Assembly: GCA_029582265.1 (NCBI GenBank)
Contig: CM055821.1
Coordinates: forward strand, 45,389,694-45,453,693
Direction of reading: 5' to 3'
DNA: 64,000 nt
Source: Zoroaster sp. YZ-2022
Lineage: Eukaryota; Echinodermata; Asteroidea; Forcipulatida; Zoroasteridae
Shown: positions 1 to 64,000 of the stretch, piece after piece
Position numbering within the stretch: position 1 is the first letter of the stretch
How the letters are laid out: each line of letters starts with the position of its first letter
The notes under the pieces: generated by a model
The model's database searches: none
Told to the model about the DNA's origin: nothing
What the model saw: only the letters and a program-made list of their open reading frames with translations
Program-made: the position numbers and the translations under genes

Positions 1-953
1 GGGCAGGCCATTCCAGTTTGAATAAATTTACACACGCACAGTAATTGGCAATTCAAGGTAATATCCATGGCACATGACCGTTTCGACTAGCGTTCATATC
101 ACCTCGATACAGTAGCTTGAATGGCATGAAGTACATGCAGTGGAGTAACCATGGTATTATTTCATCACAAAGTGAAATATGCTTTTCTAATTAAAGTGTT
201 GGTATTGATTGATTTTTTTGAATAAAATTTTGTTTGCTACACTGTATATTATGCAATTGCTTAAACATACAAGTACACTAGATACACACAATATATTAGT
301 AAGAGATTAGAACTGTCAGTATGTGTAATTCTTATGCAAAATGTTATTTGAAAAAATATTAGTCACATTAAACAAATTGGGAGAAAATGAAAACAATATG
401 ATTATTATTCTTACACTGTGTATTTTGTTAATCTAGTACTTAAAATTCCCCCCCCCCAACAAAAAGTAAATCTCTTTAAATTGTGTGGCAGTCGGGGGAA
501 AACCCGTCGGAAGTCGCCACGCACATTTTGTAATTATGGACTGATTTACGTACAAATTTACCATAGTGTCATTTTTGAGATTTTGGTTCCAAATGGAAGT
601 TGTTGTCTTTAAATTTCCTCTTAAATTTTTTTTAAAGGAAAATCAAAGTATAAAATGTATTTTTGGGATGTTTTTGAACCCAATGCATTTTAAAATAATT
701 AGAAGATTAAAGAAATTCACTCTAAAACAATGCACTTTTTGGCCGATGCTCATGAATTCTCCCAAAGCACGCCCCCCTATGAATATCCCATCAATGGAAA
801 GCTCTACACTAGTCCTGATCCTGTCCTATTAATAGTTCAAGGGATTTACGTTTACTGCAGAGCCAACTTTGAAGCCTAATTTCTCCGTTTGTGTGTTTTA
901 GAATAAACCGTCTTTGAAAGGTCATAACTTTAGTTGTGGTTTGAATATTGAAC
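1..953. other. Unassigned AT-rich sequence
   Basis: No ORF with recognisable similarity, no tRNA-like box and no clear terminal repeat. A short C-run is present near 450. It is probably intergenic or ancient repeat sequence. Confidence 0.5.
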
Positions 954-957
954 TCAA

Positions 958-1602
958 CCCTCCTGCTACTACAAGGGTCAAAATCAGTCAAAATTTCAAA
1001 GTTCATGCCAGTGTATATCTACTGCACTTACAGGTCAAACACAGTCAAACCTAATGTGTAGCAAGTACATCAATCAGTCAAAAACAGTCGACTGTTTTTG
1101 ACTGGTAGTGGTAAAAGCATTATCATGCAATGTTGAAGGTGGTGAAAATGAGTTGACCATTTTTGACTGGTAAAGGCACTTTGGTCAAAATGAGGTGACT
1201 GTTTTTAATTAGTACATGTAATGGTCAAAATGGTGGTCAAAATGAGTCAGCGTTTTGGACTGATGTAAGCACTATGGTCAAAATAAATTAATTTATCAGT
1301 CAAAACAAGTCATTGACTCCTAGCCTAAGTGGCCCTGCATTGATTTATAAGTCAAAAACTGGCAGCCTTCAGCACCCCTGTCATTGTTTGTTCAGTCAAA
1401 ACAAGTCAGTGATCCCCTGAAGCTGATAATGATCTTATCAGTCACCAGCAGTCATAGCACAGTGTGTGGCAGCTACCCAAATGGTCAAAACAAGTCACCA
1501 GTGCCCATGTGTGCAAAGTTGATTCAACAGTCAAAAACGGTCAATTGACTGATTTTGACCACTACAGCAACTTCCCACTAAAGTGCACCTAGAGTAGGAG
1601 GG
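958..1602. repeat. piggyBac-like MITE, copy 1
   Basis: The unit starts CCCTCCTGCTAC and ends GTAGGAGGG, which are inverted, and is flanked by TCAA on the left and TTGA on the right (a decayed TTAA). The interior is packed with short AGTCAAAA and TTTTGACTG words in both orientations. Two shorter relatives lie at 1987-2297 and 9465-9618. TTAA flanks with CCCT termini are typical of piggyBac elements, but there is no transposase here. The family assignment is inference. Confidence 0.6.
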
Positions 1603-1986
1603 TTGAGATCAGTAAAGGGTGTATTACTTGATTAAATGCTCAACAAGAATTGTAAAAATTTGACCATGTGTTGGGTTTTCCTGGACCACCACACAATTGT
1701 AAGGCCAGCAAAAAAAGTTTTTGCTGAATTATTTGATTATAAATAAGCATGTGGACATGACAAAAGGAAATTAATCATTTTATTTTACCAATGTCTAGAT
1801 ATGTCATCATTAAAAAAATCATCGTTAGCTTCTCTGTTTCTATTCACTTGGAAATGACGCAGAATGCACATATGGTATAGTTTATTATCTGCTGTCGCTA
1901 AATAAAACTTTTTTGTTCCTTTTCTATCTAAAAATATATATGTATCTGGAAATTAATACAATATTTCTATTTGATCCAGTCTTTAA

Positions 1987-2297
1987 CCCTCCTACTACAT
2001 GTATAGCTGCACTTTAGTGGTGAGTATCTATAGAGGTCAAAATCAGTCAACTGTCTGTTATGACTGTTGATCTAAATGTGCACATGGGCATTTTTGACTG
2101 GTTTTTACTATCATTTTGACCACCCTGAAATACAAGCTAATGCTTTTATCAGTCAAAAACGGTCAACTCATTTTGACCTGTAAATGTACTTACGACACGT
2201 AAGGTTTGACAGTGTTTGACTTTTAAGTGCACTTGATATATACATGTACCTTGGCAAGTATTATATATACATTTTGACCCTTGCAGTCATAGGAGGG
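1987..2297. repeat. piggyBac-like MITE, copy 2
   Basis: Flanked by TTAA (1983-1986) and TTAG (2298-2301), with CCCTCCTACTAC at the start and GGAGGG at the end. It shares the GTCAAAA and TTTTGACTG words of the copy at 958-1602. It is non-coding and non-autonomous. Confidence 0.6.
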
Positions 2298-2442
2298 TTA
2301 GTAAAACAAGCATGTCAGAGGTCATACAAGCACCAACTTTTGATTGTCATTGTGGCTTTTCTGGGTGTTCCATCCAGCACATATTTTTAAAGATACAATG
2401 TACATGTACGTTTAACATTGGAATTTGGTAATGCAATTTGTG

Positions 2443-2659
2443 TTAACCAGTTCGCGTCGGAGGCCGTGTATACACGCAATTTTTCTTTGCACCACGGATC
2501 GGAGAGCATCTAAACACGCCATAGGATACTCCGGAATATTTGTATGCATGCTCGGTTGAAGTGGTAACGAGCCGAGCGTACAGTGACATGCTCGGTAGAC
2601 ATGGCCACGTGCTGTGGAAGCTTCCATTAACATGTTTATTCCCGACGCGAACTGGTTAA
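2443..2659. repeat. Short TTAA-flanked MITE with perfect 18-bp TIR
   Basis: The left end TTAACCAGTTCGCGTCGG is repeated as its exact reverse complement at 2642-2659, giving a 217-bp unit. The outermost four bases are TTAA on both sides, so they may be the target duplication, with the element proper beginning CCAGTTC. No coding capacity. The perfect TIR suggests recent activity of a TTAA-targeting (piggyBac or Kolobok type) transposase. The class is uncertain. Confidence 0.65.
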
Positions 2660-2743
2660 AAAGTATCAATCATGCTGAAAAAGCACTCCTTTTGAAGTGC
2701 TTAATATCATCTTAGAGATTAAATGTATGTCCAATTTATAGAT

Positions 2744-2900
2744 TGGTGAAGAGAGGTTAAGACGTCTGCACTAGTAAGCAGGAGGTCGTTGGTTCGAATC
2801 CCGCCCGAGTCGCCTGTGTAGTTTTTTCACAGACACTCGGAAAGCACCGAGTATACAGTGCTTTACACACGTCGGTGTAGGGTAAAATTAAATCAATTAT
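2744..2900 (+). repeat. tRNA-derived SINE, family B, copy 1
   Basis: The sequence contains a tRNA-like B box (GGTTCGAATCC, about 2791-2801) preceded by a degraded A-box region, then a constant body with CACTCGGAAAGCACCGAG and a 3' end of AAATTAAATCAATT. The same body recurs at 15,812-15,982. The first bases of the head are lost here. It is not a functional tRNA gene because the fold runs straight into the SINE body. Confidence 0.65.
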
Positions 2901-3018
2901 GTCCAATTTCTTTTTTAAAAACAGGTTGTCGTCTTTTTCTCAAAAACATTAAATGCACCTTAAAATGTAACAAAATTTCTTTGTCTAGTTTTATATTTCT
3001 TAAAATCTAGAGGGTTGA

Positions 3019-3392
3019 AATATATAATAATAATAATAATAATAATGTGGACTTATATGGCGCACGTATCCACCAATCTGGTGCTCAAGGCGCATTACAT
3101 TATTACCCATGCTCATCAGGCTCATAAATCATTCCTGAAACCATCTCAGCTCCCTGGGGAGTATACAGCTCAATTGCTGCCATTTCAGCGCATATGGGCT
3201 AATCAAACACAACAACCAACTCTGCCCTCACAGGTACCCATTTACCCCTTGGTGGAGAGAAGCAATTATGGTAAAGTGTCTTGCTCAAGGACACAAGCAC
3301 CCCGGTCGTGGCTGGGATTCGAACCCACATTCTGACGACTCAGCCATCAGAACACAAATCCGATGCACTAAACCGCTTGACCATGGCACTCC
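3019..3392 (-). repeat. tRNA-derived SINE, family A, copy 1
   Basis: Minus-strand SINE. The tRNA-like head ends at 3392 and has a B box (GGTTCGAATCC complement near 3312-3325). The body carries the motif TTGAGCAAGACACTTTACC, and the tail is (ATT)n, seen as AATAATAAT on the plus strand at 3021-3048. Other copies are at 3835-4190, 14,243-14,606, 21,681-22,034 and 51,701-52,064. Confidence 0.8.
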
Positions 3393-3834
3393 ATACCAAT
3401 GTTATATCTTTCCTTTAAATATAGCACCTAATATATTTCTTAAACTACAAGAGATAAGTTTTTAGCAGAGATTTGAATGAGTTGATGGAGGTTGCTTGAT
3501 GGCTGTTCAGAAATTTCAAAATAGCTCCAGGATTTGACAGAAGAGCTGTATTACATGTTTGTGAGGAGATAATTGGTTGTTGTTTCTTTGAACCATGAAA
3601 TGCAGCAAATAGCTTGCCAGAAAAGCTCAGAGGGTGGCATTGGAATGTTTCTAAGATGTCGGCTTTCGATCTTTGTAGACTTTTCCAAGTTGAATCTATG
3701 TAGTGTGGATGTAATTTACATATTTACTTGGTGATGGAAACCGCAGAGATTGATTAAAGGGAAGGTTATTTTCTCTGAATCAGATTAAACAACAACCCTG
3801 TGAATGTTTCCGCTCAATGCAGGGTCTTAGTCAT
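3393..3834. other. Unassigned sequence between two SINEs
   Basis: No recognised gene or repeat in about 440 bp between two oppositely oriented copies of the same SINE. The two SINEs form a 370-bp inverted pair around it. Confidence 0.4.
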
Positions 3835-4190
3835 GGAGTGCCATGGTCGAGCGGTTTAGTGCATCGGATTTGTTTTCTGGTGGCTGAGTCGGTAGAATGT
3901 GGGTTCGAATCCCATCCGTGACCGTGGTACTTGTGTCGTTGAGCAAGACACTTTACCATAATTGCTTCTCTCCACCCAGGAGTAAATGGGTACCTGTGAG
4001 GGCAGAGTTGGTTGTGTTTGATTACCCCATATGCGCCGAAATGGCAGCAATTGAGCTGTATACTCCCCAGGGAGCTGAGATGGTTTCAGGAATGATTTAT
4101 GTGCCTGATGAGCAGGGGTAATAATGTACAGCGCTCTGATACCTTGTTTAATAGCGCTTTAAAATGCCCGACATTATTATTATTATTATT
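3835..4190 (+). repeat. tRNA-derived SINE, family A, copy 2
   Basis: Plus-strand copy. The head GGAGTGCCATGGTCGAGCGG starts at 3835, the B box GGTTCGAATCCC is near 3903, the body carries TTGAGCAAGACACTTTACC, and the tail is ATT repeats ending at 4190. The 3' third differs from the other copies (CAGCGCTCTGATACCTTG), so it may use a different LINE-derived tail. Confidence 0.8.
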
Positions 4191-4799
4191 AGAAAAGTGT
4201 GGGAAATAATTCAGACATTTCACAGAACCACCACTTGGAGCAAAAATGTGCTACATTGAAAATGTGCAACATTGTTTGTGTTTTCTCTGAAATGGGAGCT
4301 TTTCAGACATAATAATTTGTCAGAATAATTTGGTAATGTTTTTTTAATTTTTTTTTTTAAAACTTGAATTCAGGGACCTGGTGAAAACATCAATAAAGAT
4401 GAAGAGTGGTCCATAGCAAATAAGTTGCAATAAGACAAAAATAAAAAAATGGATCATAAGTAACAACAACGTAAAAACTTGGTTATCATGTGACTGGTGG
4501 TCATGGTGTCCAGGAAACCTAAAAACTACCCTACCAGAGCCCTACCACCTGACTAGGCGTGCCGTTCACCCACACTTTATGGGCCCGGGCCCCGTAGGCT
4601 GTCAATTCGCAGGTCACCATCTCCTAGTCAGGCATTAACCTAGCCTACACTACTCCATAACCACCGGTTGAAACAGTAAAAAGATTGAGACTGAAATGAT
4701 TTAGGACATCTGATCCATGAGGAAGGTGTTCACATTTGTCTTAAAAACAGACACATCTGGAGAGGTAGGGAAAGCAGACACTGGAAGGGAGTTCCACAG
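4191..4799. other. Probable 3' flank or UTR of the LINE at 4800-8526
   Basis: No ORF of note. The LINE frame reads leftward and stops near 4800, so the stretch to about 4680 may be its 3' untranslated end. The remainder is unassigned. Confidence 0.35.
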
Positions 4800-5048
4800 T
4801 CAACTTGTCCTTGGTATATATGAGTTGAGATGAAGTTCTGTTTTTGACAAAGGTATATGTACGCAGTATGGATGTCCAGTCAGTGAAGATCTGGTAGTTC
4901 TTACACTCAGTGCCCAAGGGGGTAAAATACCAGCCAGCTCATTGGATGGTTTCAGGAAGATATGACGGTAGAAGACGCAGAGTGATGCAACATTTCTCCT
5001 GTGACTCAGTGGAACAATGCCATACTTAAGAGGCTCGTCAATCCTGAG
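4800..5048 (-). pseudogene. LINE reverse transcriptase, carboxy-terminal end
   Basis: Reads in frame from the MITE junction with IDEPLKYGIVPLSHRRNVAS and then a short tail, which is the ordinary end of CR1/Jockey-type RT proteins. It joins in frame to the segment at 5840-6167 when the MITE and one TAA duplication are taken out. No catalytic residues lie in this part. Confidence 0.7.
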
Positions 5049-5051
5049 TAA

Positions 5052-5836
5052 TGCCCCAGTCACATTTACGCCGATTGTAGGAAAGGCGCCTGCCCGGCGA
5101 GATTTTTGCCTAAAATCGCACGGGAATCGGGGAAATCTTACGGTCACCGGCGGATCAATCGGAGCTATCGGCCGTTTAAAACACGCCGCACGGGCCGCCG
5201 CCAACTTTTAACGCGGAGTTATAATTTTCCGATGGCTGGCAGACTTTTTATCGACCTAACTCATCGCAAATGAACCGCAGAGGACCCGTAAGGGAGCCGT
5301 CCGATAGCCTAACGGCCACCCCACGACACCCAGCGGCATCGTACGGTCATCAAAGGATTAATTAAGAGATTAGGAAAGGCTCGGGGGGCCACCTGGACCG
5401 TCTGCGGTGTCCGGGGTCCTCGATGGCCTTATGGGCGCGAAGGGTAATCGTCGGCGCCGAGCGGTATCAAGAAACCGTGCGGCGCCTACCGATTAGTCAT
5501 CGGCGCCAGGCGGCGCCAGCGGCCCCGGCTCTCAGGACGGCGCCCGTCCGCGCCCGCGCGGGTATCGTGTGGGATACGTCCGGCCTCCCCGTTCACCTGG
5601 CGGGCTCCGCCCGGGCGGAAAACATCGGCCGGGTGCCTCAAGGCCTCCGTACGGTGCCTGGACGATGTCTGTTCGACTTAATCGGCGGAAATCTAATTTG
5701 TTGCCGTGCGGCGCCCGTATCTAATGTGACCGTGACCAAGTGCAATTTGAGACATCCGGGATTTGTCTCCGATGGCCGGGACATCGGGTGACCGCCCGAT
5801 ACCCCCTCTCCGCCCGGCGGAAATGTGACTGGGGCA
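5052..5836. mobile_element. GC-rich Harbinger-like MITE inside the LINE
   Basis: The 785-bp unit has TIRs that begin TGCCCCAGTCACATTT, repeated inverted at 5821-5836. Target duplication TAA (5049-5051 and 5837-5839) flanks it. Base composition is strongly GC- and CpG-rich against an AT-rich background. A 3-bp TAA/TTA-type duplication fits PIF/Harbinger elements. No transposase is encoded. The ORFs across it are compositional artefacts. Confidence 0.75.
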
Positions 5837-5839
5837 TAA

Positions 5840-6167
5840 GCGAAGTGCTTTATTCTGCAACCTATCCAGCAGCTTCAAAGATGAAGTTCCTGCTCCATTC
5901 CAAATTGGAGAAGCATATTCCATAAGAGGATGAATGTAAGCCTTGTAGATGGAGATACGTGCTAGGTGAGGAAGAATGTTTCTATAACGGCCCAAGATGT
6001 AGAGACGCTTTGCTGTTTTTTTTTGCAATTCCTGTGATGTGTTGAGACCAAAACAGTGTTTTGGTAATGGTGACACCCAGCAGAGTAATATTATCAGTAG
6101 GCTGTAGCTCTTTGTTCATGAAGTGGAGTGGAGGATGATTCTGCCTTCTTTTCCTGCTGATGATCAT
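5840..6167 (-). pseudogene. LINE reverse transcriptase, thumb and carboxy-terminal segment
   Basis: Two overlapping frames carry this piece. One has LLGVTITKTLFWSQHI (near 6010-6090) and the next, after a frameshift, has YIHPLMEYASPIWN and LLDRLQNKALRL. These are standard motifs of the segment after the RT palm in CR1/Jockey proteins. The frame break lies near 6030-6060 by a tract of T bases (plus strand). Confidence 0.7.
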
Positions 6168-6236
6168 CTCCTCTGTTTTGCTGGCATTGAATGTGACACA
6201 CCAGCTTTTCGCCCACGCTTCAATTGAGAGTAAATC

Positions 6237-6836
6237 TCATTGGAGGCTATCTGCGCATATGATTCTAGCATCAGGATTTTTAATAATGACATGGAGGGTA
6301 GAATCATTGGCAAATAAGTGGATATCATTCTCTAGATGCAAAGCCAGGTCATCAATAAACATAAGGAAAAGTACAGGACCGAGAATACTCCCCTGGGGGA
6401 CTCCAGCAGATACAAGCTTTGCTGAAGATCTAAAGCCATCAAGCACAACAGACTGTTGTCTGTCTAAGAGAAATGAAGCAATCCAACAATGCAGATCTCC
6501 CTGGATGCCAAATGAGGAGAGTTTCGCCATAAGACCTTTATGCCATACACGGTCGAAAGCCTTCTTTATGTCAAGCGCAATGACTCTGATTTCTTGCTGA
6601 GTGTCCAGCGCATTATTCCACCACTGAGTGATGTAAGAGAGCTTATCAACTGTTGACCTCTTCTCCCGAAATTCATATTGGGTATCACAAAGAAGGTGGT
6701 ACTTGTTAAGATGGCAGTGGATCTTTTCGCATATGATGCGCTCCATGACTTTTGATATTATGGTTAACAGCGATATTAGTCTGTAGTTTGAAGGATCCTG
6801 CTTATTGCCCTTCTTGGGTACAGCTACTACAAACAC
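6237..6836 (-). pseudogene. LINE reverse transcriptase, finger and palm domain
   Basis: About 200 residues. Visible RT blocks are PSNYRLISLL, the ALDIKKAFDRVWH block carrying the first catalytic Asp, AGVPQGSILGPVLFLMFIDD, and the block that should read (F/Y)ADD but reads FAND here. Loss of the first Asp of that pair would abolish catalysis. The frame ends by frameshift at 6237 and lacks a clean join to the endonuclease ORF upstream. Confidence 0.85.
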
Positions 6837-7041
6837 TGTACATGGGCAGTTTTCCAGTCAGAAGGAACAGTCCTAGTGCCAAATGAAATCTGGAATAACT
6901 TTGCGAGGACAGGAGCCAGTTCAGGTGCACAGTGCTTCAGCACAGTTGAAGATATTCCATCAGGGCCATTGGCTTTGGATGTATCGAGAGTTCGAAGCTT
7001 TTTTAAAACATCTTTTGGACGGAATTTGAGAGAGGAGAGAA

Positions 7042-8526
7042 CTACATATTTTTTTTTTTCAGTTTTGGAGGAGTTTTCCCACCATCATCAAGCTTGGCAT
7101 TGGCAGCAAACATGTTGTTGAGCAGCTCAGCCTTCTCACTAGCCGTGTTGTAGGTATGACCATCACATCTGAGAGGGGGGATGGCAGAGGTTTTGTTGCT
7201 GTCAGTTACTGATTTCACAAGTTTCCACCACTGTTTGTTATCTGATTTCTTGAGTTCTTGCTCAAGATGTTGTGAAAACTGTAGGCGAGCTCGACGCAGG
7301 GTACGCTGACATGCAGATTTAGATTGCATGTACAAGGTCCATGAGTCCATTGTTCGTCGTTTTTGCCATTTTTTGTAAGCTTTCTGTTTGTCCTGAACTG
7401 CCTCTCTACAGTTATCGTTAAACCAGGGTTTATCAGAGTAGCGGTGGCTAGACTGCTTTGATGGCACATAGAAGTCCATGGCATCAACTAGGTTTTCTTT
7501 TACACAAGACCATGCTGAATCTGCACTGTGTCCCTTTGTGAGTAATGTCCACGTGACATTAGCCAGGAAAGACCGCATACCATCCCAGTCTGCTTTATCA
7601 TAGAGCCAAACTTTACGTTTGCCTGCCTTGCTGGGTGTTGGGAGTCTGTAATTGGCCACGGTTGAGATAACACTGTGGTCAGAAGATCCCAGAGGGGCAC
7701 CGACAGTAACAATATGGTTGTCAGGGGAAGTGGTAAGAAAAAGATCTAATTTTGAACAGGCACCATCCTTGCCAATCCTTGTTGGTAGATCTACAAGTTG
7801 ATGAAGGTTGTTGAGTACTGCAAACTCAAAAGCAGAGTCACCATGTGCATCTGTCTTTTTACTACCTAGCCATTCTTCATGATGAGCATTCAAATCACCT
7901 AGAATGATAACTTCAGATTTTGGATGAAGTTCCTGGATTGTAGCAATTTTCTCTGTGAGTACATAGAATATAGAGTCATCAGCAGATGGAGGTCTATATA
8001 CATGTAAGCAAAACATAAACACCAGACGTCCAGGGAGTTGTACTTTGAGACATATCATTTCATGTTGAGGGCTTTCAAACTCATGCATTCTGATGCATGT
8101 AATAGAGTCCCTGTAGAATACAATGAGACCGCCCCAGCTTGAGTCATTAGGCCGATCACGTCTGAAAAAGGAGTAACCAGGTACAGCAAATAATTCATCT
8201 GGTATGTTGCTGTTTAGGAAGCTTTCTGATATACTGAAAATATGTGGGCGAGTTGCAAGGAGGTCGTGCTCCAGATAGTCCCAGTTGGAACGTAGGCCTC
8301 TGATGTTTGTGAAGCGAGCAACAAATCTGTTTTGAACTGGTCCAGGATTTGGGTGAACATCTCCACACAAGAGTGAAAGTAGAGTCAAAGGCAATAGAAG
8401 TATAATCACAATTCCTAAATCGTAGTCATTTCGTGCAAAAGTCGTCAACGTAAGATCCATCCTTTTCGAGGCTAGTTTTATGTACAACGTGACAACAAAA
8501 TAAGATGACTTGGGCTGTCGACCCAA
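7042..8526 (-). CDS. LINE endonuclease ORF (AP-endonuclease fold)
   Basis: A 494-residue open frame and the best preserved part of the LINE. A hydrophobic segment at residues 40-55 is followed by HPNPGP near 58-63. The endonuclease then shows ISESFLN, ILGDLNAHHEEW (metal-binding Asp and Asn), PTRIGKD, LDLFLTT and SSDHSVI (catalytic Asp-His). A basic linker (KPWFNDNCREAVQDKQKAYK) leads to the RT. The frame is lost at 7042 in a T-run before the RT begins, so no full polyprotein can be made. Confidence 0.85.
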   Translation of the reverse strand: MGRQPKSSYFVVTLYIKLASKRMDLTLTTFARNDYDLGIVIILLLPLTLLSLLCGDVHPNPGPVQNRFVARFTNIRGLRSNWDYLEHDLLATRPHIFSISESFLNSNIPDELFAVPGYSFFRRDRPNDSSWGGLIVFYRDSITCIRMHEFESPQHEMICLKVQLPGRLVFMFCLHVYRPPSADDSIFYVLTEKIATIQELHPKSEVIILGDLNAHHEEWLGSKKTDAHGDSAFEFAVLNNLHQLVDLPTRIGKDGACSKLDLFLTTSPDNHIVTVGAPLGSSDHSVISTVANYRLPTPSKAGKRKVWLYDKADWDGMRSFLANVTWTLLTKGHSADSAWSCVKENLVDAMDFYVPSKQSSHRYSDKPWFNDNCREAVQDKQKAYKKWQKRRTMDSWTLYMQSKSACQRTLRRARLQFSQHLEQELKKSDNKQWWKLVKSVTDSNKTSAIPPLRCDGHTYNTASEKAELLNNMFAANAKLDDGGKTPPKLKKKNM

Positions 8527-8751
8527 GCCAAATATAACCAGGGGCCGAAGCCACTTACTCCTAGAACTGAAACAGGGTTACCCCCTTCACAGTCCTTTCG
8601 GATGTAAGCTTGGGTTGTCATCCAACATAGCCTGGTCCCAAAACAAGAGTTTACTTTTCATAGGGATCAGGTAGTAATCGGGAATAAAATATGTAAATAT
8701 AAAATAAAAATAACTAGGATTCAGTGCAATCTTTGTAACTTTTACTAAGCC

Positions 8752-9262
8752 GCCGGACTATTAGGAGAGGGGTTTTGACTAGCCTGCCAGACTACTAGGA
8801 GAGGGGTTTTGACTAGTCCGCCGGACTACTAGGAGAGGGGTTTTGACTAGTCCGCCAGACTACTAGGAGAGGGGTTTTGACTAGTCCGCCGGACTACTAG
8901 GAGAGGGGTTTTGACTAGTCCGCTGGACTACTAGGAGAGGGGTTTTGACTAGTCCGCCGGACTACTAGGAGAGGGGTTTTGACTAGTCCGCCGGACTACT
9001 AGGAGAGGGGTTTTGACTAGTCCGCTGGACTACTAGGAGAGGGGTTTTGACTAGTCCGCTGGACTACTAGGAGAGGGGTTTTGACTAGTCCACCGGAATA
9101 CTAGGAGAGGGGTTTTGACTAGTCTGCCAGACTACTAGGAGAGGGGCTTTGACTAGTCCGCCGGACTACTAGGAGAGGGGTTTTGACTAGTCTGCCAGAC
9201 TACTAGGAGAGGGGTTTTGACTAGTCTGCCAGACTACTAGGAGAGGGGTTTTGACTAATCCA
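8752..9262. repeat. 34-bp minisatellite, 15 copies
   Basis: Fifteen tandem units of about 34 bp, each containing ACTAGGAGAGGGGTTTTGAC followed by a variable TAGTCCGCCGGACT stretch. The part around TCCGCCGGA is nearly palindromic, and the variation between copies is concentrated there. It lies just upstream of the LINE's 5' end. No ORF runs through it. Confidence 0.9.
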
Positions 9263-9464
9263 TCACCGCATTTGGCCAGCGGACCACTGGCAACTTTGAA
9301 CCCTGATTTTACTTAAATTTTATTAAAATGATAACACCTAGGACAGAAATATTTCAAGGGATATTTGATACCATTATCAACTTTACACCAAGTAAGCTTT
9401 TTGTAAAACTGTGAACCTTTATGTTTTTCAAGACTATCAATATTGTGCAACTTAGTGGCTTTAA

Positions 9465-9618
9465 CCCTCCTATGACTGCAAGGGTCAAAATCAGTCAAAA
9501 TGTTGATATACTTGCCAGGGTATAAATGTGCACATTTGGGTCAACAGTCAAAACAGTCAGGTGATTGATTTTGACCACTATAGCTACTTGCCACTAAAGT
9601 TCAGCTATAGTAGGAGTG
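9465..9618. repeat. piggyBac-like MITE, copy 3
   Basis: TTAA duplications at 9461-9464 and 9619-9622 flank a 154-bp unit starting CCCTCCTATGAC and ending GTAGGAGTG. It has the same GTCAAAATCAGTCAAAA word as the copies at 958 and 1987. This is the copy with intact TTAA on both sides. Confidence 0.7.
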
Positions 9619-9622
9619 TTAA

Positions 9623-10488
9623 AGAAGTGAATACATAGCAGAGAATAGTACACATACATGTACATGTATGTCATATTTTACAAATGACTTCAACATACTG
9701 TACGCACATGGCACATGTTGTCACATTCCCCAACCTTGTACATGAACATGAAATGTCTGTGCATCAAGTATCAATCATACAAGCACAGTATGTTGTATAG
9801 ATCATTCAATCTTAAAGTCACTCATGCAGATTCTTGTAAACATCAAGCATCCTGGTGGATTCATCAAGAATCCATACTCAACCGAGTCATCTAGAGTTCA
9901 TACCAACACCCACGTGGTGTTTCACACTAGTACAATGTGTCACTCAAGACATACAAGTGTAACTTTGCATGATGTATACGTCCAGGGTTAGTGAAAAATG
10001 GTAAAACATTTACTGGGATAAATCTGATGATGTACACCCCAAGGGTGGATGAATCTATTGACTGGAACACATACATCAGATGTAATAAGATTTGCTATTT
10101 TGCTGTTGCCATCTTCTTAACAAACTAAACCAAAAGCCTGGTTTCATCTTTTCTTTTACTAAAGATGAGCATTTTCCCCATTTCTGTAAAAGATAATTTG
10201 GCAAAATACTATAAAAGAGATCAGATCCATCTTATTACAACACTGCATGTCAGACTCCTGTATCATTGCATCTCAGACTCGCACCTGGTTACCATTGGAT
10301 ACCATGAAAATCCATTATGTACTTAACTCACTTCATTCACACATACACACACCTGTAGGTAAAAAAAATAACTGGACTGTCAGTCTCCTGAGGACGATCA
10401 GAGCATACTGATCGAAACGTCGAGTTGTACCCTCCTGTTCAGAACTAATTACTACTCAATAGAGAATTTCACATGGTGTCACCGCAAT
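9623..10488. other. Unassigned sequence
   Basis: No recognised coding region. The part at 10,380-10,480 (TGATCGAAACGTCGAG, then ATTACTACTCAATAGAG) shares the ACATGGTGTCAC word with the palindrome at 15,186-17,375, so it probably contains a fragment of that family. Confidence 0.35.
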
Positions 10489-11064
10489 AAGCCGTGTTCG
10501 CACTGGACTTTTTTTGGTAAAACTTACCGAGACGATGGGTACTTTTCCAATTTTAAGTCCAGTGCGGACAGCCTGGGACATTTTCCTCTCAGTTACTTTT
10601 CCTGAGTCCAGCGGTTACTTCTACTGGCCAACTGCTGCCCAGGAAAACTAACCAGGTAACTTTTCCCGAGACGATAAGTCCAGTGTGGACAGTGCGAGTC
10701 GGTAAAAGCGGCTCAGGAAAGCGTACATCCGGCCCGAGCGCAAGGTCGTGCTACACAGGGAAACCACGCATGCACTTTGCATTGTTTCACCGCGCGGTGT
10801 GGGCGGGCCGGGCGCATTTAATGCATGTGCATGTGTAGCAAGTTTTCTGTGCGTTGTTGGGTCAATCGGGTCAACATAGAAAGGTCACGCAAAGCGCCCT
10901 CATGAGTCATTATACTGACAGCTCGGTTACTTCTACCACGGTCTCGGTAAAATTTTCCCGTGTCGAAAGTCCAAGTGCGGACAGAGGTTACATTTGACCA
11001 TTTTTCATTTTACCATCGTCTCGGTAAAACCTTCCCAAAAAAAAGTCCAGTGCGAACACGGCTT
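10489..11064. repeat. 576-bp MITE with TIR, full copy
   Basis: Begins AAGCCGTGTTCGCACTGGAC and ends with the inverted GTCCAGTGCGAACACGGCTT. The interior is made of imperfect repeats of GGTAAAA, GAGACGAT and AAGTCCAGTGCGGACAG. A second copy truncated at its right end is at 53,474-53,914. Non-coding. Superfamily unknown. Confidence 0.7.
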
Positions 11065-11324
11065 TACTTATCCTCTTCACCATGCAAAGCTACAAGTTTT
11101 ACCTAACAGGACTTTAGCTTCCCTTTGTACCTGCAGTATGCAGCCCCCCCGTATTGTTAGAGAAATGGTTTAAAATTCCTCAAGTCGTGAATCATGACCC
11201 CTAAGATGACCTACAGTGTGACCAACTGACCACTGACTCAGTGATGTTTTAAGGGAAGGTACAACTTTGGTAATGTTAGCAACACTGCTTCTATGAGTAT
11301 GCTTACTTTCTTTGAATCGCACAT

Positions 11325-12231
11325 TAACCCTAACCCCCTTGATACTCATTGCTGGTAACAGCCTCAATTCTTCAAAATCCTGCTACCTCAATCCTTCAAA
11401 ATCAACCAATGAGTTTATGCAGGATCCCTGCTACCTCAATCCTTCAAAATCAACCAATATGATTTCATGCAGGATCTGTACTATTTCCAATCATTTAAAA
11501 TCAACTGATATCATTGATTTTTGGTCGGCTAAGTCAATTGAATTTCAAATCTTACCTCAATCCTACAAAATCATACAAATCCTCCGGTTGACTTTGAAGG
11601 ATTTAGGATGGTTAGGGTTAAAAATCAACCCGTGAAAGTTTCAGCTTATTATGTTGTGTCGCTCACGAGGAAATATCCATTCAGATTGTTTGTATTTATT
11701 TTAATGTGGAATTTAGGAAAGAGTGTTTTTTGCTCAATTCAAACTGGAAATTATTTCACTTGTCTTAAAAATGTCGGCACCTCAGACAAAATTATTTCTA
11801 GGGAAGATTGATACCATCATCAGCATTACACCAAGTTAGGTTTATATTAAATTTCTTCCTTTTGGTTATTTATTAATTACCAATCCTATACCTTAATTTT
11901 AAAGGCAGAATACATGTACAATTTTTCGTAAAATATCTGCTAATGCATCCATACTTTATCCTTAAACCACCCCAAATCCATCAAAATCCTCCAAGTGGCA
12001 CTTTTTGGGGACAAAATTCAGCACTGTTGGAAACTGGTACTTTCACCTCTTCAAATGGGGCAAAATTACTACCTGGCAAGAAGTACAGGCCATAAGTGCT
12101 GAATATGAAAGATCAACGAAAATGCATGGTGCATTTTGAAGATATGGGCACGTTTCAAAAAGTGCACTGATGGATTTTGGAGGATTCAGGAAGGTTCCAA
12201 GCCAGAATACCTAGGGGGTTAGGGTTAAAGA
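11325..12231. repeat. MITE bounded by TTAACCCTAACCCCC
   Basis: The left end TTAACCCTAACCCCC recurs inverted as GGGGGTTAGGGTTAA near 12,216-12,230, and partial copies of that end are repeated at 12,253-12,319. Two 47-bp direct repeats (CTACCTCAATCCTTCAAAATC) lie at 11,380-11,480. The right-hand 230 bp is duplicated at 12,957-13,193. The exact right boundary is ambiguous because the end motif is reiterated. Confidence 0.5.
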
Positions 12232-12319
12232 AGGTTCCTAGCCAGAATACCTATAGGGGGTTAAGGTTCAGGAAGGTTCCTAGCCAGAATACCTAGGGGG
12301 GGTTAGGGTTAAAAGAAAG

Positions 12320-12956
12320 ACCAAGCATCTAAGTTTTATTCCCATTCCTAAATGGCCATCTCAATTTCTTTTTCAAAACATCAATATTCAGTCAAATCAA
12401 GAGCCTGACAGAAACGGACAAAGCCACATTTTAGGAAAAGTTTTAGACTTTGTGCATCAGTCTGCACAGAATACAACGCCATGAATGGGCCAAATCCATA
12501 GTTCTAGGAATATTAAGCCATGGACTAGGTTATTACACGACTGGCACACTTCATGTATGTAGGTAATTGACTTCTGATGATACATGATAGATACTCATCA
12601 AAATGGATGCTATTGTACCTTGTCACTTGTCAGATTGTCTACAAATAAGTACACAATACAAATGTTTGATTTCAACCTTTGAGTTTATTTTATTTTAACT
12701 GTGTTACTCTGGTATATTTATCGCCACAATGATAGTGACAAGTGAAAAGCCACAGGTTGGTATGAATTATATTTGAACCCTCAAAATTAAATCATTCGTC
12801 TATTATTTTAGGTATAGAAACAGACACAACATATAAACTTATGAAACACAGCAAACAAATATGTTAAATAAAAATACATAAAGATTTAATGATAAGTAGT
12901 GCATTTATTCATCAACAGTTCTAAACATTTTTAAAATAAATTATAAAATCACGGTA
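12320..12956. other. Unassigned AT-rich sequence
   Basis: No recognised feature. It separates two copies of the same MITE segment. Confidence 0.4.
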
Positions 12957-13193
12957 AGCTTAGGCGATAACACGATAATATCGAAAAATGCAGCACTGTT
13001 GGAAACTGGTACTTTCACCTCTTCAAATGGGACAAAATTACTACCTGGCAAGAAGTACAGGCTATAAGTGCTGAATATGAAAGATCAACGAAAATGCATC
13101 GTGCATTTTGAAGATAAGGGCATGTTTCCAAAAGTGCACCGATGGATTTTGGACGATTCAGTAAGGTTCCTAGCCAGAATACCTAGGGGGTTA
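12957..13193. repeat. Second copy of the 3' part of the MITE at 11,325-12,231
   Basis: Closely matches 12,000-12,230, beginning GCAGCACTGTTGGAAACTGG and ending at CTAGGGGGTTA. Same orientation as the first copy. Confidence 0.65.
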
Positions 13194-14242
13194 TAGACTT
13201 GGTTCCAAGTCTGTGATCGTGGTTTTTTGTCTGCCTGAAGCCAATACAGTATCGCATTAAATAGCGCCCTCTTGTGTATTAACCTCCTACATTAACCTTC
13301 GATCACAGACTTGGGAATGTTGTTCGTCGGTTTGTACATACCCTATTGTGAATTAGTCCAAAAGTGGACGGAACAATCTGATTGGTCGGAAAGCCTTCCA
13401 TAACATGAATATTCAAACTAAACCTTCTACATGCAGTTGGAGGAGATGTACTCAACGATTCCATTTAAACTGTAGGTAAGACGTTTTTTGTAGAGAAGGA
13501 ATTATGTATTTTATTTTGTGCTTTTTTACAACTCTAAGATCTCATTAAATTTACCTATCATTTCAAATACTATTTACGTACCAAGCACTACACAAATTTA
13601 ATATCGAATGAATATTACAGAAATAATTTTAAGCGAGTGTAACCTGTTAGTAATAGACGCGGCCTACAAGGTTTTTGTGGCCTCCTGATTGGCCATCTCT
13701 CTAGCATCCGTATTATTATGTAAATTTTAGCTATGAATACATGAATATCCCACAAACACAAGAGGGTCAAGTCTGAGATCGCGAGTTAGGGCTGTGATAG
13801 CCAGTAGGGGTAAACGGCGTTTTGCGTGGCTGATGTGCTGTAGACAAAAAATAACCGCGATCTCATACTTGAAATCAAGTCTAAGGGGGTTAGGGTTAAT
13901 GCACAGGTCTATTAGGAAGGGGGCAGAACAAGAAACATAATTTTTCATACTACGCTTTCTTTTTAATTATTATTGAGAATTGTTGCACCATTCCAAGTGA
14001 ATTTCCTAGAATGGCTAGTGTTAGACATCTGCCATAACATTAACAATACATGTAGCTACTGTGAAAAGTAACACAGTGACTATTGAGTATTGTTAGTGCA
14101 ATTGTGTAATGCTTTCCTAGATAAGGAATTATTACGCCATCCCAAGTAAATGTTGTAAGTAGATGTACATGTAACAAATAACTATTTGATATGTAGGAAT
14201 ATGCATTAATTAATGACTGAGTTTGAACAAGAAAATGTTGAA
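13194..14242. other. Unassigned sequence with small inverted repeats
   Basis: CAAGTCTGTGATCG at 13,206-13,222 is echoed inverted as CGATCACAGACTTG near 13,300, and a further GGGGGTTAGGGTTAA end lies near 13,886. It is probably MITE debris. No coding evidence. Confidence 0.4.
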
Positions 14243-14606
14243 TAATAATAATAATAATAATGTGGACTTATATGGCACACGTATCCACCAAACTGGTGCT
14301 CAAGGCGGATTACATTATTACCCCTGCTCATCAGGCTCATAAATCATTCCTGAAACCATCTCAGCTCCCTGGGGAGTATACAGCTCAATTGCTGCCATTT
14401 CAGCGCATATGGGCTAATCAAATACAACAACCAACTCTACCCTCACAGGTACCCATTTACCCCTTGGTGGAGAGAAGCAATTATGGTAAAGTGTCTTGCT
14501 CAAGGACACAAGCACCCTGGTCGCGGCTGGGATTGAACCTACATTCTGACGACTCAGCCATCAGAACACAAATCCGATGCACTAAACCGCCCAACCATGG
14601 CACTCC
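14243..14606 (-). repeat. tRNA-derived SINE, family A, copy 3
   Basis: Minus strand, nearly identical to the copy at 3019-3392. AATAATAAT tail at 14,243-14,261, tRNA-like head ending CCATGGCACTCC at 14,606. The B box has a one-base deletion (GGGATTGAACC). Confidence 0.8.
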
Positions 14607-15185
14607 ATGTTCCTAACAGTTAGTAACAGTAACACTGACAATACTAATGAAGCTTATTTACTTCAAAGCAATGTGATAAGCAAGATTTTTAGCTTTGCAT
14701 GGTAAAAAGGATAAGTAAAGATGGGTAGAATGTTATATCCGACCACCACTTTTTCTCATTCAATATAACCAATAATGTAATCTTACCTACCAGTAAGGTG
14801 GAGAACATATGGATGATGATAGACATATACATGTACTTCAAATTATTCCAGGATATTTATTTCATGAAAAATCAGGCATTTTTGGTATACGATGACTTCT
14901 TCAGTCATGTCAGTCTGATCTTTTCAACTCCCCCGTTAGTGACCAACACAGTCATTGTACATGCGCAGTGGCAACTATAATAGGATCCTTCTATTATCTG
15001 AAGGGGAAGATTTTTTTAGAAGGAAAATAAAGTCCGAAAACCATCATAAAAGTGGATTTTAAAGATAGTTTTTGCTTTCTGTTCCCTCCAAAATTCGAAA
15101 GAATATTTTTTTAAACTGGTTAGTGGTTGCAAAAAAATTCCAAAAAACCCCTTAAAAAGTGGCAGTCGGATACAACATTCTTTCC
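14607..15185. other. Unassigned sequence
   Basis: No gene or clear repeat boundary seen. Confidence 0.4.
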
Positions 15186-15202
15186 GTAAAGACTATTTGC
15201 AG

Positions 15203-16627
15203 TTTGCCCCACCAGTGTGGCACGGACCTGTATCCTTAGCCACACGTTGGTCTCATTGCCGCTAACGGCGGGGTTTTCTAGGAATTTTCTAAATTCCAGG
15301 CGCTGAAATTGACGATATTTACAACTATTTTGACAGGCTAGATATGTTCGTTACATGTTGAACTATCTAGGCGCCCCCCAAAAAATGGTTATTTTACTTA
15401 CATTTCGTCTCATATTATAGGGCCCGAAAAAATTACAAGACGATCGGCATTGTGTTTCAACGAGGACGGCCATTTTGAATGTATGAAGATGTGTGAATGG
15501 GAAAACAACTTTACGACGGCTGTTTTATGTGTGCACATACTTGCTCATATTTTAGCGTGCGAAGTATTCCGTTTCGGGGTTGCACGTGTTGTCGGTAGTC
15601 AGAGCATTTTTATGTGCTAAAATGTGATATAAAATGTGATATAACTAATATAGGCCTGAGTATAATTAAAATTAAATATTAATAAATAAATAAAACATGC
15701 CCAGTTCCTGGATTCAATTATTTACTTTTACTACAATAAGTAGGGCATATTATTTACCATATATCGCAGAACCCGCTGCTATATAGGATTCTAGCCAGCC
15801 AATCACCATCGGGCAAGCTCGGTGGTCGAGAGGTTAAGACGTCTGCACTAGTAAGCAGGATGTTGCGGGTTAGAATCCCGCCCGAGTCCTGCCTGTGTAG
15901 TTTTTCACAGAGACTCGGAAAGCACTGAGTATACATGTACAGTGCTATACACATGACGGTGTTTGGGCAAAATTAAATCAATTGTATATTTACCTTATTA
16001 ATTTTATTTTGTTTGTGTCCACAATATAATTCAGCAAAAGAAAAATGTTTAAAACACCGTTCATTGACAGGCAATAATGATCGAATCAATGAAGTATTTC
16101 ATGTTTGAGGATATCGCTGATACTAGATAGCATATTGTTGTTTAACAAAATAATAATAGTAATAATATTATCAGTATTATTGATAATGATGGATGGCCAA
16201 AATGTTAATAATTGGGCCCATTCCTGTAGCCCAGGAATTTTATTAAGAAATTCACGCCCCCAAATAGACCCAAACCCCGCTTGAACCATCTTTGCAATTT
16301 GTCTGTGCACACATAAAACAGCCATCGTAAAGTTGTTTTCCCATTCACACACTCTTCATTCAAAATGGCCGTCCTCGTTGAAACACAATGCCGATCGCCT
16401 TGTAATCTTTTCGGCCTATATGAGACGAATGTAAGTAAAATAACCATTTTTGGGGGGCGCCTAGATAGTTCAACATCTAAGGAACGTATCTAGCCTGTCA
16501 AAATAGTTGCAAATATCGTCAATTTCAGCGCCTGGAATTTAGAAAATTCCTAGAAAACCCCGCCGTTAGCGGCAATGAGACCAACGTGTGGCTAAGGATA
16601 CAGGTCCGTGCCACACTGGTGGGGCTA
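15203..16627. mobile_element. hAT-like non-autonomous element with 340-bp TIRs
   Basis: The direct repeat ATTTGCAG (15,195-15,202 and 16,628-16,635) flanks a 1,425-bp unit whose first and last roughly 340 bases are inverted copies (TTTGCCCCACCAGTGTGG against CCACACTGGTGGGGC). An 8-bp duplication points to the hAT superfamily. The centre contains a SINE (15,812-15,982) and AT-rich filler, with no transposase. Confidence 0.65.
15812..15982 (+). repeat. tRNA-derived SINE, family B, copy 2
   Basis: The complete head GGCAAGCTCGGTGGTCGAGA starts at about 15,812, with a mutated B box (GGGTTAGAATCCC) near 15,868, a body with GACTCGGAAAGCACTGAG and a 3' end AAATTAAATCAATT. The relative at 2744-2900 lacks the start of the head. 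Confidence 0.7.
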
Positions 16628-16698
16628 ATTTGCAGTGACACCATGTGAAAAAAAACCACTCTTTTGAGTAGTAATTAACATTAGTTCTGAAAAGAACT

Positions 16699-16820
16699 GG
16701 GCCCAATTTCATGGCGCTGCTTACCACAGAATTCTGCGCTTACGGCGCCATAAAAAGTGTGTGATTCTATGCGCCGTAAGCGCAGAATTCCGCAGTAAGC
16801 AGTGCCATGAAATTGGGCCC
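16699..16820. repeat. 122-bp palindromic MITE
   Basis: GGGCCCAATTTCATGGC at the left is repeated inverted as GCCATGAAATTGGGCCC at the right, and the arms pair almost to the centre (CTGCGCTTACGGCGCC with GGCGCCGTAAGCGCAG-type sequence). It would form a long hairpin in single-stranded DNA or RNA. Confidence 0.7.
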
Positions 16821-16845
16821 TGGTGGTTTCAACTAGCACCATTCT

Positions 16846-17290
16846 AGGGCCATTACAGTGGACTCCCTCCATATCCTTGGCCCTAGCGCCACATGTACAA
16901 AAATGGAGCGATTTTTCAACTTTTGATCTGCTAATTATTACGATTTAAAACTTTGTGATTAGTTAAGCTTGCCCAAGCAGACACTTTTGGCACAAAGTTT
17001 ACTATTGTGAAATCAGTAATTTTGGTGAAATTTAAATTTTATTATTGGTTTTTTTTATTTATTTTTGTTAAATGTTTCATGAAAAATTTCATGAAAGTGA
17101 GATATCCGAGAATAATGGATTTTATGCCAAAAGTGTCTGCTTGGGCAAGGTTACCTCATTACTAAGTTTTAGGTTGTAATAATTAGCAGATCAAAAGTTG
17201 AAAACAAAAACTGCTCCATTTTTGTATATGTGGCGTTAGGGCCAAGGATACGGAGGGAGTCAAGTATTATTATTGCCTATATTGGCCCTA
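16846..17290. repeat. 445-bp palindromic MITE
   Basis: AGGGCCATTACAGTGGACTC at the left corresponds inverted to the right end TATTGGCCCT. Inner arms match as CAAGCAGACACTTTTGGCA against TGCCAAAAGTGTCTGCTTG. It sits next to the 122-bp palindrome inside the outer element. Non-coding. Confidence 0.6.
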
Positions 17291-17375
17291 GAATGGGGCT
17301 GGGTTTCAACTAATAAGAAGTTAGCGTTACTCAAAAGAGCATTTTTTTATATGGTGTCACTGCAAACAGTCTTTA

Positions 17376-20166
17376 CTTAAAATGTGATATTTGACTATGA
17401 GATCCAGCTGAAAACTTCCTCTTTTCCCATGGATGTTTAAAAGCAAGTTGGCAATCAGTTTACGGAGTAAAGTTACACACGAAAACACACAGACATACAG
17501 CACAGCCAGTCGGCCTGCTGTGCAAATGACTCACCTGTGTTGATCCGTCCTGCAAGCCGTTTTCAGTCCTTGTCTCGGAACATCTGAAAAGGGAGGATTT
17601 GGTGGGTTGTCTTAACAGATCGATCGGTCAAAGCTGCAGACGTCTCAACTGTTTAATTGTCTATTTTAATGTGTTACAAGTTGGATTGTCACTTTAACCA
17701 TGGAGGAAGGAAGATAAACGTTTTATCTTGATCCCACGGGACCCGACCTATCGGTCGCACATTGCCAAGCATCATGAAAGCAACAACATTATATATCGTA
17801 TTATGTATACACTTCGTTTCGTGGGGACGTACGTGTGTACGTGTATGTACACAACTCGTTCTCTTGCTATTGTACACACATCCCATATGCCCATAGTGCA
17901 TGTGTACATACCATAGTACAATGTACACTGTACATCTATTGCACGTATGTACGCATATAATGACGACGACCGAATACGGTCTAGGTGCAGACCCACTATA
18001 TTAATTCTTAATTACAGCTGGCCTGGATTCGGCACTTGACCTTACACAATGTATGTACCCGTTAACCGAGGCTGTTTGGTAATTGATTGGATACGACTTA
18101 TTTTTCCTAGGATGGGAAAAGTTTTCGAGACGAACTGAACTTGCTCAGCTCACTTGCTTATTCAGGAGTTTTGAGACAGATGCATTGTTTTAGATCAATA
18201 ATTGTTTGTTATCAAGGGTGGGGGAACGAGGTCGCGAAATCAAGGAAAGTGAGGATGTGACTCCCTTTCCTGACCCCGCCCGTCGCCATCCATACGTAAT
18301 AAGCATCAGCCTGGGGGGGGGGGGGGTCACTAGGGCCAAGTGTCCCCCCCTGTTGCCATCAACAAGACTTTAAAAAAATGCAAAACCCCACTACTAATGT
18401 ACCAGCTGCAGTAGTTTATTTTAATCCCCCCTGTATTTATGTGTACTTCTGGCTATACAGCTGTGAATTACGCAGCAAAGTTTCCTGTGATATTATGTTC
18501 ATAACTATGTTCATATAACTATGACTAAAAATTACTTTTTGACAGAAGTAGGCCTATATAGTCTGAGTGTCTATAAATATATAATTATTATTCATGGTTT
18601 GGGAGTGAGGGCCGGGGCAAGTTGGGTACGCACAATTCTAAGGATTACACAAGATCAGTTTCATAAATTGGATGTCAAAGGTGAGGAGGGAAATGATTCA
18701 TCCGTTCTAATTCCAGTGAACTAGCTGTCGGGCCCTGCCATAAAAATACACCATCCCCATACAAAATGTTATCTTACCAAAATAAATACATTTAGAGAAC
18801 ATTGATAGAAATTTATTTTAAAATATTACAGTCTTTATCACCTTCAGTGCATGGAAATGTTTAGGTTAATTTTTTATTATTTGGCACTTGGGGGGGGGGG
18901 GGTGATTTGGTAAACCTGGGAATTTTGGGGATAAAAACCGTCACCGATCTCACGAAGTGATACAAACTTACTAGACGAAATTTACATTTGAAGAAAATGG
19001 CGTTTGAAGTTAGTCTCTTTTTGAAACACACGTGTCTTCATCATACTTTTGAATTTTTGTCACTTTGTGGTCTCTATAGAGTTATGGAAATGTGTTGTTG
19101 ACTCTGACGTTTTTAATTACTAAGTAACTAACCACTGAAAACAATATAATGTTTGTGTTAAGTTTCTGAAAACGAAAACTGCACTAAAAAAAACTGGTTT
19201 GCGTTTTCACGAAGTGACACGCGGTTACGTGTTTACTATGTAAAGTTTGTGTTTCTTCATGAAAACGCAAAACCGCGGCGTACTGTGTGTTTTGCGCACT
19301 AAGGTTTGCGTCACTTTGTGAAAACGCGTTTTGTTATGTTCACAGTGTATTTGTCTATATACGGTAAATTGACTTAGTGTCAGTCGTGAAAAACGCACTT
19401 TCTTCACTTTCTCACAAGTTTAGTTTTTCCTAATTAGTCAAATTAAGAAAGTAGCACACTTTCAGCTTCAAAACTTCGTGACATTGTATCTTCTGATGAA
19501 TATCGCCAAAATATGTTTAAAAAAACATAAATAAATAGGGCCCCCTAAATAAATAAAATAAATAAATAAATAAAATAAATAAATAAAATAAATAAATAAA
19601 TAAAATAAAAATAAAAATAAAATAAATAAATAAATAAATAAATAAATAAACCTCCCCGGATTTAATCCCATGCACAACAAAGTTTTAGGGACAAAATAAC
19701 GTAAATTGTCCTTTGATACTGATCGGGGGGGGGGGGGAGCAAATGCTTGAAATGTGGACTTGCGAGTGGGAAGCCTAAAGGCCGCACTCCAGGGCCCGCT
19801 TATGGGACAATTTCCTAAGGGAACATTTAAGATTCTAGAAGCTCTCTGATGCAATATGGGCGTTATCAGGACCAAGCATGCAAAGTACATGATGCACGGG
19901 AATTGTGATTAACCTTTAATTTGCCAACCCACCAATAATGATCATGTCGGGGTCCTCTTTTACTCCCCCTAATCCGCATTTGATCGTAAGTACCCAGTGC
20001 ATAATGGATAATGAATTTTTAAATAAATGTTCACGTCACTCCAGATTAAACAAAAAACTCCCAAAGGACATATTTTAGTTCAGCTTTGGGTCGGTTCCTT
20101 ATGGCAATTTTCATGATGAAAAATAATCAGGGTGCGTTTAACTAGGCCTACCTACTCTCTTAATGT
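17376..20166. other. Unassigned sequence with simple repeats
   Basis: No coding region supported. Contains G-runs at about 18,314-18,326 and 18,891-18,902 and one near 19,727-19,737, and a cluster of CACGAAGTGA / TCACTTTGTG inverted words at 18,955-19,330 that may be a decayed MITE. Short ORFs here look random. Confidence 0.4.
19549..19651. repeat. (TAAA)n microsatellite
   Basis: About 100 bp of AAATAAATAAA with occasional AAATAAAAT interruptions. Confidence 0.9.
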
Positions 20167-20372
20167 AAAAGAGTGAAAAACCACTCTTTCAAAGAGCTAT
20201 GGCGGGCAAGTCTTTTTGGATTGGATAAAGAGTAAAATTAGTAGTGTATAAAGAGTGAATTGATAGCCTTTTACTGTATTTTCATTCGAATCAGAGTGGG
20301 TTTCACTCCAAAAAGTCTTGTTCGCCATATAGCTCTTTAAAAGAGTGGTTTTTCACTCTTTTACACGCGCCA
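20167..20372. repeat. About 200-bp palindromic MITE
   Basis: AAAAGAGTGAAAAACCACTC at the left pairs with GAGTGGTTTTTCACTCTTTT at the right, followed by AGAGCTATGGCG against CGCCATATAGCTCT. The centre is AT-rich. No ORF. Confidence 0.7.
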
Positions 20373-20972
20373 AATATTCCTGATTTGCATGATGCGTTAT
20401 GGTCAAGCTACCGACCTCCATGGGTCAAGTGACCACTGCCACTGACCAGTACACATATCTGAAGCAGAGCCTACATTTTTTTACAAGGATGAACGTGAGT
20501 AATTAAAAAATTTAAAAAAAAATTAAAAAAATACAATTTGTTTGTGTGAAAAATTATATACGCGATCCGCATCATCGTTTATACGAAACTCAGGTGACTT
20601 CATCAAGTCTAGCTCTCTAACATGATCTAGACGAGAGTGGGCGCTATTGCATGCGTGGACGTGACGAACATAAGGGGAAAAGGACACCAAGGTCAGAAAG
20701 GTTGTCTCAAAGTTTGCTGAATGATTAACATTAGAAAGCGTTAAAACGGCAAAATAATGGGGAGAATATGTTGTGCCATAGGATGTCGAGAAAAAGTAGA
20801 CAACAGTCACCCCTGTGGCTCAGGTATCACTTTCCATAAGTAAGTTTACAACAAAAAAGTGGAAGGGGTTTCTTCACTTGTTTGTTGGGTGACCGTGCTG
20901 GATTGTTGTTTTCGGTGGTAAATAAATTTTGTGTCGGCTAGCAGAGCGCAGCCTTTTGAATAAATATAGGCA

Positions 20973-21173
20973 TCAATATTTGGGCATAAAGATCGTTTGA
21001 AGCGGTATGGCGAGGCGACCCAGGAGGGCTTCATTGAAGATGGTGACTCTTGCCACTTTCCTTCTAATCTCCAAAGGCTCCCAACCCAGTTGATCTTTCA
21101 CTGCTGTTACGCTGCTGTATCTCCCGTAGTCCCCAATGACGAAGCGGGCACTTCTATTTTGTACCGCTTCCAA
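20973..21173 (-). pseudogene. CR1-like LINE, RT carboxy-terminal fragment
   Basis: A 66-residue frame with LEAVQNRSARFVIGDYGRYS and LGWEPLEIRRKVARVTIFNE, the characteristic final block of CR1-type proteins. The catalytic RT domain that should precede it is absent between 21,174 and 21,449. Confidence 0.75.
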
Positions 21174-21449
21174 CTTCAGTATGAGCTCTTTTGTATGAGG
21201 ATTTGTTTGGGTTTAGCTCTGTTAACTCAACAACACCCTCTAATAACAATATCAGGCATTGTTGGCACATTGCTCATGGGTTCAGATGTGAATTGTGATT
21301 TAAATTGGATAAGTAACTCGGCCTGAATTCTGTAAGCTGTCTGTGATTAGCTTCCCACTGGTTTGATCTCTAAGGGCAGAAATTGTTGTATTTTCATTTT
21401 TCAATGATTTAATAAAGCTAAACATTTGTTTTGTAGATTCTAGACATTT

Positions 21450-21680
21450 TTAACGAGTGTATCTCCTGTATGCGTCTCTTGTATCTCTTTTTACTCTTTT
21501 TCGCACGACGCGAAAATTTTTCCAATCCATCTGTGTGTTCTGTTTCACAGCTCTATTGTAAGCTCTCTGTTTGCGCCTTTGATAGCGTTTGATTTTCTGG
21601 GAAATCCACGGCATATTTTTGTTTTGTTTTACCATTTTTGATGGAACATGTGTTTCATTGGAAGCAACGGTTCTATTTTT
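21450..21680 (-). pseudogene. CR1-like LINE, basic linker between endonuclease and RT
   Basis: About 75 residues, reading VPSKMVKQNKNMPWISQKIK and then an Arg/Lys-rich run (RYQRRKQRAYNRAVKQ). This is the usual link before the RT in CR1 proteins. A SINE separates it from the endonuclease part at 22,036. Confidence 0.65.
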
Positions 21681-22034
21681 AATAATAATAATAATAATGT
21701 GTGGATTTATATAGCGCACGTATCCACCAACTAAGTGGTGCTCAAGGCGCATTATATTATTATCCCTGCTCATAAGGCTCATAAGGCTCATAAATCATTC
21801 CTGAAACCATCTCAGCTCCCTGGGGAGTATACAGCTCAATTGCTGCCATTTCTAGCGCATATAGAGCAAACCAACTCTGCCTTCACAGGTACCCATTTAA
21901 CCCCTGGGTGGAGAGAAGCAATTATGATTAAGTGTCTTGCTCAAGGACACAAGTGTCACGGCCGTGATTCGAACCCACATTATGTTGCTAACACCAGAAC
22001 TTGAATCCGGTAAGCTAGACCGCTCGGCCACGAC
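21681..22034 (-). repeat. tRNA-derived SINE, family A (subtype 2), copy 4
   Basis: AAT-repeat tail at 21,681-21,698 and tRNA-like head GTCGTGGCCGAGCGG ending at 22,034. The head differs from copies at 3 kb and 14 kb but matches the one at 51,701-52,064. It interrupts the CR1 frame between endonuclease and linker. Confidence 0.8.
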
Positions 22035-22035
22035 T

Positions 22036-22422
22036 GAATTCTATCCAGAGGCTATTTGCAGTATCAGATAAATCTTTCATAGCAAAGTCATTACTTATCA
22101 TCTGAGCATCAGCTTTTAAGCCTTCAGTGTTAGCTTTTTGATAGAGATACACTTTCCTTGGGATCTGTTTAACCCTTTTGACACTTGCATCAATTTCCAC
22201 TAACGGAATACCGTCATGGTCACTGATACCGGGGACCGTTATAGTTTTGTTTACCAGTGTGGGGTTTGTAGTAAAGAAAAGATCTAATGTTTTACCACTA
22301 CGTGTCGGCCTATCAATGATCTGCTCTAGACCAAAATCAGCAGCCATTTCTATCATTTCCTTACATATGCCAGATTTTTGGCACCCAGAAATAGTGCATT
22401 GAGACTCCCAATTTATATCACC
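22036..22422 (-). pseudogene. CR1-like LINE, second half of the endonuclease
   Basis: Begins at the Polinton junction and shows CKEMIEMAADFGLEQIIDRP, LDLFFTTNP, and GISDHDGIPLVEI, the last holding the conserved Asp-His of the AP-endonuclease active site. The first half, including the GDFN motif, is at 50,770-50,997. The split falls right after GDFNM. Confidence 0.8.
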
Positions 22423-22427
22423 CATGT
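22423..22427. other. Polinton target-site duplication, left copy
   Basis: CATGT, repeated at 50,765-50,769 just outside the other TIR. Removing the Polinton and one copy restores an uninterrupted LINE frame, which confirms the boundaries. Confidence 0.9.
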
Positions 22428-22521
22428 AGTAGTATGTTAGATGGGGGTTCTAGGACAAGTACCCAAAAATGGGCGTGGTTGATGATATATATATATGTAA
22501 AAAAGAGGAGGGTGTGGTTGA

Positions 22522-22549
22522 TGACGTCATCATTTTTTTGATGACGTCA
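22522..22549. promoter_or_regulatory. Two CRE-type palindromes in the left TIR
   Basis: TGACGTCA occurs at 22,522-22,529 and 22,542-22,549, 20 bp apart, and the same pair is present in the right TIR (50,645-50,652 and 50,665-50,672). TGACGTCA is the consensus site of ATF/CREB bZIP factors. Use by host factors is inference. Confidence 0.55.
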
Positions 22550-22636
22550 TGAAAGGTGGTTTGCGCTTGCGCGGCGGAGCGTATAGGTATAGGTAAGATT
22601 TTTAGCAAGTTTTAAAAAGATGTGTAAAATCTACAT

Positions 22637-22714
22637 GAAAAAAAGATATTGGTTTTATTAGTAAAAAAATTGAAATAACGATTTAATATTATGTAGATTA
22701 ATAGTAAAGAGAGT
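22637..22714 (+). promoter_or_regulatory. Shared promoter block, copy 1 (clamp gene)
   Basis: A block of about 75 bp with AAAAAGATATTGGTTTTATT, then AAATAACGATTTAATATTAT and GATTAATAGTAAAG just before the ATG. Near-identical blocks precede the Cys-rich gene (23,671-23,743) and polymerase B (50,467-50,542, minus). The spacing to each ATG is 0-6 bp from AATAGTAAAG, so the motif probably overlaps the transcript start. Confidence 0.7.
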
Positions 22715-23176
22715 ATGGAAGAAAGAAGAAGATATGAAATGATGACGCCAGTTTTAAAAAATATGCCTAGACGTCCCATCTTGTTGAATGATATAAAATT
22801 TAAAGATTTTGACCCGGACGCTGTAGCTGTGAAAGAAAATAAGAAAGACAAGGGCTATGATTTTTATTTGAAAATTAAAGTGGGCTATACGTTTAAAAAT
22901 TTAATCGACATTTTAGCAGCCATTCAGACGAAGGCTACTTTTAAAGTGGATAATGATGGATTTTATTATCGCGCGATGGATCGAACGGAAAGAATATTAA
23001 TTGATATAGTATTAAATCGAGAAAACTTTTTTGAATTTAAATGTGAAAACCCAATTGAATTTATGGTTAATTTAAAACATTTACAAAGAATGACTCGTAC
23101 CATTAAACGAAAAGTTCCAATAATTATTTACGTAAAAACGAACGAATTTATATCGAAACTTGCACAGTCGAAATGA
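22715..23176 (+). CDS. PCNA-like sliding clamp, amino-terminal half
   Basis: 153 residues. After a 45-residue extension, residues 46-150 follow the first domain of PCNA: a helix with GYTFKNLIDILAAIQTK, then the strand pattern GFYYRAMDRTERILIDIVL, corresponding to the PCNA segment with the conserved MD, and FKCENPIEFMVNLKHLQRMT, matching the NL-containing helix. It stops at the inter-domain point of a normal clamp. The stop codon overlaps the start of the next ORF in an ATGA arrangement. A clamp would tether polymerase B at the fork. The start is fixed by the promoter block and by the identical MEERRRY start of polymerase B in the other TIR. The fold call is from my reading of residue patterns, not from a search. 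Confidence 0.75.
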   Translation: MEERRRYEMMTPVLKNMPRRPILLNDIKFKDFDPDAVAVKENKKDKGYDFYLKIKVGYTFKNLIDILAAIQTKATFKVDNDGFYYRAMDRTERILIDIVLNRENFFEFKCENPIEFMVNLKHLQRMTRTIKRKVPIIIYVKTNEFISKLAQSK

Positions 23177-23643
23177 GTGGTGAAAAAAAACGAGAAATTG
23201 ACAGCGTGAGCATTAATACGTCAGTTAGCTTAAATTCAATTGGTTTACCAGACGGCTATCAAGCTAGTATTTATGAATATCCTTATATAGTTGAAAGTAG
23301 TGATTTTTTAAAACTTAAAAAAATGTCGCAAGTCGGCACGAAAATTGACATAAACATGTACAACTTAGATTACATTAGTTTTTATAGCGATAACGATAGT
23401 CTTTACACCGTAGCTTTAGAATTGGGTCACACGGACAAAAAACAACAGCCGACTTATTCAGCTACTTTTGCTATGGCTTTATTTAGCATTTTATTAAAAA
23501 TTTCATCTTTAGACAAACAAATACAATTTTACGCTCCTCATGTTGAAAACTTTCCGTTAAAAATTGCTGCGTCGGTAGGTAATTTGGGAAAATTTTCTGC
23601 TTATATTAAAGACGAAAGCTTTTTAGAAAACGAAGAAAGCTAA
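23173..23643 (+). CDS. PCNA-like sliding clamp, carboxy-terminal half
   Basis: 156 residues starting on the ATGA overlap with the preceding ORF, in a different frame. Residues 20-156 follow the second PCNA domain: IGLPDGYQASIYEYP resembles the end of the inter-domain connector, SSDFLKLKKMSQVGTKIDIN the third helix region, LYTVALELG the following strands, and FAMALFSILLKISSLDKQIQ the last helix. The FPLKIAASVGNLGKFSAYI strands and an acidic tail close the domain as in PCNA. It may act with the first half as a two-chain subunit, or the pair may be one gene joined by frameshifting or broken by mutation. No other defect is visible in either half. Confidence 0.75.
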   Translation: MSGEKKREIDSVSINTSVSLNSIGLPDGYQASIYEYPYIVESSDFLKLKKMSQVGTKIDINMYNLDYISFYSDNDSLYTVALELGHTDKKQQPTYSATFAMALFSILLKISSLDKQIQFYAPHVENFPLKIAASVGNLGKFSAYIKDESFLENEES

Positions 23644-23670
23644 ATTAAAAAAACTCTCAAAAACATCCTC

Positions 23671-23743
23671 CAAAAAAGATATTGGTTTTATTAGTAAAAA
23701 AAATTGAAATAACGATTTAATATTATCTAGATTAATAGTAAAG
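23671..23743 (+). promoter_or_regulatory. Shared promoter block, copy 2 (Cys-rich gene)
   Basis: Repeats the block of the left TIR almost base for base (AAAAAGATATTGGTTTTATT to GATTAATAGTAAAG) and ends directly on the ATG at 23,744. It lies outside the TIR, so it is a duplicated cassette and not only a consequence of TIR symmetry. Confidence 0.7.
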
Positions 23744-24043
23744 ATGACGACGAGAGCGATGATTCCCTGCGAATGGCTTTTAGTTGGCAAAACAGAAAAG
23801 TGTTGTAGACAAAGTGTGTGCGGTGATGTATTTTGTTCACTTCATTTGTGGCGTATTCGACACGGTCAAAGTATACCCGTTGCGTGTAGAAGATGTAAAA
23901 ATGGCACAAAAACACCGATAAATTTATGTACGAGATGCGTTAATGTATTAAAAATAAATTATTTAAATCGCGTTGAAGAGAAAGCTAGACGAAATTATAA
24001 TTTAGTGATGATAGAGTTGGTTGAAAAGACTCTACGTTTATAG
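23744..24043 (+). CDS. Small Cys-rich, probably zinc-binding Polinton protein
   Basis: 99 residues. Cysteines and histidines are arranged as Cys-Cys (KCCRQSVCGDVFCSLHLW), then CRRCKNG and LCTRCVN, with a basic helical tail (RVEEKARRNYNLVMIEL). This pattern could bind two zinc ions. Driven by the second copy of the shared promoter block, so it probably belongs to the same expression class as the clamp and polymerase. I recognise the general type as a small Cys-rich protein of Polintons, but no function is known to me. Confidence 0.65.
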   Translation: MTTRAMIPCEWLLVGKTEKCCRQSVCGDVFCSLHLWRIRHGQSIPVACRRCKNGTKTPINLCTRCVNVLKINYLNRVEEKARRNYNLVMIELVEKTLRL

Positions 24044-24060
24044 TGACTATAAATTAAAAA

Positions 24061-24143
24061 TTAGCCGCTAAGGCTAAAAATTTGAATTATACGGGGGAGG
24101 CCTATTAGTTACTCTTACCCGCTCCGCTATTTGCGAAGCGGGT
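24061..24143. terminator. Two hairpins between convergent genes
   Basis: TTAGCC-GCTAA-GGCTAA (24,061-24,077) and ACCCGCTCCGC with GCGAAGCGGGT followed by TTTTT (24,117-24,148). They lie between the plus-strand Cys-rich gene and the minus-strand membrane-protein gene and so could end transcripts from both sides. Similar hairpins occur at 27,961, 37,649 and 40,215. Confidence 0.45.
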
Positions 24144-24174
24144 TTTTGATTATAAGATTTGTGTATAGTAAAGT

Positions 24175-24803
24175 TTACTTTAAACTTAAAAGTTTTTCTA
24201 TAAGATCTTTTTTTTCTTTATCTACATCAGCGGCTTTGACCTCTGTTTTAGCTGGTAAAGCTGTAGCTGTGGGTAGAGCCGCCACACGGATTTTTTCTTT
24301 CATTTGAGAAAATTTATCTCGTTCTTCGCAGATGAGTAAAAATTCTTCTTGGGTAATGACACCGTCTTCGATCGCTTTTGAAACGTGGTTTTCGATTGTG
24401 TTGAGTTTAGACGATGCTAAAACTCTAATTTCATCGTGTTTTTTAGCTTTTTTAGATAATTTATATTTGGCGTATCTGAGAGCAAACGCCGCACCACCTA
24501 ACCCTAAAGCTAAACCTTCTAAAACATATCCTACGGGCGATGCTATAACGGTAGCGATACTGGCGATTCCAATGGCTCCTGCTCCCATACAGCCTAATTC
24601 CGCTATCGTTTCTACGGTACTACAAGTTTTGATGATTTTATTATATTTTTTATACGTTGTTTCGCGTTGGTACATTTCGGCTCGTAATTCTTTTTGAATA
24701 TCGTTGATTTTTGTAAACGAAACGCAGCGACGTTAAGCTCTTTTTCACCGTTAAAAGGATTCGTAGTCGGTAACGTTGGATAAATTCTAGTTGTTTCGCT
24801 CAT
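24175..24803 (-). pseudogene. Polinton membrane protein (glycine-rich hydrophobic centre), frameshifted
   Basis: Starts at 24,803 with MSETTRIYPTLPTTNPFNGE and shifts frame near 24,700-24,725. It then continues as a helix (QRETTYKKYNKII), a long Gly/Ala-rich hydrophobic stretch (MGAGAIGIASIATVIASPVG and VLEGLALGLGGAAFALRYAK), a basic KLSKKAKKHDE, and an acidic helical tail with ISKAIEDGVITQEEF-like sequence. The layout (short polar head, hydrophobic hairpin, helical tail) is that of a conserved Polinton protein of unknown role, possibly a virion membrane or entry-related component. The ETTRIYP start is characteristic of this family. Confidence 0.6.
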
Positions 24804-24845
24804 TGTTTTTCTATTAATAGTAAAAGATTTAAAAAATATTAATTT

Positions 24846-25345
24846 TTAATCTAATGGAATACTATTAATTTTAATATCGTAACAGATTCCATTATCTAGA
24901 GAGCCGAAAAAAACAAATTGGGCAAAAAAAATTCTGTTGAAGTTAGTGTTTTCTATTTTGAAGCAAATGCCGCATTCTAAAAGCTTTGGTTCATTATCAA
25001 ATTGAAATAGATTAAAATCTTCTATAAAAAAGTCTGGTCCAAAACGATCCCTCGGATCAAGTTCTCGTTTTGAAACGAGTGATTGTGAGTTATTATTAGT
25101 AGTTATCTTATAGGCCTAATAAGTTGTACAATCTGTTATTGGTACAAATCCATCAAAACTCGGACCAAATTGACCTTGCCAACTAAACCAAATTATATCT
25201 TCAAATTGATAGAATGTTTTTACTTCTAACACATTATCGATATGTAAACCTTGTTAGCTTTAGCGGTTACGTTAGGTGTGGCGGACGAAACTTGCTCACT
25301 TTTTTGACTATCGCTCTTACGACTGGGTCCGTAAATACTAGCCAT
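24846..25345 (-). pseudogene. MASIYGPSR protein, paralog 1 (decayed)
   Basis: Starts MASIYGPSRKSDSQKSEQVS at 25,345. The frame shifts near 25,255 and meets a stop near 25,113, then runs on with FEDIIWFSWQGQFGPSFDGF and ends FFGSLDNGICYDIKI. The strand-rich second half, aromatic pattern and closing G-x-L-x-N-x-x-C motif match the neighbour at 25,388-25,872. Probably a virion protein, because it clusters with the minor capsid gene. The function is unknown. Confidence 0.55.
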
Positions 25346-25387
25346 ATTTATTATAGTATAAAATTTAATTTAATTTAATGGTAAACT

Positions 25388-25872
25388 TTAAATTTTTATA
25401 TTGAAACAGATTTTAGAATTTAGCGCACCGCAAAAGGTTGCCTCTACAAAAACTTTTTGAACATTTCGCATTTTAAAACACATTTTGTATTTTAAATGTT
25501 GCATTTCATTATCGATAAAATTAATTTTTTTATCTCGCGATGGAGAAGGAATATAATAAACGTCAGCCGCATAATCACTCGTTGATGAATATGTAACAAT
25601 ATTATCAGTTTTATAAATTTTACAAAAATAGAGCAGTACGTTGGCGCGTTGTTAAACATGAAAAAAGGTAGTTTAAACGTAGCGTGCCATCCGAGTATGA
25701 CGTTAAATTTTTCGACTAGAGGTATCGTTTGTAAAATTTCATCTCTGTTGATATATCCATGGTGTTCATAAATTTCGCTAGGTGCGCTCGCTCCTACTTG
25801 TAAAATTTCGTCTTTAGCGGCTATAGTAGCAACAACACCGCTCGTTCGACTAGGACCATAAATACTCGCCAT
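25388..25872 (-). pseudogene. MASIYGPSR protein, paralog 2 (frameshifted)
   Basis: Starts MASIYGPSRTSGVVATIAAK at 25,872, only 2 bp after the stop of the minor capsid gene. It includes KFNVILGWHATFKLPFFMFN, then a frameshift near 25,620-25,630 in an AT tract. The other frame carries the ending FVEATFCGALNSKICFNIKI, similar to paralog 1. Two tandem copies with the same nine-residue start suggest a duplicated structural gene. About 160 residues if continuous. No family name known to me. Confidence 0.55.
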
Positions 25873-25874
25873 AT

Positions 25875-26558
25875 TTATATAATTTCTAGATTTAAAATAA
25901 CGGGGAAACCGTGATTATTTATGTCTCTACCCTTTGAATCTTTAATTTGAAAACTCAATGCGTTAAAAGTACCGACTTTAAGCTTTTTCATTAATGGATT
26001 TTTATATTCCATCCACATACTTTCTCCGAACGATTTGTCTTGTAACGGAAAAGCGTTTAAAATAGTACAAGGTTTACCGTTGAAATAATTTTCGGTCGTA
26101 GAAATTTGATCGCAATGAATGTATAGAATTTTAAAAAGTTGCACATCAATTCTTTTACTATATTCTCCCACAGTTAGAAATTCGTTGTGAAGCCCGAGTA
26201 AATTAGCTAACCCGGATGTAAATTTGACGGATTTGTTTTCTTGAGTCAAATTTAGCAAGAAAAAACCTGATGTTTCATTGATGGTGAAAGTGATCCAAGG
26301 TGCGTCTTTTACTATAATATTGATAATTTCGTTAATGTTGTAAAGCCCCGGTTCGACAAACTTTACGACATCTTGTCGCTCACCCACTGTACGATAGATT
26401 ATTCTTTCTTTTTTACGCACGTTGTAATATCCTACCCAAATGTTTACGCTATGTAATAAAATCGTTAGATTACCGGTACCCTCGCGATTATCGATAACGT
26501 CACCTAATTGAACCGACCCTCCATTTTTATCAATTTCGATTTCAAAGGTATGATACAT
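25875..26558 (-). CDS. mCP: Polinton minor capsid (penton) protein, single jelly-roll
   Basis: Intact 227-residue frame. Predicted to form the pentameric vertex of an icosahedral capsid. Visible features are an antiparallel-strand-rich amino half, GLYNINEIINIIVKDAP, FTSGLANLLGLHNEFLT, a central ILYIHCDQISTTENYFNGKP strand-turn, FPLQDKSFGESMWMEYKNPL, and a final strand pair SFQIKDSKGRDINNHGFPVI with LNLEII at the end. This order is typical of Polinton minor capsid proteins. It heads a minus-strand cluster with the two MASIYGPSR genes. It is one of the few undamaged genes in the element. Confidence 0.8.
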   Translation of the reverse strand: MYHTFEIEIDKNGGSVQLGDVIDNREGTGNLTILLHSVNIWVGYYNVRKKERIIYRTVGERQDVVKFVEPGLYNINEIINIIVKDAPWITFTINETSGFFLLNLTQENKSVKFTSGLANLLGLHNEFLTVGEYSKRIDVQLFKILYIHCDQISTTENYFNGKPCTILNAFPLQDKSFGESMWMEYKNPLMKKLKVGTFNALSFQIKDSKGRDINNHGFPVILNLEII

Positions 26559-26594
26559 TTTATTATTAAAATTATATAATTTTAATATAATAAA

Positions 26595-27957
26595 ATGACG
26601 TTTCCATTAGCGTTTCAGAGTAATTTTTCATTTCCATATATAAGCAATCTGGAAATTTTAACGCGCCTCAGAATTTTAATGCTAGCGATTTGACGAGTCT
26701 AAAAACTTACGTCAACGAAAACGAGTTTTTTAACGCACAATTCGATAATGTTTTTAGCAACTACAAGATGCCTCGCGTTGATAGCGACGAGATTGTAAAT
26801 AGTTGGCAGCATACCGTTAAAATTTTATCAAAATCAAATAAATTTTGTAACGTACTGCAGTACAACTAGATGCGGCGTGAGTTATAAACATTTAAATCAT
26901 TCGAACGTGATGATTCGTAGTTTTTTTTAGATTTCACGTCTATTATCAAATGAGACGATTGCTCAAAGAAATGAGCTGTCCTACATCTTTTCAAAATTTT
27001 TATGACGCGTTTGACAACAATATAGACATTAGCGCATATAAAAAAATAAGTAAAGACTTTCACCTTTCAACATCGGATCATTGGAAACAACAAGTAGACA
27101 AAAACTCGTCGGGATTGGGAACGGCTTATTATTACGATAACGGCTACAAAGTGGTACCCGGAAACGACTACGATAATTCTAGTTTGAACGTCATCTCTAC
27201 CGAGGTGAGCGATTACGATTATTATAAAACTGCGACAAAAATGAGTTTTGGAGATCATCCTTCGACCTATACGATCGGATACATTTTACAATCTCCATCT
27301 ACAGAGCTCGCTTGGACAAAATTTATAATCGGCGACTCTAGAGGTTTTACGGATATCGGCACAGAACGCATAAACGACTCTATAAGAACGTACGTTTACG
27401 CGTTATTAGGAGCTCAAGCGCAAGCAAAAACATCATTTTTTACATCCGGTACCGGTTTAGACGCAAAAAGAGAATTTTTAAATTTAGTCGATGCTGAGAT
27501 CGATTCTCCGGTCGATTTACAATCTTCTATTCAACGATATCAAGATAATTTACAATACGCTCGTTCTCAATTAAACTTTGCTATCGGAGAAAATTTATAC
27601 ATGATGCCGAGCGATATGAATTTACGAATAGGTACATATGCAGGATACAACAATAATATTTTAATCGCGATGAATGATTTATCTCTAGGTTCAAATTTAG
27701 ATACAAATTCAGAACTCATTCCTTCTCCTCTTCCACCTTTATAATCGACGTCGCTGTTAACCGCTAAGCACGTGGAAGAATCTAATGATCTAGTATCTCC
27801 CTCTACAATAGCACATGCGCAAGAATCTCCCTCTACAATAACCCAAGACTCTTTGGAAGAATCGAACGATAACCACCAAGAAGAAAAAAATGCTTTAATT
27901 ATTGGTTTCGCGATCTTAACTGGACATGGCGTTATGATTTACGAATTGCTCTACTAG
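26595..27957 (+). pseudogene. Conserved large Polinton protein of unknown function, broken
   Basis: Starts MTFPLAFQSNFSFPYISNL at 26,595, shifts frame near 26,660 and has further breaks near 26,867-26,945. It is open from 26,950 to 27,744 with SEVSDYDYYKTATK-type sequence, GDHPSTYTIGYILQSPS, RGFTDIGTERINDSIRTYVY and QDNLQYARSQLNFAIGENLY. After a single TAA at 27,742 the same frame continues to 27,957 with an acidic linker and a terminal hydrophobic helix (ALIIGFAILTGHGVMIYELL). The protein is helical with a carboxy-terminal membrane anchor. I recognise it as a recurrent Polinton family of unknown role. Confidence 0.6.
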
Positions 27958-27960
27958 CGT

Positions 27961-27975
27961 TAGCCGCCAAGGCTA
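27961..27975. terminator. Hairpin at convergent gene ends
   Basis: TAGCC-GCCAA-GGCTA, the same stem as at 24,061. It lies within the last codons of the minus-strand gene and just after the plus-strand stop. Confidence 0.4.
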
Positions 27976-28197
27976 GAGGTTTTTTCTGCATCCAAGTTAA
28001 AATTAAAAATCCAACTCCAGTTAAAGCTAGCCACAAATGTTCCGCCGTCCACGTGACGACGTTAGAAGCTGTTTTAAATAACCAACTTACTATTGATCCG
28101 ATAATAGCCGGTAAATCGGCTAACGCATTTTTTCCGAGTTTTGCTAATACACTCGCTAGATTTTTTAATGTTTTTTGTATCCACTCTTTTACACCAC

Positions 28198-28304
28198 CGC
28201 TCGGTTCTGGTGGTGCGGGTTCTGGCGGCGCGGGTTCTGGCGGCGCGGGTTTTGGCGGCGCGGGTTTTGGCGGCGCAGGTTTTGGCGGTGCGGGTTTTGG
28301 TAAA
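28198..28304 (-). repeat. Proline-rich coding repeat
   Basis: Seven 15-bp units encoding P(K/E)PAP in the coiled-coil membrane protein, directly after its first membrane segment. Probably a length-variable extracellular or intravirion linker. Confidence 0.75.
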
Positions 28305-29359
28305 ACCGATTTCGCCGCCAAAATGATCGATTCGATGATAGTATTAATTACTAAACCGATAATACCGATTAACAAACCGATCGTTATACCTTGTTCTCTA
28401 AATAAAGTTTTAATTTTTTCTCCCAACGTAACATCTCTTTCTAACATTTTTTGAAACGTTTCTTTAATTCTATTAATTTGACTACGAAGAACGTAATCAT
28501 GCGCATCTATTTGCTCTACGATAATTCGTTTGTCATCTTTTAGTTCTCGCAACTTTTGACGAGCAGTTTCTATCGATTCATCGTCAAGCTTTCTTTCTTC
28601 AGCGTCACTAATTAATTCTTGAATATCAGAGATTTTTTGGTAGAGTACTTTTAATTTAGTTAAAAGATTTAATTGTTCACCTCGATTTGTCGTCATGATG
28701 TTATTGAGTGCTACCACTTCTCGCCATGGAATGTTTAATTCCGTTTGAATTTCTTGATCTCTCGAAAGAGTCATAGCCACCATTTCGATAGCTTCTCCTA
28801 CTTGTATTGATTTTTCCACCCGTTGTTTCGGTATAGAAGGTAACCTTCTAGTACGATCTAGAGTGACTGGGGTTGTTTTATCAACACCAATTAATGGTCT
28901 TTCTGCTTCGTTTATAACATTTTGCATAGCTTGTTTACTTTTATCAAATATACCTAAATTATCTAATGTTAAACCTTTTATTGAATTTAACTTTAAAAAT
29001 CCACCTGATTTTAAATTAGTTAATCGTATTTCTGTATTACCTTTAAAAAAAAAGTAAACCCACTTTCTTATTCTTATCAAATTTATAGATAAATTCATTA
29101 TAGTCTTTCATAACGGGTTCATACCCTATACTTTCATAAAAATCATCGACTATATCTTTACGTAATCTATTTTCTTGAGATAAAGTTGGTACACTAAAAG
29201 ACGTTTCTTCCTCTAGCGGTAGAGCTTGTTCGGTCAATTGAACATTACCGCCGTCGTCTGCGATATCATCGTCAATATATTTATCTTGGGGAGGCTCTTT
29301 GAACTTTGGATCAACTTCTAAATAATCATACATTCCATCCTCCATTTTACAATTACTTT

Positions 29360-29797
29360 TTATCTTTTTTTTAACAATTTATAACTCGCGTAACCTACAG
29401 CGCTCATCCCTAAAATAATGAATAGTATTTCTCGCGTTTTTTGATCTTCGTCAGGAACGTAAAAATCCTCAAGTTTGGGTTCGTTGTATAAATCTTTTGG
29501 TAAATCGAATCGTTCACCAGTCACATTATAATATTCATTCATCGCATCGTCAATGTTATTAAACGTTCTTTCAGCGTTTGATTCTTTTTGTATTCGTTCG
29601 TTTAAATAATCTAGATAATTTAAACGCTTTTTACTAAATTTATCTCTAGCTTTCGTAAGTTGTTCTAGCGCTAAATCGTGCCTTTTACGTTCTTGTTCGG
29701 CATCGCTAGAACGAAAAGTACTAAATAAAAAATTTGATCCGGTAAAAGCTAACGCGTTAACGACCGCGCCTCCAATCATCATCGCTACACTCACCAT
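29360..29797 (-). CDS. Polinton membrane protein with two hydrophobic ends
   Basis: Intact 145 residues. An amino-terminal hydrophobic segment (MMIGGAVVNALAFTGSNFLF) is followed by a charged helical middle (SDAEQERKRHDLALEQLTKA and RLNYLDYLNERIQKES), a motif FNNIDDAMNEYYNVTGERFD, and a carboxy-terminal membrane helix (REILFIILGMSAVGYASYKL) with a Lys-Arg tail. Family members recur in metazoan Polintons next to the coiled-coil protein. The role is unknown, and a virion membrane protein is a reasonable guess. It points away from the MCP start at 29,853, so the 55 bp between them should hold two divergent promoters. Confidence 0.65.
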   Translation of the reverse strand: MVSVAMMIGGAVVNALAFTGSNFLFSTFRSSDAEQERKRHDLALEQLTKARDKFSKKRLNYLDYLNERIQKESNAERTFNNIDDAMNEYYNVTGERFDLPKDLYNEPKLEDFYVPDEDQKTREILFIILGMSAVGYASYKLLKKR

Positions 29798-29852
29798 TTT
29801 ACTTTTTATTTTTACTTTTTTTAATTTATTTTATATTTACCAACTATAAACT

Positions 29853-29862
29853 ATGACTAATA
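29853..29862 (+). pseudogene. MCP: Major capsid protein, first three codons (split by foldback element)
   Basis: ATG at 29,853 and two more codons, then the CTAATA duplication and the foldback element. The frame resumes at 35,119. The first copy of the duplication is at 29,857-29,862 and the second at 35,113-35,118. Removing the insertion and one duplication gives a continuous frame into the next segment, which also fixes the gene start. Confidence 0.75.
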
Positions 29863-29883
29863 AGTAGTAAGGAGAGGAGCAGG

Positions 29884-30110
29884 AGACACCCCGTTTGGTG
29901 GGGGAATTGTGGGGGAATTGAGTGTGGGGGGAGGTGGGGGAATTGTGGGGGAATTGAGTGTGGGGGGAGGTGGGTGAAATGTGGGGAAATTGAGTGTGGT
30001 GGGGTGGTGGGTGAAATGTGGGGCAAATTGAGGTGGGGGTGGTGGGTGAAATGTTGGGGAAATTGAGGGTGGGGTTTGGTAGGGAAATGTAGGGTAAATG
30101 GAGGGTGGGT
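29884..30110 (-). repeat. Subterminal G/C-strand-biased tandem repeats, left arm
   Basis: About 36-bp units with CTCAATTCCCCCACAATTCC on the minus strand, grading into CATTTCACCCACCACCCC variants. Mirrored in the right arm (34,862-35,080). They start 20 bp from the element end. Open frames run through them (proline/threonine-rich, up to 116 residues from MLLKRNTLTG at 30,187), but I regard coding as unproven. They may be recombinase binding sites. Confidence 0.7.
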
Positions 30111-30329
30111 CTTTTGTGTAGTTTATGTTTTTCATATTGGAACACATATTTCGTTGAACCCGTTAGTGTGTTCCTTTTCAGTAACATGATTCAGCGGTTT
30201 ATAATATAATACAATGAGATTTGTAATACATTTCTTTAAATCAAAACAAACGAACGAGCAAACACGCAATAAAAAACATGTACATATTATAATTTAGTTT
30301 TACTATTAAATTGAACAGAAATACGTTGT

Positions 30330-30535
30330 TAGGTAAACAAAAGGACAACTAGAAATCTTAATGGATAGAATTAATCGTAATCTTAATGGATAGAATTACT
30401 CGTAAGTTGTTAGGTAAACAAAAGGACTAGAAATCTTAATGGATAGAATTAATCGTAATCTTAATGGGTAGAATTAATCGTAATCTTAATGGAAAGAAAT
30501 AATCATAAGTTGTTAGGTAAACAAAAGGACTACTA
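30330..30535 (+). repeat. Tandem repeats of the AATCTTAATGGATAGAATTA type
   Basis: Repeated words AATCTTAATGGATAGAATTA and GTTAGGTAAACAAAAGGAC in a short array upstream of the 142-residue gene, mirrored at 34,460-34,645 in the right arm. They could be a regulatory array or replication-slippage product. Confidence 0.65.
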
Positions 30536-30606
30536 GAAGTCTTGTTCCAGGAGACATTGAATCACCCGCCAGTGTTGATATCGTAGAAGACGCATCACCC
30601 ACCAGA

Positions 30607-31031
30607 ATGGTTATCAAAAGAATTCTGACCAAGATGGTTACGGATAACATACTAAAGCTCGTGTATGCTGCTCAGGAACAACGAGGGTGTAAAGGATGTG
30701 AGGATAACTGGCCGAGTCTGTATGATCATGAGTGTGCGTTTTTCGGTATGCATCCACCATGCCGTCTTTATGACTATGCATCTGATTATTACGAAGAAGC
30801 GGTGGAACATGTAGACGCGGACAAAGTTATTGACGTTCTTGACGCAGTCAACACCTATCTAAATGTTAGTGAATCAAGCGACGAGGATGGACATTGATAA
30901 ACATTCTATGATTAGGGAAATCCTAAATGAGTGGAGGGCGGACCCTGACGATGTTGCCCGTTCGTTCTACTCTACGTTTTTTAACAATTTAACTGAACTG
31001 ATTGGTAGCACTATTGAACAGTTGAATGCAT
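30607..31031 (+). pseudogene. Foldback gene 1, left-arm copy (frameshifted)
   Basis: Same as the intact 142-residue gene at 33,963-34,391 until codon 93, where a 2-bp deletion (GACGAGGATGG against GACGAGGGATTGG) shifts the frame and ends the ORF at 30,897. The original end is still readable to 31,031 in the other frame. Confidence 0.75.
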
Positions 31032-31697
31032 AATGTATAATCTCCTTTGAGATAATTATTTCCATCGAACAAGTTTATTGTGTGAAATCGGTTTTTTTTA
31101 ATTTTTGTATTTAATTTTATTTGTTTATTTATACTGCTAATGGATTGATTTGAATTAAAGTGTGATTTTTAATGTAATATTGTAATTGGTTTTGAAAATA
31201 TCAGTGATGTCCTTTAAATTAATAAATAAAATCTTAACATTGTGTGTATTACTTTTGTTGAAAATGGTTTAAAAAATAAATGTGAAGAAATGTAACATTG
31301 TTTATGTGTGTGTTTTATTTTGGTGTAATTTTATGTAAAGACCCAGATTAGTGTTTGTGTCGGGAATGGATACGGTAGAAGAGGGTAAGGGTTGAATTGG
31401 ATATGGTTAACGATATGAGTTGGACAGGGGTAAATATAAACACACATAATAAAAGACGACAAGAGGTGCCTAAAACCAACCGGAATTCATCAGAATTCCT
31501 TTAGTGGTCAACGGGCGATATACAGTTTCAAGTATTTTATTCATCATCAAAACATACAATACAAATATATCAAATGGTGATTATCAATAACGTTTATAAA
31601 GAACAAAATTACAACGCATCAGCTAACTACGATTCTTTAAACAAAACAAAACCCTACTTGGTAAAAGATTCTTTCTGAAACATTTGGTCTTTCATCA

Positions 31698-32468
31698 TCA
31701 CTCTTCCTCGTTCTCTTCATCCTCATTTAGTTGAAGTAGTCCGTCAAATTTGGTATGGAGTTTAGGCATTACTCTGTTCAGAGCTTCGGTTACTTCCATG
31801 CCTTTATTTACTTTTTCTTCGAGATCTTCCGCAATATCCTGATGAGTGCCATTATCTTTCAGATGTAGGTAACTTGACAAAAAATCCTTGTATTTGTTGA
31901 AAAAGATTCGCTTGACTGCCCAAAGGGTTTTCCTATTGGCTTTTTCCTTGGCTTGATCTTCACTCATACCCCCGTTGACGTACTTTTCATATTGTTCACA
32001 CCACATCTCTTCAGTAGCCTCTTTAGCCTCTTCCAACCAGTCTCGAAAAGTGACATTGTCTTCCAATTCAGAACTAGACTCATCCTCTTCCGATGATTCG
32101 TCATTGGCATTGTCTTCCAATTCAGAACTAGACTCACCCTCTTCCGATGATTCGTCATATTCCACCTCCGTATCGGATTCTGAATCATCTTCCTCGAAAT
32201 TTTCGTCTTCATCCTGCGTAGATTCAGTTTCACAAGTTTCTATTTCCGAATCTTCAAATCTACGCTTTTTAAAATCGGGTTCAGAATTATCGACGTCAGA
32301 ATTGTCAGATTGGATAGCTTTAATTTCAGAATCATCGTCAACTTCATCCGTTTTAGATTTATCTTCATTATGTACATGTTCTGCATGCCTCCGTAGGTTA
32401 TATCTCCGTCCAAAGCTTTTGCCGCACTGGTGACAAGCATGGGGTTTGACAGCAGAAATAACATTCAT
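31698..32468 (-). CDS. Foldback gene 2: C2H2 zinc-finger acidic protein, intact copy
   Basis: 256 residues. One C2H2 finger at the start (CHQCGKSFGRRYNLRRHAEH followed by VH), a Lys/Asp-rich linker, two tandem 17-residue acidic repeats with ESSSELEDN, then a helical domain from about residue 140 (RDWLEEAKEATEEMWCEQYE, GGMSEDQAKEKANRKTLWAV) and an acidic tail. Looks like a small DNA-binding regulator. Its 5' end lies in the central spacer, so only this copy has the finger. It converges with foldback gene 1. Confidence 0.7.
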   Translation of the reverse strand: MNVISAVKPHACHQCGKSFGRRYNLRRHAEHVHNEDKSKTDEVDDDSEIKAIQSDNSDVDNSEPDFKKRRFEDSEIETCETESTQDEDENFEEDDSESDTEVEYDESSEEGESSSELEDNANDESSEEDESSSELEDNVTFRDWLEEAKEATEEMWCEQYEKYVNGGMSEDQAKEKANRKTLWAVKRIFFNKYKDFLSSYLHLKDNGTHQDIAEDLEEKVNKGMEVTEALNRVMPKLHTKFDGLLQLNEDEENEEE

Positions 32469-32540
32469 GTTGAATCTCTGATGCTTAATCTCCGATTGAC
32501 AAGAAACGGAAGAAATAGTTTATATATAGGCCTATAACTA

Positions 32541-32769
32541 CTCATTTCGCTGCTCATTTTGCTGCTCATTTGCTCATTTCGCTGCTCATTTGCTCATTTC
32601 GCTGCTCATTTGCTCATTTTGCTGCTCATTTGCTCATTTCGCTGCTCATTTGCTCATTTCGCTGCTCATTTGCTCATTTCGCTGCTCATTTGCTCATTGC
32701 GCTGCTCATTTGCTCATTTCGCTGCTCATTTCGCTGCTCATTTGCTCATTTCGCTGCTCATTTGCTCTT
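32541..32769 (+). repeat. 20-bp tandem repeat at the centre of the foldback element
   Basis: About ten units of TGCTCATTTGCTCATTTCGC upstream of the zinc-finger gene start, followed at 32,803-32,835 by the inverse sequence (AATGAGCAGCGAAATGAGCA). The inverse stub joins the right arm, so the break point of the inverted duplication falls within this array. Confidence 0.8.
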
Positions 32770-32825
32770 TTCACTGAAATACAAACACGAAAGGGTATCA
32801 CAAATGAGCAGCGAAATGAGCAAAT

Positions 32826-33298
32826 GAGCAGCGAAAATTTCGAGGAAGATGATTCAGAATCCGATACGGAGGTGGAATATGACGAATCATCGGAAGAGGA
32901 TGAGTCTAGTTCTGAATTGGAAGACAATGCCAATGACGAATCATCGGAAGAGGATGAGTCTAGTTCTGAATTGGAAGACAATGTCACTTTTCGAGACTGG
33001 TTGGAAGAGGCTAAAGAGGCTACTGAAGAGATGTGGTGTGAAAAATATGAAAAGTACGTCAACGGGGGCTTTGGGCAGTCAAGCGAATCTTTTTCAACAA
33101 ATACAAGGATTTTTTGTCAAGTTACCTACATCTGAAAGATAATGGCACTCATCAGGATATTGCGGAAGATCTCGAAGAAAAAGTAAATAAAGGCATGGAA
33201 GTAACCGAAGCTCTGAACAGAGTAATGCCTAAACTCCATACCAAATTTGACGGACTACTTCAACTAAATGAGGATGAAGAGAACGAGGAAGAGTGATG
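32826..33298 (+). pseudogene. Foldback gene 2, right-arm copy lacking the finger
   Basis: The right arm starts inside the gene, at the NFEEDDSESD point, so the finger and linker are missing. A chance ATG from the repeat array (32,826) gives MSSE followed by the acidic region in frame. A deletion of about 43 bp near 33,068 (after the VNGG motif) then shifts the frame. The original ending is open from 33,114 to 33,296. Confidence 0.75.
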
Positions 33299-33962
33299 AT
33301 GAAAGGCCAAATGTTTCAGAAAGAATCTTTTACCAAGTAGGGTTTTGTTTTGTTTACAGAATCGTAGTTAGCTGATGCGTTGTAATTTTGACCTTTATAA
33401 ACGTTATTGATAATCACCATTTGATAAATTTGTATTGTATGTTTTGATGATGAATAAAATACTTGAAACTGTATATCGCCCGTTGACCACTAAAGGAATT
33501 CTGATGAATTCCGGTTGGTTTTAGGCACCTCTTGTCGTCTTTTATTATGTGTGTTTATATTTACCCCTGTCCAACTCCTATCGTTAACCCTATCCAATTC
33601 AACCCTTACCCTCTTCTACCGTATCCATTCCCGACACAAACACTAATCTGGGTCTTTACATAAAATTACACCAAAATAAAACACACACATAAACAATGTT
33701 ACATTTCTTCACATTTATTTTTAAAACCATTTTCAACAAAAGTAATACACACACAATGTTAAGATTTTATTTATTAATTTAAAGGACATCACTGATATTT
33801 TCAAAACCAATTACAATATTACATTAAAAATCACACTTTAATTCAAATCAATCCATTAGCAGTATAAATAAACAAATAAAATTAAATACAAAAATTAAAA
33901 AAAAACGATTTCACACAATAAACTTGTTCGATGGAAATAATTATCTCAAAGGAGATTATACA

Positions 33963-34391
33963 TTATGCATTCAACTGTTCAATAGTGCTACCAATCAGTT
34001 CAGTTAAATTGTTAAAAAACGTAGAGTAGAACGAACGGGCAACATCGTCAGGGTCCGCCCTCCACTCATTTAGGATTTCCCTAATCATAGAATGTTTATC
34101 AATGTCCAATCCCTCGTCGCTTGATTCACTAACATTTAGATAGGTGTTGACTGCGTCAAGAACGTCAATAACTTTGTCCGCGTCTACATGTTCCACCGCT
34201 TCTTCGTAATAATCAGATGCATAGTCATAAAGACGGCATGGTGGATGCATACCGAAAAACGCACACTCATGATCATACAGACTCGGCCAGTTATCCTCAC
34301 ATCCTTTACACCCTCGTTGTTCCTGAGCAGCATACACGAGCTTTAGTATGTTATCCGTAACCATCTTGGTCAGAATTCTTTTGATAACCAT
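33963..34391 (-). CDS. Foldback gene 1: 142-residue Cys-containing protein, intact copy
   Basis: Begins MVIKRILTKMVTDNILKLVY at 34,391. A compact Cys/His cluster follows (QRGCKGCEDNWPSLYDHECA, then HPPCRLY) that could bind one zinc, and the rest is helical and acidic (YASDYYEEAVEHVDADKVID). I do not recognise a named domain. Its intact state, when the left copy is frameshifted, implies that one functional copy per element sufficed or that decay began after the inverted duplication. Confidence 0.65.
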   Translation of the reverse strand: MVIKRILTKMVTDNILKLVYAAQEQRGCKGCEDNWPSLYDHECAFFGMHPPCRLYDYASDYYEEAVEHVDADKVIDVLDAVNTYLNVSESSDEGLDIDKHSMIREILNEWRADPDDVARSFYSTFFNNLTELIGSTIEQLNA

Positions 34392-34861
34392 TCTGGTGGG
34401 TGATGCGTCTTCTACGATATCAACACTGGCGGGTGATTCAATGTCTCCTGGAACAAGACTTCTAGTAGTCCTTTTGTTTACCTAACAACTTATGATTATT
34501 TCTTTCCATTAAGATTACGATTAATTCTATCCATTAAGATTTCTACTCCTTTTGTTTACCTAACAACTTACGAGTAATTCTATCCATTAAGATTACGATT
34601 AATTCTATCCATTAAGATTTCTAGTTGTCCTTTTGTTTACCTAACATCGTATTTCTTTTCAATTTAATAGTAAAACTAAATTATAATATGTACATGTTTT
34701 TTATTGCGTGTTTGCTCGTTCGTTTGTTTTGATTTAAAGAAATGTATTACAAATCTCATTGTATTATATTATAAACCGCTGAATCATGTTACTGAAAAGG
34801 AACACACTAACGGGTTCAACGAAATATGTGTTCCAATATGAAAAAACATAAACTACACAAA

Positions 34862-35080
34862 AGACCCACCCTCCATTTACCCTACATTTCCCTACCAAAC
34901 CCCACCCTCAATTTCCCCAACATTTCACCCACCACCCCCCACCTCAATTTGCCCCACATTTCACCCACCACCCCTCCACACTCAATTTCCCCACATTTCA
35001 CCCACCTCCCCCCACACTCAATTCCCCCACAATTCCCCCACCTCCCCCCACACTCAATTCCCCCACAATTCCCCCACCAA
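34862..35080 (+). repeat. Subterminal tandem repeats, right arm
   Basis: Mirror image of 29,884-30,110, with 36-bp units containing CTCAATTCCCCCACAATTCC. They end about 20 bp inside the element terminus. Confidence 0.7.
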
Positions 35081-35118
35081 ACGGGGTGTCTCCTGCTCCT
35101 CTCCTTACTACTCTAATA

Positions 35119-35381
35119 CATACGGAGATGTACTCGATCCATACAGAAGATTAAGAAACCCTTTGGGATTAAAAGGATTGCGTCAAAAAGTCGTCATTAC
35201 AAACAATCCGAGCACCATTACCGAAAATCAATTGTTGACGGTTCGTTTTCCAAATTTAGGAATACATGACGTCATCGTTCCGGGAACGGTTCGATTAGCT
35301 TTCAACATTGATCTTCATTCTGCGGATGATGATGCGAGAACGATGGTACAGAATATAGGTAGAGCTATCGTAAAACATATA
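35119..35381 (+). pseudogene. MCP: Polinton major capsid protein, segment 2
   Basis: Continues the frame that starts at 29,853. Residues visible: YGDVLDPYRRLRNPLGLKGL, TITENQLLTVRFPNLGIHDV, IVPGTVRLAFNIDLHSADDD and RTMVQNIGRAIVKHI, which follow the first strands of the Polinton double jelly-roll capsid protein (a G-T-x-x-L-x-F-N strand and the NIGRA helix). The frame is cut at 35,381 by the solo LTR, with ATATA duplicated on both sides. Confidence 0.8.
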
Positions 35382-36640
35382 GTGTTACGAATCTTACCCT
35401 TTGATTTTGATAAATATTAGCACCCCTTATAGTTCACTTCTTCCACTTCCAATATTTTGCTGACGATGCAATTTCAACCAGTCTAAGTCCCAGGGTTGTT
35501 TCCCCGGACCCTCGATTGTCCGCTATGAATATGCAATCCATACAAGGACGCTACTTTTGCTCATGCATATCCAGCGCTAACGCAATGCATAATGCAACAC
35601 CAGCGAGAGCCTTGAGTGCGTGCCACACCCTCCCGCCACGTGGCTTGGAGCCGTCCTTTGGACTTAGTCTATTTCCCGAATACTTTCCTCGGAGTCCACC
35701 CCTTCACACCGAACACGGTTCGTGGGTGAACCACGGCCAAACAGTCATGACTGACCCGCTCAGTCATTAGCCGTGGCCCGCGTGTAGTGCTCCCTAACCC
35801 AAGCACAGCCGCTGTTCCCCTAATGCAGTAATAGCTTAGCATCCAAGCAAATAGCTTAGCACCCCAGTAAGCATTTTCCCCTTGAACACGCCCTCCTTTC
35901 TAAGTTGTCGATCGCTTCACTTTCGTCAAATACCTTTCCTTATATGGAACAAGGACCTGTTGTATGTCATGATTTTGCACACGTTTCTACCCTTAGACGC
36001 GGAAGGCAAGCTTCTCATTGGCTAAGACGCTAAATTAGGCTTATGTTTTATTTATTCCTAGGCCCCAGATTTCTATATAAACCCGAGATTTCCTGATCTC
36101 GGCGGTAGTGCGGTTCCGAATGAAATCTATGCGACTCGATCCGATCCGATCCATGACAGTGCGCATATACCGAACTATTACGGTCCAGAGCCTCGTTCGT
36201 TGAACCAATGGTGCAGGCGTCGATATGGCCATTGGTTCGCCTACATGTAGCTATGCGATCTGATACACACTCTGGCCCCATCCAGACACCCCGTGTAGTC
36301 AAGCCCCGGTGGTCCCCGTCGTAGAGACCGACCAGCCGCCCGTCTCTCGGTATAGCAGTGCCCGTACCGTATGCCGAGTGACAAGCCGCATGAACGAACG
36401 ATGGTCCCCACTGACTGTACCCAGTAGTTGGTATTCGTACACCCTATTCGGAACTTAGCACAAGTATATAAGTTTAACTATTGACATGTACCTATACGCT
36501 ACCACTCCTGTCATACATGTTACTAGTGCCATTGTTAAATATTGATGTTAATAATAAACCAACCCCATTGATTGAGATTGTCACCACAAAGTTTGTGTCC
36601 GACTATTATTTGTTGACCCACAAAAGTGGGGAATGCAACA
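35382..36640. mobile_element. Solo LTR inserted in the MCP gene
   Basis: A 1.26-kb unit starting TGTTACGAATCTTACC (35,383) and ending GAATGCAACA (36,640), so the ends are TGTT and AACA. ATATA occurs at 35,377-35,381 and 36,641-36,645. A promoter-like TTTCTATATAAACCCGAG lies near 36,071. One extra G sits between the left duplication and TGTT. No internal coding region. TG/CA ends, size and duplication fit a solo LTR of a BEL or Gypsy element. The family was not identified. Confidence 0.6.
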
Positions 36641-37647
36641 ATATAATCATTAAAATGGAAGGAAATAAAATATTTTCATTAGACGATGCGGATGTGTTCA
36701 ATTGTTATAAAGACGAATGATTAACGAAAGATCAACGCGAAAATTTAGCGTATCAAGGAATCGAAAATCCTAACATCACTAAATTAAGAGTAGGCGCTAA
36801 TGACGCGGTTCCTACAAAAAACGAGGGAAAAGATAAAGCCATCGCGGATACATTAAAAAATAGATATCACATTCCGCTAGATTTTGAATTGTTGACCGAT
36901 CATCAGCCCTACTACCAATCGGGGATCGGAGATCGATTGACTTACGAACTCGTGTTTAATAAATTTTCTAACGTGATTAAAAGCACCGATGATAATGCAA
37001 AATATATCATCAGTGGGATTTCTTTAGAATACCAAGTCGTTCATATGCCGGAACTCGCTCGAATGATTAAAAATCAATATAGCAACCGTTTGTCGATATT
37101 GTTTGATCGCGTTTTAAGACAGAGCGTGACCCCGTTAAACAAATGCGATACGACGTGGAATATAAATTTAAATACCCCCGCAAAAAGTATGAAAGGAATA
37201 TTGTTTTTATTCAAAGAGCCCAATGTAAAAGAAACCAACAAATTGTATAATCCAAAAATCAATAAAGTTTCAATTACGAACGAAGGCGTTCCTAATCAAC
37301 TCTACGCGCACGGAATGAAAAAATATCAACATTGGGAAGAAATTCAAAAATATTTCGGTGATTCGAATAAACAACACGCTATACAAGTCGTTAAAGCTCT
37401 AAATTTATCCAACGTCAAACAAGCCGATTATTTACTCAATCGATACGGTTTATTTTTAGATATGAGAACGAGCGACGACAATAAAATACACGGAAGTGGG
37501 AGACGAGTACAAAACTTATCCGAAGGAATTACCATTCAAATAGATAAAGAAGCGGAAGCCGCGGGTGAATTATACATGTATACTTTTATTATTATGGACG
37601 CGCAACTCGTTATAAAAAATGGGCGTTTTGAATCTGTCGATTATTAG
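36641..37647 (+). pseudogene. MCP: Polinton major capsid protein, segment 3
   Basis: Resumes in frame after the solo LTR with IIKMEGNKIFSLDDADVFNC, meets a single in-frame TGA at 36,718-36,720 (a Trp codon is expected from context), and is then open to 37,647. Further motifs are HIPLDFELLTDHQPYYQSGI, ISGISLEYQVVHMPELARMI and the last strands TFIIMDAQLVIKNGRFESVD, fitting the second jelly-roll. About 424 residues in total when the insertions are excluded. Apart from two insertions and one stop the gene is undamaged. Confidence 0.8.
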
Positions 37648-37648
37648 T

Positions 37649-37661
37649 ATTAGCGACTAAT
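37649..37661. terminator. Small hairpin between MCP and ATPase genes
   Basis: ATTAG-CGA-CTAAT directly after the MCP stop and 11 bp before the ATPase start. It resembles the TTAGCC hairpins found elsewhere in the element at gene ends. Confidence 0.35.
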
Positions 37662-37672
37662 ATTAAAAGGGA

Positions 37673-38294
37673 ATGTTGCCTAAATATCCACACGATGCGT
37701 TAATTTGCGGCCAAACCGGATGCGGAAAAACTGAATTTGTTTTAAATTTGTTAGAAAAAGAATATTTAAAATATTTCGAAACGATCGTCATATTATGTCC
37801 CACCATCGGTGACAACGACACGTATCAAAATAGAAAATGGATTTGGAACGACGAGCGAGTGATCGTTGACGATTAAAAAAATTATACGTTAAACAAAGCG
37901 ATAAAAATGTATCGCGACATATTCAAAGGAAACGAAACGTTGTTTATTATCGACGATTGTAGCGCGAGTAAAGATTTGCGATATAAAATTTTTTGTCGAG
38001 ATGAGACGAATGCATTGTCATACTTGGCTTTTAGCGGCCGACACGCGCGTCACAGCTGTTGGGTTATTTCACAAAGATATAATAGCGTATTGAAAGATTT
38101 TAGAGAGCAACTCAAGTGGGTGTGTATATTTTATTGTAAAGATAGAGACTCGTTTGAAAATTGTCTTCGAGAAAATGATGTCATACCGACGAAAGAGTTA
38201 AGAATGGAAATTCATGAAAAAATTAAAACGAGTTAAACATCGCAAATTGATTTTAAAAACGGATCAACCTACCAAGTATGCGATTATAGACTAA
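37673..38294 (+). pseudogene. ATP: Polinton DNA-packaging ATPase (FtsK/HerA-A32 type), damaged
   Basis: About 207 residues in total. The Walker A motif GQTGCGKTEFV is at residues 12-22 and Walker B TLFIIDDCSA at about 85-94. LAFSGRHARHSCWVISQRYN carries the sensor/arginine region. One in-frame TAA (37,874-37,876, before an A-run) splits the ORF, and a frameshift near 38,225 displaces the last residues (LILKTDQPTKYAIID, ending 38,294). The enzyme would pump the genome into capsids. It follows the MCP by 25 bp on the same strand. Confidence 0.85.
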
Positions 38295-38307
38295 ATGACT
38301 TAGCAAG

Positions 38308-38656
38308 TACTTGTAGGTTACTTGTAGGTTACCTGTAGGTTACTTGTAGGTTACCTGTAGGTTACTTGTAGGTTACCTGTAGGTTACTTGTAGGTTACCT
38401 GTAGGTTACTTGTAGGTTACTTGTAGGTTACTTGTAGGTTACTTGCAGGTTACTTGTAGGTATACTTGCAGGTTACTTGTACTAGGTTACCTGTAGGTTA
38501 CTTGTAGGTTACCTGTAGGTTACTTGTAGGTTACTTGTAGGTTACTTGTAGGTTACTTGCAGGTTACCTGTAGGTTACTTGTAGGTTACTTGTAGGTTAC
38601 TTGCAGGTTACTTGTAGGTTACTTGCAGGTTACTTGTAGGTTACTTGTAGGTTACT
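38308..38656. repeat. 11-bp minisatellite inside the Polinton
   Basis: About 30 tandem units of TTACTTGTAGG with TTACCTGTAGG and TTACTTGCAGG variants, alternating in places with a 22-bp period. It lies between the ATPase and the small 83-residue gene. No ORF is required by it. Confidence 0.9.
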
Positions 38657-38722
38657 GATTCGTTACTGTTAGCTTAGTGTTTTATTTTTTTTAAATATTA
38701 TAGGATATATAATTATATAAAT

Positions 38723-38974
38723 ATGAATACTGAAAAAGTAAACTATTTTATATATAATCTTAAACAACTTTTAAATACTGAAAAAGGAAAATTTGTACTA
38801 GTTCATCTTTTGTTCTATATCGATAATGAACAATTTATAGAACTTGTTTTATTTTTAAATAATAATAAAACAAAACAAATTATAGAACAGCTTGTTCAAG
38901 TTTTAAATAATAATAAAATGAACAAGTTGTTAGCTTTTTTAGATAAATTTAAAAATATAATAAAAGCTATTTAA
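38723..38974 (+). CDS. Small helical protein, unknown
   Basis: 83 residues, very AT-rich codons, Leu/Asn/Lys-rich. Two internal copies of a LNNNK motif (ELVLFLNNNKTKQIIEQLVQ and VLNNNKMNKLLAFLDKF) suggest an internal duplication. No recognised domain. Preceded by an AT-rich TATA-like leader. May be a genuine small Polinton gene. Confidence 0.45.
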   Translation: MNTEKVNYFIYNLKQLLNTEKGKFVLVHLLFYIDNEQFIELVLFLNNNKTKQIIEQLVQVLNNNKMNKLLAFLDKFKNIIKAI

Positions 38975-38980
38975 TAATAA

Positions 38981-39616
38981 ATGGAAGAACTTCACAAAAT
39001 ATTAAACGAAAATCCATCCGTGTTAAGCCCACCATCCATGGAATGTTAATACGAGTGACAGCTTGCTGCTGAAGCAAAAGCAACGAGATAAACGACTCTT
39101 CTCCGTTGTAGCGGGAGGAGATTCAAAAAAAAATTCGGTAAAGAGTATTCCGTCAGCGACATTGAAGCTTTGTATACGGAAGAGCGAGATGTATTACACA
39201 CGCAATACGAAACTAAATTAGGCCGTGATATAACAGAGTCTTTAGGTAGCGCCATTCTAACAATAACATTATATGCCAAATTATTAGGATTTAGTTTAAA
39301 TCGCATTGATTTATACGGTCATCATTTTGAAATTGACGACGAAGGTAAATTAATTACAGATTTAGAAAAAGATCCATTCATTTCGATCATGCTTTCTACC
39401 GTAGCGTGTGAAATATACTACAATTACGGAATGTTGATAGCACCGCTCTCAACAATGTTAATTACGGCAAAGCATTTAAAAAGAAAAGAAGAATCTTGTA
39501 TAGATAATAAAAGCGATGGAGACGAACGAGTTGGAGAATGCGAATCAGACGATAAACGCTTCACCGCGCCAGCGCCAAGCGAGCACACCGTCGTCAGTAA
39601 CGAAACCGAACAATAA
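38981..39616 (+). pseudogene. Unknown Polinton protein, broken at its start
   Basis: An ATG at 38,981 (MEELHKILNENPSVLSPPSM) is followed by stops near 39,048. The frame is recovered from about 39,128 with FGKEYSVSDIEALYTEERDV, GRDITESLGSAILTITLYAK and FISIMLSTVACEIYYNYGML, ending in a charged tail. Helical, with one moderately hydrophobic segment. I do not recognise the family. The tail runs into the truncated integrase, so its own end may be a deletion product. Confidence 0.45.
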
Positions 39617-39704
39617 AAAAGAAAAAAGAAAAAAACAGAGTCGCAGCTGGAAAAAGACTCGCGGAACTTAATAAAAAGAAAAAACAAGAAGCGAAGCGAG
39701 TCAA

Positions 39705-40217
39705 CATAGAGCTCAGGGAATAGTAGAGCGATTCAATAGAACTTTGGGTGAAAGATTATTTTCTCATCAATACGCTAAAGAAATAGCGACGGATACAAGA
39801 AATAGAGAATGGGTTAAAAGATTACCGCTAGTCGTAAAAGCATTAAACGACGAAACGACCAGACTCATCAATTTAAAACCTAAAGAGGCGATTAAATTAC
39901 GCGTCGTCGAGCAAAATCCAGCCTCACCAGCGATTATTACTTCAAAAAAAGAAAAAAGAATCCCAACTAGCAGTTTGGTTCGGTATTTATACGCACCCGG
40001 TGAAGCTGAAAAAGATACGAGACGTCGTGCGACTGATCCTATATGGAGTATACAAATTTATAGATTAGCTAAAACGATGAAAGCTGCGAATCAACCCATC
40101 TTGTATTATTTAGCGTCTGCGCCGGGCGTAGAAGCAAGCCCCGCTCGTAGTTTTGTAAGAGAAGAATTACAAATTATTCCTCGAGATACGGAAAATCCAC
40201 CCATTAAACGATTATAG
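39705..40217 (+). pseudogene. INT: Polinton integrase (retroviral type), carboxy-terminal remnant
   Basis: The remaining part starts at HRAQGIVERFNRTLGERLF. The Glu in VERFNRT (39,726-39,728) is the third catalytic residue of the D,D-35-E core. It then has the carboxy-terminal domain with SSLVRYLYAPGEAEKD, DPIWSIQIYRL and ARSFVREELQIIP. The zinc-binding domain and the two catalytic Asp residues are missing. The join at about 39,703 follows lysine-rich sequence of the preceding gene, so a deletion removed the front of the gene. Confidence 0.85.
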
Positions 40218-41944
40218 CGGAGCTTTGCTCGGCTAATTCTGAAATTTTATAGTGACCGTAAGAACAAGTATGTATTCCATCCTCTAAAATATATCTCTTT
40301 GTGTCTAAAGGAGATAGTGATATTTTATTTACTCGCGTTGTATATAATCTATGTTTTTCATTTCTAATAAAATTCATAGGGTGATGTAATGGTTCTAAAT
40401 CGCATAAAACTTGTTTATATCGCTCGTGTTTAATTTCCTGTTCTAAAACTTGTTTTTTAACGCCCTTAGCTTTTCTTAGTTCTTTCGAGAAAACGTCGGG
40501 TCTTATTTCTATTTCTTTTTGTAAAAGTATCGAATACATTTTTGGTCTTAAACCGACAATTTCAGAGATTAGAGTTCCCGCAGTCTCGTCTTTCATTTTA
40601 CCGATCACTTTTTTATTTTTTTCAGAATATAAAAAATGTTGTTTTTCTAAATCTTTATTATAATAATTACTAAAATCGTACGAGTCTTTGTCTTTTTCCA
40701 TATCTTTATAAACATCTTCCGTTTGAATCTCGAGTAACAAGCTATCCGTATCCGTGTAAAGTAAATTACACTCGTTGTCGTATTTCTTTTTTAAATGATT
40801 GTAATAAAAATCGTACATTAAATGTTTAGATAAATCCAGTATGCTCATTCCTACGTAGACTGGACGGTTGAGTGCAAGTTTTATTTTATGCATGTGAATC
40901 GCCGCAAAATCGTTATCAAAAATCCTAACCTCGGCAAAATTTGGTTTTGCAATTAATGTACGAATTTGATTTTCTGCTTTTTCATCGTTTAATCGCTTCA
41001 AATTCACGTTGACGCGATTTCGTACATTTTCCATCGTTTTTCCAAAAACTGAATTATTAATGAGTTTGTACAAATCTTTTTCAAAATTTGATTTTGCATT
41101 TTTTCTGAGTCGGGTGTTTAAATCAATGTATGATTTCATCCACGGTGATTCATCAAATTCTAAAACGCGATGAATTTTTGTTAGTTTCATACCGAGTTGT
41201 AAATATAATCGTAAATTACGATAATGAAGCACGTAGTTGCATTTATCGTATAAATTTGGAACTAATTTTTGAACGTTTGGAGCGGGTTTGTCGTTTAATA
41301 GCTCGAGCTGATAGTCGCTCATCCATTCTTTCGGTACCCTCAACGACTCTGGCGCGAGTGGATATGCATTGTGAGAATCGTGTAATTCTTTAGGGTATTC
41401 TAAATCAACTTCTAAAATGCATCCTTTTCCACGTATTAATCCTTTGTCCGAGAGTCTGTCAATTTGTTTTTTAGTCAACCATTTAAAATTACCCGATGGC
41501 AAAAGTTGACTCATCGCATAACCGTACAAATTATTCGCGTCTAAATATTGTATAAAACTACAAGGTTTTGTTTTATCGTAATCGGGTAAATGGCGGTTGT
41601 TTGCTTTTGCGTATCGTTTACTTACCATACACGTTCCTCCTCTAGTACCTTTTTCTATAAATAAATGCATGTCGACATCCGTCAATAACTCTAAACAAAC
41701 TTTCGAATGTTTAAGCAAATCGTCCCAGCTCAATCCTGGGCTCGTGTAATAATTAGCTGGATCCAAACCGTATTCTCGTACGCAAGTGGTACGAAAATTT
41801 TCAAACACGTCCGCCAATAAGCAAGTATCCGTACGCACGTACAAATCGTGATAATCGCCTAGAGTTTTACAATCGAACTTGTTATAAACGTTCTTTGCGT
41901 GCTGATATTGTTCTTTAGTAATGCGTTGGTTGTTTAAAAACTAC
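40204..41944 (-). pseudogene. POLB: Protein-primed DNA polymerase B, polymerase domain
   Basis: Open from the Gypsy LTR junction to the stop at 40,204. Starts FLNNQRITKEQYQHAKNVYN and GDYHDLYVRTDTCLLADVFE. Polymerase motif A is FIQYLDANNLYGYAMSQLLP, motif B NSVFGKTMENVRNRV and motif C NLLYTDTDSLLLEI with both catalytic Asp residues. A lysine-rich thumb and a carboxy-terminal RYILEDGIHTCSYGHYKISE follow. All polymerase motifs are intact. The 3'-5' exonuclease region that should precede it is absent between the two POLB parts. The stop overlaps the end of the convergent integrase gene. Confidence 0.9.
40215..40235. terminator. Hairpin between integrase and polymerase B
   Basis: TAGCGGAGC-TTT-GCTCGGCTA, imperfect stem at the point where the two convergent genes overlap. 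Comparable to the hairpins at 24,061 and 27,961. Confidence 0.4.
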
Positions 41945-42363
41945 TGTGACGGTTTTGTCCTCTATCTGCGACCCGGGTCGGTCTCAGCCAAACGTCAGCG
42001 AGCGGCAGCTTAGTAGGCCTGTGACGACGATCCGTTTGGGCGGCAGTTTACCGCCAGGCCCGAAGCGCACCACCAGGTTCTTATTCCCTCTCTAAACCAA
42101 ATATGAGGCTCTTTCCTAGACTTGATTCAACACCCTTTAATCACCAGCTAGAAATATACGTCTGCACCCGACTTACTGCAAACAGGGAAAAGAGCGAAAC
42201 ACGCCCGCTGCGTGGTTTTATAAAACACTGCTCTAGACTGGCACCCTCCAACAACTGTCACATATATATAGTACATGACGGCTAGAAACTAGCCAGGGTT
42301 ACCGTCCTAACCCAGCAACCTAAATATTCGAATACACTCTAATCGATACTGCATTGCGTTACA
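41945..42363 (-). repeat. Gypsy element 1, 3' LTR (complete)
   Basis: About 419 bp, reading on the minus strand from TGTAACGCAATG (42,363) to CCGTCACA (41,945). A TATA-like TTTTATAAAAC is near 42,215. The right-hand 290 bp pair with the other LTR at 49,660-49,948. A purine-rich AGAAGGCGCCAA precedes it and may be the polypurine tract. Boundaries were inferred from the inverted TGTAACG/CGTCACA ends. Confidence 0.65.
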
Positions 42364-42719
42364 TTGGCGCCTTCTAAGTTTCGGTCAGTGTCTGACCTTA
42401 AAAACTGATACAAAATACAAGCAATGCACTTACTTTATACAAAAATATAAAGCTCTCGACAAGAAACTTTGTAAAAAAACAAAAAAACTCTGTATTTATA
42501 CAATGAAAAGGTAAACTTTAAACAACAAACTTTATAAAAACGAATGTTAAGAAAAACAAGGCTCTAAAGGCGTTAACAGTCAAACAAAATCCGACGGTAG
42601 GTGTCTCTCGCGATCCAAGTGTCCACAAGGCGAATTCCACGCTCCTCCATGCATGTCGCCAACAGTTCATAGTTCGCCTTCTAGCGGATTCCAGCCACGA
42701 AGCTGGTTTCGAACACTCG

Positions 42720-44000
42720 CTAGGTGTGGTCTCTTGTGATCAACATTCTTTCTTGGAAAACACTGCGTGTCACCGTCTCCGTGATTTTCTTAACGGTAGC
42801 GATCTTCTCCAACTCCACGTTGGTTATCCCAGGTCCTACGCTTACGATGCCGCCCTCTTCCCACACCAATCTGCAGACTCGAGTAGTTTGCTCAACTGCA
42901 GCATCATCTGTGGTGGTCACCGGGGCTTTCAGGAAAACAACATCGTAACGACGTGCGCGGTGTTCATGTATGGTCTGCGTTGCACCAGTAATCACAGTTG
43001 TGGCACCCTCCTCTGTGATTCTCACGGGTTGTCCAGCCAGTAGGTGATGGATACGGAGTTCTGGAGGCGACTTACTTTCCTCCAATCGTGGGGTAGGCCC
43101 ATCTGATGCCATCGCCTGCGGCTCAACTTCTTTATGCTGACTTGGGGAATTCGTCACCCTCGATTTCGGAGCAGGCTCTTCTTCTACTTCCCACTGAGCC
43201 ATCGACGTAGGTGACACTGACAGAACGATCTCTGCTACTTCCTCATCGTGCTGTCCAGGCAGGCTGTCGGCTTGCACTTCAGGCTCCACAGGCGTCTCTC
43301 TAGCTTCCACCTCCTCGCTTGGCTGAGGTACTGCCACCTGAGGTGAAGCTGATGACTTCGGAAGGCTTGTGTGCGCCACTGCTCCCACAGGCGGCAAAGT
43401 TTCCTCTCTAGGCGCTTTAGACACTGTACAAGGACTCTTCTTGGGTAGCTTTGTAGGCCGCTCCTCCTTGGCCGCCTTACCTCCATTCTCGGTATTAGCT
43501 GCACCTTCGGTAGAGCGACGTCGAGTATCACAATCACGTTTCCGCTTCCTTTCTGGGGAGGATGTACTTGTCGCCTTCATGACTCTCATATTGTCGCTGC
43601 CTTTAGGCGTCTCTTTACGCCTAACCTCGCCTCCACGGCTGTGGCTCCTAGGCGTCTCTGTGCGCCCAGCCTCTCCCTCTAATTTGGAACTTTCGTGCTC
43701 ACGGAAATCAAGGGTTTTCGCCTGGATCAAGTCGACCTCATCTACATCCTTAGGGTGGCCATCACGGTAATGGGCACGGAGATTGTCTCTCCTACCGTTC
43801 TTGTGTGAACACCTTCTACACAAGTACTGGACCTTGGTCCCGTGCTCGTTTGCTAGGTGCCTCTCGAGACTCCTCTTATGCATTGACATCTTGCATTTCG
43901 GGCATTGAGTCTTTTCTCCCTGTTGGTCACGGGGTGACTCCTTCTCCTTGTGATCTTTCCCCATATTCACCTGGTGCTTTTGTACTGCCTGTAACGACAC
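42720..44000 (-). CDS. Gypsy 1 third ORF: two-finger C2H2 protein
   Basis: 426 residues downstream of integrase, in the place where env lies in errantiviruses. Two C2H2 fingers, CPKCKMSMHKRSLERHLANE(H) and YLCRRCSHKNGRRDNLRAHY(RDGH), are followed by a long basic and acidic Ser/Pro/Glu-rich region and a folded-looking end (DVVFLKAPVTTTDDAAVEQT, VCRLVWEEGGIVSVGPGITN). No signal peptide or membrane segment, so it is not an envelope. A nucleic-acid-binding accessory or targeting role is inference. The second Gypsy element here has an equivalent ORF. Confidence 0.75.
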   Translation of the reverse strand: MSLQAVQKHQVNMGKDHKEKESPRDQQGEKTQCPKCKMSMHKRSLERHLANEHGTKVQYLCRRCSHKNGRRDNLRAHYRDGHPKDVDEVDLIQAKTLDFREHESSKLEGEAGRTETPRSHSRGGEVRRKETPKGSDNMRVMKATSTSSPERKRKRDCDTRRRSTEGAANTENGGKAAKEERPTKLPKKSPCTVSKAPREETLPPVGAVAHTSLPKSSASPQVAVPQPSEEVEARETPVEPEVQADSLPGQHDEEVAEIVLSVSPTSMAQWEVEEEPAPKSRVTNSPSQHKEVEPQAMASDGPTPRLEESKSPPELRIHHLLAGQPVRITEEGATTVITGATQTIHEHRARRYDVVFLKAPVTTTDDAAVEQTTRVCRLVWEEGGIVSVGPGITNVELEKIATVKKITETVTRSVFQERMLITRDHT

Positions 44001-44109
44001 ACAAGGAAGAACTGGTTACTGTTGTGCTACCATACTAAACTCCTACTGTCACTGCTACCTATTATCTATCGTTATCTATATAAAAATCTATGTACAAGCT
44101 CCTCCCCGC

Positions 44110-45108
44110 CTACAAATATCTCTTTGGCATGTTATGTTGCCTAGGTGGGTTTCGCCTAGGTGGTGGTGCCGCGATCCTACTGCTAGACTGCCCGTACGGA
44201 TTTGTAACTTCAGGGTCTGATAATCTTCTCCGAGCCTGCAGTTCCTCATTATACACAGTACTGTCTGCCCTCAGTGTTTGTGTCTGCTCAGTTGGACGTA
44301 TTGACGCGTTCAAGGATGCTTCTTCAGTCATGGAAGAAGGAACCTGCATGTCACTATATTGTACATCTCCGTCAGGCGGTGAGCTCATAGGACTCTGCAT
44401 TAACTCTTCTTGCGCACCTTGCACCAGAGTCACACCATTATTCACCTGGCTATCCTTCTGAATAGGCGAATCGTAGGTTGTACCAACTGTCCATGCTTTA
44501 ATTGGTTCACCTTCATAAGCTTTCAATCTGTCACAGTGGACTACCTTCTTCTTCCCTCGTGGCTTCCTCTGAATCCTGTACGTCACATCGGATAGTTTGT
44601 GTGTGATCAGATATGGTCCCTCCCATCTGCATTGTAACTTAGGTGTTAGGCCCTTACGTTTTGCAGGGTTATGCAACCATACAAAGTTGCCGGGTTGTAG
44701 TTTACCCTGGGAGGCTCGTCGATCGTAGTGCGCCTTTTGCCTTCTAGCGCTTTGCTTTAGGCATTCTCGTGCCCTTCCATGGGCTGCCCTCATCCGCTGC
44801 CGTAATTCACACGCGTAGTCAGTCTCCACAGCACCTATTTCATCTTTGCTGTCACCCGGCATCTCAGTTGTCAGCTCAAGAGGTAGGCGCAGCTCACGTC
44901 CCAGCATTAGCATGTTTGGCGTCTCGCCAGTTGACTCCTGCGGTGTGGCACGGTAAGCAAATGTGGCTAGCGGAAGTTTCTCGTCCCAGTCACGCTGCCG
45001 TTTGTTGGGCTCAATCATCATTGCAACCATTGTGATGAGAGTGCGATTGAATCTCTCAATCATTCCGTCCGATTTTTGGGTTATATGGACATGTACGTGT
45101 CTTCTCAA
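44110..45108 (-). pseudogene. Gypsy 1 integrase, carboxy-terminal part
   Basis: Resumes after a frameshift with KSDGMIERFNRTLITMVAMM, which carries the catalytic Glu, then NMLMLGRELRLPLEL, the GPY/F-type domain (RWEGPYLITHKLSDVTYRI) and a long Ser/Gln-rich tail ending PPRRNPPRQHNMPKRYL. The tail ends before the C2H2 ORF with a gap of about 110 bp. Confidence 0.8.
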
Positions 45109-45152
45109 TCCCTAGAATTTCACACATTTCTGCAAAAACTCTGGATTCAAAG

Positions 45153-46103
45153 TTACGCCACTGATCCGATCGAATGTAGCACATCAGGCACACCAAAACG
45201 ACACACGTACTCATTTACAAATTTCTCAGCATCTGTCTCCGCTGTTTGGTCCGGTATGGGGTAAGCCTCCATCCATTTAGGTAGGTAGTCACCTACAACC
45301 AAGATGTACTTATTTCCCTTCTTTGTCTCTGGCAGAGGACCAATGATGTCCAAGGCGACACGTTCCATAGGCGCGCCCACTATATGCTGTTGTAATGGCG
45401 CCTTCCTAGCCTTGGCTGGGGATTTTCTCTTTGCGCACACGTTGCACTGTCTTATAATTGATCTTATATCGGCGGTCATACCACCCCAGTAGAACCTTGC
45501 GCAGACTTTTGCCATCGTTTTCTTGACGCCCAAATGTCCACTCGTCACACCACCGTGTAACTCCTTCACTAGATCTATCCGAAATATCTCAGGTAGCACT
45601 GTGCGCCACTTCACCTGGCGGCCGTCATCCGACTCCCATCGCCTGGAAAGAACGTTGTCTCTTACAGCCAGTTGGTCCCACAGGCGCCAGTATGATTTTG
45701 CTGTAGACGATCTAGAAGAAATCTCCTTCCAGTCAGGCCTTTCTACCCCTTTTTCCTTCTCTTCTAACACCCATTTGATAGACATATCCTTCAGTTGGGC
45801 TTCCCTCATCTCTTCACATGTGATCAAAGGCTTATTGGCCACAGCTCTCACGGTTGTCTCGCCTTTGTCTGGAATGACTCCTTCGCCTACCACTCCGGCT
45901 CTATCCTTCAACACCCCGGGTGGCCGCTCATCGCGCCCACATTGAGAACACTCTTTGCGTGACAAACCATCGGCGTTTCCGTGTGATCTACCAGCTCGAT
46001 GCACTATAGTGAAGTTGTACTCGCCTATCACCTGTAACCAGCGAGCCATCTGACCTTGTGGTTCTCGAAAATTAACTAGCCAACGCAAGGCTCCATGATC
46101 CAT
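45153..46103 (-). pseudogene. Gypsy 1 RNase H end and integrase core
   Basis: Starts after a frameshift near 46,110 with MDHGALRWLVNFREPQGQMA, which belongs to the end of RNase H. The integrase zinc-binding domain follows (HGGVTSGHLGVKKT ... CNVCAKRK) and the first catalytic Asp is in VALDIIGPLP. The frame shifts near 45,160 just before the second catalytic Asp (SDQWRNFESRVF in the other frame). At least two more single-base breaks separate it from the next part. Confidence 0.8.
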
Positions 46104-46116
46104 TCTAATGGCGATT

Positions 46117-49005
46117 TTATTTCCGTATAAGTATTGCCTGAATTGCTTCAGAAACGGCCAGCAACTCTCTGCGTGTGACGCAATAGTTGCGCTCTGCTTT
46201 ACTTAGTGCCCTGCTAGCGTAGGAGACCACCTTCTCCTGACCGTCTGTCACCTGCGACAGGACTGCACCTATTCCCACACAACTAGCGTCGGTATCAAGT
46301 ATGTAATCGGCCTCAGGGTCGGGGTACTTCAACACGGGTGCCTCCTGTAGGCAGTTCCTCAAGTCTTTGAAAGCCTTGTTGCAGTCATCATCCCACAAAA
46401 ACTCCCGTGCCTTTTCAGTAAGGCGGTGCAAGGGACGTGCTATATCAGCAAAACCCTTTATGAATCTGCGACAATAGGACGCAAGACCTAAGAAACTCTG
46501 CACTTCTTTCACAGTCGTAGGCGTTTTCCAATCCCGTACAGCTCTAATCTTCTCGGGGTCTGTGGCGATTCCATCACCCGACACTATGTGACCTAGGTAC
46601 AACACACTTTGCTTGAACAAATGACACTTCTTGGGTTTAAGTTTTAAGCCTGCCTCACGAAGGCGCTGGAAAACTGCTTCAAGGCGAATCAACTCCTCCT
46701 CAACTGTGTTTGCGAACACAATGACGTCGTCAAGGTAGACGAGCAGTATCTCCCAATGTAATCCCGATAGGACCCTCTCCATGAGTCTTTCAAAGGTCGA
46801 TGGGGCATTACACAGCCCGAATGGCATGACTCGCCAGCTGTACAGGCCCCAGGCCCCACGGACCACAAACGCAGACTTCTGCCGGGCCTCCCTGTTGAGT
46901 TCAACTTGCCAATATCCCGACGCTAAGTCCAAAGTGGAAAACCACTTTGAGCCTGCCAATGTATCCAGTGACTCATCTATGCGTGGGATCGGGTAGGCGT
47001 CCTTTATTGTAACTGAATTTAGGCGACGGTAGTCCACGCAAAACCTCTTACTTCCATCCTTCTTTTTCACGAGGACAACGTTCGATGCCCATGGGCTATC
47101 TGTAGGCTCAATGGTACTATTATGCACCATGTCTTTCACTTGTCGCTGAATCTCATCTTGTTCCTTGGGAGGAAATCTTCTGGGCCTCTCCTTTATAGGT
47201 CGGGCATCACCGGTATTGATTTGATGGCGCACCCAGTCCGTACGCCCAATGTCCGAGTCTCCCGTGGAAAAGATGTCTTGGTACTTGCTTAGTAGTTGGG
47301 CTATGCTGTTGTGATGCCTATGGTTTACCCCTTCTTTGCTTCTGTCAAACAAGTCAACAAGGTGATCGGGAACTTTAACACGTTCCCCAGGCGCAGGCAG
47401 CTCTAGCGCCTCTTTATCTATGTCGCCCCTACGGGTGTAAAAAAAACCAGCCATGGTTCCTCTTCGCACCGCACATTCCCTCTTTCCTGGGTTGAACACT
47501 CTAATAGGCAGTGTCCCCTCATTGGCCTTCACAAGTACCCGAGCAACCACCACGCCCTTGTTCGCTATCTCACTCCTTTCAACTGGCTCAATAACTGCAA
47601 GTCCACCGTACCCCTTTTCCCTCATCGTACACCCCGGTAACAACGCCTCGTGCCCGGCTGGTACTCTCGTGGTCTCGCTTACAACCACTCTGGCACAGAT
47701 TCCATATCTTTCATTATCTATGCACCTGATTCTCTCGCCGTTCACCTTTAATTCCAAAGTCTGGAAGTCTAGGTTTCCCCTGGTGGGAAGCAGAAAATCC
47801 ATCCCCAATATCCCTTTGATCTTTCCTGTGTTCCCAAACACAGCATTCAAGGAACAAGTAGTCTTACCAACCTGGACTTCAATCCAGGCGCTGCCGAGTG
47901 TCTCCAAACTACTGCCATCGGCAGTGCGTACCCTTTTGCCGTTGATTTTTAGATTTGGCCTGCTTTCCTTTGGTATTTGGTAGTACAGTTCTGATGAAAG
48001 CACTGTATCCGTTGCACCGGTATCAATCAATAACTTGGCCTTGATTCCTCTTATCACTGCATGTACAAATAACCCGGTGCGTGCTACATCAAATGACAAT
48101 GGCGTCGACTCTCCATCTTCCTCGTTGTGCTCTTTTGCACCTATTGGCCCTGTTGTGCATCCAGCTTTCCCCCGGGCCGCTGGGTCAGCTGGTCTTCGTT
48201 TATAGCAACATTTATAGCAACTGTCATTGGGAGTCGCCTTCCGCCTTTGATAGGCGCCACGTGAGGTCTCACTGTTTCCAGTGGTCTTAGGATAAACGTC
48301 TTGGTTGATTTTCTCCATCCACGCCTTTACCTCACGCTGGTTCTCTAATAATGACTCTTTCAACTGCCGTTGCTCTTCTATCACGTCTTTCAAAGGACAC
48401 GACCCTTCACTCTCCACCATTCTTGCTAGCTTGGAATGCCTACCGCCTCTGTGTTCCTCTATCTTGAGGAAACCCTCTGTGTTAAGCGCAGCTCTTACTG
48501 CCTCATCCAGTGATGAAGGTCTTGCACGGAAAACTCCATCTCTAATAGCCTGCTCTTCAATCGCATCAGAGAAGTGACCACGAGCCAGGCGATCCCTGCC
48601 CTCTTCGGTTAACTCCGGGTAGGCGAGCGCAGTCAGCTCACGGATTGCCTGGCCAAGTTCCTGCAAAGATTCCTTGGGCCCTTGTCTCCTATGACGCAGT
48701 TCCATGAGGTGATTCTCAGCGAGCTGCCCTGGCCCAAATCTTTTCTCTAATAGGCTTACCAACTCAGTGTAAGTCACGTTACCTCCGCCGCCCGTCAGGT
48801 TCCCTAACACCTTTACTGCAGACCCTTGCAGGCTCGCTGCAAGAAAAACTTTGGCCTGGTTGTCTGTCCAGTTATTCGCCACTCTGCACGCCTCAAAGTG
48901 TTGCTTATAGTCCCGCCATGGGGTTTTCCCACTGAACCTGTCGGGCACAATATTCGGCCGTCTTGTCACTTGTGGTTCGCCACTAGTCTTCGTTGTGTCA
49001 CTCAT
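46117..49005 (-). CDS. Gypsy 1 gag-protease-RT-RNase H polyprotein
   Basis: 962 residues in one frame. Gag capsid region: PDRFSGKTPWRDYKQHFEAC to DAIEEQAIRDGVFRARPSSL. The nucleocapsid knuckle is damaged (SCYKCCYKRRPAD, spacing wrong for CCHC). Protease: LLIDTGATDTVLS and ILGMDFL. RT: KDGSKRFCVDYRRLNSVTIK, MPFGLCNAPSTFERLM and LLVYLDDVIVFA with catalytic YLDD. RNase H: YILDTDASCVGIGAVLSQ. Frame lost at 46,117. Gag and pol share one frame, as in several Gypsy lineages. Confidence 0.9.
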   Translation of the reverse strand: MSDTTKTSGEPQVTRRPNIVPDRFSGKTPWRDYKQHFEACRVANNWTDNQAKVFLAASLQGSAVKVLGNLTGGGGNVTYTELVSLLEKRFGPGQLAENHLMELRHRRQGPKESLQELGQAIRELTALAYPELTEEGRDRLARGHFSDAIEEQAIRDGVFRARPSSLDEAVRAALNTEGFLKIEEHRGGRHSKLARMVESEGSCPLKDVIEEQRQLKESLLENQREVKAWMEKINQDVYPKTTGNSETSRGAYQRRKATPNDSCYKCCYKRRPADPAARGKAGCTTGPIGAKEHNEEDGESTPLSFDVARTGLFVHAVIRGIKAKLLIDTGATDTVLSSELYYQIPKESRPNLKINGKRVRTADGSSLETLGSAWIEVQVGKTTCSLNAVFGNTGKIKGILGMDFLLPTRGNLDFQTLELKVNGERIRCIDNERYGICARVVVSETTRVPAGHEALLPGCTMREKGYGGLAVIEPVERSEIANKGVVVARVLVKANEGTLPIRVFNPGKRECAVRRGTMAGFFYTRRGDIDKEALELPAPGERVKVPDHLVDLFDRSKEGVNHRHHNSIAQLLSKYQDIFSTGDSDIGRTDWVRHQINTGDARPIKERPRRFPPKEQDEIQRQVKDMVHNSTIEPTDSPWASNVVLVKKKDGSKRFCVDYRRLNSVTIKDAYPIPRIDESLDTLAGSKWFSTLDLASGYWQVELNREARQKSAFVVRGAWGLYSWRVMPFGLCNAPSTFERLMERVLSGLHWEILLVYLDDVIVFANTVEEELIRLEAVFQRLREAGLKLKPKKCHLFKQSVLYLGHIVSGDGIATDPEKIRAVRDWKTPTTVKEVQSFLGLASYCRRFIKGFADIARPLHRLTEKAREFLWDDDCNKAFKDLRNCLQEAPVLKYPDPEADYILDTDASCVGIGAVLSQVTDGQEKVVSYASRALSKAERNYCVTRRELLAVSEAIQAILIRK

Positions 49006-49332
49006 TTTTTTAAATTTATTTCTCTAGGCGGTAGACACGAGTCGCCTACTCCTGCTGTGGAGCCTCTTTTAGACTGTAATGAAGCCCCCACTTGGATACT
49101 CCTCTGCCGGCATACAGTAGAGCTCCCCTATAGCTCAAAGGCTGGCAAACTTTCATCTACTAAGTCATCCATCAACGTCTTCCCCGAAGACATCGAAACT
49201 GCCGTGTGTGAAGAAACTGGAGTCGGTACAGGCGCCAGTGTAGAACGTAACTTGGTACGTGGCCGTGGTGTAGGCGCTAAACGTAAGCTAGGCGTAGGCG
49301 TCGGCATTCCAATGGTAGTACTGTCTTCGGCG

Positions 49333-49542
49333 CTACCAAACTGGGTAATTAATTATCGACGCATTACTTGACTGGAACCCTGAGTCCTTTTTCGTCAATG
49401 CCTCTTCAAATTGTAGTCTCAATCGACGCAACTCTGTCTTTAGCTGCTCTATTTCGCCCGCACCCGGCCTCGAATCATCTCCACCACTCTGCACGACTTC
49501 AGTCAATTCATCCTCGTCAAAGTCAATCAAACTCTTCGCCAT
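49333..49542 (-). pseudogene. Gypsy 1 gag amino-terminal fragment
   Basis: MAKSLIDFDEDELTEVVQSG begins at 49,542 just inside the 5' LTR and leads to a short coiled coil (IEQLKTELRRLRLQFEEALT) before a stop. It is probably the original gag start, separated from the main ORF at 49,005 by stops or frameshifts. Confidence 0.5.
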
Positions 49543-49659
49543 CTCGCCTATATAGATGATACTTTGATGTTGTTGTTGGCACCTTATAGGCGTGGGTGTC
49601 AATTATTGGAATAACCTGTGGCGTAATACTCCGGCGCCTATCCCACTTCTGACACATTG

Positions 49660-49948
49660 GTGACGGTTTTGTCCTCTATCTGCGACCCGGGTCGGTCTCA
49701 GCCAAACGTCAGCGAGCGGCAGCTTAGTAGGCCTGTGACGACGATCCGTTTGGGCGGCAGTTTACCGCCAGGCCCGAAGCGCACCACCAGGTTCTTATTC
49801 CCTCTCTAAACCAAATATGAGGCTCTTTCCTAGACTTGATTCATCACCCTTTAATCACCAGCTAGAAATATACGTCTGCACCCGACTTGCTGCAAACAGG
49901 GAAAAGAGCGAAACACGCCCGCTCCGTGGTTTTATAAAACACTGCTCT
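49660..49948 (-). repeat. Gypsy element 1, 5' LTR (truncated)
   Basis: About 289 bp nearly identical to 41,947-42,234, stopping at CACTGCTCT where polymerase B sequence begins. The outer roughly 130 bp present in the other LTR are missing. The leader just inside reads AATGTGTCAGAAGTGGGAT on the minus strand, a candidate primer-binding region. Confidence 0.75.
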
Positions 49949-50466
49949 TTACGTAAATTAATACGTATATATATCATAAACTTAAATGACGTAAATTCTT
50001 GCAAGTCTAAGACAAACCTGGCTCTGATCTTTGGTTTTGCCGCTTCCCAAAAAATGATTAAATCTTCTTCTTTGCTGTGATTGAGCGGAACGGTCATTCT
50101 TCGTTGACGTAAATATCTTCCGCCGTCAATCGGCGGTTCGTCAAATCTCAACTCTTCTTCTTGATCGTAAAACCTTTTAATAGCGGCGATGTAGTCTTTT
50201 TTTAACAACTGCCCTCTTTTCCCGATGCCGCGTTGAGGTAGCTCAATATTTTCAGACGCTATACGCTCTCTCAGTTCGACTAAATTTAATTTATACAATG
50301 GCCTTTGTTTGTGCCGTTTTATATATATTTTTACCGTTTCGTAATAAGAACGTTTATCTACTTTACCCTTGGGGTTTTGCGCAAAAAATAATGGTCTGTG
50401 TTCTCGCGCAAACTCTTTCAATTCTCGCAATGTCCATTTCGATAAATATCTTCTTCTCTCTTCCAT
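49949..50466 (-). pseudogene. POLB: Protein-primed DNA polymerase B, amino-terminal part
   Basis: Begins MEERRRYLSKWTLRELKEFA at 50,466 within the right TIR and stays open to the Gypsy junction (about 172 residues). Contains two SAP-like helical segments (WTLRELKEFAREHRP and NLVELRERIASENIELPQRG), a basic segment, and RFVLDLQEFTSFKFMIYIRI, where the part leading to the exonuclease begins. The next residues known from such polymerases (exonuclease and terminal-protein-facing region) are missing before the polymerase part at 41,944. Confidence 0.8.
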
Positions 50467-50542
50467 ACTCTCTTTACTATTAATCTACATAATATTAAAT
50501 CGTTATTTCAAATTTTTTACTAATAAAACCAATATCTTTTTT
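50467..50542 (-). promoter_or_regulatory. Shared promoter block, copy 3 (polymerase B)
   Basis: Minus-strand copy of the block before the clamp gene, ending GATTAATAGTAAAG and six bases before the ATG. Only a single base in the A-run differs over the block. Confidence 0.7.
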
Positions 50543-50644
50543 CCGGCGATAAAAAAAGTCTTTTTTTCTACAACCCACACTCAGTCTTTAACAAATAATA
50601 CCTATACCTATACGCTCCGCCGCGCAAGCGCAAACCACCTTTCA

Positions 50645-50672
50645 TGACGTCATCAAAAAAATGATGACGTCA
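50645..50672. promoter_or_regulatory. Two CRE-type palindromes in the right TIR
   Basis: TGACGTCA at 50,645-50,652 and 50,665-50,672, mirror of the left TIR pair with the same 20-bp spacing. Confidence 0.55.
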
Positions 50673-50764
50673 TCAACCACACCCTCCTCTTTTTTACATA
50701 TATATATCAACAACCACGCCCATTTTTGGGTACTTGTCCTAGAACCCCCATCTAACATACTACT

Positions 50765-50769
50765 CATGT
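50765..50769. other. Polinton target-site duplication, right copy
   Basis: CATGT, matching 22,423-22,427. It lies in the LINE sequence encoding the endonuclease GDFN motif. Confidence 0.9.
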
Positions 50770-51813
50770 TAAAATCGCCTGCAAGCCAAACATTGCTATG
50801 GTGAATATTTTTGATGTTATTAAGGGAGTCTCTCAACGTCAACTTATTCAGGTCATATCGGTGCTAGGTGGTCTATAAAATACACCAACAATGATAGATT
50901 TGTTACTTTTGACCGACTCAATTTGAGCCCACACTAGCTCACAATCCACCTCCAGGTCCAGTCTATGGAGACTAATGATATCATTCTTAGTCGCAATCAG
51001 TACCCTTCCGTAAGTATTTCCTTTGCTGTTGGGTTTTCTGTCCTTCCTAATGACAGAATAATTTGGTGGGAACTTACTTCACTGCTTTGAATTAATTCAT
51101 TTAACCAGGTCTCGGTGCCCACCACTAAGTCTGGATCATGTGTTTCCAGGCATACCGCTAGCTCCGCGGTTTTCCCTTTCAAACTTTGGAAATTTATGAC
51201 CAAGACCCTTAGTGGACTTGAGACCCTGTTTGGATTACTATTGGCCTTTGTTCTGTTTGGAATTCTCCCCTGTGTGTTTCTATTTTTTTCACCGGTTTCT
51301 GTTTTATTTTGTGGTGAGGAAGTTGCAACTGGAGATTTTATTTTATACAATTCACCCTCAAATGACCCAATGCTAGTGTTTGTGCTATCAAATTCCATGT
51401 TGCCTGAATCGAATAGGCTACTGGCTAAGTTTGGCATATTACAACGCCAGCATAACCATGTCAATTTGCTATCCTCCGTAAATGCCTCAAAACTCTCCAT
51501 TTTCATGCTCAAGCAATCCACGTGATGCCAACCATCGCAAAAATCGCAACAAATAGATATTTCGCCCCACAGGCACGCTTTGCGACATAATTATATAGCA
51601 TGGAAATTGAGAGTCTGAAACACTTGGTAGAAAACTATTTGCACTCGCATTTCCACTAGCATTTGGTCCTGGGTTTGGATGGCAATCATGTGCCTGAATG
51701 ATAACAATAATAATAATAATAATAATAATGTGTGGACTTATATAGCGCACGTATCCACCAACTGAGTGGTGCTCAAGGCGCATTATATTATTACCCCTGC
51801 TCATAAGGCTCAT
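50770..51813 (-). mobile_element. CR1-like LINE, 5' portion (right of the Polinton)
   Basis: Reading leftward: HPNPGP near 51,675, a PHD-like finger split by a frameshift (ICCDFCDGWHHVDCL in one frame, WLCWRCNMPN in the next), a polar linker, then the endonuclease start VLVINFQSLKGKTAELAVCL and THDPDLVVGTETWLNE, and GDFNM at the Polinton junction. The continuation is at 22,036-22,422. A SINE occupies the 5' end at 51,701-52,064. Confidence 0.8.
50997..51521 (-). pseudogene. CR1-like LINE: PHD-like finger, linker and endonuclease start
   Basis: A 174-residue frame from MDCLSMKMESFEAFTEDSKL. The Cys pair WLCWRC closes the PHD-like finger whose first half is in another frame upstream, and a Ser/Thr/Asn-rich linker leads to RVLVINFQSLKGKTAEL and the catalytic-Glu block GTETWLNE. 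A frameshift near 50,997 precedes the GDFN block at 50,770-50,842. Confidence 0.7.
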
Positions 51814-52064
51814 AAATCATTCCTGAAACCATATCAGCTCCCTGGGGAGTATACAGCTCAATTGCTGCCATTACAGCGCATATAGGGCTAATCAACCAAC
51901 TCTGCCCTCACAGGTACCCATTTAACCCCTGGGTGGAGAGAAGCAATTATGGTCAAGTGTCTTGCTCAAGGACACAAGTGTCACGGCCGGGATTCGAACC
52001 CACATTCTGCTGCTAACACCAGAACTTGAGTCCGGTAAGCTAGACCGCTCGGCCACGACACTCC
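51701..52064 (-). repeat. tRNA-derived SINE, family A (subtype 2), copy 5
   Basis: Best-preserved copy. tRNA-like head GTCGTGGCCGAGCGGTCTAG, B box GGTTCGAATCCCGGCC complement near 51,985-52,000, and AAT-repeat tail at 51,705-51,729. ATAACAAT occurs on both sides (51,701 and 52,065) and is the likely target duplication. Confidence 0.85.
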
Positions 52065-53026
52065 ATAACAATGATGCAAATGTAGAGTAAAGCACATTTA
52101 TTTGCTTAATTTGTTTTGGCTATGTGTTTACTTAGTTTCACTATATTGGCTGGATATGCTTTGTATAGGAACTCTGAAGTCGTTAGAATTCGCCAGTATG
52201 CATAACTATTACTCATATCACCAGTCTTCCCTGTCACACTTGGGTCTATCACTGGGTAGCACTTTACATTTCCGTCAGGTGTGGGTCTTGATGTTAATGC
52301 CTATATTAGTCTAGAAAATAGAGCGTACTCACAGTTATCGACGCCATACTTCATGTAGAATCTTACTGCAGTAAGCCTGGGTTGCCCCACACAAACCGCT
52401 TGTATTCTCACCTACGCCCAGCCACTGATGGAGCTTACGCCGTCTTCATGTTGTTAATTGTTTCCCAGTGATTCGCTTCTGAAGCACAAATGGATGGTGC
52501 AGGTTATACGACGCATTGACCCCCGTACGAAGGAGCTTTGGAAACCCAACACATATTGCAAGTCTGAACTGTGTTCAGTAATTTTTTTATTTATTTGATT
52601 TCAGTTACGATGAGGAAACTCTTTGAGTTCTCTCCATTTTTATTTTCAGGCGCCACCCAAGGAACGAACCATGTTAACATCTATAATCGCACAAGCCCCA
52701 CTTAGGATCCCACTGACGCAGCTAGAACTCTGTATGAACGTGCAACTGGTAAGAGCAGTCTAAATAAGATATTGCCCCTAAGATATAAAATAATAACTTA
52801 AAAAATTAAGATACGGGCCTCAAAAAGGGTGCTGTTAATGTAAACAAAGAGGACATGGTGTATGTCACCTGATTGTTGCTTAATATCCACAGGAACACGA
52901 TTATGCACAACCTCTCAAAATCATATTACAAGATTTTACAATAACCGACTACAATGAACCCACATTTACTTATTAAACAAGTATGCTTTAACCTGGGACT
53001 TAAATTTATTGATAGTTTTTGAACTC
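52065..53026. other. Unassigned sequence
   Basis: No gene or element boundary recognised. May include untranslated sequence of the LINE fragments on either side. Confidence 0.4.
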
Positions 53027-53380
53027 TTAATTACAGATCAGGGATGTTGTTCCACAGTTCGGGAGCAGCATACGCAAAACTACGTTCACCGTAGGACCTA
53101 GTTTTAACAAAAGGGGTGTAATCAAAAGATCTCTATCAGCTGACCTAAGATTTCGTGTAGGCCTATATTCTCTAATCAAATCTGTTAGGTATGCAGGAGC
53201 TAGTCCGTGGCGACAGTAGAATGTTAACAATAATATTTTGTACTCTATGTGAAATCGAATAGGCAGCCAATGAAGGCTACGTAATACCGAAGTTATGGAT
53301 ACATATTTATTTGAACGTGTCACTAACCGAGCCGCTGAGTTCTGTATGACCTGAAGCTTCTGTAGTTGTGAATCAGGCAA
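53027..53380 (-). pseudogene. LINE reverse transcriptase, carboxy-terminal fragment (another family)
   Basis: A 117-residue frame with LPDSQ-type start (MPDSQLQKLQVIQNSAARLV), then ITSVLRSLHWLPIRFHIEYK, LLLTFYCRHGLAPAYLTDLI and the ending WNSLP-like region decayed by frameshift. These are hallmark motifs of the end of L2/CR1-group RTs. It differs from both other LINEs in the window. Confidence 0.75.
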
Positions 53381-53473
53381 GCAATATAATTAAGAGACTA
53401 TTACAATAATCTAAATGACACATGACAAATGAATTAACTAACTTTTCTATTGTAATATCAAACCAATTGATTT

Positions 53474-53914
53474 AAGCCGTGTTCACACTGGACTTTTTTT
53501 GGTAAAACTTACCGAGACGATGGGTACTTTTCCCATTTTAAGTCCAGTGCGGACAGCCTGGGACATTTTCCTCTCAGTTACTTTTCCTGAGTCCAGCGGT
53601 TACTTCTACTGGCCAACTGCTGCCCAGGAAAACTAACCAGGTAACTTTTCCCGAGACGATAAGTCCAGTGCGGACAGTGCGAGTCGGTAAAAGCGGCTCA
53701 AGAAAGCGTACATCCAGCCCGAGCGCAAGGTCGTGCTACACAGGGACACCACGCATGCGCTTTGCATTGTTTCACCGCGCGGTGGGGGCGGGCCGGGCAC
53801 ATTTAATGCATGTGCATGTGTAGCAAGTTTTCTGTGCGTTGTTGGGTCAATCGGGTCAACGTAGAAAGGTCACGCAAAGTGCCCTCATGAGTCATTATAC
53901 TGACAGCTCAGTTA
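53474..53914. repeat. MITE related to 10,489-11,064, right end missing
   Basis: Begins AAGCCGTGTTCACACTGGAC and follows the first 440 bp of the complete copy closely. Ends abruptly at GCTCAGTTACT, where the 33-bp repeat region begins shortly after. The second TIR is absent. Confidence 0.75.
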
Positions 53915-53944
53915 CTATTAATTACAGGTGGCATAATGGAAAAG

Positions 53945-54460
53945 AAGACAAGACTGAAGAAACCTCAGACAAGCAAGTTCCAGGAGCCAGAATGACCTTG
54001 GACAGACAAGTTCAAGAAGCTGAAATGACCTCGGACAAACAAGTTCCAGGAGCAGGAACGACCTCAGACAAACAAGTTCCAGGAGCCAGATTAACCTCAG
54101 ACAAACAAGTTCAAGAAGCTGGAATGACCTCGGACAAACAAGTTAAAGAAGCTGGAATGACCTCAGACAAACAAGTTCAAGAAGCTGGAATGACCTTGGA
54201 CAAACAAGTTCCAGGAGCCAGACTGACCTCAGACAAACAAGTTCAAGAAGCTGGAATGACCTCGGACAAACAAGTTAAAGAAGCTGGAATGACCTCAGAC
54301 AAACAAGTTCAAGAAGCTGGAATGACCTCGGACAAGCAAGTTCCAGGAGCCAGAATGACCTCAGACAAACAAGTTCAAGAAGCTGGAATGACTTCAGGCA
54401 AAAAAGTTCCAGGAGCTGGAATGACCTCAGACAACCAAGTTTAAGAAGCTGGAATGGCCT
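53945..54460 (+). repeat. 33-bp minisatellite with an open frame
   Basis: About 16 units of 33 bp encoding EAGMTSDKQVQ or variants (EAGMTSDKQVK, GARLTSDKQVQ). The frame is open for 201 residues (53,839-54,444) because the unit is a multiple of three and lacks stops. Degenerate units continue to about 54,690. No promoter, splice signal or flanking domain supports a host gene. A simple minisatellite is the cautious reading. Confidence 0.8.
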
Positions 54461-54699
54461 TGGACTAACAGGTTCCAGTGTCTGAAGAGACATCAGTAAT
54501 ACAAGTTCCAGGGGCTGGAGTGGTTGATGGTACCTTGACCAGCAGTAGTGTCGAGGAGAACTTACACAAGCACGTTCTGAAGCGGCTGAACAGGGTCTCA
54601 TCAGCAACAGTTTCAAGAAGACCAATGTGAACAGCTTGATTCTCCCCTCAGCAGCTGTATCAAGAAAACTAAAATGACCTCTCACAAACACACTTCAAT

Positions 54700-55728
54700 G
54701 CATGAACAGGCTTATAGTCAAATCACCAGCAGTAATGAAAAATCCAAGAACATCACCTCAAATGAACATACTCTGGGAAGTAAACAGGTCACAAGTCGCA
54801 AATTTGAAAAATTGAGATTTCTATGTGGATGGAAAGAGTACATCATCAGCTTTAATTTGGTATATGTTAGAGGTGTGTGATGTATTGCATTATGGAGATA
54901 TGCCATTTTTAATAACCAATAATTTGCATAATTAACACAATTGAATTCTTAGGAAAACAAGCATTCGAAAGGAAAACAAATGACAGAAATGAAACAATCT
55001 ACTCACAAAAAATCATTGATTTTAATATGTAAATATATTATGAAAATTTAGATCCTAATGATGTCAACAAACATGAAAACCCAAAATCAGATTTTCAACA
55101 AAAAAAATCACCCTCTCAACATTCAATCGCCCATTACGTGAGAATGCATGGTACGACATGTGACTCATTTTCACAGAATGGGTCACATATATATCTGTGA
55201 ACTATTTAAGAAGTGTATGAAGAGTATCCTGTTGGTAAGTGTGACGTAATTCCAACATAAACCACACCCACTTCGCACGTGATGGCTCCAACGATCATCA
55301 GAAGCACATTGGAAATGCATTAACCACCCTTTTCTTTAAGGATTTACGCAAGAAATTAGAAAGTTCGGGACTTGCCTTTAACATATGTGTTGTAAAGATT
55401 TTAAATCTTATTAATAAAGTAAAATTTTGCCTCAAGAATCACTTTGAACGTTAAAATCAAGGAATTACACACAACTGTATTCCAGCTTTGGAACCGGAAG
55501 TAGCGAAAAGAATGCTCGTACTACCGATGCATGCACATTGTGGTGGAAATCCAACCATGCAGACAAGAAAATAAACCACTGTTTGTCACTATTTTCTACG
55601 AATATATGTTCAGCTCTTTAATTTATTGTCCACAGTAGTAATCTCAATCCCCAGAGTAGTGGCACAACCTTCAGTCCTAAATACTCTGACATGAGATCAT
55701 TCTAAATGTAGCTATGGCACAATTTATG
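54700..55728. other. Unassigned AT-rich sequence
   Basis: No coding region or repeat family recognised. Confidence 0.4.
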
Positions 55729-55733
55729 GTATT

Positions 55734-55893
55734 ATAACGTGGTTTATTTCCTGGGTTTTCCTTACTTTCTGTAACCGCTCAATGTCTTGCGATATCTCAT
55801 CAATGGCATCCTTGATCTCTGTCGTCGTCATGTAACTCGCCATTTTTGAATGATTGCTTAGTTCTGACGAAATAATGCCAGCGCTGCCACCAT
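55734..55893 (-). repeat. Gypsy element 2, remnant of a second tandem copy
   Basis: 55,734-55,775 is the terminal 40 bp of the LTR (TAACGTGGTTTATTTCCTGG) and 55,776-55,893 duplicates the gag leader and first gag codons also found at 62,715-62,840. Together with the neighbouring full LTR this is LTR, leader, LTR end, as left by an internal deletion in a head-to-tail dimer. Confidence 0.75.
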
Positions 55894-56304
55894 TGTAACG
55901 TGGTTTATTTCCTGGGTTTTCCTTACTTTCTGTTGCAAAACGCCTGACAGAAAAGTACCAGAGAGCAATCAGATTATTTAACAGTTACATTAACTACTGC
56001 TTTATTAACTCTCAAAACACGTATTGTCACAACAAGCTTTTTCCGAACTCTGCCCATATCCTACACGACTGCCTATAAAGGCGGAAACAAGGCAATATAT
56101 ATTACAGTGACGCCAATTCAGTCCATTCATGAAACTTCCGGAGTCAGTTCAACTAGAGTTCATAACTAGCGATCCATTGTTCCATGCTCCGGCGGCAGTC
56201 TGGAAAATTCCGGCGGCTGTCTGGAAAGTCCCGGCGGCAGTCTGGAAAGTTCCCCGGCGGCCGTCTGGACAGTACCGGCGGCACCGTCACAAAACTATGT
56301 CACA
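55894..56304 (-). repeat. Gypsy element 2, central/3' LTR
   Basis: 411 bp, on the minus strand from TGTGACATAG (56,304) to CGTTACA (55,894). Contains three to four 21-bp repeats with CCGGCGGCAGTCTGGAAA (56,190-56,275). The polypurine tract GGGGAGGATAA lies just upstream at 56,305-56,315. Confidence 0.85.
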
Positions 56305-56414
56305 TTATCCTCCCCTTAAATAGGGCATATACTCCAGAATATGGCATTTAAAAACAAAAGAACTTCAACAAAACACGAAATGTTAAAAAAAAAAAACTGT
56401 CACAGTTCCTCTTT

Positions 56415-57128
56415 TTACTCGACGTCATCCTCTGACAAGTTTTCGTTGACTCCCGACCGGTGCCACGTCCGCCACAGGATATCTCCGGGCTCTCGAATCC
56501 CGATGGACTCTGTCTGTCTGATGGTGCGAATCCCAGCTCGGGCGTCTTCCACAGTCTCTGTCATCCGGGTCTGGAACTCTTCTGTCATCAAGACAGGCTC
56601 TGTTTGTGTACCAATGTCGGCGGTGGCAGGCCGGTGGAACTCCAGCGGAGGGTCAGTTCGCATGAGTCCCGAAGTGTGAATAGTGCGAGCGTTGTACCAC
56701 TGCCCGTTGTCGTAGACTTGCATCCCGCTGCGAGTGTCAGTGGTGGACCGAGCAGCCCACTGGTCTCTGTCTGGAGCAGCAGATGTACGGTGACCGGTGC
56801 CGTGCCCTGCACTTCGCTGATGCCGGAGGAGATACTCTCTCCGCCGGTAGTTATTCTCACAACCCCCGCACGGATATCTTGGTGGTCCGTGAGCCGACTG
56901 CTCATGACGTCTCCTCCCAGATGCGGAGGCATACTGCCCACCACATACCCCGCAGCGAAACTCTCCCCCTTGACTCATTTTTATGTGTTGACCCATTGAT
57001 GCCTTGTGTGTCACTGATGGTTTATCTTGAATAAAATCACGTTCAGATCCACGTGCAGTCACCCGCTGAATGAAGCGTGCAGGCTTCCGTACCGCTCTGC
57101 CGCAACCTAGTCCGTGCGGGAGTTGCAT
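56415..57128 (-). CDS. Gypsy 2 third ORF: two-finger C2H2 protein
   Basis: 237 residues if read from 57,128, but a more likely start is the internal MGQHIKMSQGGEFRCGVCGG, since the first part overlaps pol in another frame. Two C2H2 fingers: FRCGVCGGQYASASGRRRHE(QSAH) and YPCGGCENNYRRREYLLRHQ(RSAGH). The rest is polar, with GMQVYDNGQWYNART and GTQTEPVLMTEEFQTRMTET, and an acidic end. No membrane segment. Same position and finger number as the third ORF of Gypsy 1 but little other similarity. Confidence 0.75.
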   Translation of the reverse strand: MQLPHGLGCGRAVRKPARFIQRVTARGSERDFIQDKPSVTHKASMGQHIKMSQGGEFRCGVCGGQYASASGRRRHEQSAHGPPRYPCGGCENNYRRREYLLRHQRSAGHGTGHRTSAAPDRDQWAARSTTDTRSGMQVYDNGQWYNARTIHTSGLMRTDPPLEFHRPATADIGTQTEPVLMTEEFQTRMTETVEDARAGIRTIRQTESIGIREPGDILWRTWHRSGVNENLSEDDVE

Positions 57129-58656
57129 TCATGCAGGGCACACCGGCGGGCTTGTCCGCACCGGCGGCCTCGTCCGCACCGGCGGGCTCGCCCGCACCGG
57201 CGGGCTCGTCCGCACCGGAGGGCTCGCCTGCACCGGCGGGCTCGTCCGCACCGGCGGCCTCGTCCGCACCGGCGGGATCGTCCGCACCGGCGGCCTCGCC
57301 CGCACCGGCGGGTTCGTCCGCACCGGCGGGGCTATCTGCATTGGAGAAGTCATTAGTCATCTCGACAGTCTCACTTGGGAAGACAGCGGCTCTCCGAAAC
57401 CCGCAGTCTTCACTCGTTACTCCCACACATGGCTTTAATCTGTCCGCATGCACCACTTGGGGCCTTGCACGAGGACTTCTCTTTATGCGATACACAACAT
57501 CTGAAAGCCTGGCAATGATTACGTAGGGACCAGTCCACGTCAGGCTTAATTTCGGTGATCTTCCCTTTTTCCTGGCTTTGCAGTGCAACCACACTACTGC
57601 CCCTTGGTCATAAAGTTGCCTTTTTACGTCTCGGTCGTAGTGTTTCTTCTGTTTCCGCATCTGTGTTCCTACAGTGTCCCTGGCAACTTCATGAGCGAGT
57701 CTCAGGCGATCTTGCAATTTCTGGGCATAGGCGGTGTTTACAGTGGGCTCTTCCGGGACTCCAGTCCCCACAAGGAGATCCACTGGCATCGATACCTCAC
57801 GACCCAACATCATTGCATTTGGAGTTTCTTTGGTTGTTTCATGTTCGAATGACCTGTAGGCCATCATGAGTAAGGCTAAGTGTTCATCCCAATCTGTTTG
57901 TGACTTATCCACCCAGAGACTGAGCATGTTTTCAATGGTTCGGTTAAATCTTTCGATCATCCCGTCGGACCGGGGATGGTAGGGTGTGGTCCGCGTTTTG
58001 GTAATCCCCAGTAGTGAACACATCTCTCTGAAGACTGACGACTCGAACTCACGTCCCTGGTCCGAATGGAGTTCGAGAGGAACCCCAAACCTGGCTACAA
58101 ATTCCTCCACGAGCTTAGTCGCGACTGTGGGTGCACAGTGGTCCGGAATTGGGTAACATTCTGTCCATCTGGTGAAATAGTCCCCAACGACCATCACAAA
58201 TCTATTACCCCGCCTAGAGACAGGGAGTGGGCCCATTATGTCCACTGCAATTCTTTCCATAGGCGCACCAACTTGATAGTGGACCATCTCTGCACGCTTA
58301 GCCTTCACCGGGGATTTCCTTTGCTGGCACTGTTGACACCTCTGTACCCACCGCCGAGAATATTCCCTCATGGACTGCCAGTAGAAATTGCTGCGGCATA
58401 ACTTTGAGAATGTCTTTGTAACTCCCAGATGACCTGCAGTCTTCTGGTCGTGAAAAAGCTTGAGGACAGCTGGCTGTATCTCCGGTGGTGTTATGAACCT
58501 AAGCCGCGCTTGTTCTGTGGGTTTCTCTGGTTCCCATCGCAGATAGAGTACACCTTGTTTTAACACCAACTGCTCCCAGCGGGACCACCAGAATTTGATC
58601 CCTTTGCTTTTGAAAGACACTTCCCTCCATGTAGGTCGTTCAGTACGATTCTTCAT
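57043..58656 (-). CDS. Gypsy 2 integrase and pol tail
   Basis: 537 residues with a complete integrase: zinc-binding HDQKTAGHLGVTKTFSKLC and CQQCQQRK, catalytic Asp in IAVDIMGPLP, Asp in LHSDQGREFESSVF, Glu in DGMIERFNRT. The GPY/F-type domain (LTWTGPYVIIARLSDVVYRI) precedes about twelve 6-residue repeats of the PAGADE type. Undamaged across the whole stretch and in the same frame as the RT part, so pol is one long ORF interrupted by two stops. Confidence 0.9.
   Translation of the reverse strand: MKNRTERPTWREVSFKSKGIKFWWSRWEQLVLKQGVLYLRWEPEKPTEQARLRFITPPEIQPAVLKLFHDQKTAGHLGVTKTFSKLCRSNFYWQSMREYSRRWVQRCQQCQQRKSPVKAKRAEMVHYQVGAPMERIAVDIMGPLPVSRRGNRFVMVVGDYFTRWTECYPIPDHCAPTVATKLVEEFVARFGVPLELHSDQGREFESSVFREMCSLLGITKTRTTPYHPRSDGMIERFNRTIENMLSLWVDKSQTDWDEHLALLMMAYRSFEHETTKETPNAMMLGREVSMPVDLLVGTGVPEEPTVNTAYAQKLQDRLRLAHEVARDTVGTQMRKQKKHYDRDVKRQLYDQGAVVWLHCKARKKGRSPKLSLTWTGPYVIIARLSDVVYRIKRSPRARPQVVHADRLKPCVGVTSEDCGFRRAAVFPSETVEMTNDFSNADSPAGADEPAGAGEAAGADDPAGADEAAGADEPAGAGEPSGADEPAGAGEPAGADEAAGADKPAGVPCMNATPARTRLRQSGTEACTLHSAGDCTWI
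57140..57340. repeat. 18-bp coding repeat, pol tail
   Basis: About eleven units of CCGCACCGGCGGGCTCGT and variants, read on the minus strand as (E/D)PAGAD/AAGADE. The same DNA unit occurs at 58,730-58,870 and 61,345-61,570 in the same element. Confidence 0.85.
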
Positions 58657-58729
58657 CCAAGATATTACTTCGGCAAGATCACTGTCGTTGCTCTGCGCAA
58701 ATGCTATGCGCTCTATGCTCAGTTCACCT

Positions 58730-58870
58730 GCACCGGCGGACTTGTCAGCACCGGCGGACTCGTCCGCACTGGCGGACTTATCCGCACCGGCGGACTTGAC
58801 CGCACCGGCGGTTTTGGCCGCACTGGCGGACTTGGCCGCACTGGCAGACTTGTCTGTACCGGCGGGGTTA
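58730..58870. repeat. 18-bp coding repeat between RNase H and integrase
   Basis: About eight units of CCGCACCGGCGGACTTGT type, read in the pol frame as SAGADK. Located in the linker between RNase H and the integrase. Confidence 0.85.
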
Positions 58871-58971
58871 TTTGCATCAGTAGCAGTGTCTGTATTGGCG
58901 GCAAGAGATCCTGGTTGTTGCAGGTATGACTGGATTAATTCATTATGTCCCTTACATCGAAGTGTTTCAGA

Positions 58972-60009
58972 CTAGATTTCAGCACCACTGCGAATTTCAT
59001 CCTCGTCAACTGCGTGGTTACACTCCGGAAAACACCTCCTGGACAAAGCGTCAGCGTTGCCATGTTTGCTACCTGGGCGGTGTTCAATGGTAAAGTTGTA
59101 AATGGCAAGTTTCTGAATCCACCTGGCAAGTTGCCCCTGAGGTTCTCTCACGCCATATAACCACCTCAACGGTCGATGATCCGTTCTGACACGGACATTT
59201 GTCCCATACAGGTAGTGGTGATACTTCCTGATGAAGAAGACCAGAGCCAAAAGCTCACGCCTTGTGACACAATAGTTCCTCTCACTTTTAGTCAACGTCG
59301 TGCTCCCATAGGCGAGTACCCTTTCCTCCCCATCCTGCATCTGTGAGAGCACGGCTCCGATTGCAAACCCACTGGCATCGGTGTCGAGAATAAATTCAGC
59401 TCCTTCCGAAGGGTAGGCTAGTGTGGGCGTAGAAGTAAGACACTTTTTCAGGGTCTCGAACGCTTCCTGACATTCATCAGTCCATTTTGGTTCCCTCCGC
59501 TGCTCCGTGAATTGATGCAGCGGTCTGGCAATCTGGGCAAAACCTTTAATGAAGCGTCTGTAATAAGACACAAGACCAAGGAAGCATCGCACGTCCGTCT
59601 TTGTCATCGGTTGCGGCCAGTCTTGAACAGCTTGGACTTTGTCAGGATCTGTTGAAACTCCCTCAGGTGATACGACGTGGCCAAGGAAAGCCACCCTCCG
59701 TTGAAACAACTTACACTTCTTCGGTTTGAGCTTGAGGTTTGCTTCCTGTAATCTTTGCAGGACTGAGCACAATCTCTGCATGTGGTGTCGGAATGATGTG
59801 CCGAATACGATGAAGTCATCAAGATATAGTACTGCAACTTGCCACTGCAATCCCTCTAGCACCCGCTCCATCAATCGCTCGAAGGTTGAGGGTGCGTTGC
59901 ACAATCCAAAGGGCATCGTGACAAATTGATTGAGTCCCCCACGGCCAGTACTGAATGCAGTTTTCGGCCTGTCTTCATCCACCACTTCCACTTGCCAGTA
60001 GCCCGAGGC
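58972..60009 (-). pseudogene. Gypsy 2 RT palm and RNase H
   Basis: Continues the frame of the protease-RT ORF after a TGA at 60,007-60,009. MPFGLCNAPSTFERLMERVL, VAVLYLDDFIVFG with catalytic YLDD, KKCKLFQRRVAFLGHVVSPE, RNase H start EFILDTDASGFAIGAVLSQ and the end WIQKLAIYNFTIEHRPGSKH with GNADALSRR. A TAG at about 58,972 separates it from the linker and integrase, which remain in frame. Confidence 0.85.
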
Positions 60010-61557
60010 TCAATCCAATGTTGAAAAGTATCGTGAGCCAGCTAACGAATCCAAATTGTCCTCAATTCTTGGCAAGGGATGAGCATCTTTCTGGGTCACG
60101 TCGTTCAATTTCCTATAGTCTATGCAAACTCTGGTGGTTCCATCCTTTTTCTTGACCAGGACGATTGGGGAGCACCAAGGGCTTCCCGACGGTTCAATAA
60201 TCCCCTGCGAGAGCATCTTTTCAACCTCTCTGTCGGCTACTCCTCGCTGGCTAAGGGGCACTCTCCTGGGTCTCTGACGAATAGGTGGGGCACTTCCAGT
60301 TACAATGCGATGCTTCGTGGCTGTGGTTCTGCCGATGTCTCCATCACCCCTGGAAAAGGTGTTACTAAACCTACGAAGCATTGATGCCAGTTCTCCCCGT
60401 TCATCATTTGTTAAATTTTCACAACTTGTGTCAAAAAGTCCATGCAGGTGCTCAGGTACTTCGAACGTACTCACAGGACTATTCCCATCTCCAGGTTGTG
60501 TTGTTCTCAATGCTTCGTTCTGCAGCTGATCCCCCAACATGGCAACACTGTCAACAGGCTCGAGAATGGCAGCGTCTATACCTTTCCACAACTTTTGGGG
60601 CTCCGTAAATATATTCATGAGTCTCACCGGGACCCGGGAACTTTGGGTACCAACAAGGGTGCTTGCGACTACAACGTCAAGATCCCTGGTAATACTCCCT
60701 CTGTTCTGTATTACTCCCCAAGTTGGCAAAATACCTCCAGGCTGATTTACCACTTCGCAACTGAGCAAAACTTCTGTGAGGGGAGGGACAATCACATTGT
60801 CTGTAATTCTGACGCGGCAGATGGACGGTTCAAGTGAGCATGATTGCATGGGGATTTTGTATTTCCCAACCTTCAAGCACTGATCATCCCACTCCAGTTG
60901 GCATCTATGCTTTTTCATGAAATCCAGTCCCAGTACAGCATCGTCGTCTATGTCTGCAACCCATATCATGTGGCCTATGTCACATCCTCCAAGCTTCACT
61001 GTCATCCTAGCTCTCCCCACCATGCGCAAGTTACTTCCGTCAGCTAGATGGAATCTTCGATCTGGCATTTGAAGGGTTGGCTTAAATTGTGTGGCTACCG
61101 TATCAAAAAATCGTGTTGAGACAAAAGTCTGCGTGGCTCCAGTGTCTACAAGAAAACTGACACTTTGACTCAGCAGCTTTCCCCTAACGTATAACCCCGC
61201 TCCTCTGGAATTGTTTGTATCTGATGAGTCGACCCCTTGAAGTGATACTGTAGGTGGGTTGTTCCTCAAGGTAAGTTTCTGATCAAGGAGCTCCCGTTGT
61301 ACCGGTGGATCATGAACACGCACCGATGGAGCAGTCAACACTGGTGGATCAACCCGCACCGGCGGACCAATCCGCACCGGCGGATCAACCCGTACTGGCG
61401 GATCAATCTGCACTGGCAGATCAGTCCGCACCGGCGGACCAACCCGCACCGGCGGACCAACCCGCACCGGCGGACCAATCCGCACCGGCGAACTAACCCG
61501 CACCGGCGGATCAACCCGTGCTGGCGGATCAGTCTGCACTGGCAGACTAGTCCGCAC
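60010..61557 (-). pseudogene. Gypsy 2 protease and RT fingers
   Basis: Opens with about fourteen PPVRVG-type repeats, then LYVRGKLLSQSVSFLVDTGA with the protease DTGAT, VADIDDDAVLGLDFMKKH, a long linker and RT start KKKDGTTRVCIDYRKLNDVT ending at SLAGSRYFSTLD before the TGA. The stop replaces a codon in the middle of a conserved RT block (LD-x-ASGYWQ), so it inactivates pol unless read through. Confidence 0.85.
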
Positions 61558-61570
61558 CGGCGGATCCTCT
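61345..61570. repeat. 18-bp coding repeat between gag and protease
   Basis: About fourteen units of CCGCACCGGCGGACCAAC type, read on the minus strand in the pol frame as PPVRVG or PPVRTD. Related to the other two arrays but in a different register relative to the reading frame. Confidence 0.85.
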
Positions 61571-61628
61571 TGGGTCTGGAGCCTTTCGTTAACTCCAGCT
61601 GAACTTCGGCTCTCAAGTCCAGCTGTTT

Positions 61629-62790
61629 CTAGTTTAACTCCGAGGGCTTACCTTTACCTACAGGGCAAGCCGCTCGAAAGTGATCGGTGCTACCACAGTT
61701 CCAGCAGCCGGGCTTCCAGTCCTTGGACCTGTCGCTGGGGCGATGATTTAGCGCTGCCAAAACTTCACGGAGCAGTCTGTCTGTTTCATTTGTGACAGTG
61801 GTAGTATCAGATTGACATACATCTTCCTCTTTGTCTCTGACTGTCCTGGATCGGCCAATTACGTTCTCCGCCTTCATCCATGCTTCAGCTTCCGACACCA
61901 TCTCAACTTGCCTCGTCCAGGGTATTTGGCTTTCCTTGGAAAAGCGCCCGTTTAAGCTCCAAGTCATCGAGGGCATTTTTAAACTGTTCAATGGCAAAAT
62001 CTTCTTGGAATGCCAAATCGCCGTTTGGATATACTTTACGGACGAGTTTCCTGATAGCCTGTCCAAGTTCAGCTACACTCTCACATGCACGCCTTTTTCT
62101 GTTGGTCAGTTCAGCTCTATGGCGGACGCATTGTTTTTCAGAGCCAAAGCGATGTTCAAGTGCCTTCACAATTTCCTTGTAACTTGACTGCTGATATGAT
62201 GATAGAGAACACGCTACCTCCAGAGCTTGGCCCTTGAGCGCGATGAGCAAAAAGTCTGCCTGCTCCATTTCAGTCCAAGCATTCACTCTTGCGACCCTTT
62301 CGAAGTGTGTGAGGTAATCTTCCAGACAAGAGGCACCATCGAACTCTCGAGCCTTCACCCTCGAGGCAACGACTGAGCCATGTCCCCCAGTTGCGGGACG
62401 CTGAGTCACATGAACAACAGGTGTACCACTATTAGTGGTTCCCCCATGTTTCTCGGTCTCCGCGTCCACGCAACGGGGTCCAACTGCTCTGCGCACCACG
62501 GGGGAGAAGGACGGGGTTTCACGGTATGGTCTTGGTATGTCGGCTGACCCTCCGCACTCCGTTTTCCACAGTGTTTTCACATCACTGATCAAGCCATCAA
62601 GCTGGGACCGCCGTTTCTTAGAATGGCCCCCCTTTGTCGGCGTTGAAAACAACGTCGTACCAGCACTGTAGTCGTGAGCTCTTCCATGCTGTTTCCTCCC
62701 CTGACGAGCTGAAAGATGTAACCGCTCAATGTCTTGCGATATCTCATCAATGGCATCCTTGATCTCTGTCGTCGTCATGTAACTCGCCAT
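61629..62790 (-). pseudogene. Gypsy 2 gag, one frameshift
   Basis: Starts MASYMTTTEIKDAIDEISQD at 62,790. Capsid region: FDGASCLEDYLTHFERVARV, ALEHRFGSEKQCVRHRAELT and ACESVAELGQAIRKLVRKVY. The frame shifts near 61,905-61,920 and resumes with EAEAWMKAENVIGRSRTVRD, followed by a CCHC knuckle CWNCGSTDHFRAAC at about 61,665-61,705, ending at 61,629. Pol lies in a different frame downstream, so ribosomal frameshifting or a separate start would be needed in the intact element. Confidence 0.8.
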
Positions 62791-62840
62791 TTTTGAATGA
62801 TTGCTTAGTTCTGACGAAATAATGCCAGCGCTGCCACCAT

Positions 62841-63261
62841 TGTAACGTGGTTTATTTCCTGGGTTTTCCTTACTTTCTGTTGCAAAACGCCTGACAGAAA
62901 AGTACCAGAGAGCAATCAGATTATTTAACAGTTACCCGGTACATTAACTACTGCTTTATTAACTCTCAAAACACGTCTTGTCACAACAAGCTTTTTCCGA
63001 ACTCTGCCCATATCCTACACGACTGCCTATAACAAGGCGGAAACAAGGCAATATATATTACAGTGACGCCAATTCAGTCCATTCATGAAACTTCCGGAGT
63101 CAGTTCAACTAGAGTTCATAACTAGCGATCCATTGTTCCATGCTCCGGCGGCAGTCTGGAAAATCCCGGCGGCTGTCTGGAAAGTCCCGGCGGCAGTCTG
63201 GAAAGTTCCCCGGCGGCCGTCTGGACAGTACCGGCGGCACCGTCACAAAAACTATGTCACA
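62841..63261 (-). repeat. Gypsy element 2, 5' LTR
   Basis: 421 bp, near-identical to 55,894-56,304. Minus strand from TGTGACATAG (63,261) to CGTTACA (62,841), followed by ATGGTGGCAGCGCTGG, the candidate primer-binding region. Confidence 0.85.
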
Positions 63262-64000
63262 GTATTATATAATAAACGCACAATGCATAACACACAATCC
63301 CTATATACTGCGTAATTGTTTGGAATGAATAATTCGTGTCACAACAAATGTTCAGCTCCTCAATGAAGAATCACGGCAGCAAATACGACATGAAATGTAC
63401 GTTAAATTATATACGAGTTGAACAGTTCAACCATGGAGGAAGTTCAACGATAACAACGATAGTTCGAAGACAAAACTACAATACAAAAATGGCTCTTCTT
63501 ACACGGTAATTCCACCTAAAATGCACACAGCAAAATGTAGAGACCATTTACTGTCCTTTAGAGCTGTCCACAATTGACTTTAGTTTCAAGAAACTCTCAA
63601 ACTCACAACAAAAATAAGCAAGCTTTGAACAACGCGGCACACTGAATTTAATTTCACACTCCAACCCCTTCACGCACAGCGCCCTCTCCTGGCGCCCACT
63701 ACAACAGAATTATGGCAATAAAACAAACCTTAAGTGTCCGTAACACACGTATTAGGCATCGATTTACAAACAGGATAGTGCAGCATACCTACCTAATGAA
63801 GACTTTCATACTACAATACTTAGCAGGTGTGGATTCAGGGTCTCAGGAAGGGCGGGGTTACAAGGACAAAAAGGAGGTCACACTCCCAAAAACTTACTTG
63901 TCATTCATCTTGGTTAATAGGTCATTTGTGTATCTGAAATTGGCACTAGCTGCAGTTCTATGTTACATACAGAATGGTTATTGGCATATGATTGTAAGAA
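63262..64000. other. Unassigned sequence at window end
   Basis: No gene or repeat recognised beyond the GTATT duplication of the Gypsy element. Confidence 0.4.

Follow-up and report, generated by a model that had tools for sequence, protein, structure and literature searches.

Polintons, or Mavericks (Polintoviricetes), are the closest described systems to the element analysed here, which is referred to as the foldback. In vertebrates, according to one published account (PMC8097293), Mavericks have (AGT)2//(ACT)2 ends and 6-bp target duplications, and are termed virus-like, although particles had not been observed at the time. The foldback resembles Polintons in its end motif, its 6-bp duplications and its inverted ends, and integrase-bearing copies with the same ends occur in the same genome. 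However, its inverted arms span nearly the whole element, and none of its sequence matches a polymerase, an integrase, or a capsid-like or ATPase-like protein. Foldback transposons (FB, Galileo, Tetris, and TU of sea urchins) have similarly long inverted arms and subterminal tandem repeats; those of the FB/Galileo type make target duplications of 7–9 bp and encode a P-superfamily transposase in their full-length copies, whereas the element described here has 6-bp duplications, Polinton ends and, likely, a Polinton as its autonomous partner. In the symmetric recombinants and defective interfering genomes of adenoviruses, one end half of a linear, protein-primed genome is inversely duplicated, as in the foldback, but the forms described here are known as integrations with target duplications. 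Virophages and transpovirons (the satellites of giant viruses) are also helper-dependent, with end repeats and few genes; however, virophages have capsid genes of their own, whereas the foldback is without a capsid-like match, its intact ORFs encode a C2H2 protein and a Cys protein, and the Polinton that likely serves as its helper resides in the genome of an animal. MITEs are short and without coding capacity, and the foldback, with 5,250 bp and two intact ORFs, is too long and too rich in coding sequence to be one.

The window, i.e., the whole stretch of 64,000 nucleotides that was analysed (contig CM055821.1 of the sea star Zoroaster sp. YZ-2022), contains the foldback as a near-palindrome with the ends AGTAGTA...TACTACT (Table 1). 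Alignment of 29863–32784 with the reverse complement of 32785–35112 gave 2,296 identical columns of 2,313, with 17 mismatches plus gaps; relative to the left side, the right arm is without 25, 43 and 528 bp. The end sequence AGTAGTAAGGAGAGGAG is present at 29863–29879 (+) and 35112–35096 (-), and, even when as many as three mismatches are tolerated, the window has no further match (mean expected by chance, 0.15). From 30545 inward, the left arm is a core common to many other copies. The element is flanked by a perfect 6-bp target duplication, CTAATA; both this and the AGTAGTA ends had been reported in an earlier sequence-only reading and were confirmed.

Table 1. Features of the foldback and of the Polinton that surrounds it (positions in the window).
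Feature	Position	Strand	Basis or remark
Host Polinton, lineage 1, decayed	22428..50764	.	AGTAGTA ends; inverted end repeats 22428-22735 / 50446-50764
Start of interrupted capsid-like ORF (three codons and one base)	29853..29862	+	ATG at 29853; our reading
Left target duplication CTAATA	29857..29862	+	6 bp, of foldback
Whole foldback (palindromic) element	29863..35112	.	Arm alignment, ends, duplication
Left arm of foldback	29863..32205	+	Ungapped arm piece
G-rich subterminal tandem repeats, ~36 bp, left arm	29892..30108	+	Mirror copy 34877-35083
Cys ORF copy, left arm, frameshifted	30607..31030	+	Arm alignment
Intact C2H2 protein (P0001), 256 aa	31698..32468	-	C2H2, acidic stretch, helical C-terminal domain
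Minisatellite, units ~20 bp, near palindrome centre	32531..32803	.	Sequence repeats
Right arm of foldback, inverted copy of left arm	32832..35112	-	Ungapped arm piece
C2H2 gene copy, right arm, truncated and frame-broken	32832..33300	+	Arm alignment
Intact ORF, 142-aa Cys protein (P0002)	33963..34391	-	ORF
Right target duplication CTAATA	35113..35118	+	6 bp, of foldback
Integrase-like pieces of host Polinton	39092..40217	+	One piece matches lineage-2 integrase
PolB-like piece of host Polinton, ending beside gypsy element	40204..41940	-	Presumed PolB
Gypsy element LTRs beside PolB-like piece	41946-42234 and 49660-49948		Repeat pair

The two genes that the earlier reading had placed in the inverted arms were both found there, each intact once and with its second copy broken in the opposite arm. 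The C2H2 protein matches PF00096 with E=2.9e-4 and 21.6 bits, which is under the curated cut-off of 25.2. Many other copies have a WW-domain ORF before the Cys ORF, and the window copy has none. The foldback has no match, at E<=1e-4, to any of eight proteins of a second Polinton lineage (lineage 2, described below), which bears out the claim that the nested element has no integrase; it is therefore a non-autonomous element with Polinton ends, and not a Polinton.

The host Polinton is flanked, as it stands, by a 5-bp duplication, CATGT (22423–22427 and 50765–50769), and lies within an ORF which we take to be LINE endonuclease-like. The foldback interrupts, as had been stated, a capsid-like ORF (presumably the capsid gene) near its start, being inserted, on our reading, after three codons and one base; the ORF resumes to the right of the foldback, with its stop at 35420. 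On our reading, about 1 kb of foreign-looking DNA also lies within this gene. A host integrase piece has 22% identity to the lineage-2 integrase over 176 aa (E=0.003), and the PolB-like piece is presumably a polymerase B. The landing of the foldback in the capsid-like gene was likely due to chance, because the gypsy element adjoins the PolB-like piece and the same capsid-like gene holds the foreign-looking DNA.

When the 1.0-Gb genome was searched with a 30-base pattern of the foldback end, 95 matches were found, compared with 0 for the reversed control. Seventy of the 95 could be assembled into 35 end pairs, the window copy being one of these (the copy at C1:41642900 has two candidate right ends, of which the better was used). 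Exact 6-bp duplications flank 31 of the 35; two pairs agree in 5 of 6 bases and two have no duplication. Among 25 copies read in whole or in part, 21 match the C2H2 gene but no integrase, 3 match the integrase but not the C2H2 gene and one matches neither. The foldback is multicopy and integrase-less, and combines (AGT)2//(ACT)2 ends with 6-bp duplications, as recorded for vertebrate Mavericks (PMC8097293), so its integration was likely the work of a Polinton-type integrase.

The likely representative of the helper lineage, judged from its sequence, is an element of 14,077 bp at C1:82386146–82400222, which has the duplication GCCCTA and both ends with 0 mismatches to those of the foldback. In the 11.6 of its 14.1 kb that were read, on both sides of C1:82394000–82396499, pieces match the MCP-like, p143, minor-capsid-like, integrase, p172 and ATPase-like (L093) proteins, the integrase match beginning in one frame and continuing in another, and further matches are to the protease-like protein and the remainder of the MCP-like protein (L098); there is no polymerase match in these 11.6 kb. 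Its right end aligns with positions 35–646 of the left arm of the foldback at 90% over 641 columns. The sequence-only reading was to be refuted by full-length relatives that encode their own transposase, and this element, with its integrase match, is such a relative. A second integrase-bearing copy, C4:59637467–59649998, has (AGT)2 ends, the duplication AACGTA, and WW and Cys ORFs. In our comparison, an integrase match lies inside one of the 35 end pairs, and others lie less than 10 kb from three unpaired ends (C11:951859, C2:61960659 and C2:43024563). In all, the search for integrase-bearing copies gave 113 match rows. The lineage-2 integrase contains rve (E=3.8e-13) and Chromo (E=4.2e-9) domains, and the protease and ATPase matches score under their cut-offs. 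The capsid-like, minor-capsid-like and PolB-like proteins have no Pfam match, and are taken by us to be what these names say. Compared with solved structures, the MCP-like protein has a sole match, to a 23-residue stretch of the designed protein 7on7, which is not a capsid (E=4.5e-7, with no stretch passing alone).

Taken on sequence comparison, it is likely that the foldback was integrated, and probably also replicated, by this second Polinton lineage, whose ends it shares, and not by the Polinton that it interrupts. The lineage-2 integrase would act in trans on the short copies, at whose ends protein-primed replication would begin. Occasionally, the displaced strand might fold back, or the template might switch; one half, left or right, would thereby be duplicated in inverted orientation, and the products could then integrate as any linear genome of lineage 2 would.

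A narrower form of this explanation, which overlaps with it, is that the short copies are plain deletion derivatives of lineage 2, which depend on a helper for integration, have no selected genes and carry ORFs that are recent leftovers. This is quite possible, if a little short of probable. Divergence among most copies is ~1–2%, as in a young family in which ORFs could stay open without selection, and the protease ORF is largely kept in four copies. Against this, the C2H2 match is present in all but one of the 22 integrase-less copies read, and in none of three integrase-bearing copies (two of which were read in part only), and the C-terminal domain of the C2H2 protein is conserved in 44 homologues in the databases.

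The origin of the palindromes is a separate step: host repair or gene conversion, as opposed to Polinton replication, could have rearranged the copies once they had been inserted, and such an origin overlaps with integration by lineage 2. The arms are the nearest neighbours of each other in the window copy and in L017, as such an origin would have it, but not in L016 or L018. A survey of ten copies showed long inverted arms in seven; the arms are of left-half or right-half type and differ in length, and all seven copies have kept exact 6-bp duplications and both ends, all of which makes post-insertion rearrangement rather unlikely; the long arms of these two types suggest fold-back replication instead.

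The sequence-only reading regarded the foldback as a satellite of the very Polinton around it, moved by the integrase of that Polinton, on the basis of the common AGTAGTA start and the site inside its capsid-like gene. This has been largely refuted and is very improbable. The family of the host Polinton has exact 5-bp duplications in five of five cases checked; if pairs are independent, the chance that all five would fall among the nine pairs without an exact 6-bp duplication is 1.9e-4. Beyond the seven bases of AGTAGTA, where the start had been called exactly like that of the Polinton, the ends differ, the terminal repeats of the host show no alignment above chance to the left arm (best E 0.24), the host integrase piece has only 22% identity to the integrase of lineage 2, and the 30-base ends are common to a different Polinton instead. 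Thus, the borrowing of a Polinton-type integrase stands as likely, with a duplication size that fits vertebrate Mavericks (PMC8097293) but not the Polinton in the window, whereas the surrounding Polinton as helper, and the proposal that ends and duplications track its family, do not stand. It is equally hard to credit that the foldback is an ordinary cut-and-paste transposon of the FB/Galileo type, with its transposase in an unseen full-length copy and Polinton-like ends by coincidence, as the likeness in long arms with subterminal repeats is set against duplications of 6 bp instead of 7–9 bp and a Polinton-type gene set between identical ends.

The members of the foldback family are best called helper-dependent Polinton satellites, their packaging in helper capsids being putative. 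Perhaps, and this is a tentative proposal, they are satellites in the full sense, dependent on a lineage of animal DNA viruses: with a C2H2-acidic-helical regulator of their own that is absent from the helper, they would hijack the polymerase, the integrase and perhaps the capsid of one Polinton lineage, multiply as fold-back palindromes, and insert into and knock out rival Polintons. If true, a family that depends on a helper and takes palindromic, half-genome forms would be a genomic footprint of extrachromosomal, end-primed replication, and would allow the signals for replication, integration and packaging of Polintons to be asked about, with duplications of 5 bp versus 6 bp as a simple means of telling which helper had moved a given element.

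The foldback element (29863-35112) carries AGTAGTA at both ends, is flanked by a perfect target duplication (CTAATA) and has two sides that are 99.3% identical over aligned columns, which bears out the sequence-only reading of a real foldback with Polinton-like ends. Each of its two genes is intact in one arm only: the left arm has an intact C2H2 gene and a frameshifted ORF for the 142-residue Cys protein, and the right arm has an intact Cys ORF and a broken C2H2 gene. No match to the WW-domain ORF (WW), which precedes Cys in many copies, was seen in this element. There are 44 homologues (E≤0.01) of the C-terminal domain of the C2H2 protein; when 23 of these are aligned with the protein encoded in the window, 20 columns are invariant. 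The starfish Patiria miniata is the sole named source of Cys-protein relatives (2 of 13 hits, one 46% identical over 96% of the query and the other 56% over 32%), which would make an echinoderm source plausible. The two sides differ by 17 mismatches, just 4 of them transitions, which is fewer than we would expect.

In the genome searched (1.0 Gb, 616 contigs), where the window lies at C6:45389694-45453693, the left arm has at least 53 matches (best 40 of 945 candidates). The 30-base end pattern, with up to two mismatches, has 95 (48 forward and 47 reverse), and its reversed-pattern control has none in the same genome. Paired by position, 70 of the 95 ends delimit 35 elements of 1.7-15.2 kb, leaving 25 ends unpaired. 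The genome search proposed earlier upheld the 6-bp duplication, which is exact around 31 of the 35 pairs and longer in none, but the ends of these copies match a second Polinton lineage (lineage 2) and, beyond AGTAGTA, not the Polinton around the foldback. Five of the six duplication bases match in two pairs, C1:101310328 and C1:41642900 (using the better of two possible right ends for the latter), and the duplication is absent in two, C11:6368246 and C12:2793982. Over the 10 bases compared on each side, the flanks of C11:6368246-6372001 are perfectly reverse-complementary, which looks as though an end had been duplicated inversely together with its flank. Flanks and duplications of C4:15299375-15306322 and C4:15384855-15391253 are reverse-complementary; these two are probably one insertion event carried by an inverted segmental duplication.

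The foldback interrupts the capsid-like ORF of the surrounding, host Polinton (22428-50764) after three codons and one base. The damage to the host proposed earlier is seen in this copy, although the host is decaying and has other breaks as well: a gypsy-type element adjoins the PolB-like piece, and by our reading the capsid-like ORF has more breaks beyond 35420, as far as a stop at 36718-36720. About 1 kb within this ORF (35420-36500) is, by our reading, GC-richer and foreign-looking.

Features in the host Polinton, with the evidence for each
Feature	Position	Strand	Evidence
PCNA-like gene by the left end	22715-23176	+	PF00705 PCNA_N, E=3e-11
Stop in the capsid-like ORF	36718-36720		authors' reading of the sequence
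Gypsy-type LTR element	41946-49948; LTRs 41946-42234 and 49660-49948		LTRs 99% identical over 289 nt; RVT_1, E=5.7e-36

With up to three mismatches allowed, the end pattern of the host Polinton matches the genome 114 times in forward and 118 times in reverse orientation, and its control has no match. Exact 5-bp duplications surround all five host-family elements checked, i.e., the one in the window plus four end pairs among the matches listed; the LINE reading frame at the host Polinton itself is consistent with a duplication of 5 bp, or of 6 bp with the loss of one base. The host TIRs show no alignment to the foldback arm beyond AGTAGTA (best E 0.24). The sequence-only reading was right to suspect mobilisation by a Polinton; with duplications of 5 bp against 6 bp and TIRs unaligned to the arm, its choice of the surrounding Polinton as helper is likely wrong. 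The host lineage also has end-only derivatives, MITE-like palindromes of 247-259 bp with its ends (L088-L092, on C2, C5, C16, C20 and C17); these five have 5-bp duplications but common flanks, and are counted as one event. Dispersed repeat copies at 3070-3198, 14285-14413 and 51758-51886 are 92-98% identical, and ARAGORN predicts tRNA-Leu in repeat copies close by (21953-22034 and 51978-52059), so they are possibly SINE-like.

The likely helper belongs to lineage 2. The copy C1:82386146-82400222 (14,077 bp, duplication GCCCTA) has no mismatches to the foldback ends, and its right end is 90% identical to the outer foldback arm over 641 columns. Its pieces, read apart and covering 11.6 of 14.1 kb, match the lineage-2 capsid-like, p143, minor-capsid-like, integrase (first part in a different frame), p172, ATPase-like and protease-like proteins, the queries being taken from C4:59642500- (L031), C20:25389500- (L032) and the fetched copy L011. 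This lineage-2 integrase contains the domains rve (3.8e-13) and Chromo (4.2e-9). Likenesses of the protease to Peptidase_C5 (0.0085 and 0.0099) and of the ATPase-like protein to Pox_A32 (0.017) are weak and below cut-off; the L011 version of the protease also weakly resembles S273R of African swine fever virus (0.0073). The names MCP, minor-capsid and PolB are assumed from resemblance and gene order; Pfam gave no match for these three proteins, and among solved structures the MCP-like protein matched only 23 residues of a designed protein. The lineage-2 PolB-like and integrase sequences are 26.6% (E=1.8e-5) and 22% (E=0.003) identical to the window's pieces. The integrase query has at least 113 matches in the genome (best 105 of 2,955 candidates); by our coordinate comparison one of those listed falls within one of the 35 end pairs, and another three ends, all unpaired (C11:951859, C2:61960659, C2:43024563), have an integrase match within 10 kb. 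A further integrase-bearing copy, C4:59637467-59649998 (12,532 bp, duplication AACGTA), is itself arranged as an inverted repeat: each of its sides has WW, Cys, protease-like and capsid-like ORFs.

Gene content was compared in 25 copies, fetched whole or in part, most of them found via an arm query that contains part of the C2H2 gene, which biases the sample. C2H2 is matched in 21, and the same 21 lack matches to integrase, MCP-like, p143, minor-capsid-like, ATPase-like and PolB-like proteins; among them, L011/L012 show an additional match to 22% of p172, and the protease is matched over at least 45% of its length in four (L011, L021, L025, L029/L030) and over 11% in L017 and L023. Integrase without C2H2 was found in three copies, within the parts read, and the partial L019 has WW and Cys only. 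Five copies found solely through the end pattern and selected for their size, all part-read (C1:82386146, C14:5837299, C4:19954102, C1:101310328, C1:37457767), had C2H2 in four cases and the integrase set in one. WW and Cys ORFs also occur in two integrase-bearing copies, so the C2H2 gene alone is a candidate private gene.

Inverted arms with pieces above 1 kb occur in seven of ten copies surveyed, a non-random sample found by arm, with L009 and L011 lacking their last few hundred bases. The duplicated half is WW-Cys in five palindromes (Cys only in the window copy, WW only in L024), and orf134-protease in L011; L009 duplicates C2H2 with flanking DNA. L021, an element of 6,385 bp without long arms, has WW, Cys, C2H2, protease and a part of orf134 one after another. 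Four palindromes have both arms represented in a tree of the copies; the arms are mutually nearest in the window copy (0.35% divergence, against at least 0.82% to other relatives) and L017, and not in L016 or L018. Half-genome palindromes, which have parallels in adenoviruses, would be the expected product of fold-back of a displaced strand during end-primed replication of linear DNA.

The ends and the duplication length argue strongly that the lineage-2 integrase would integrate the foldback family in trans; with moderate confidence, the lineage-2 polymerase would replicate it. The lineage-2 capsids may also package it, and the C2H2 protein may act as a regulator. The foldback family is best called a family of helper-dependent, palindromic Polinton satellites.
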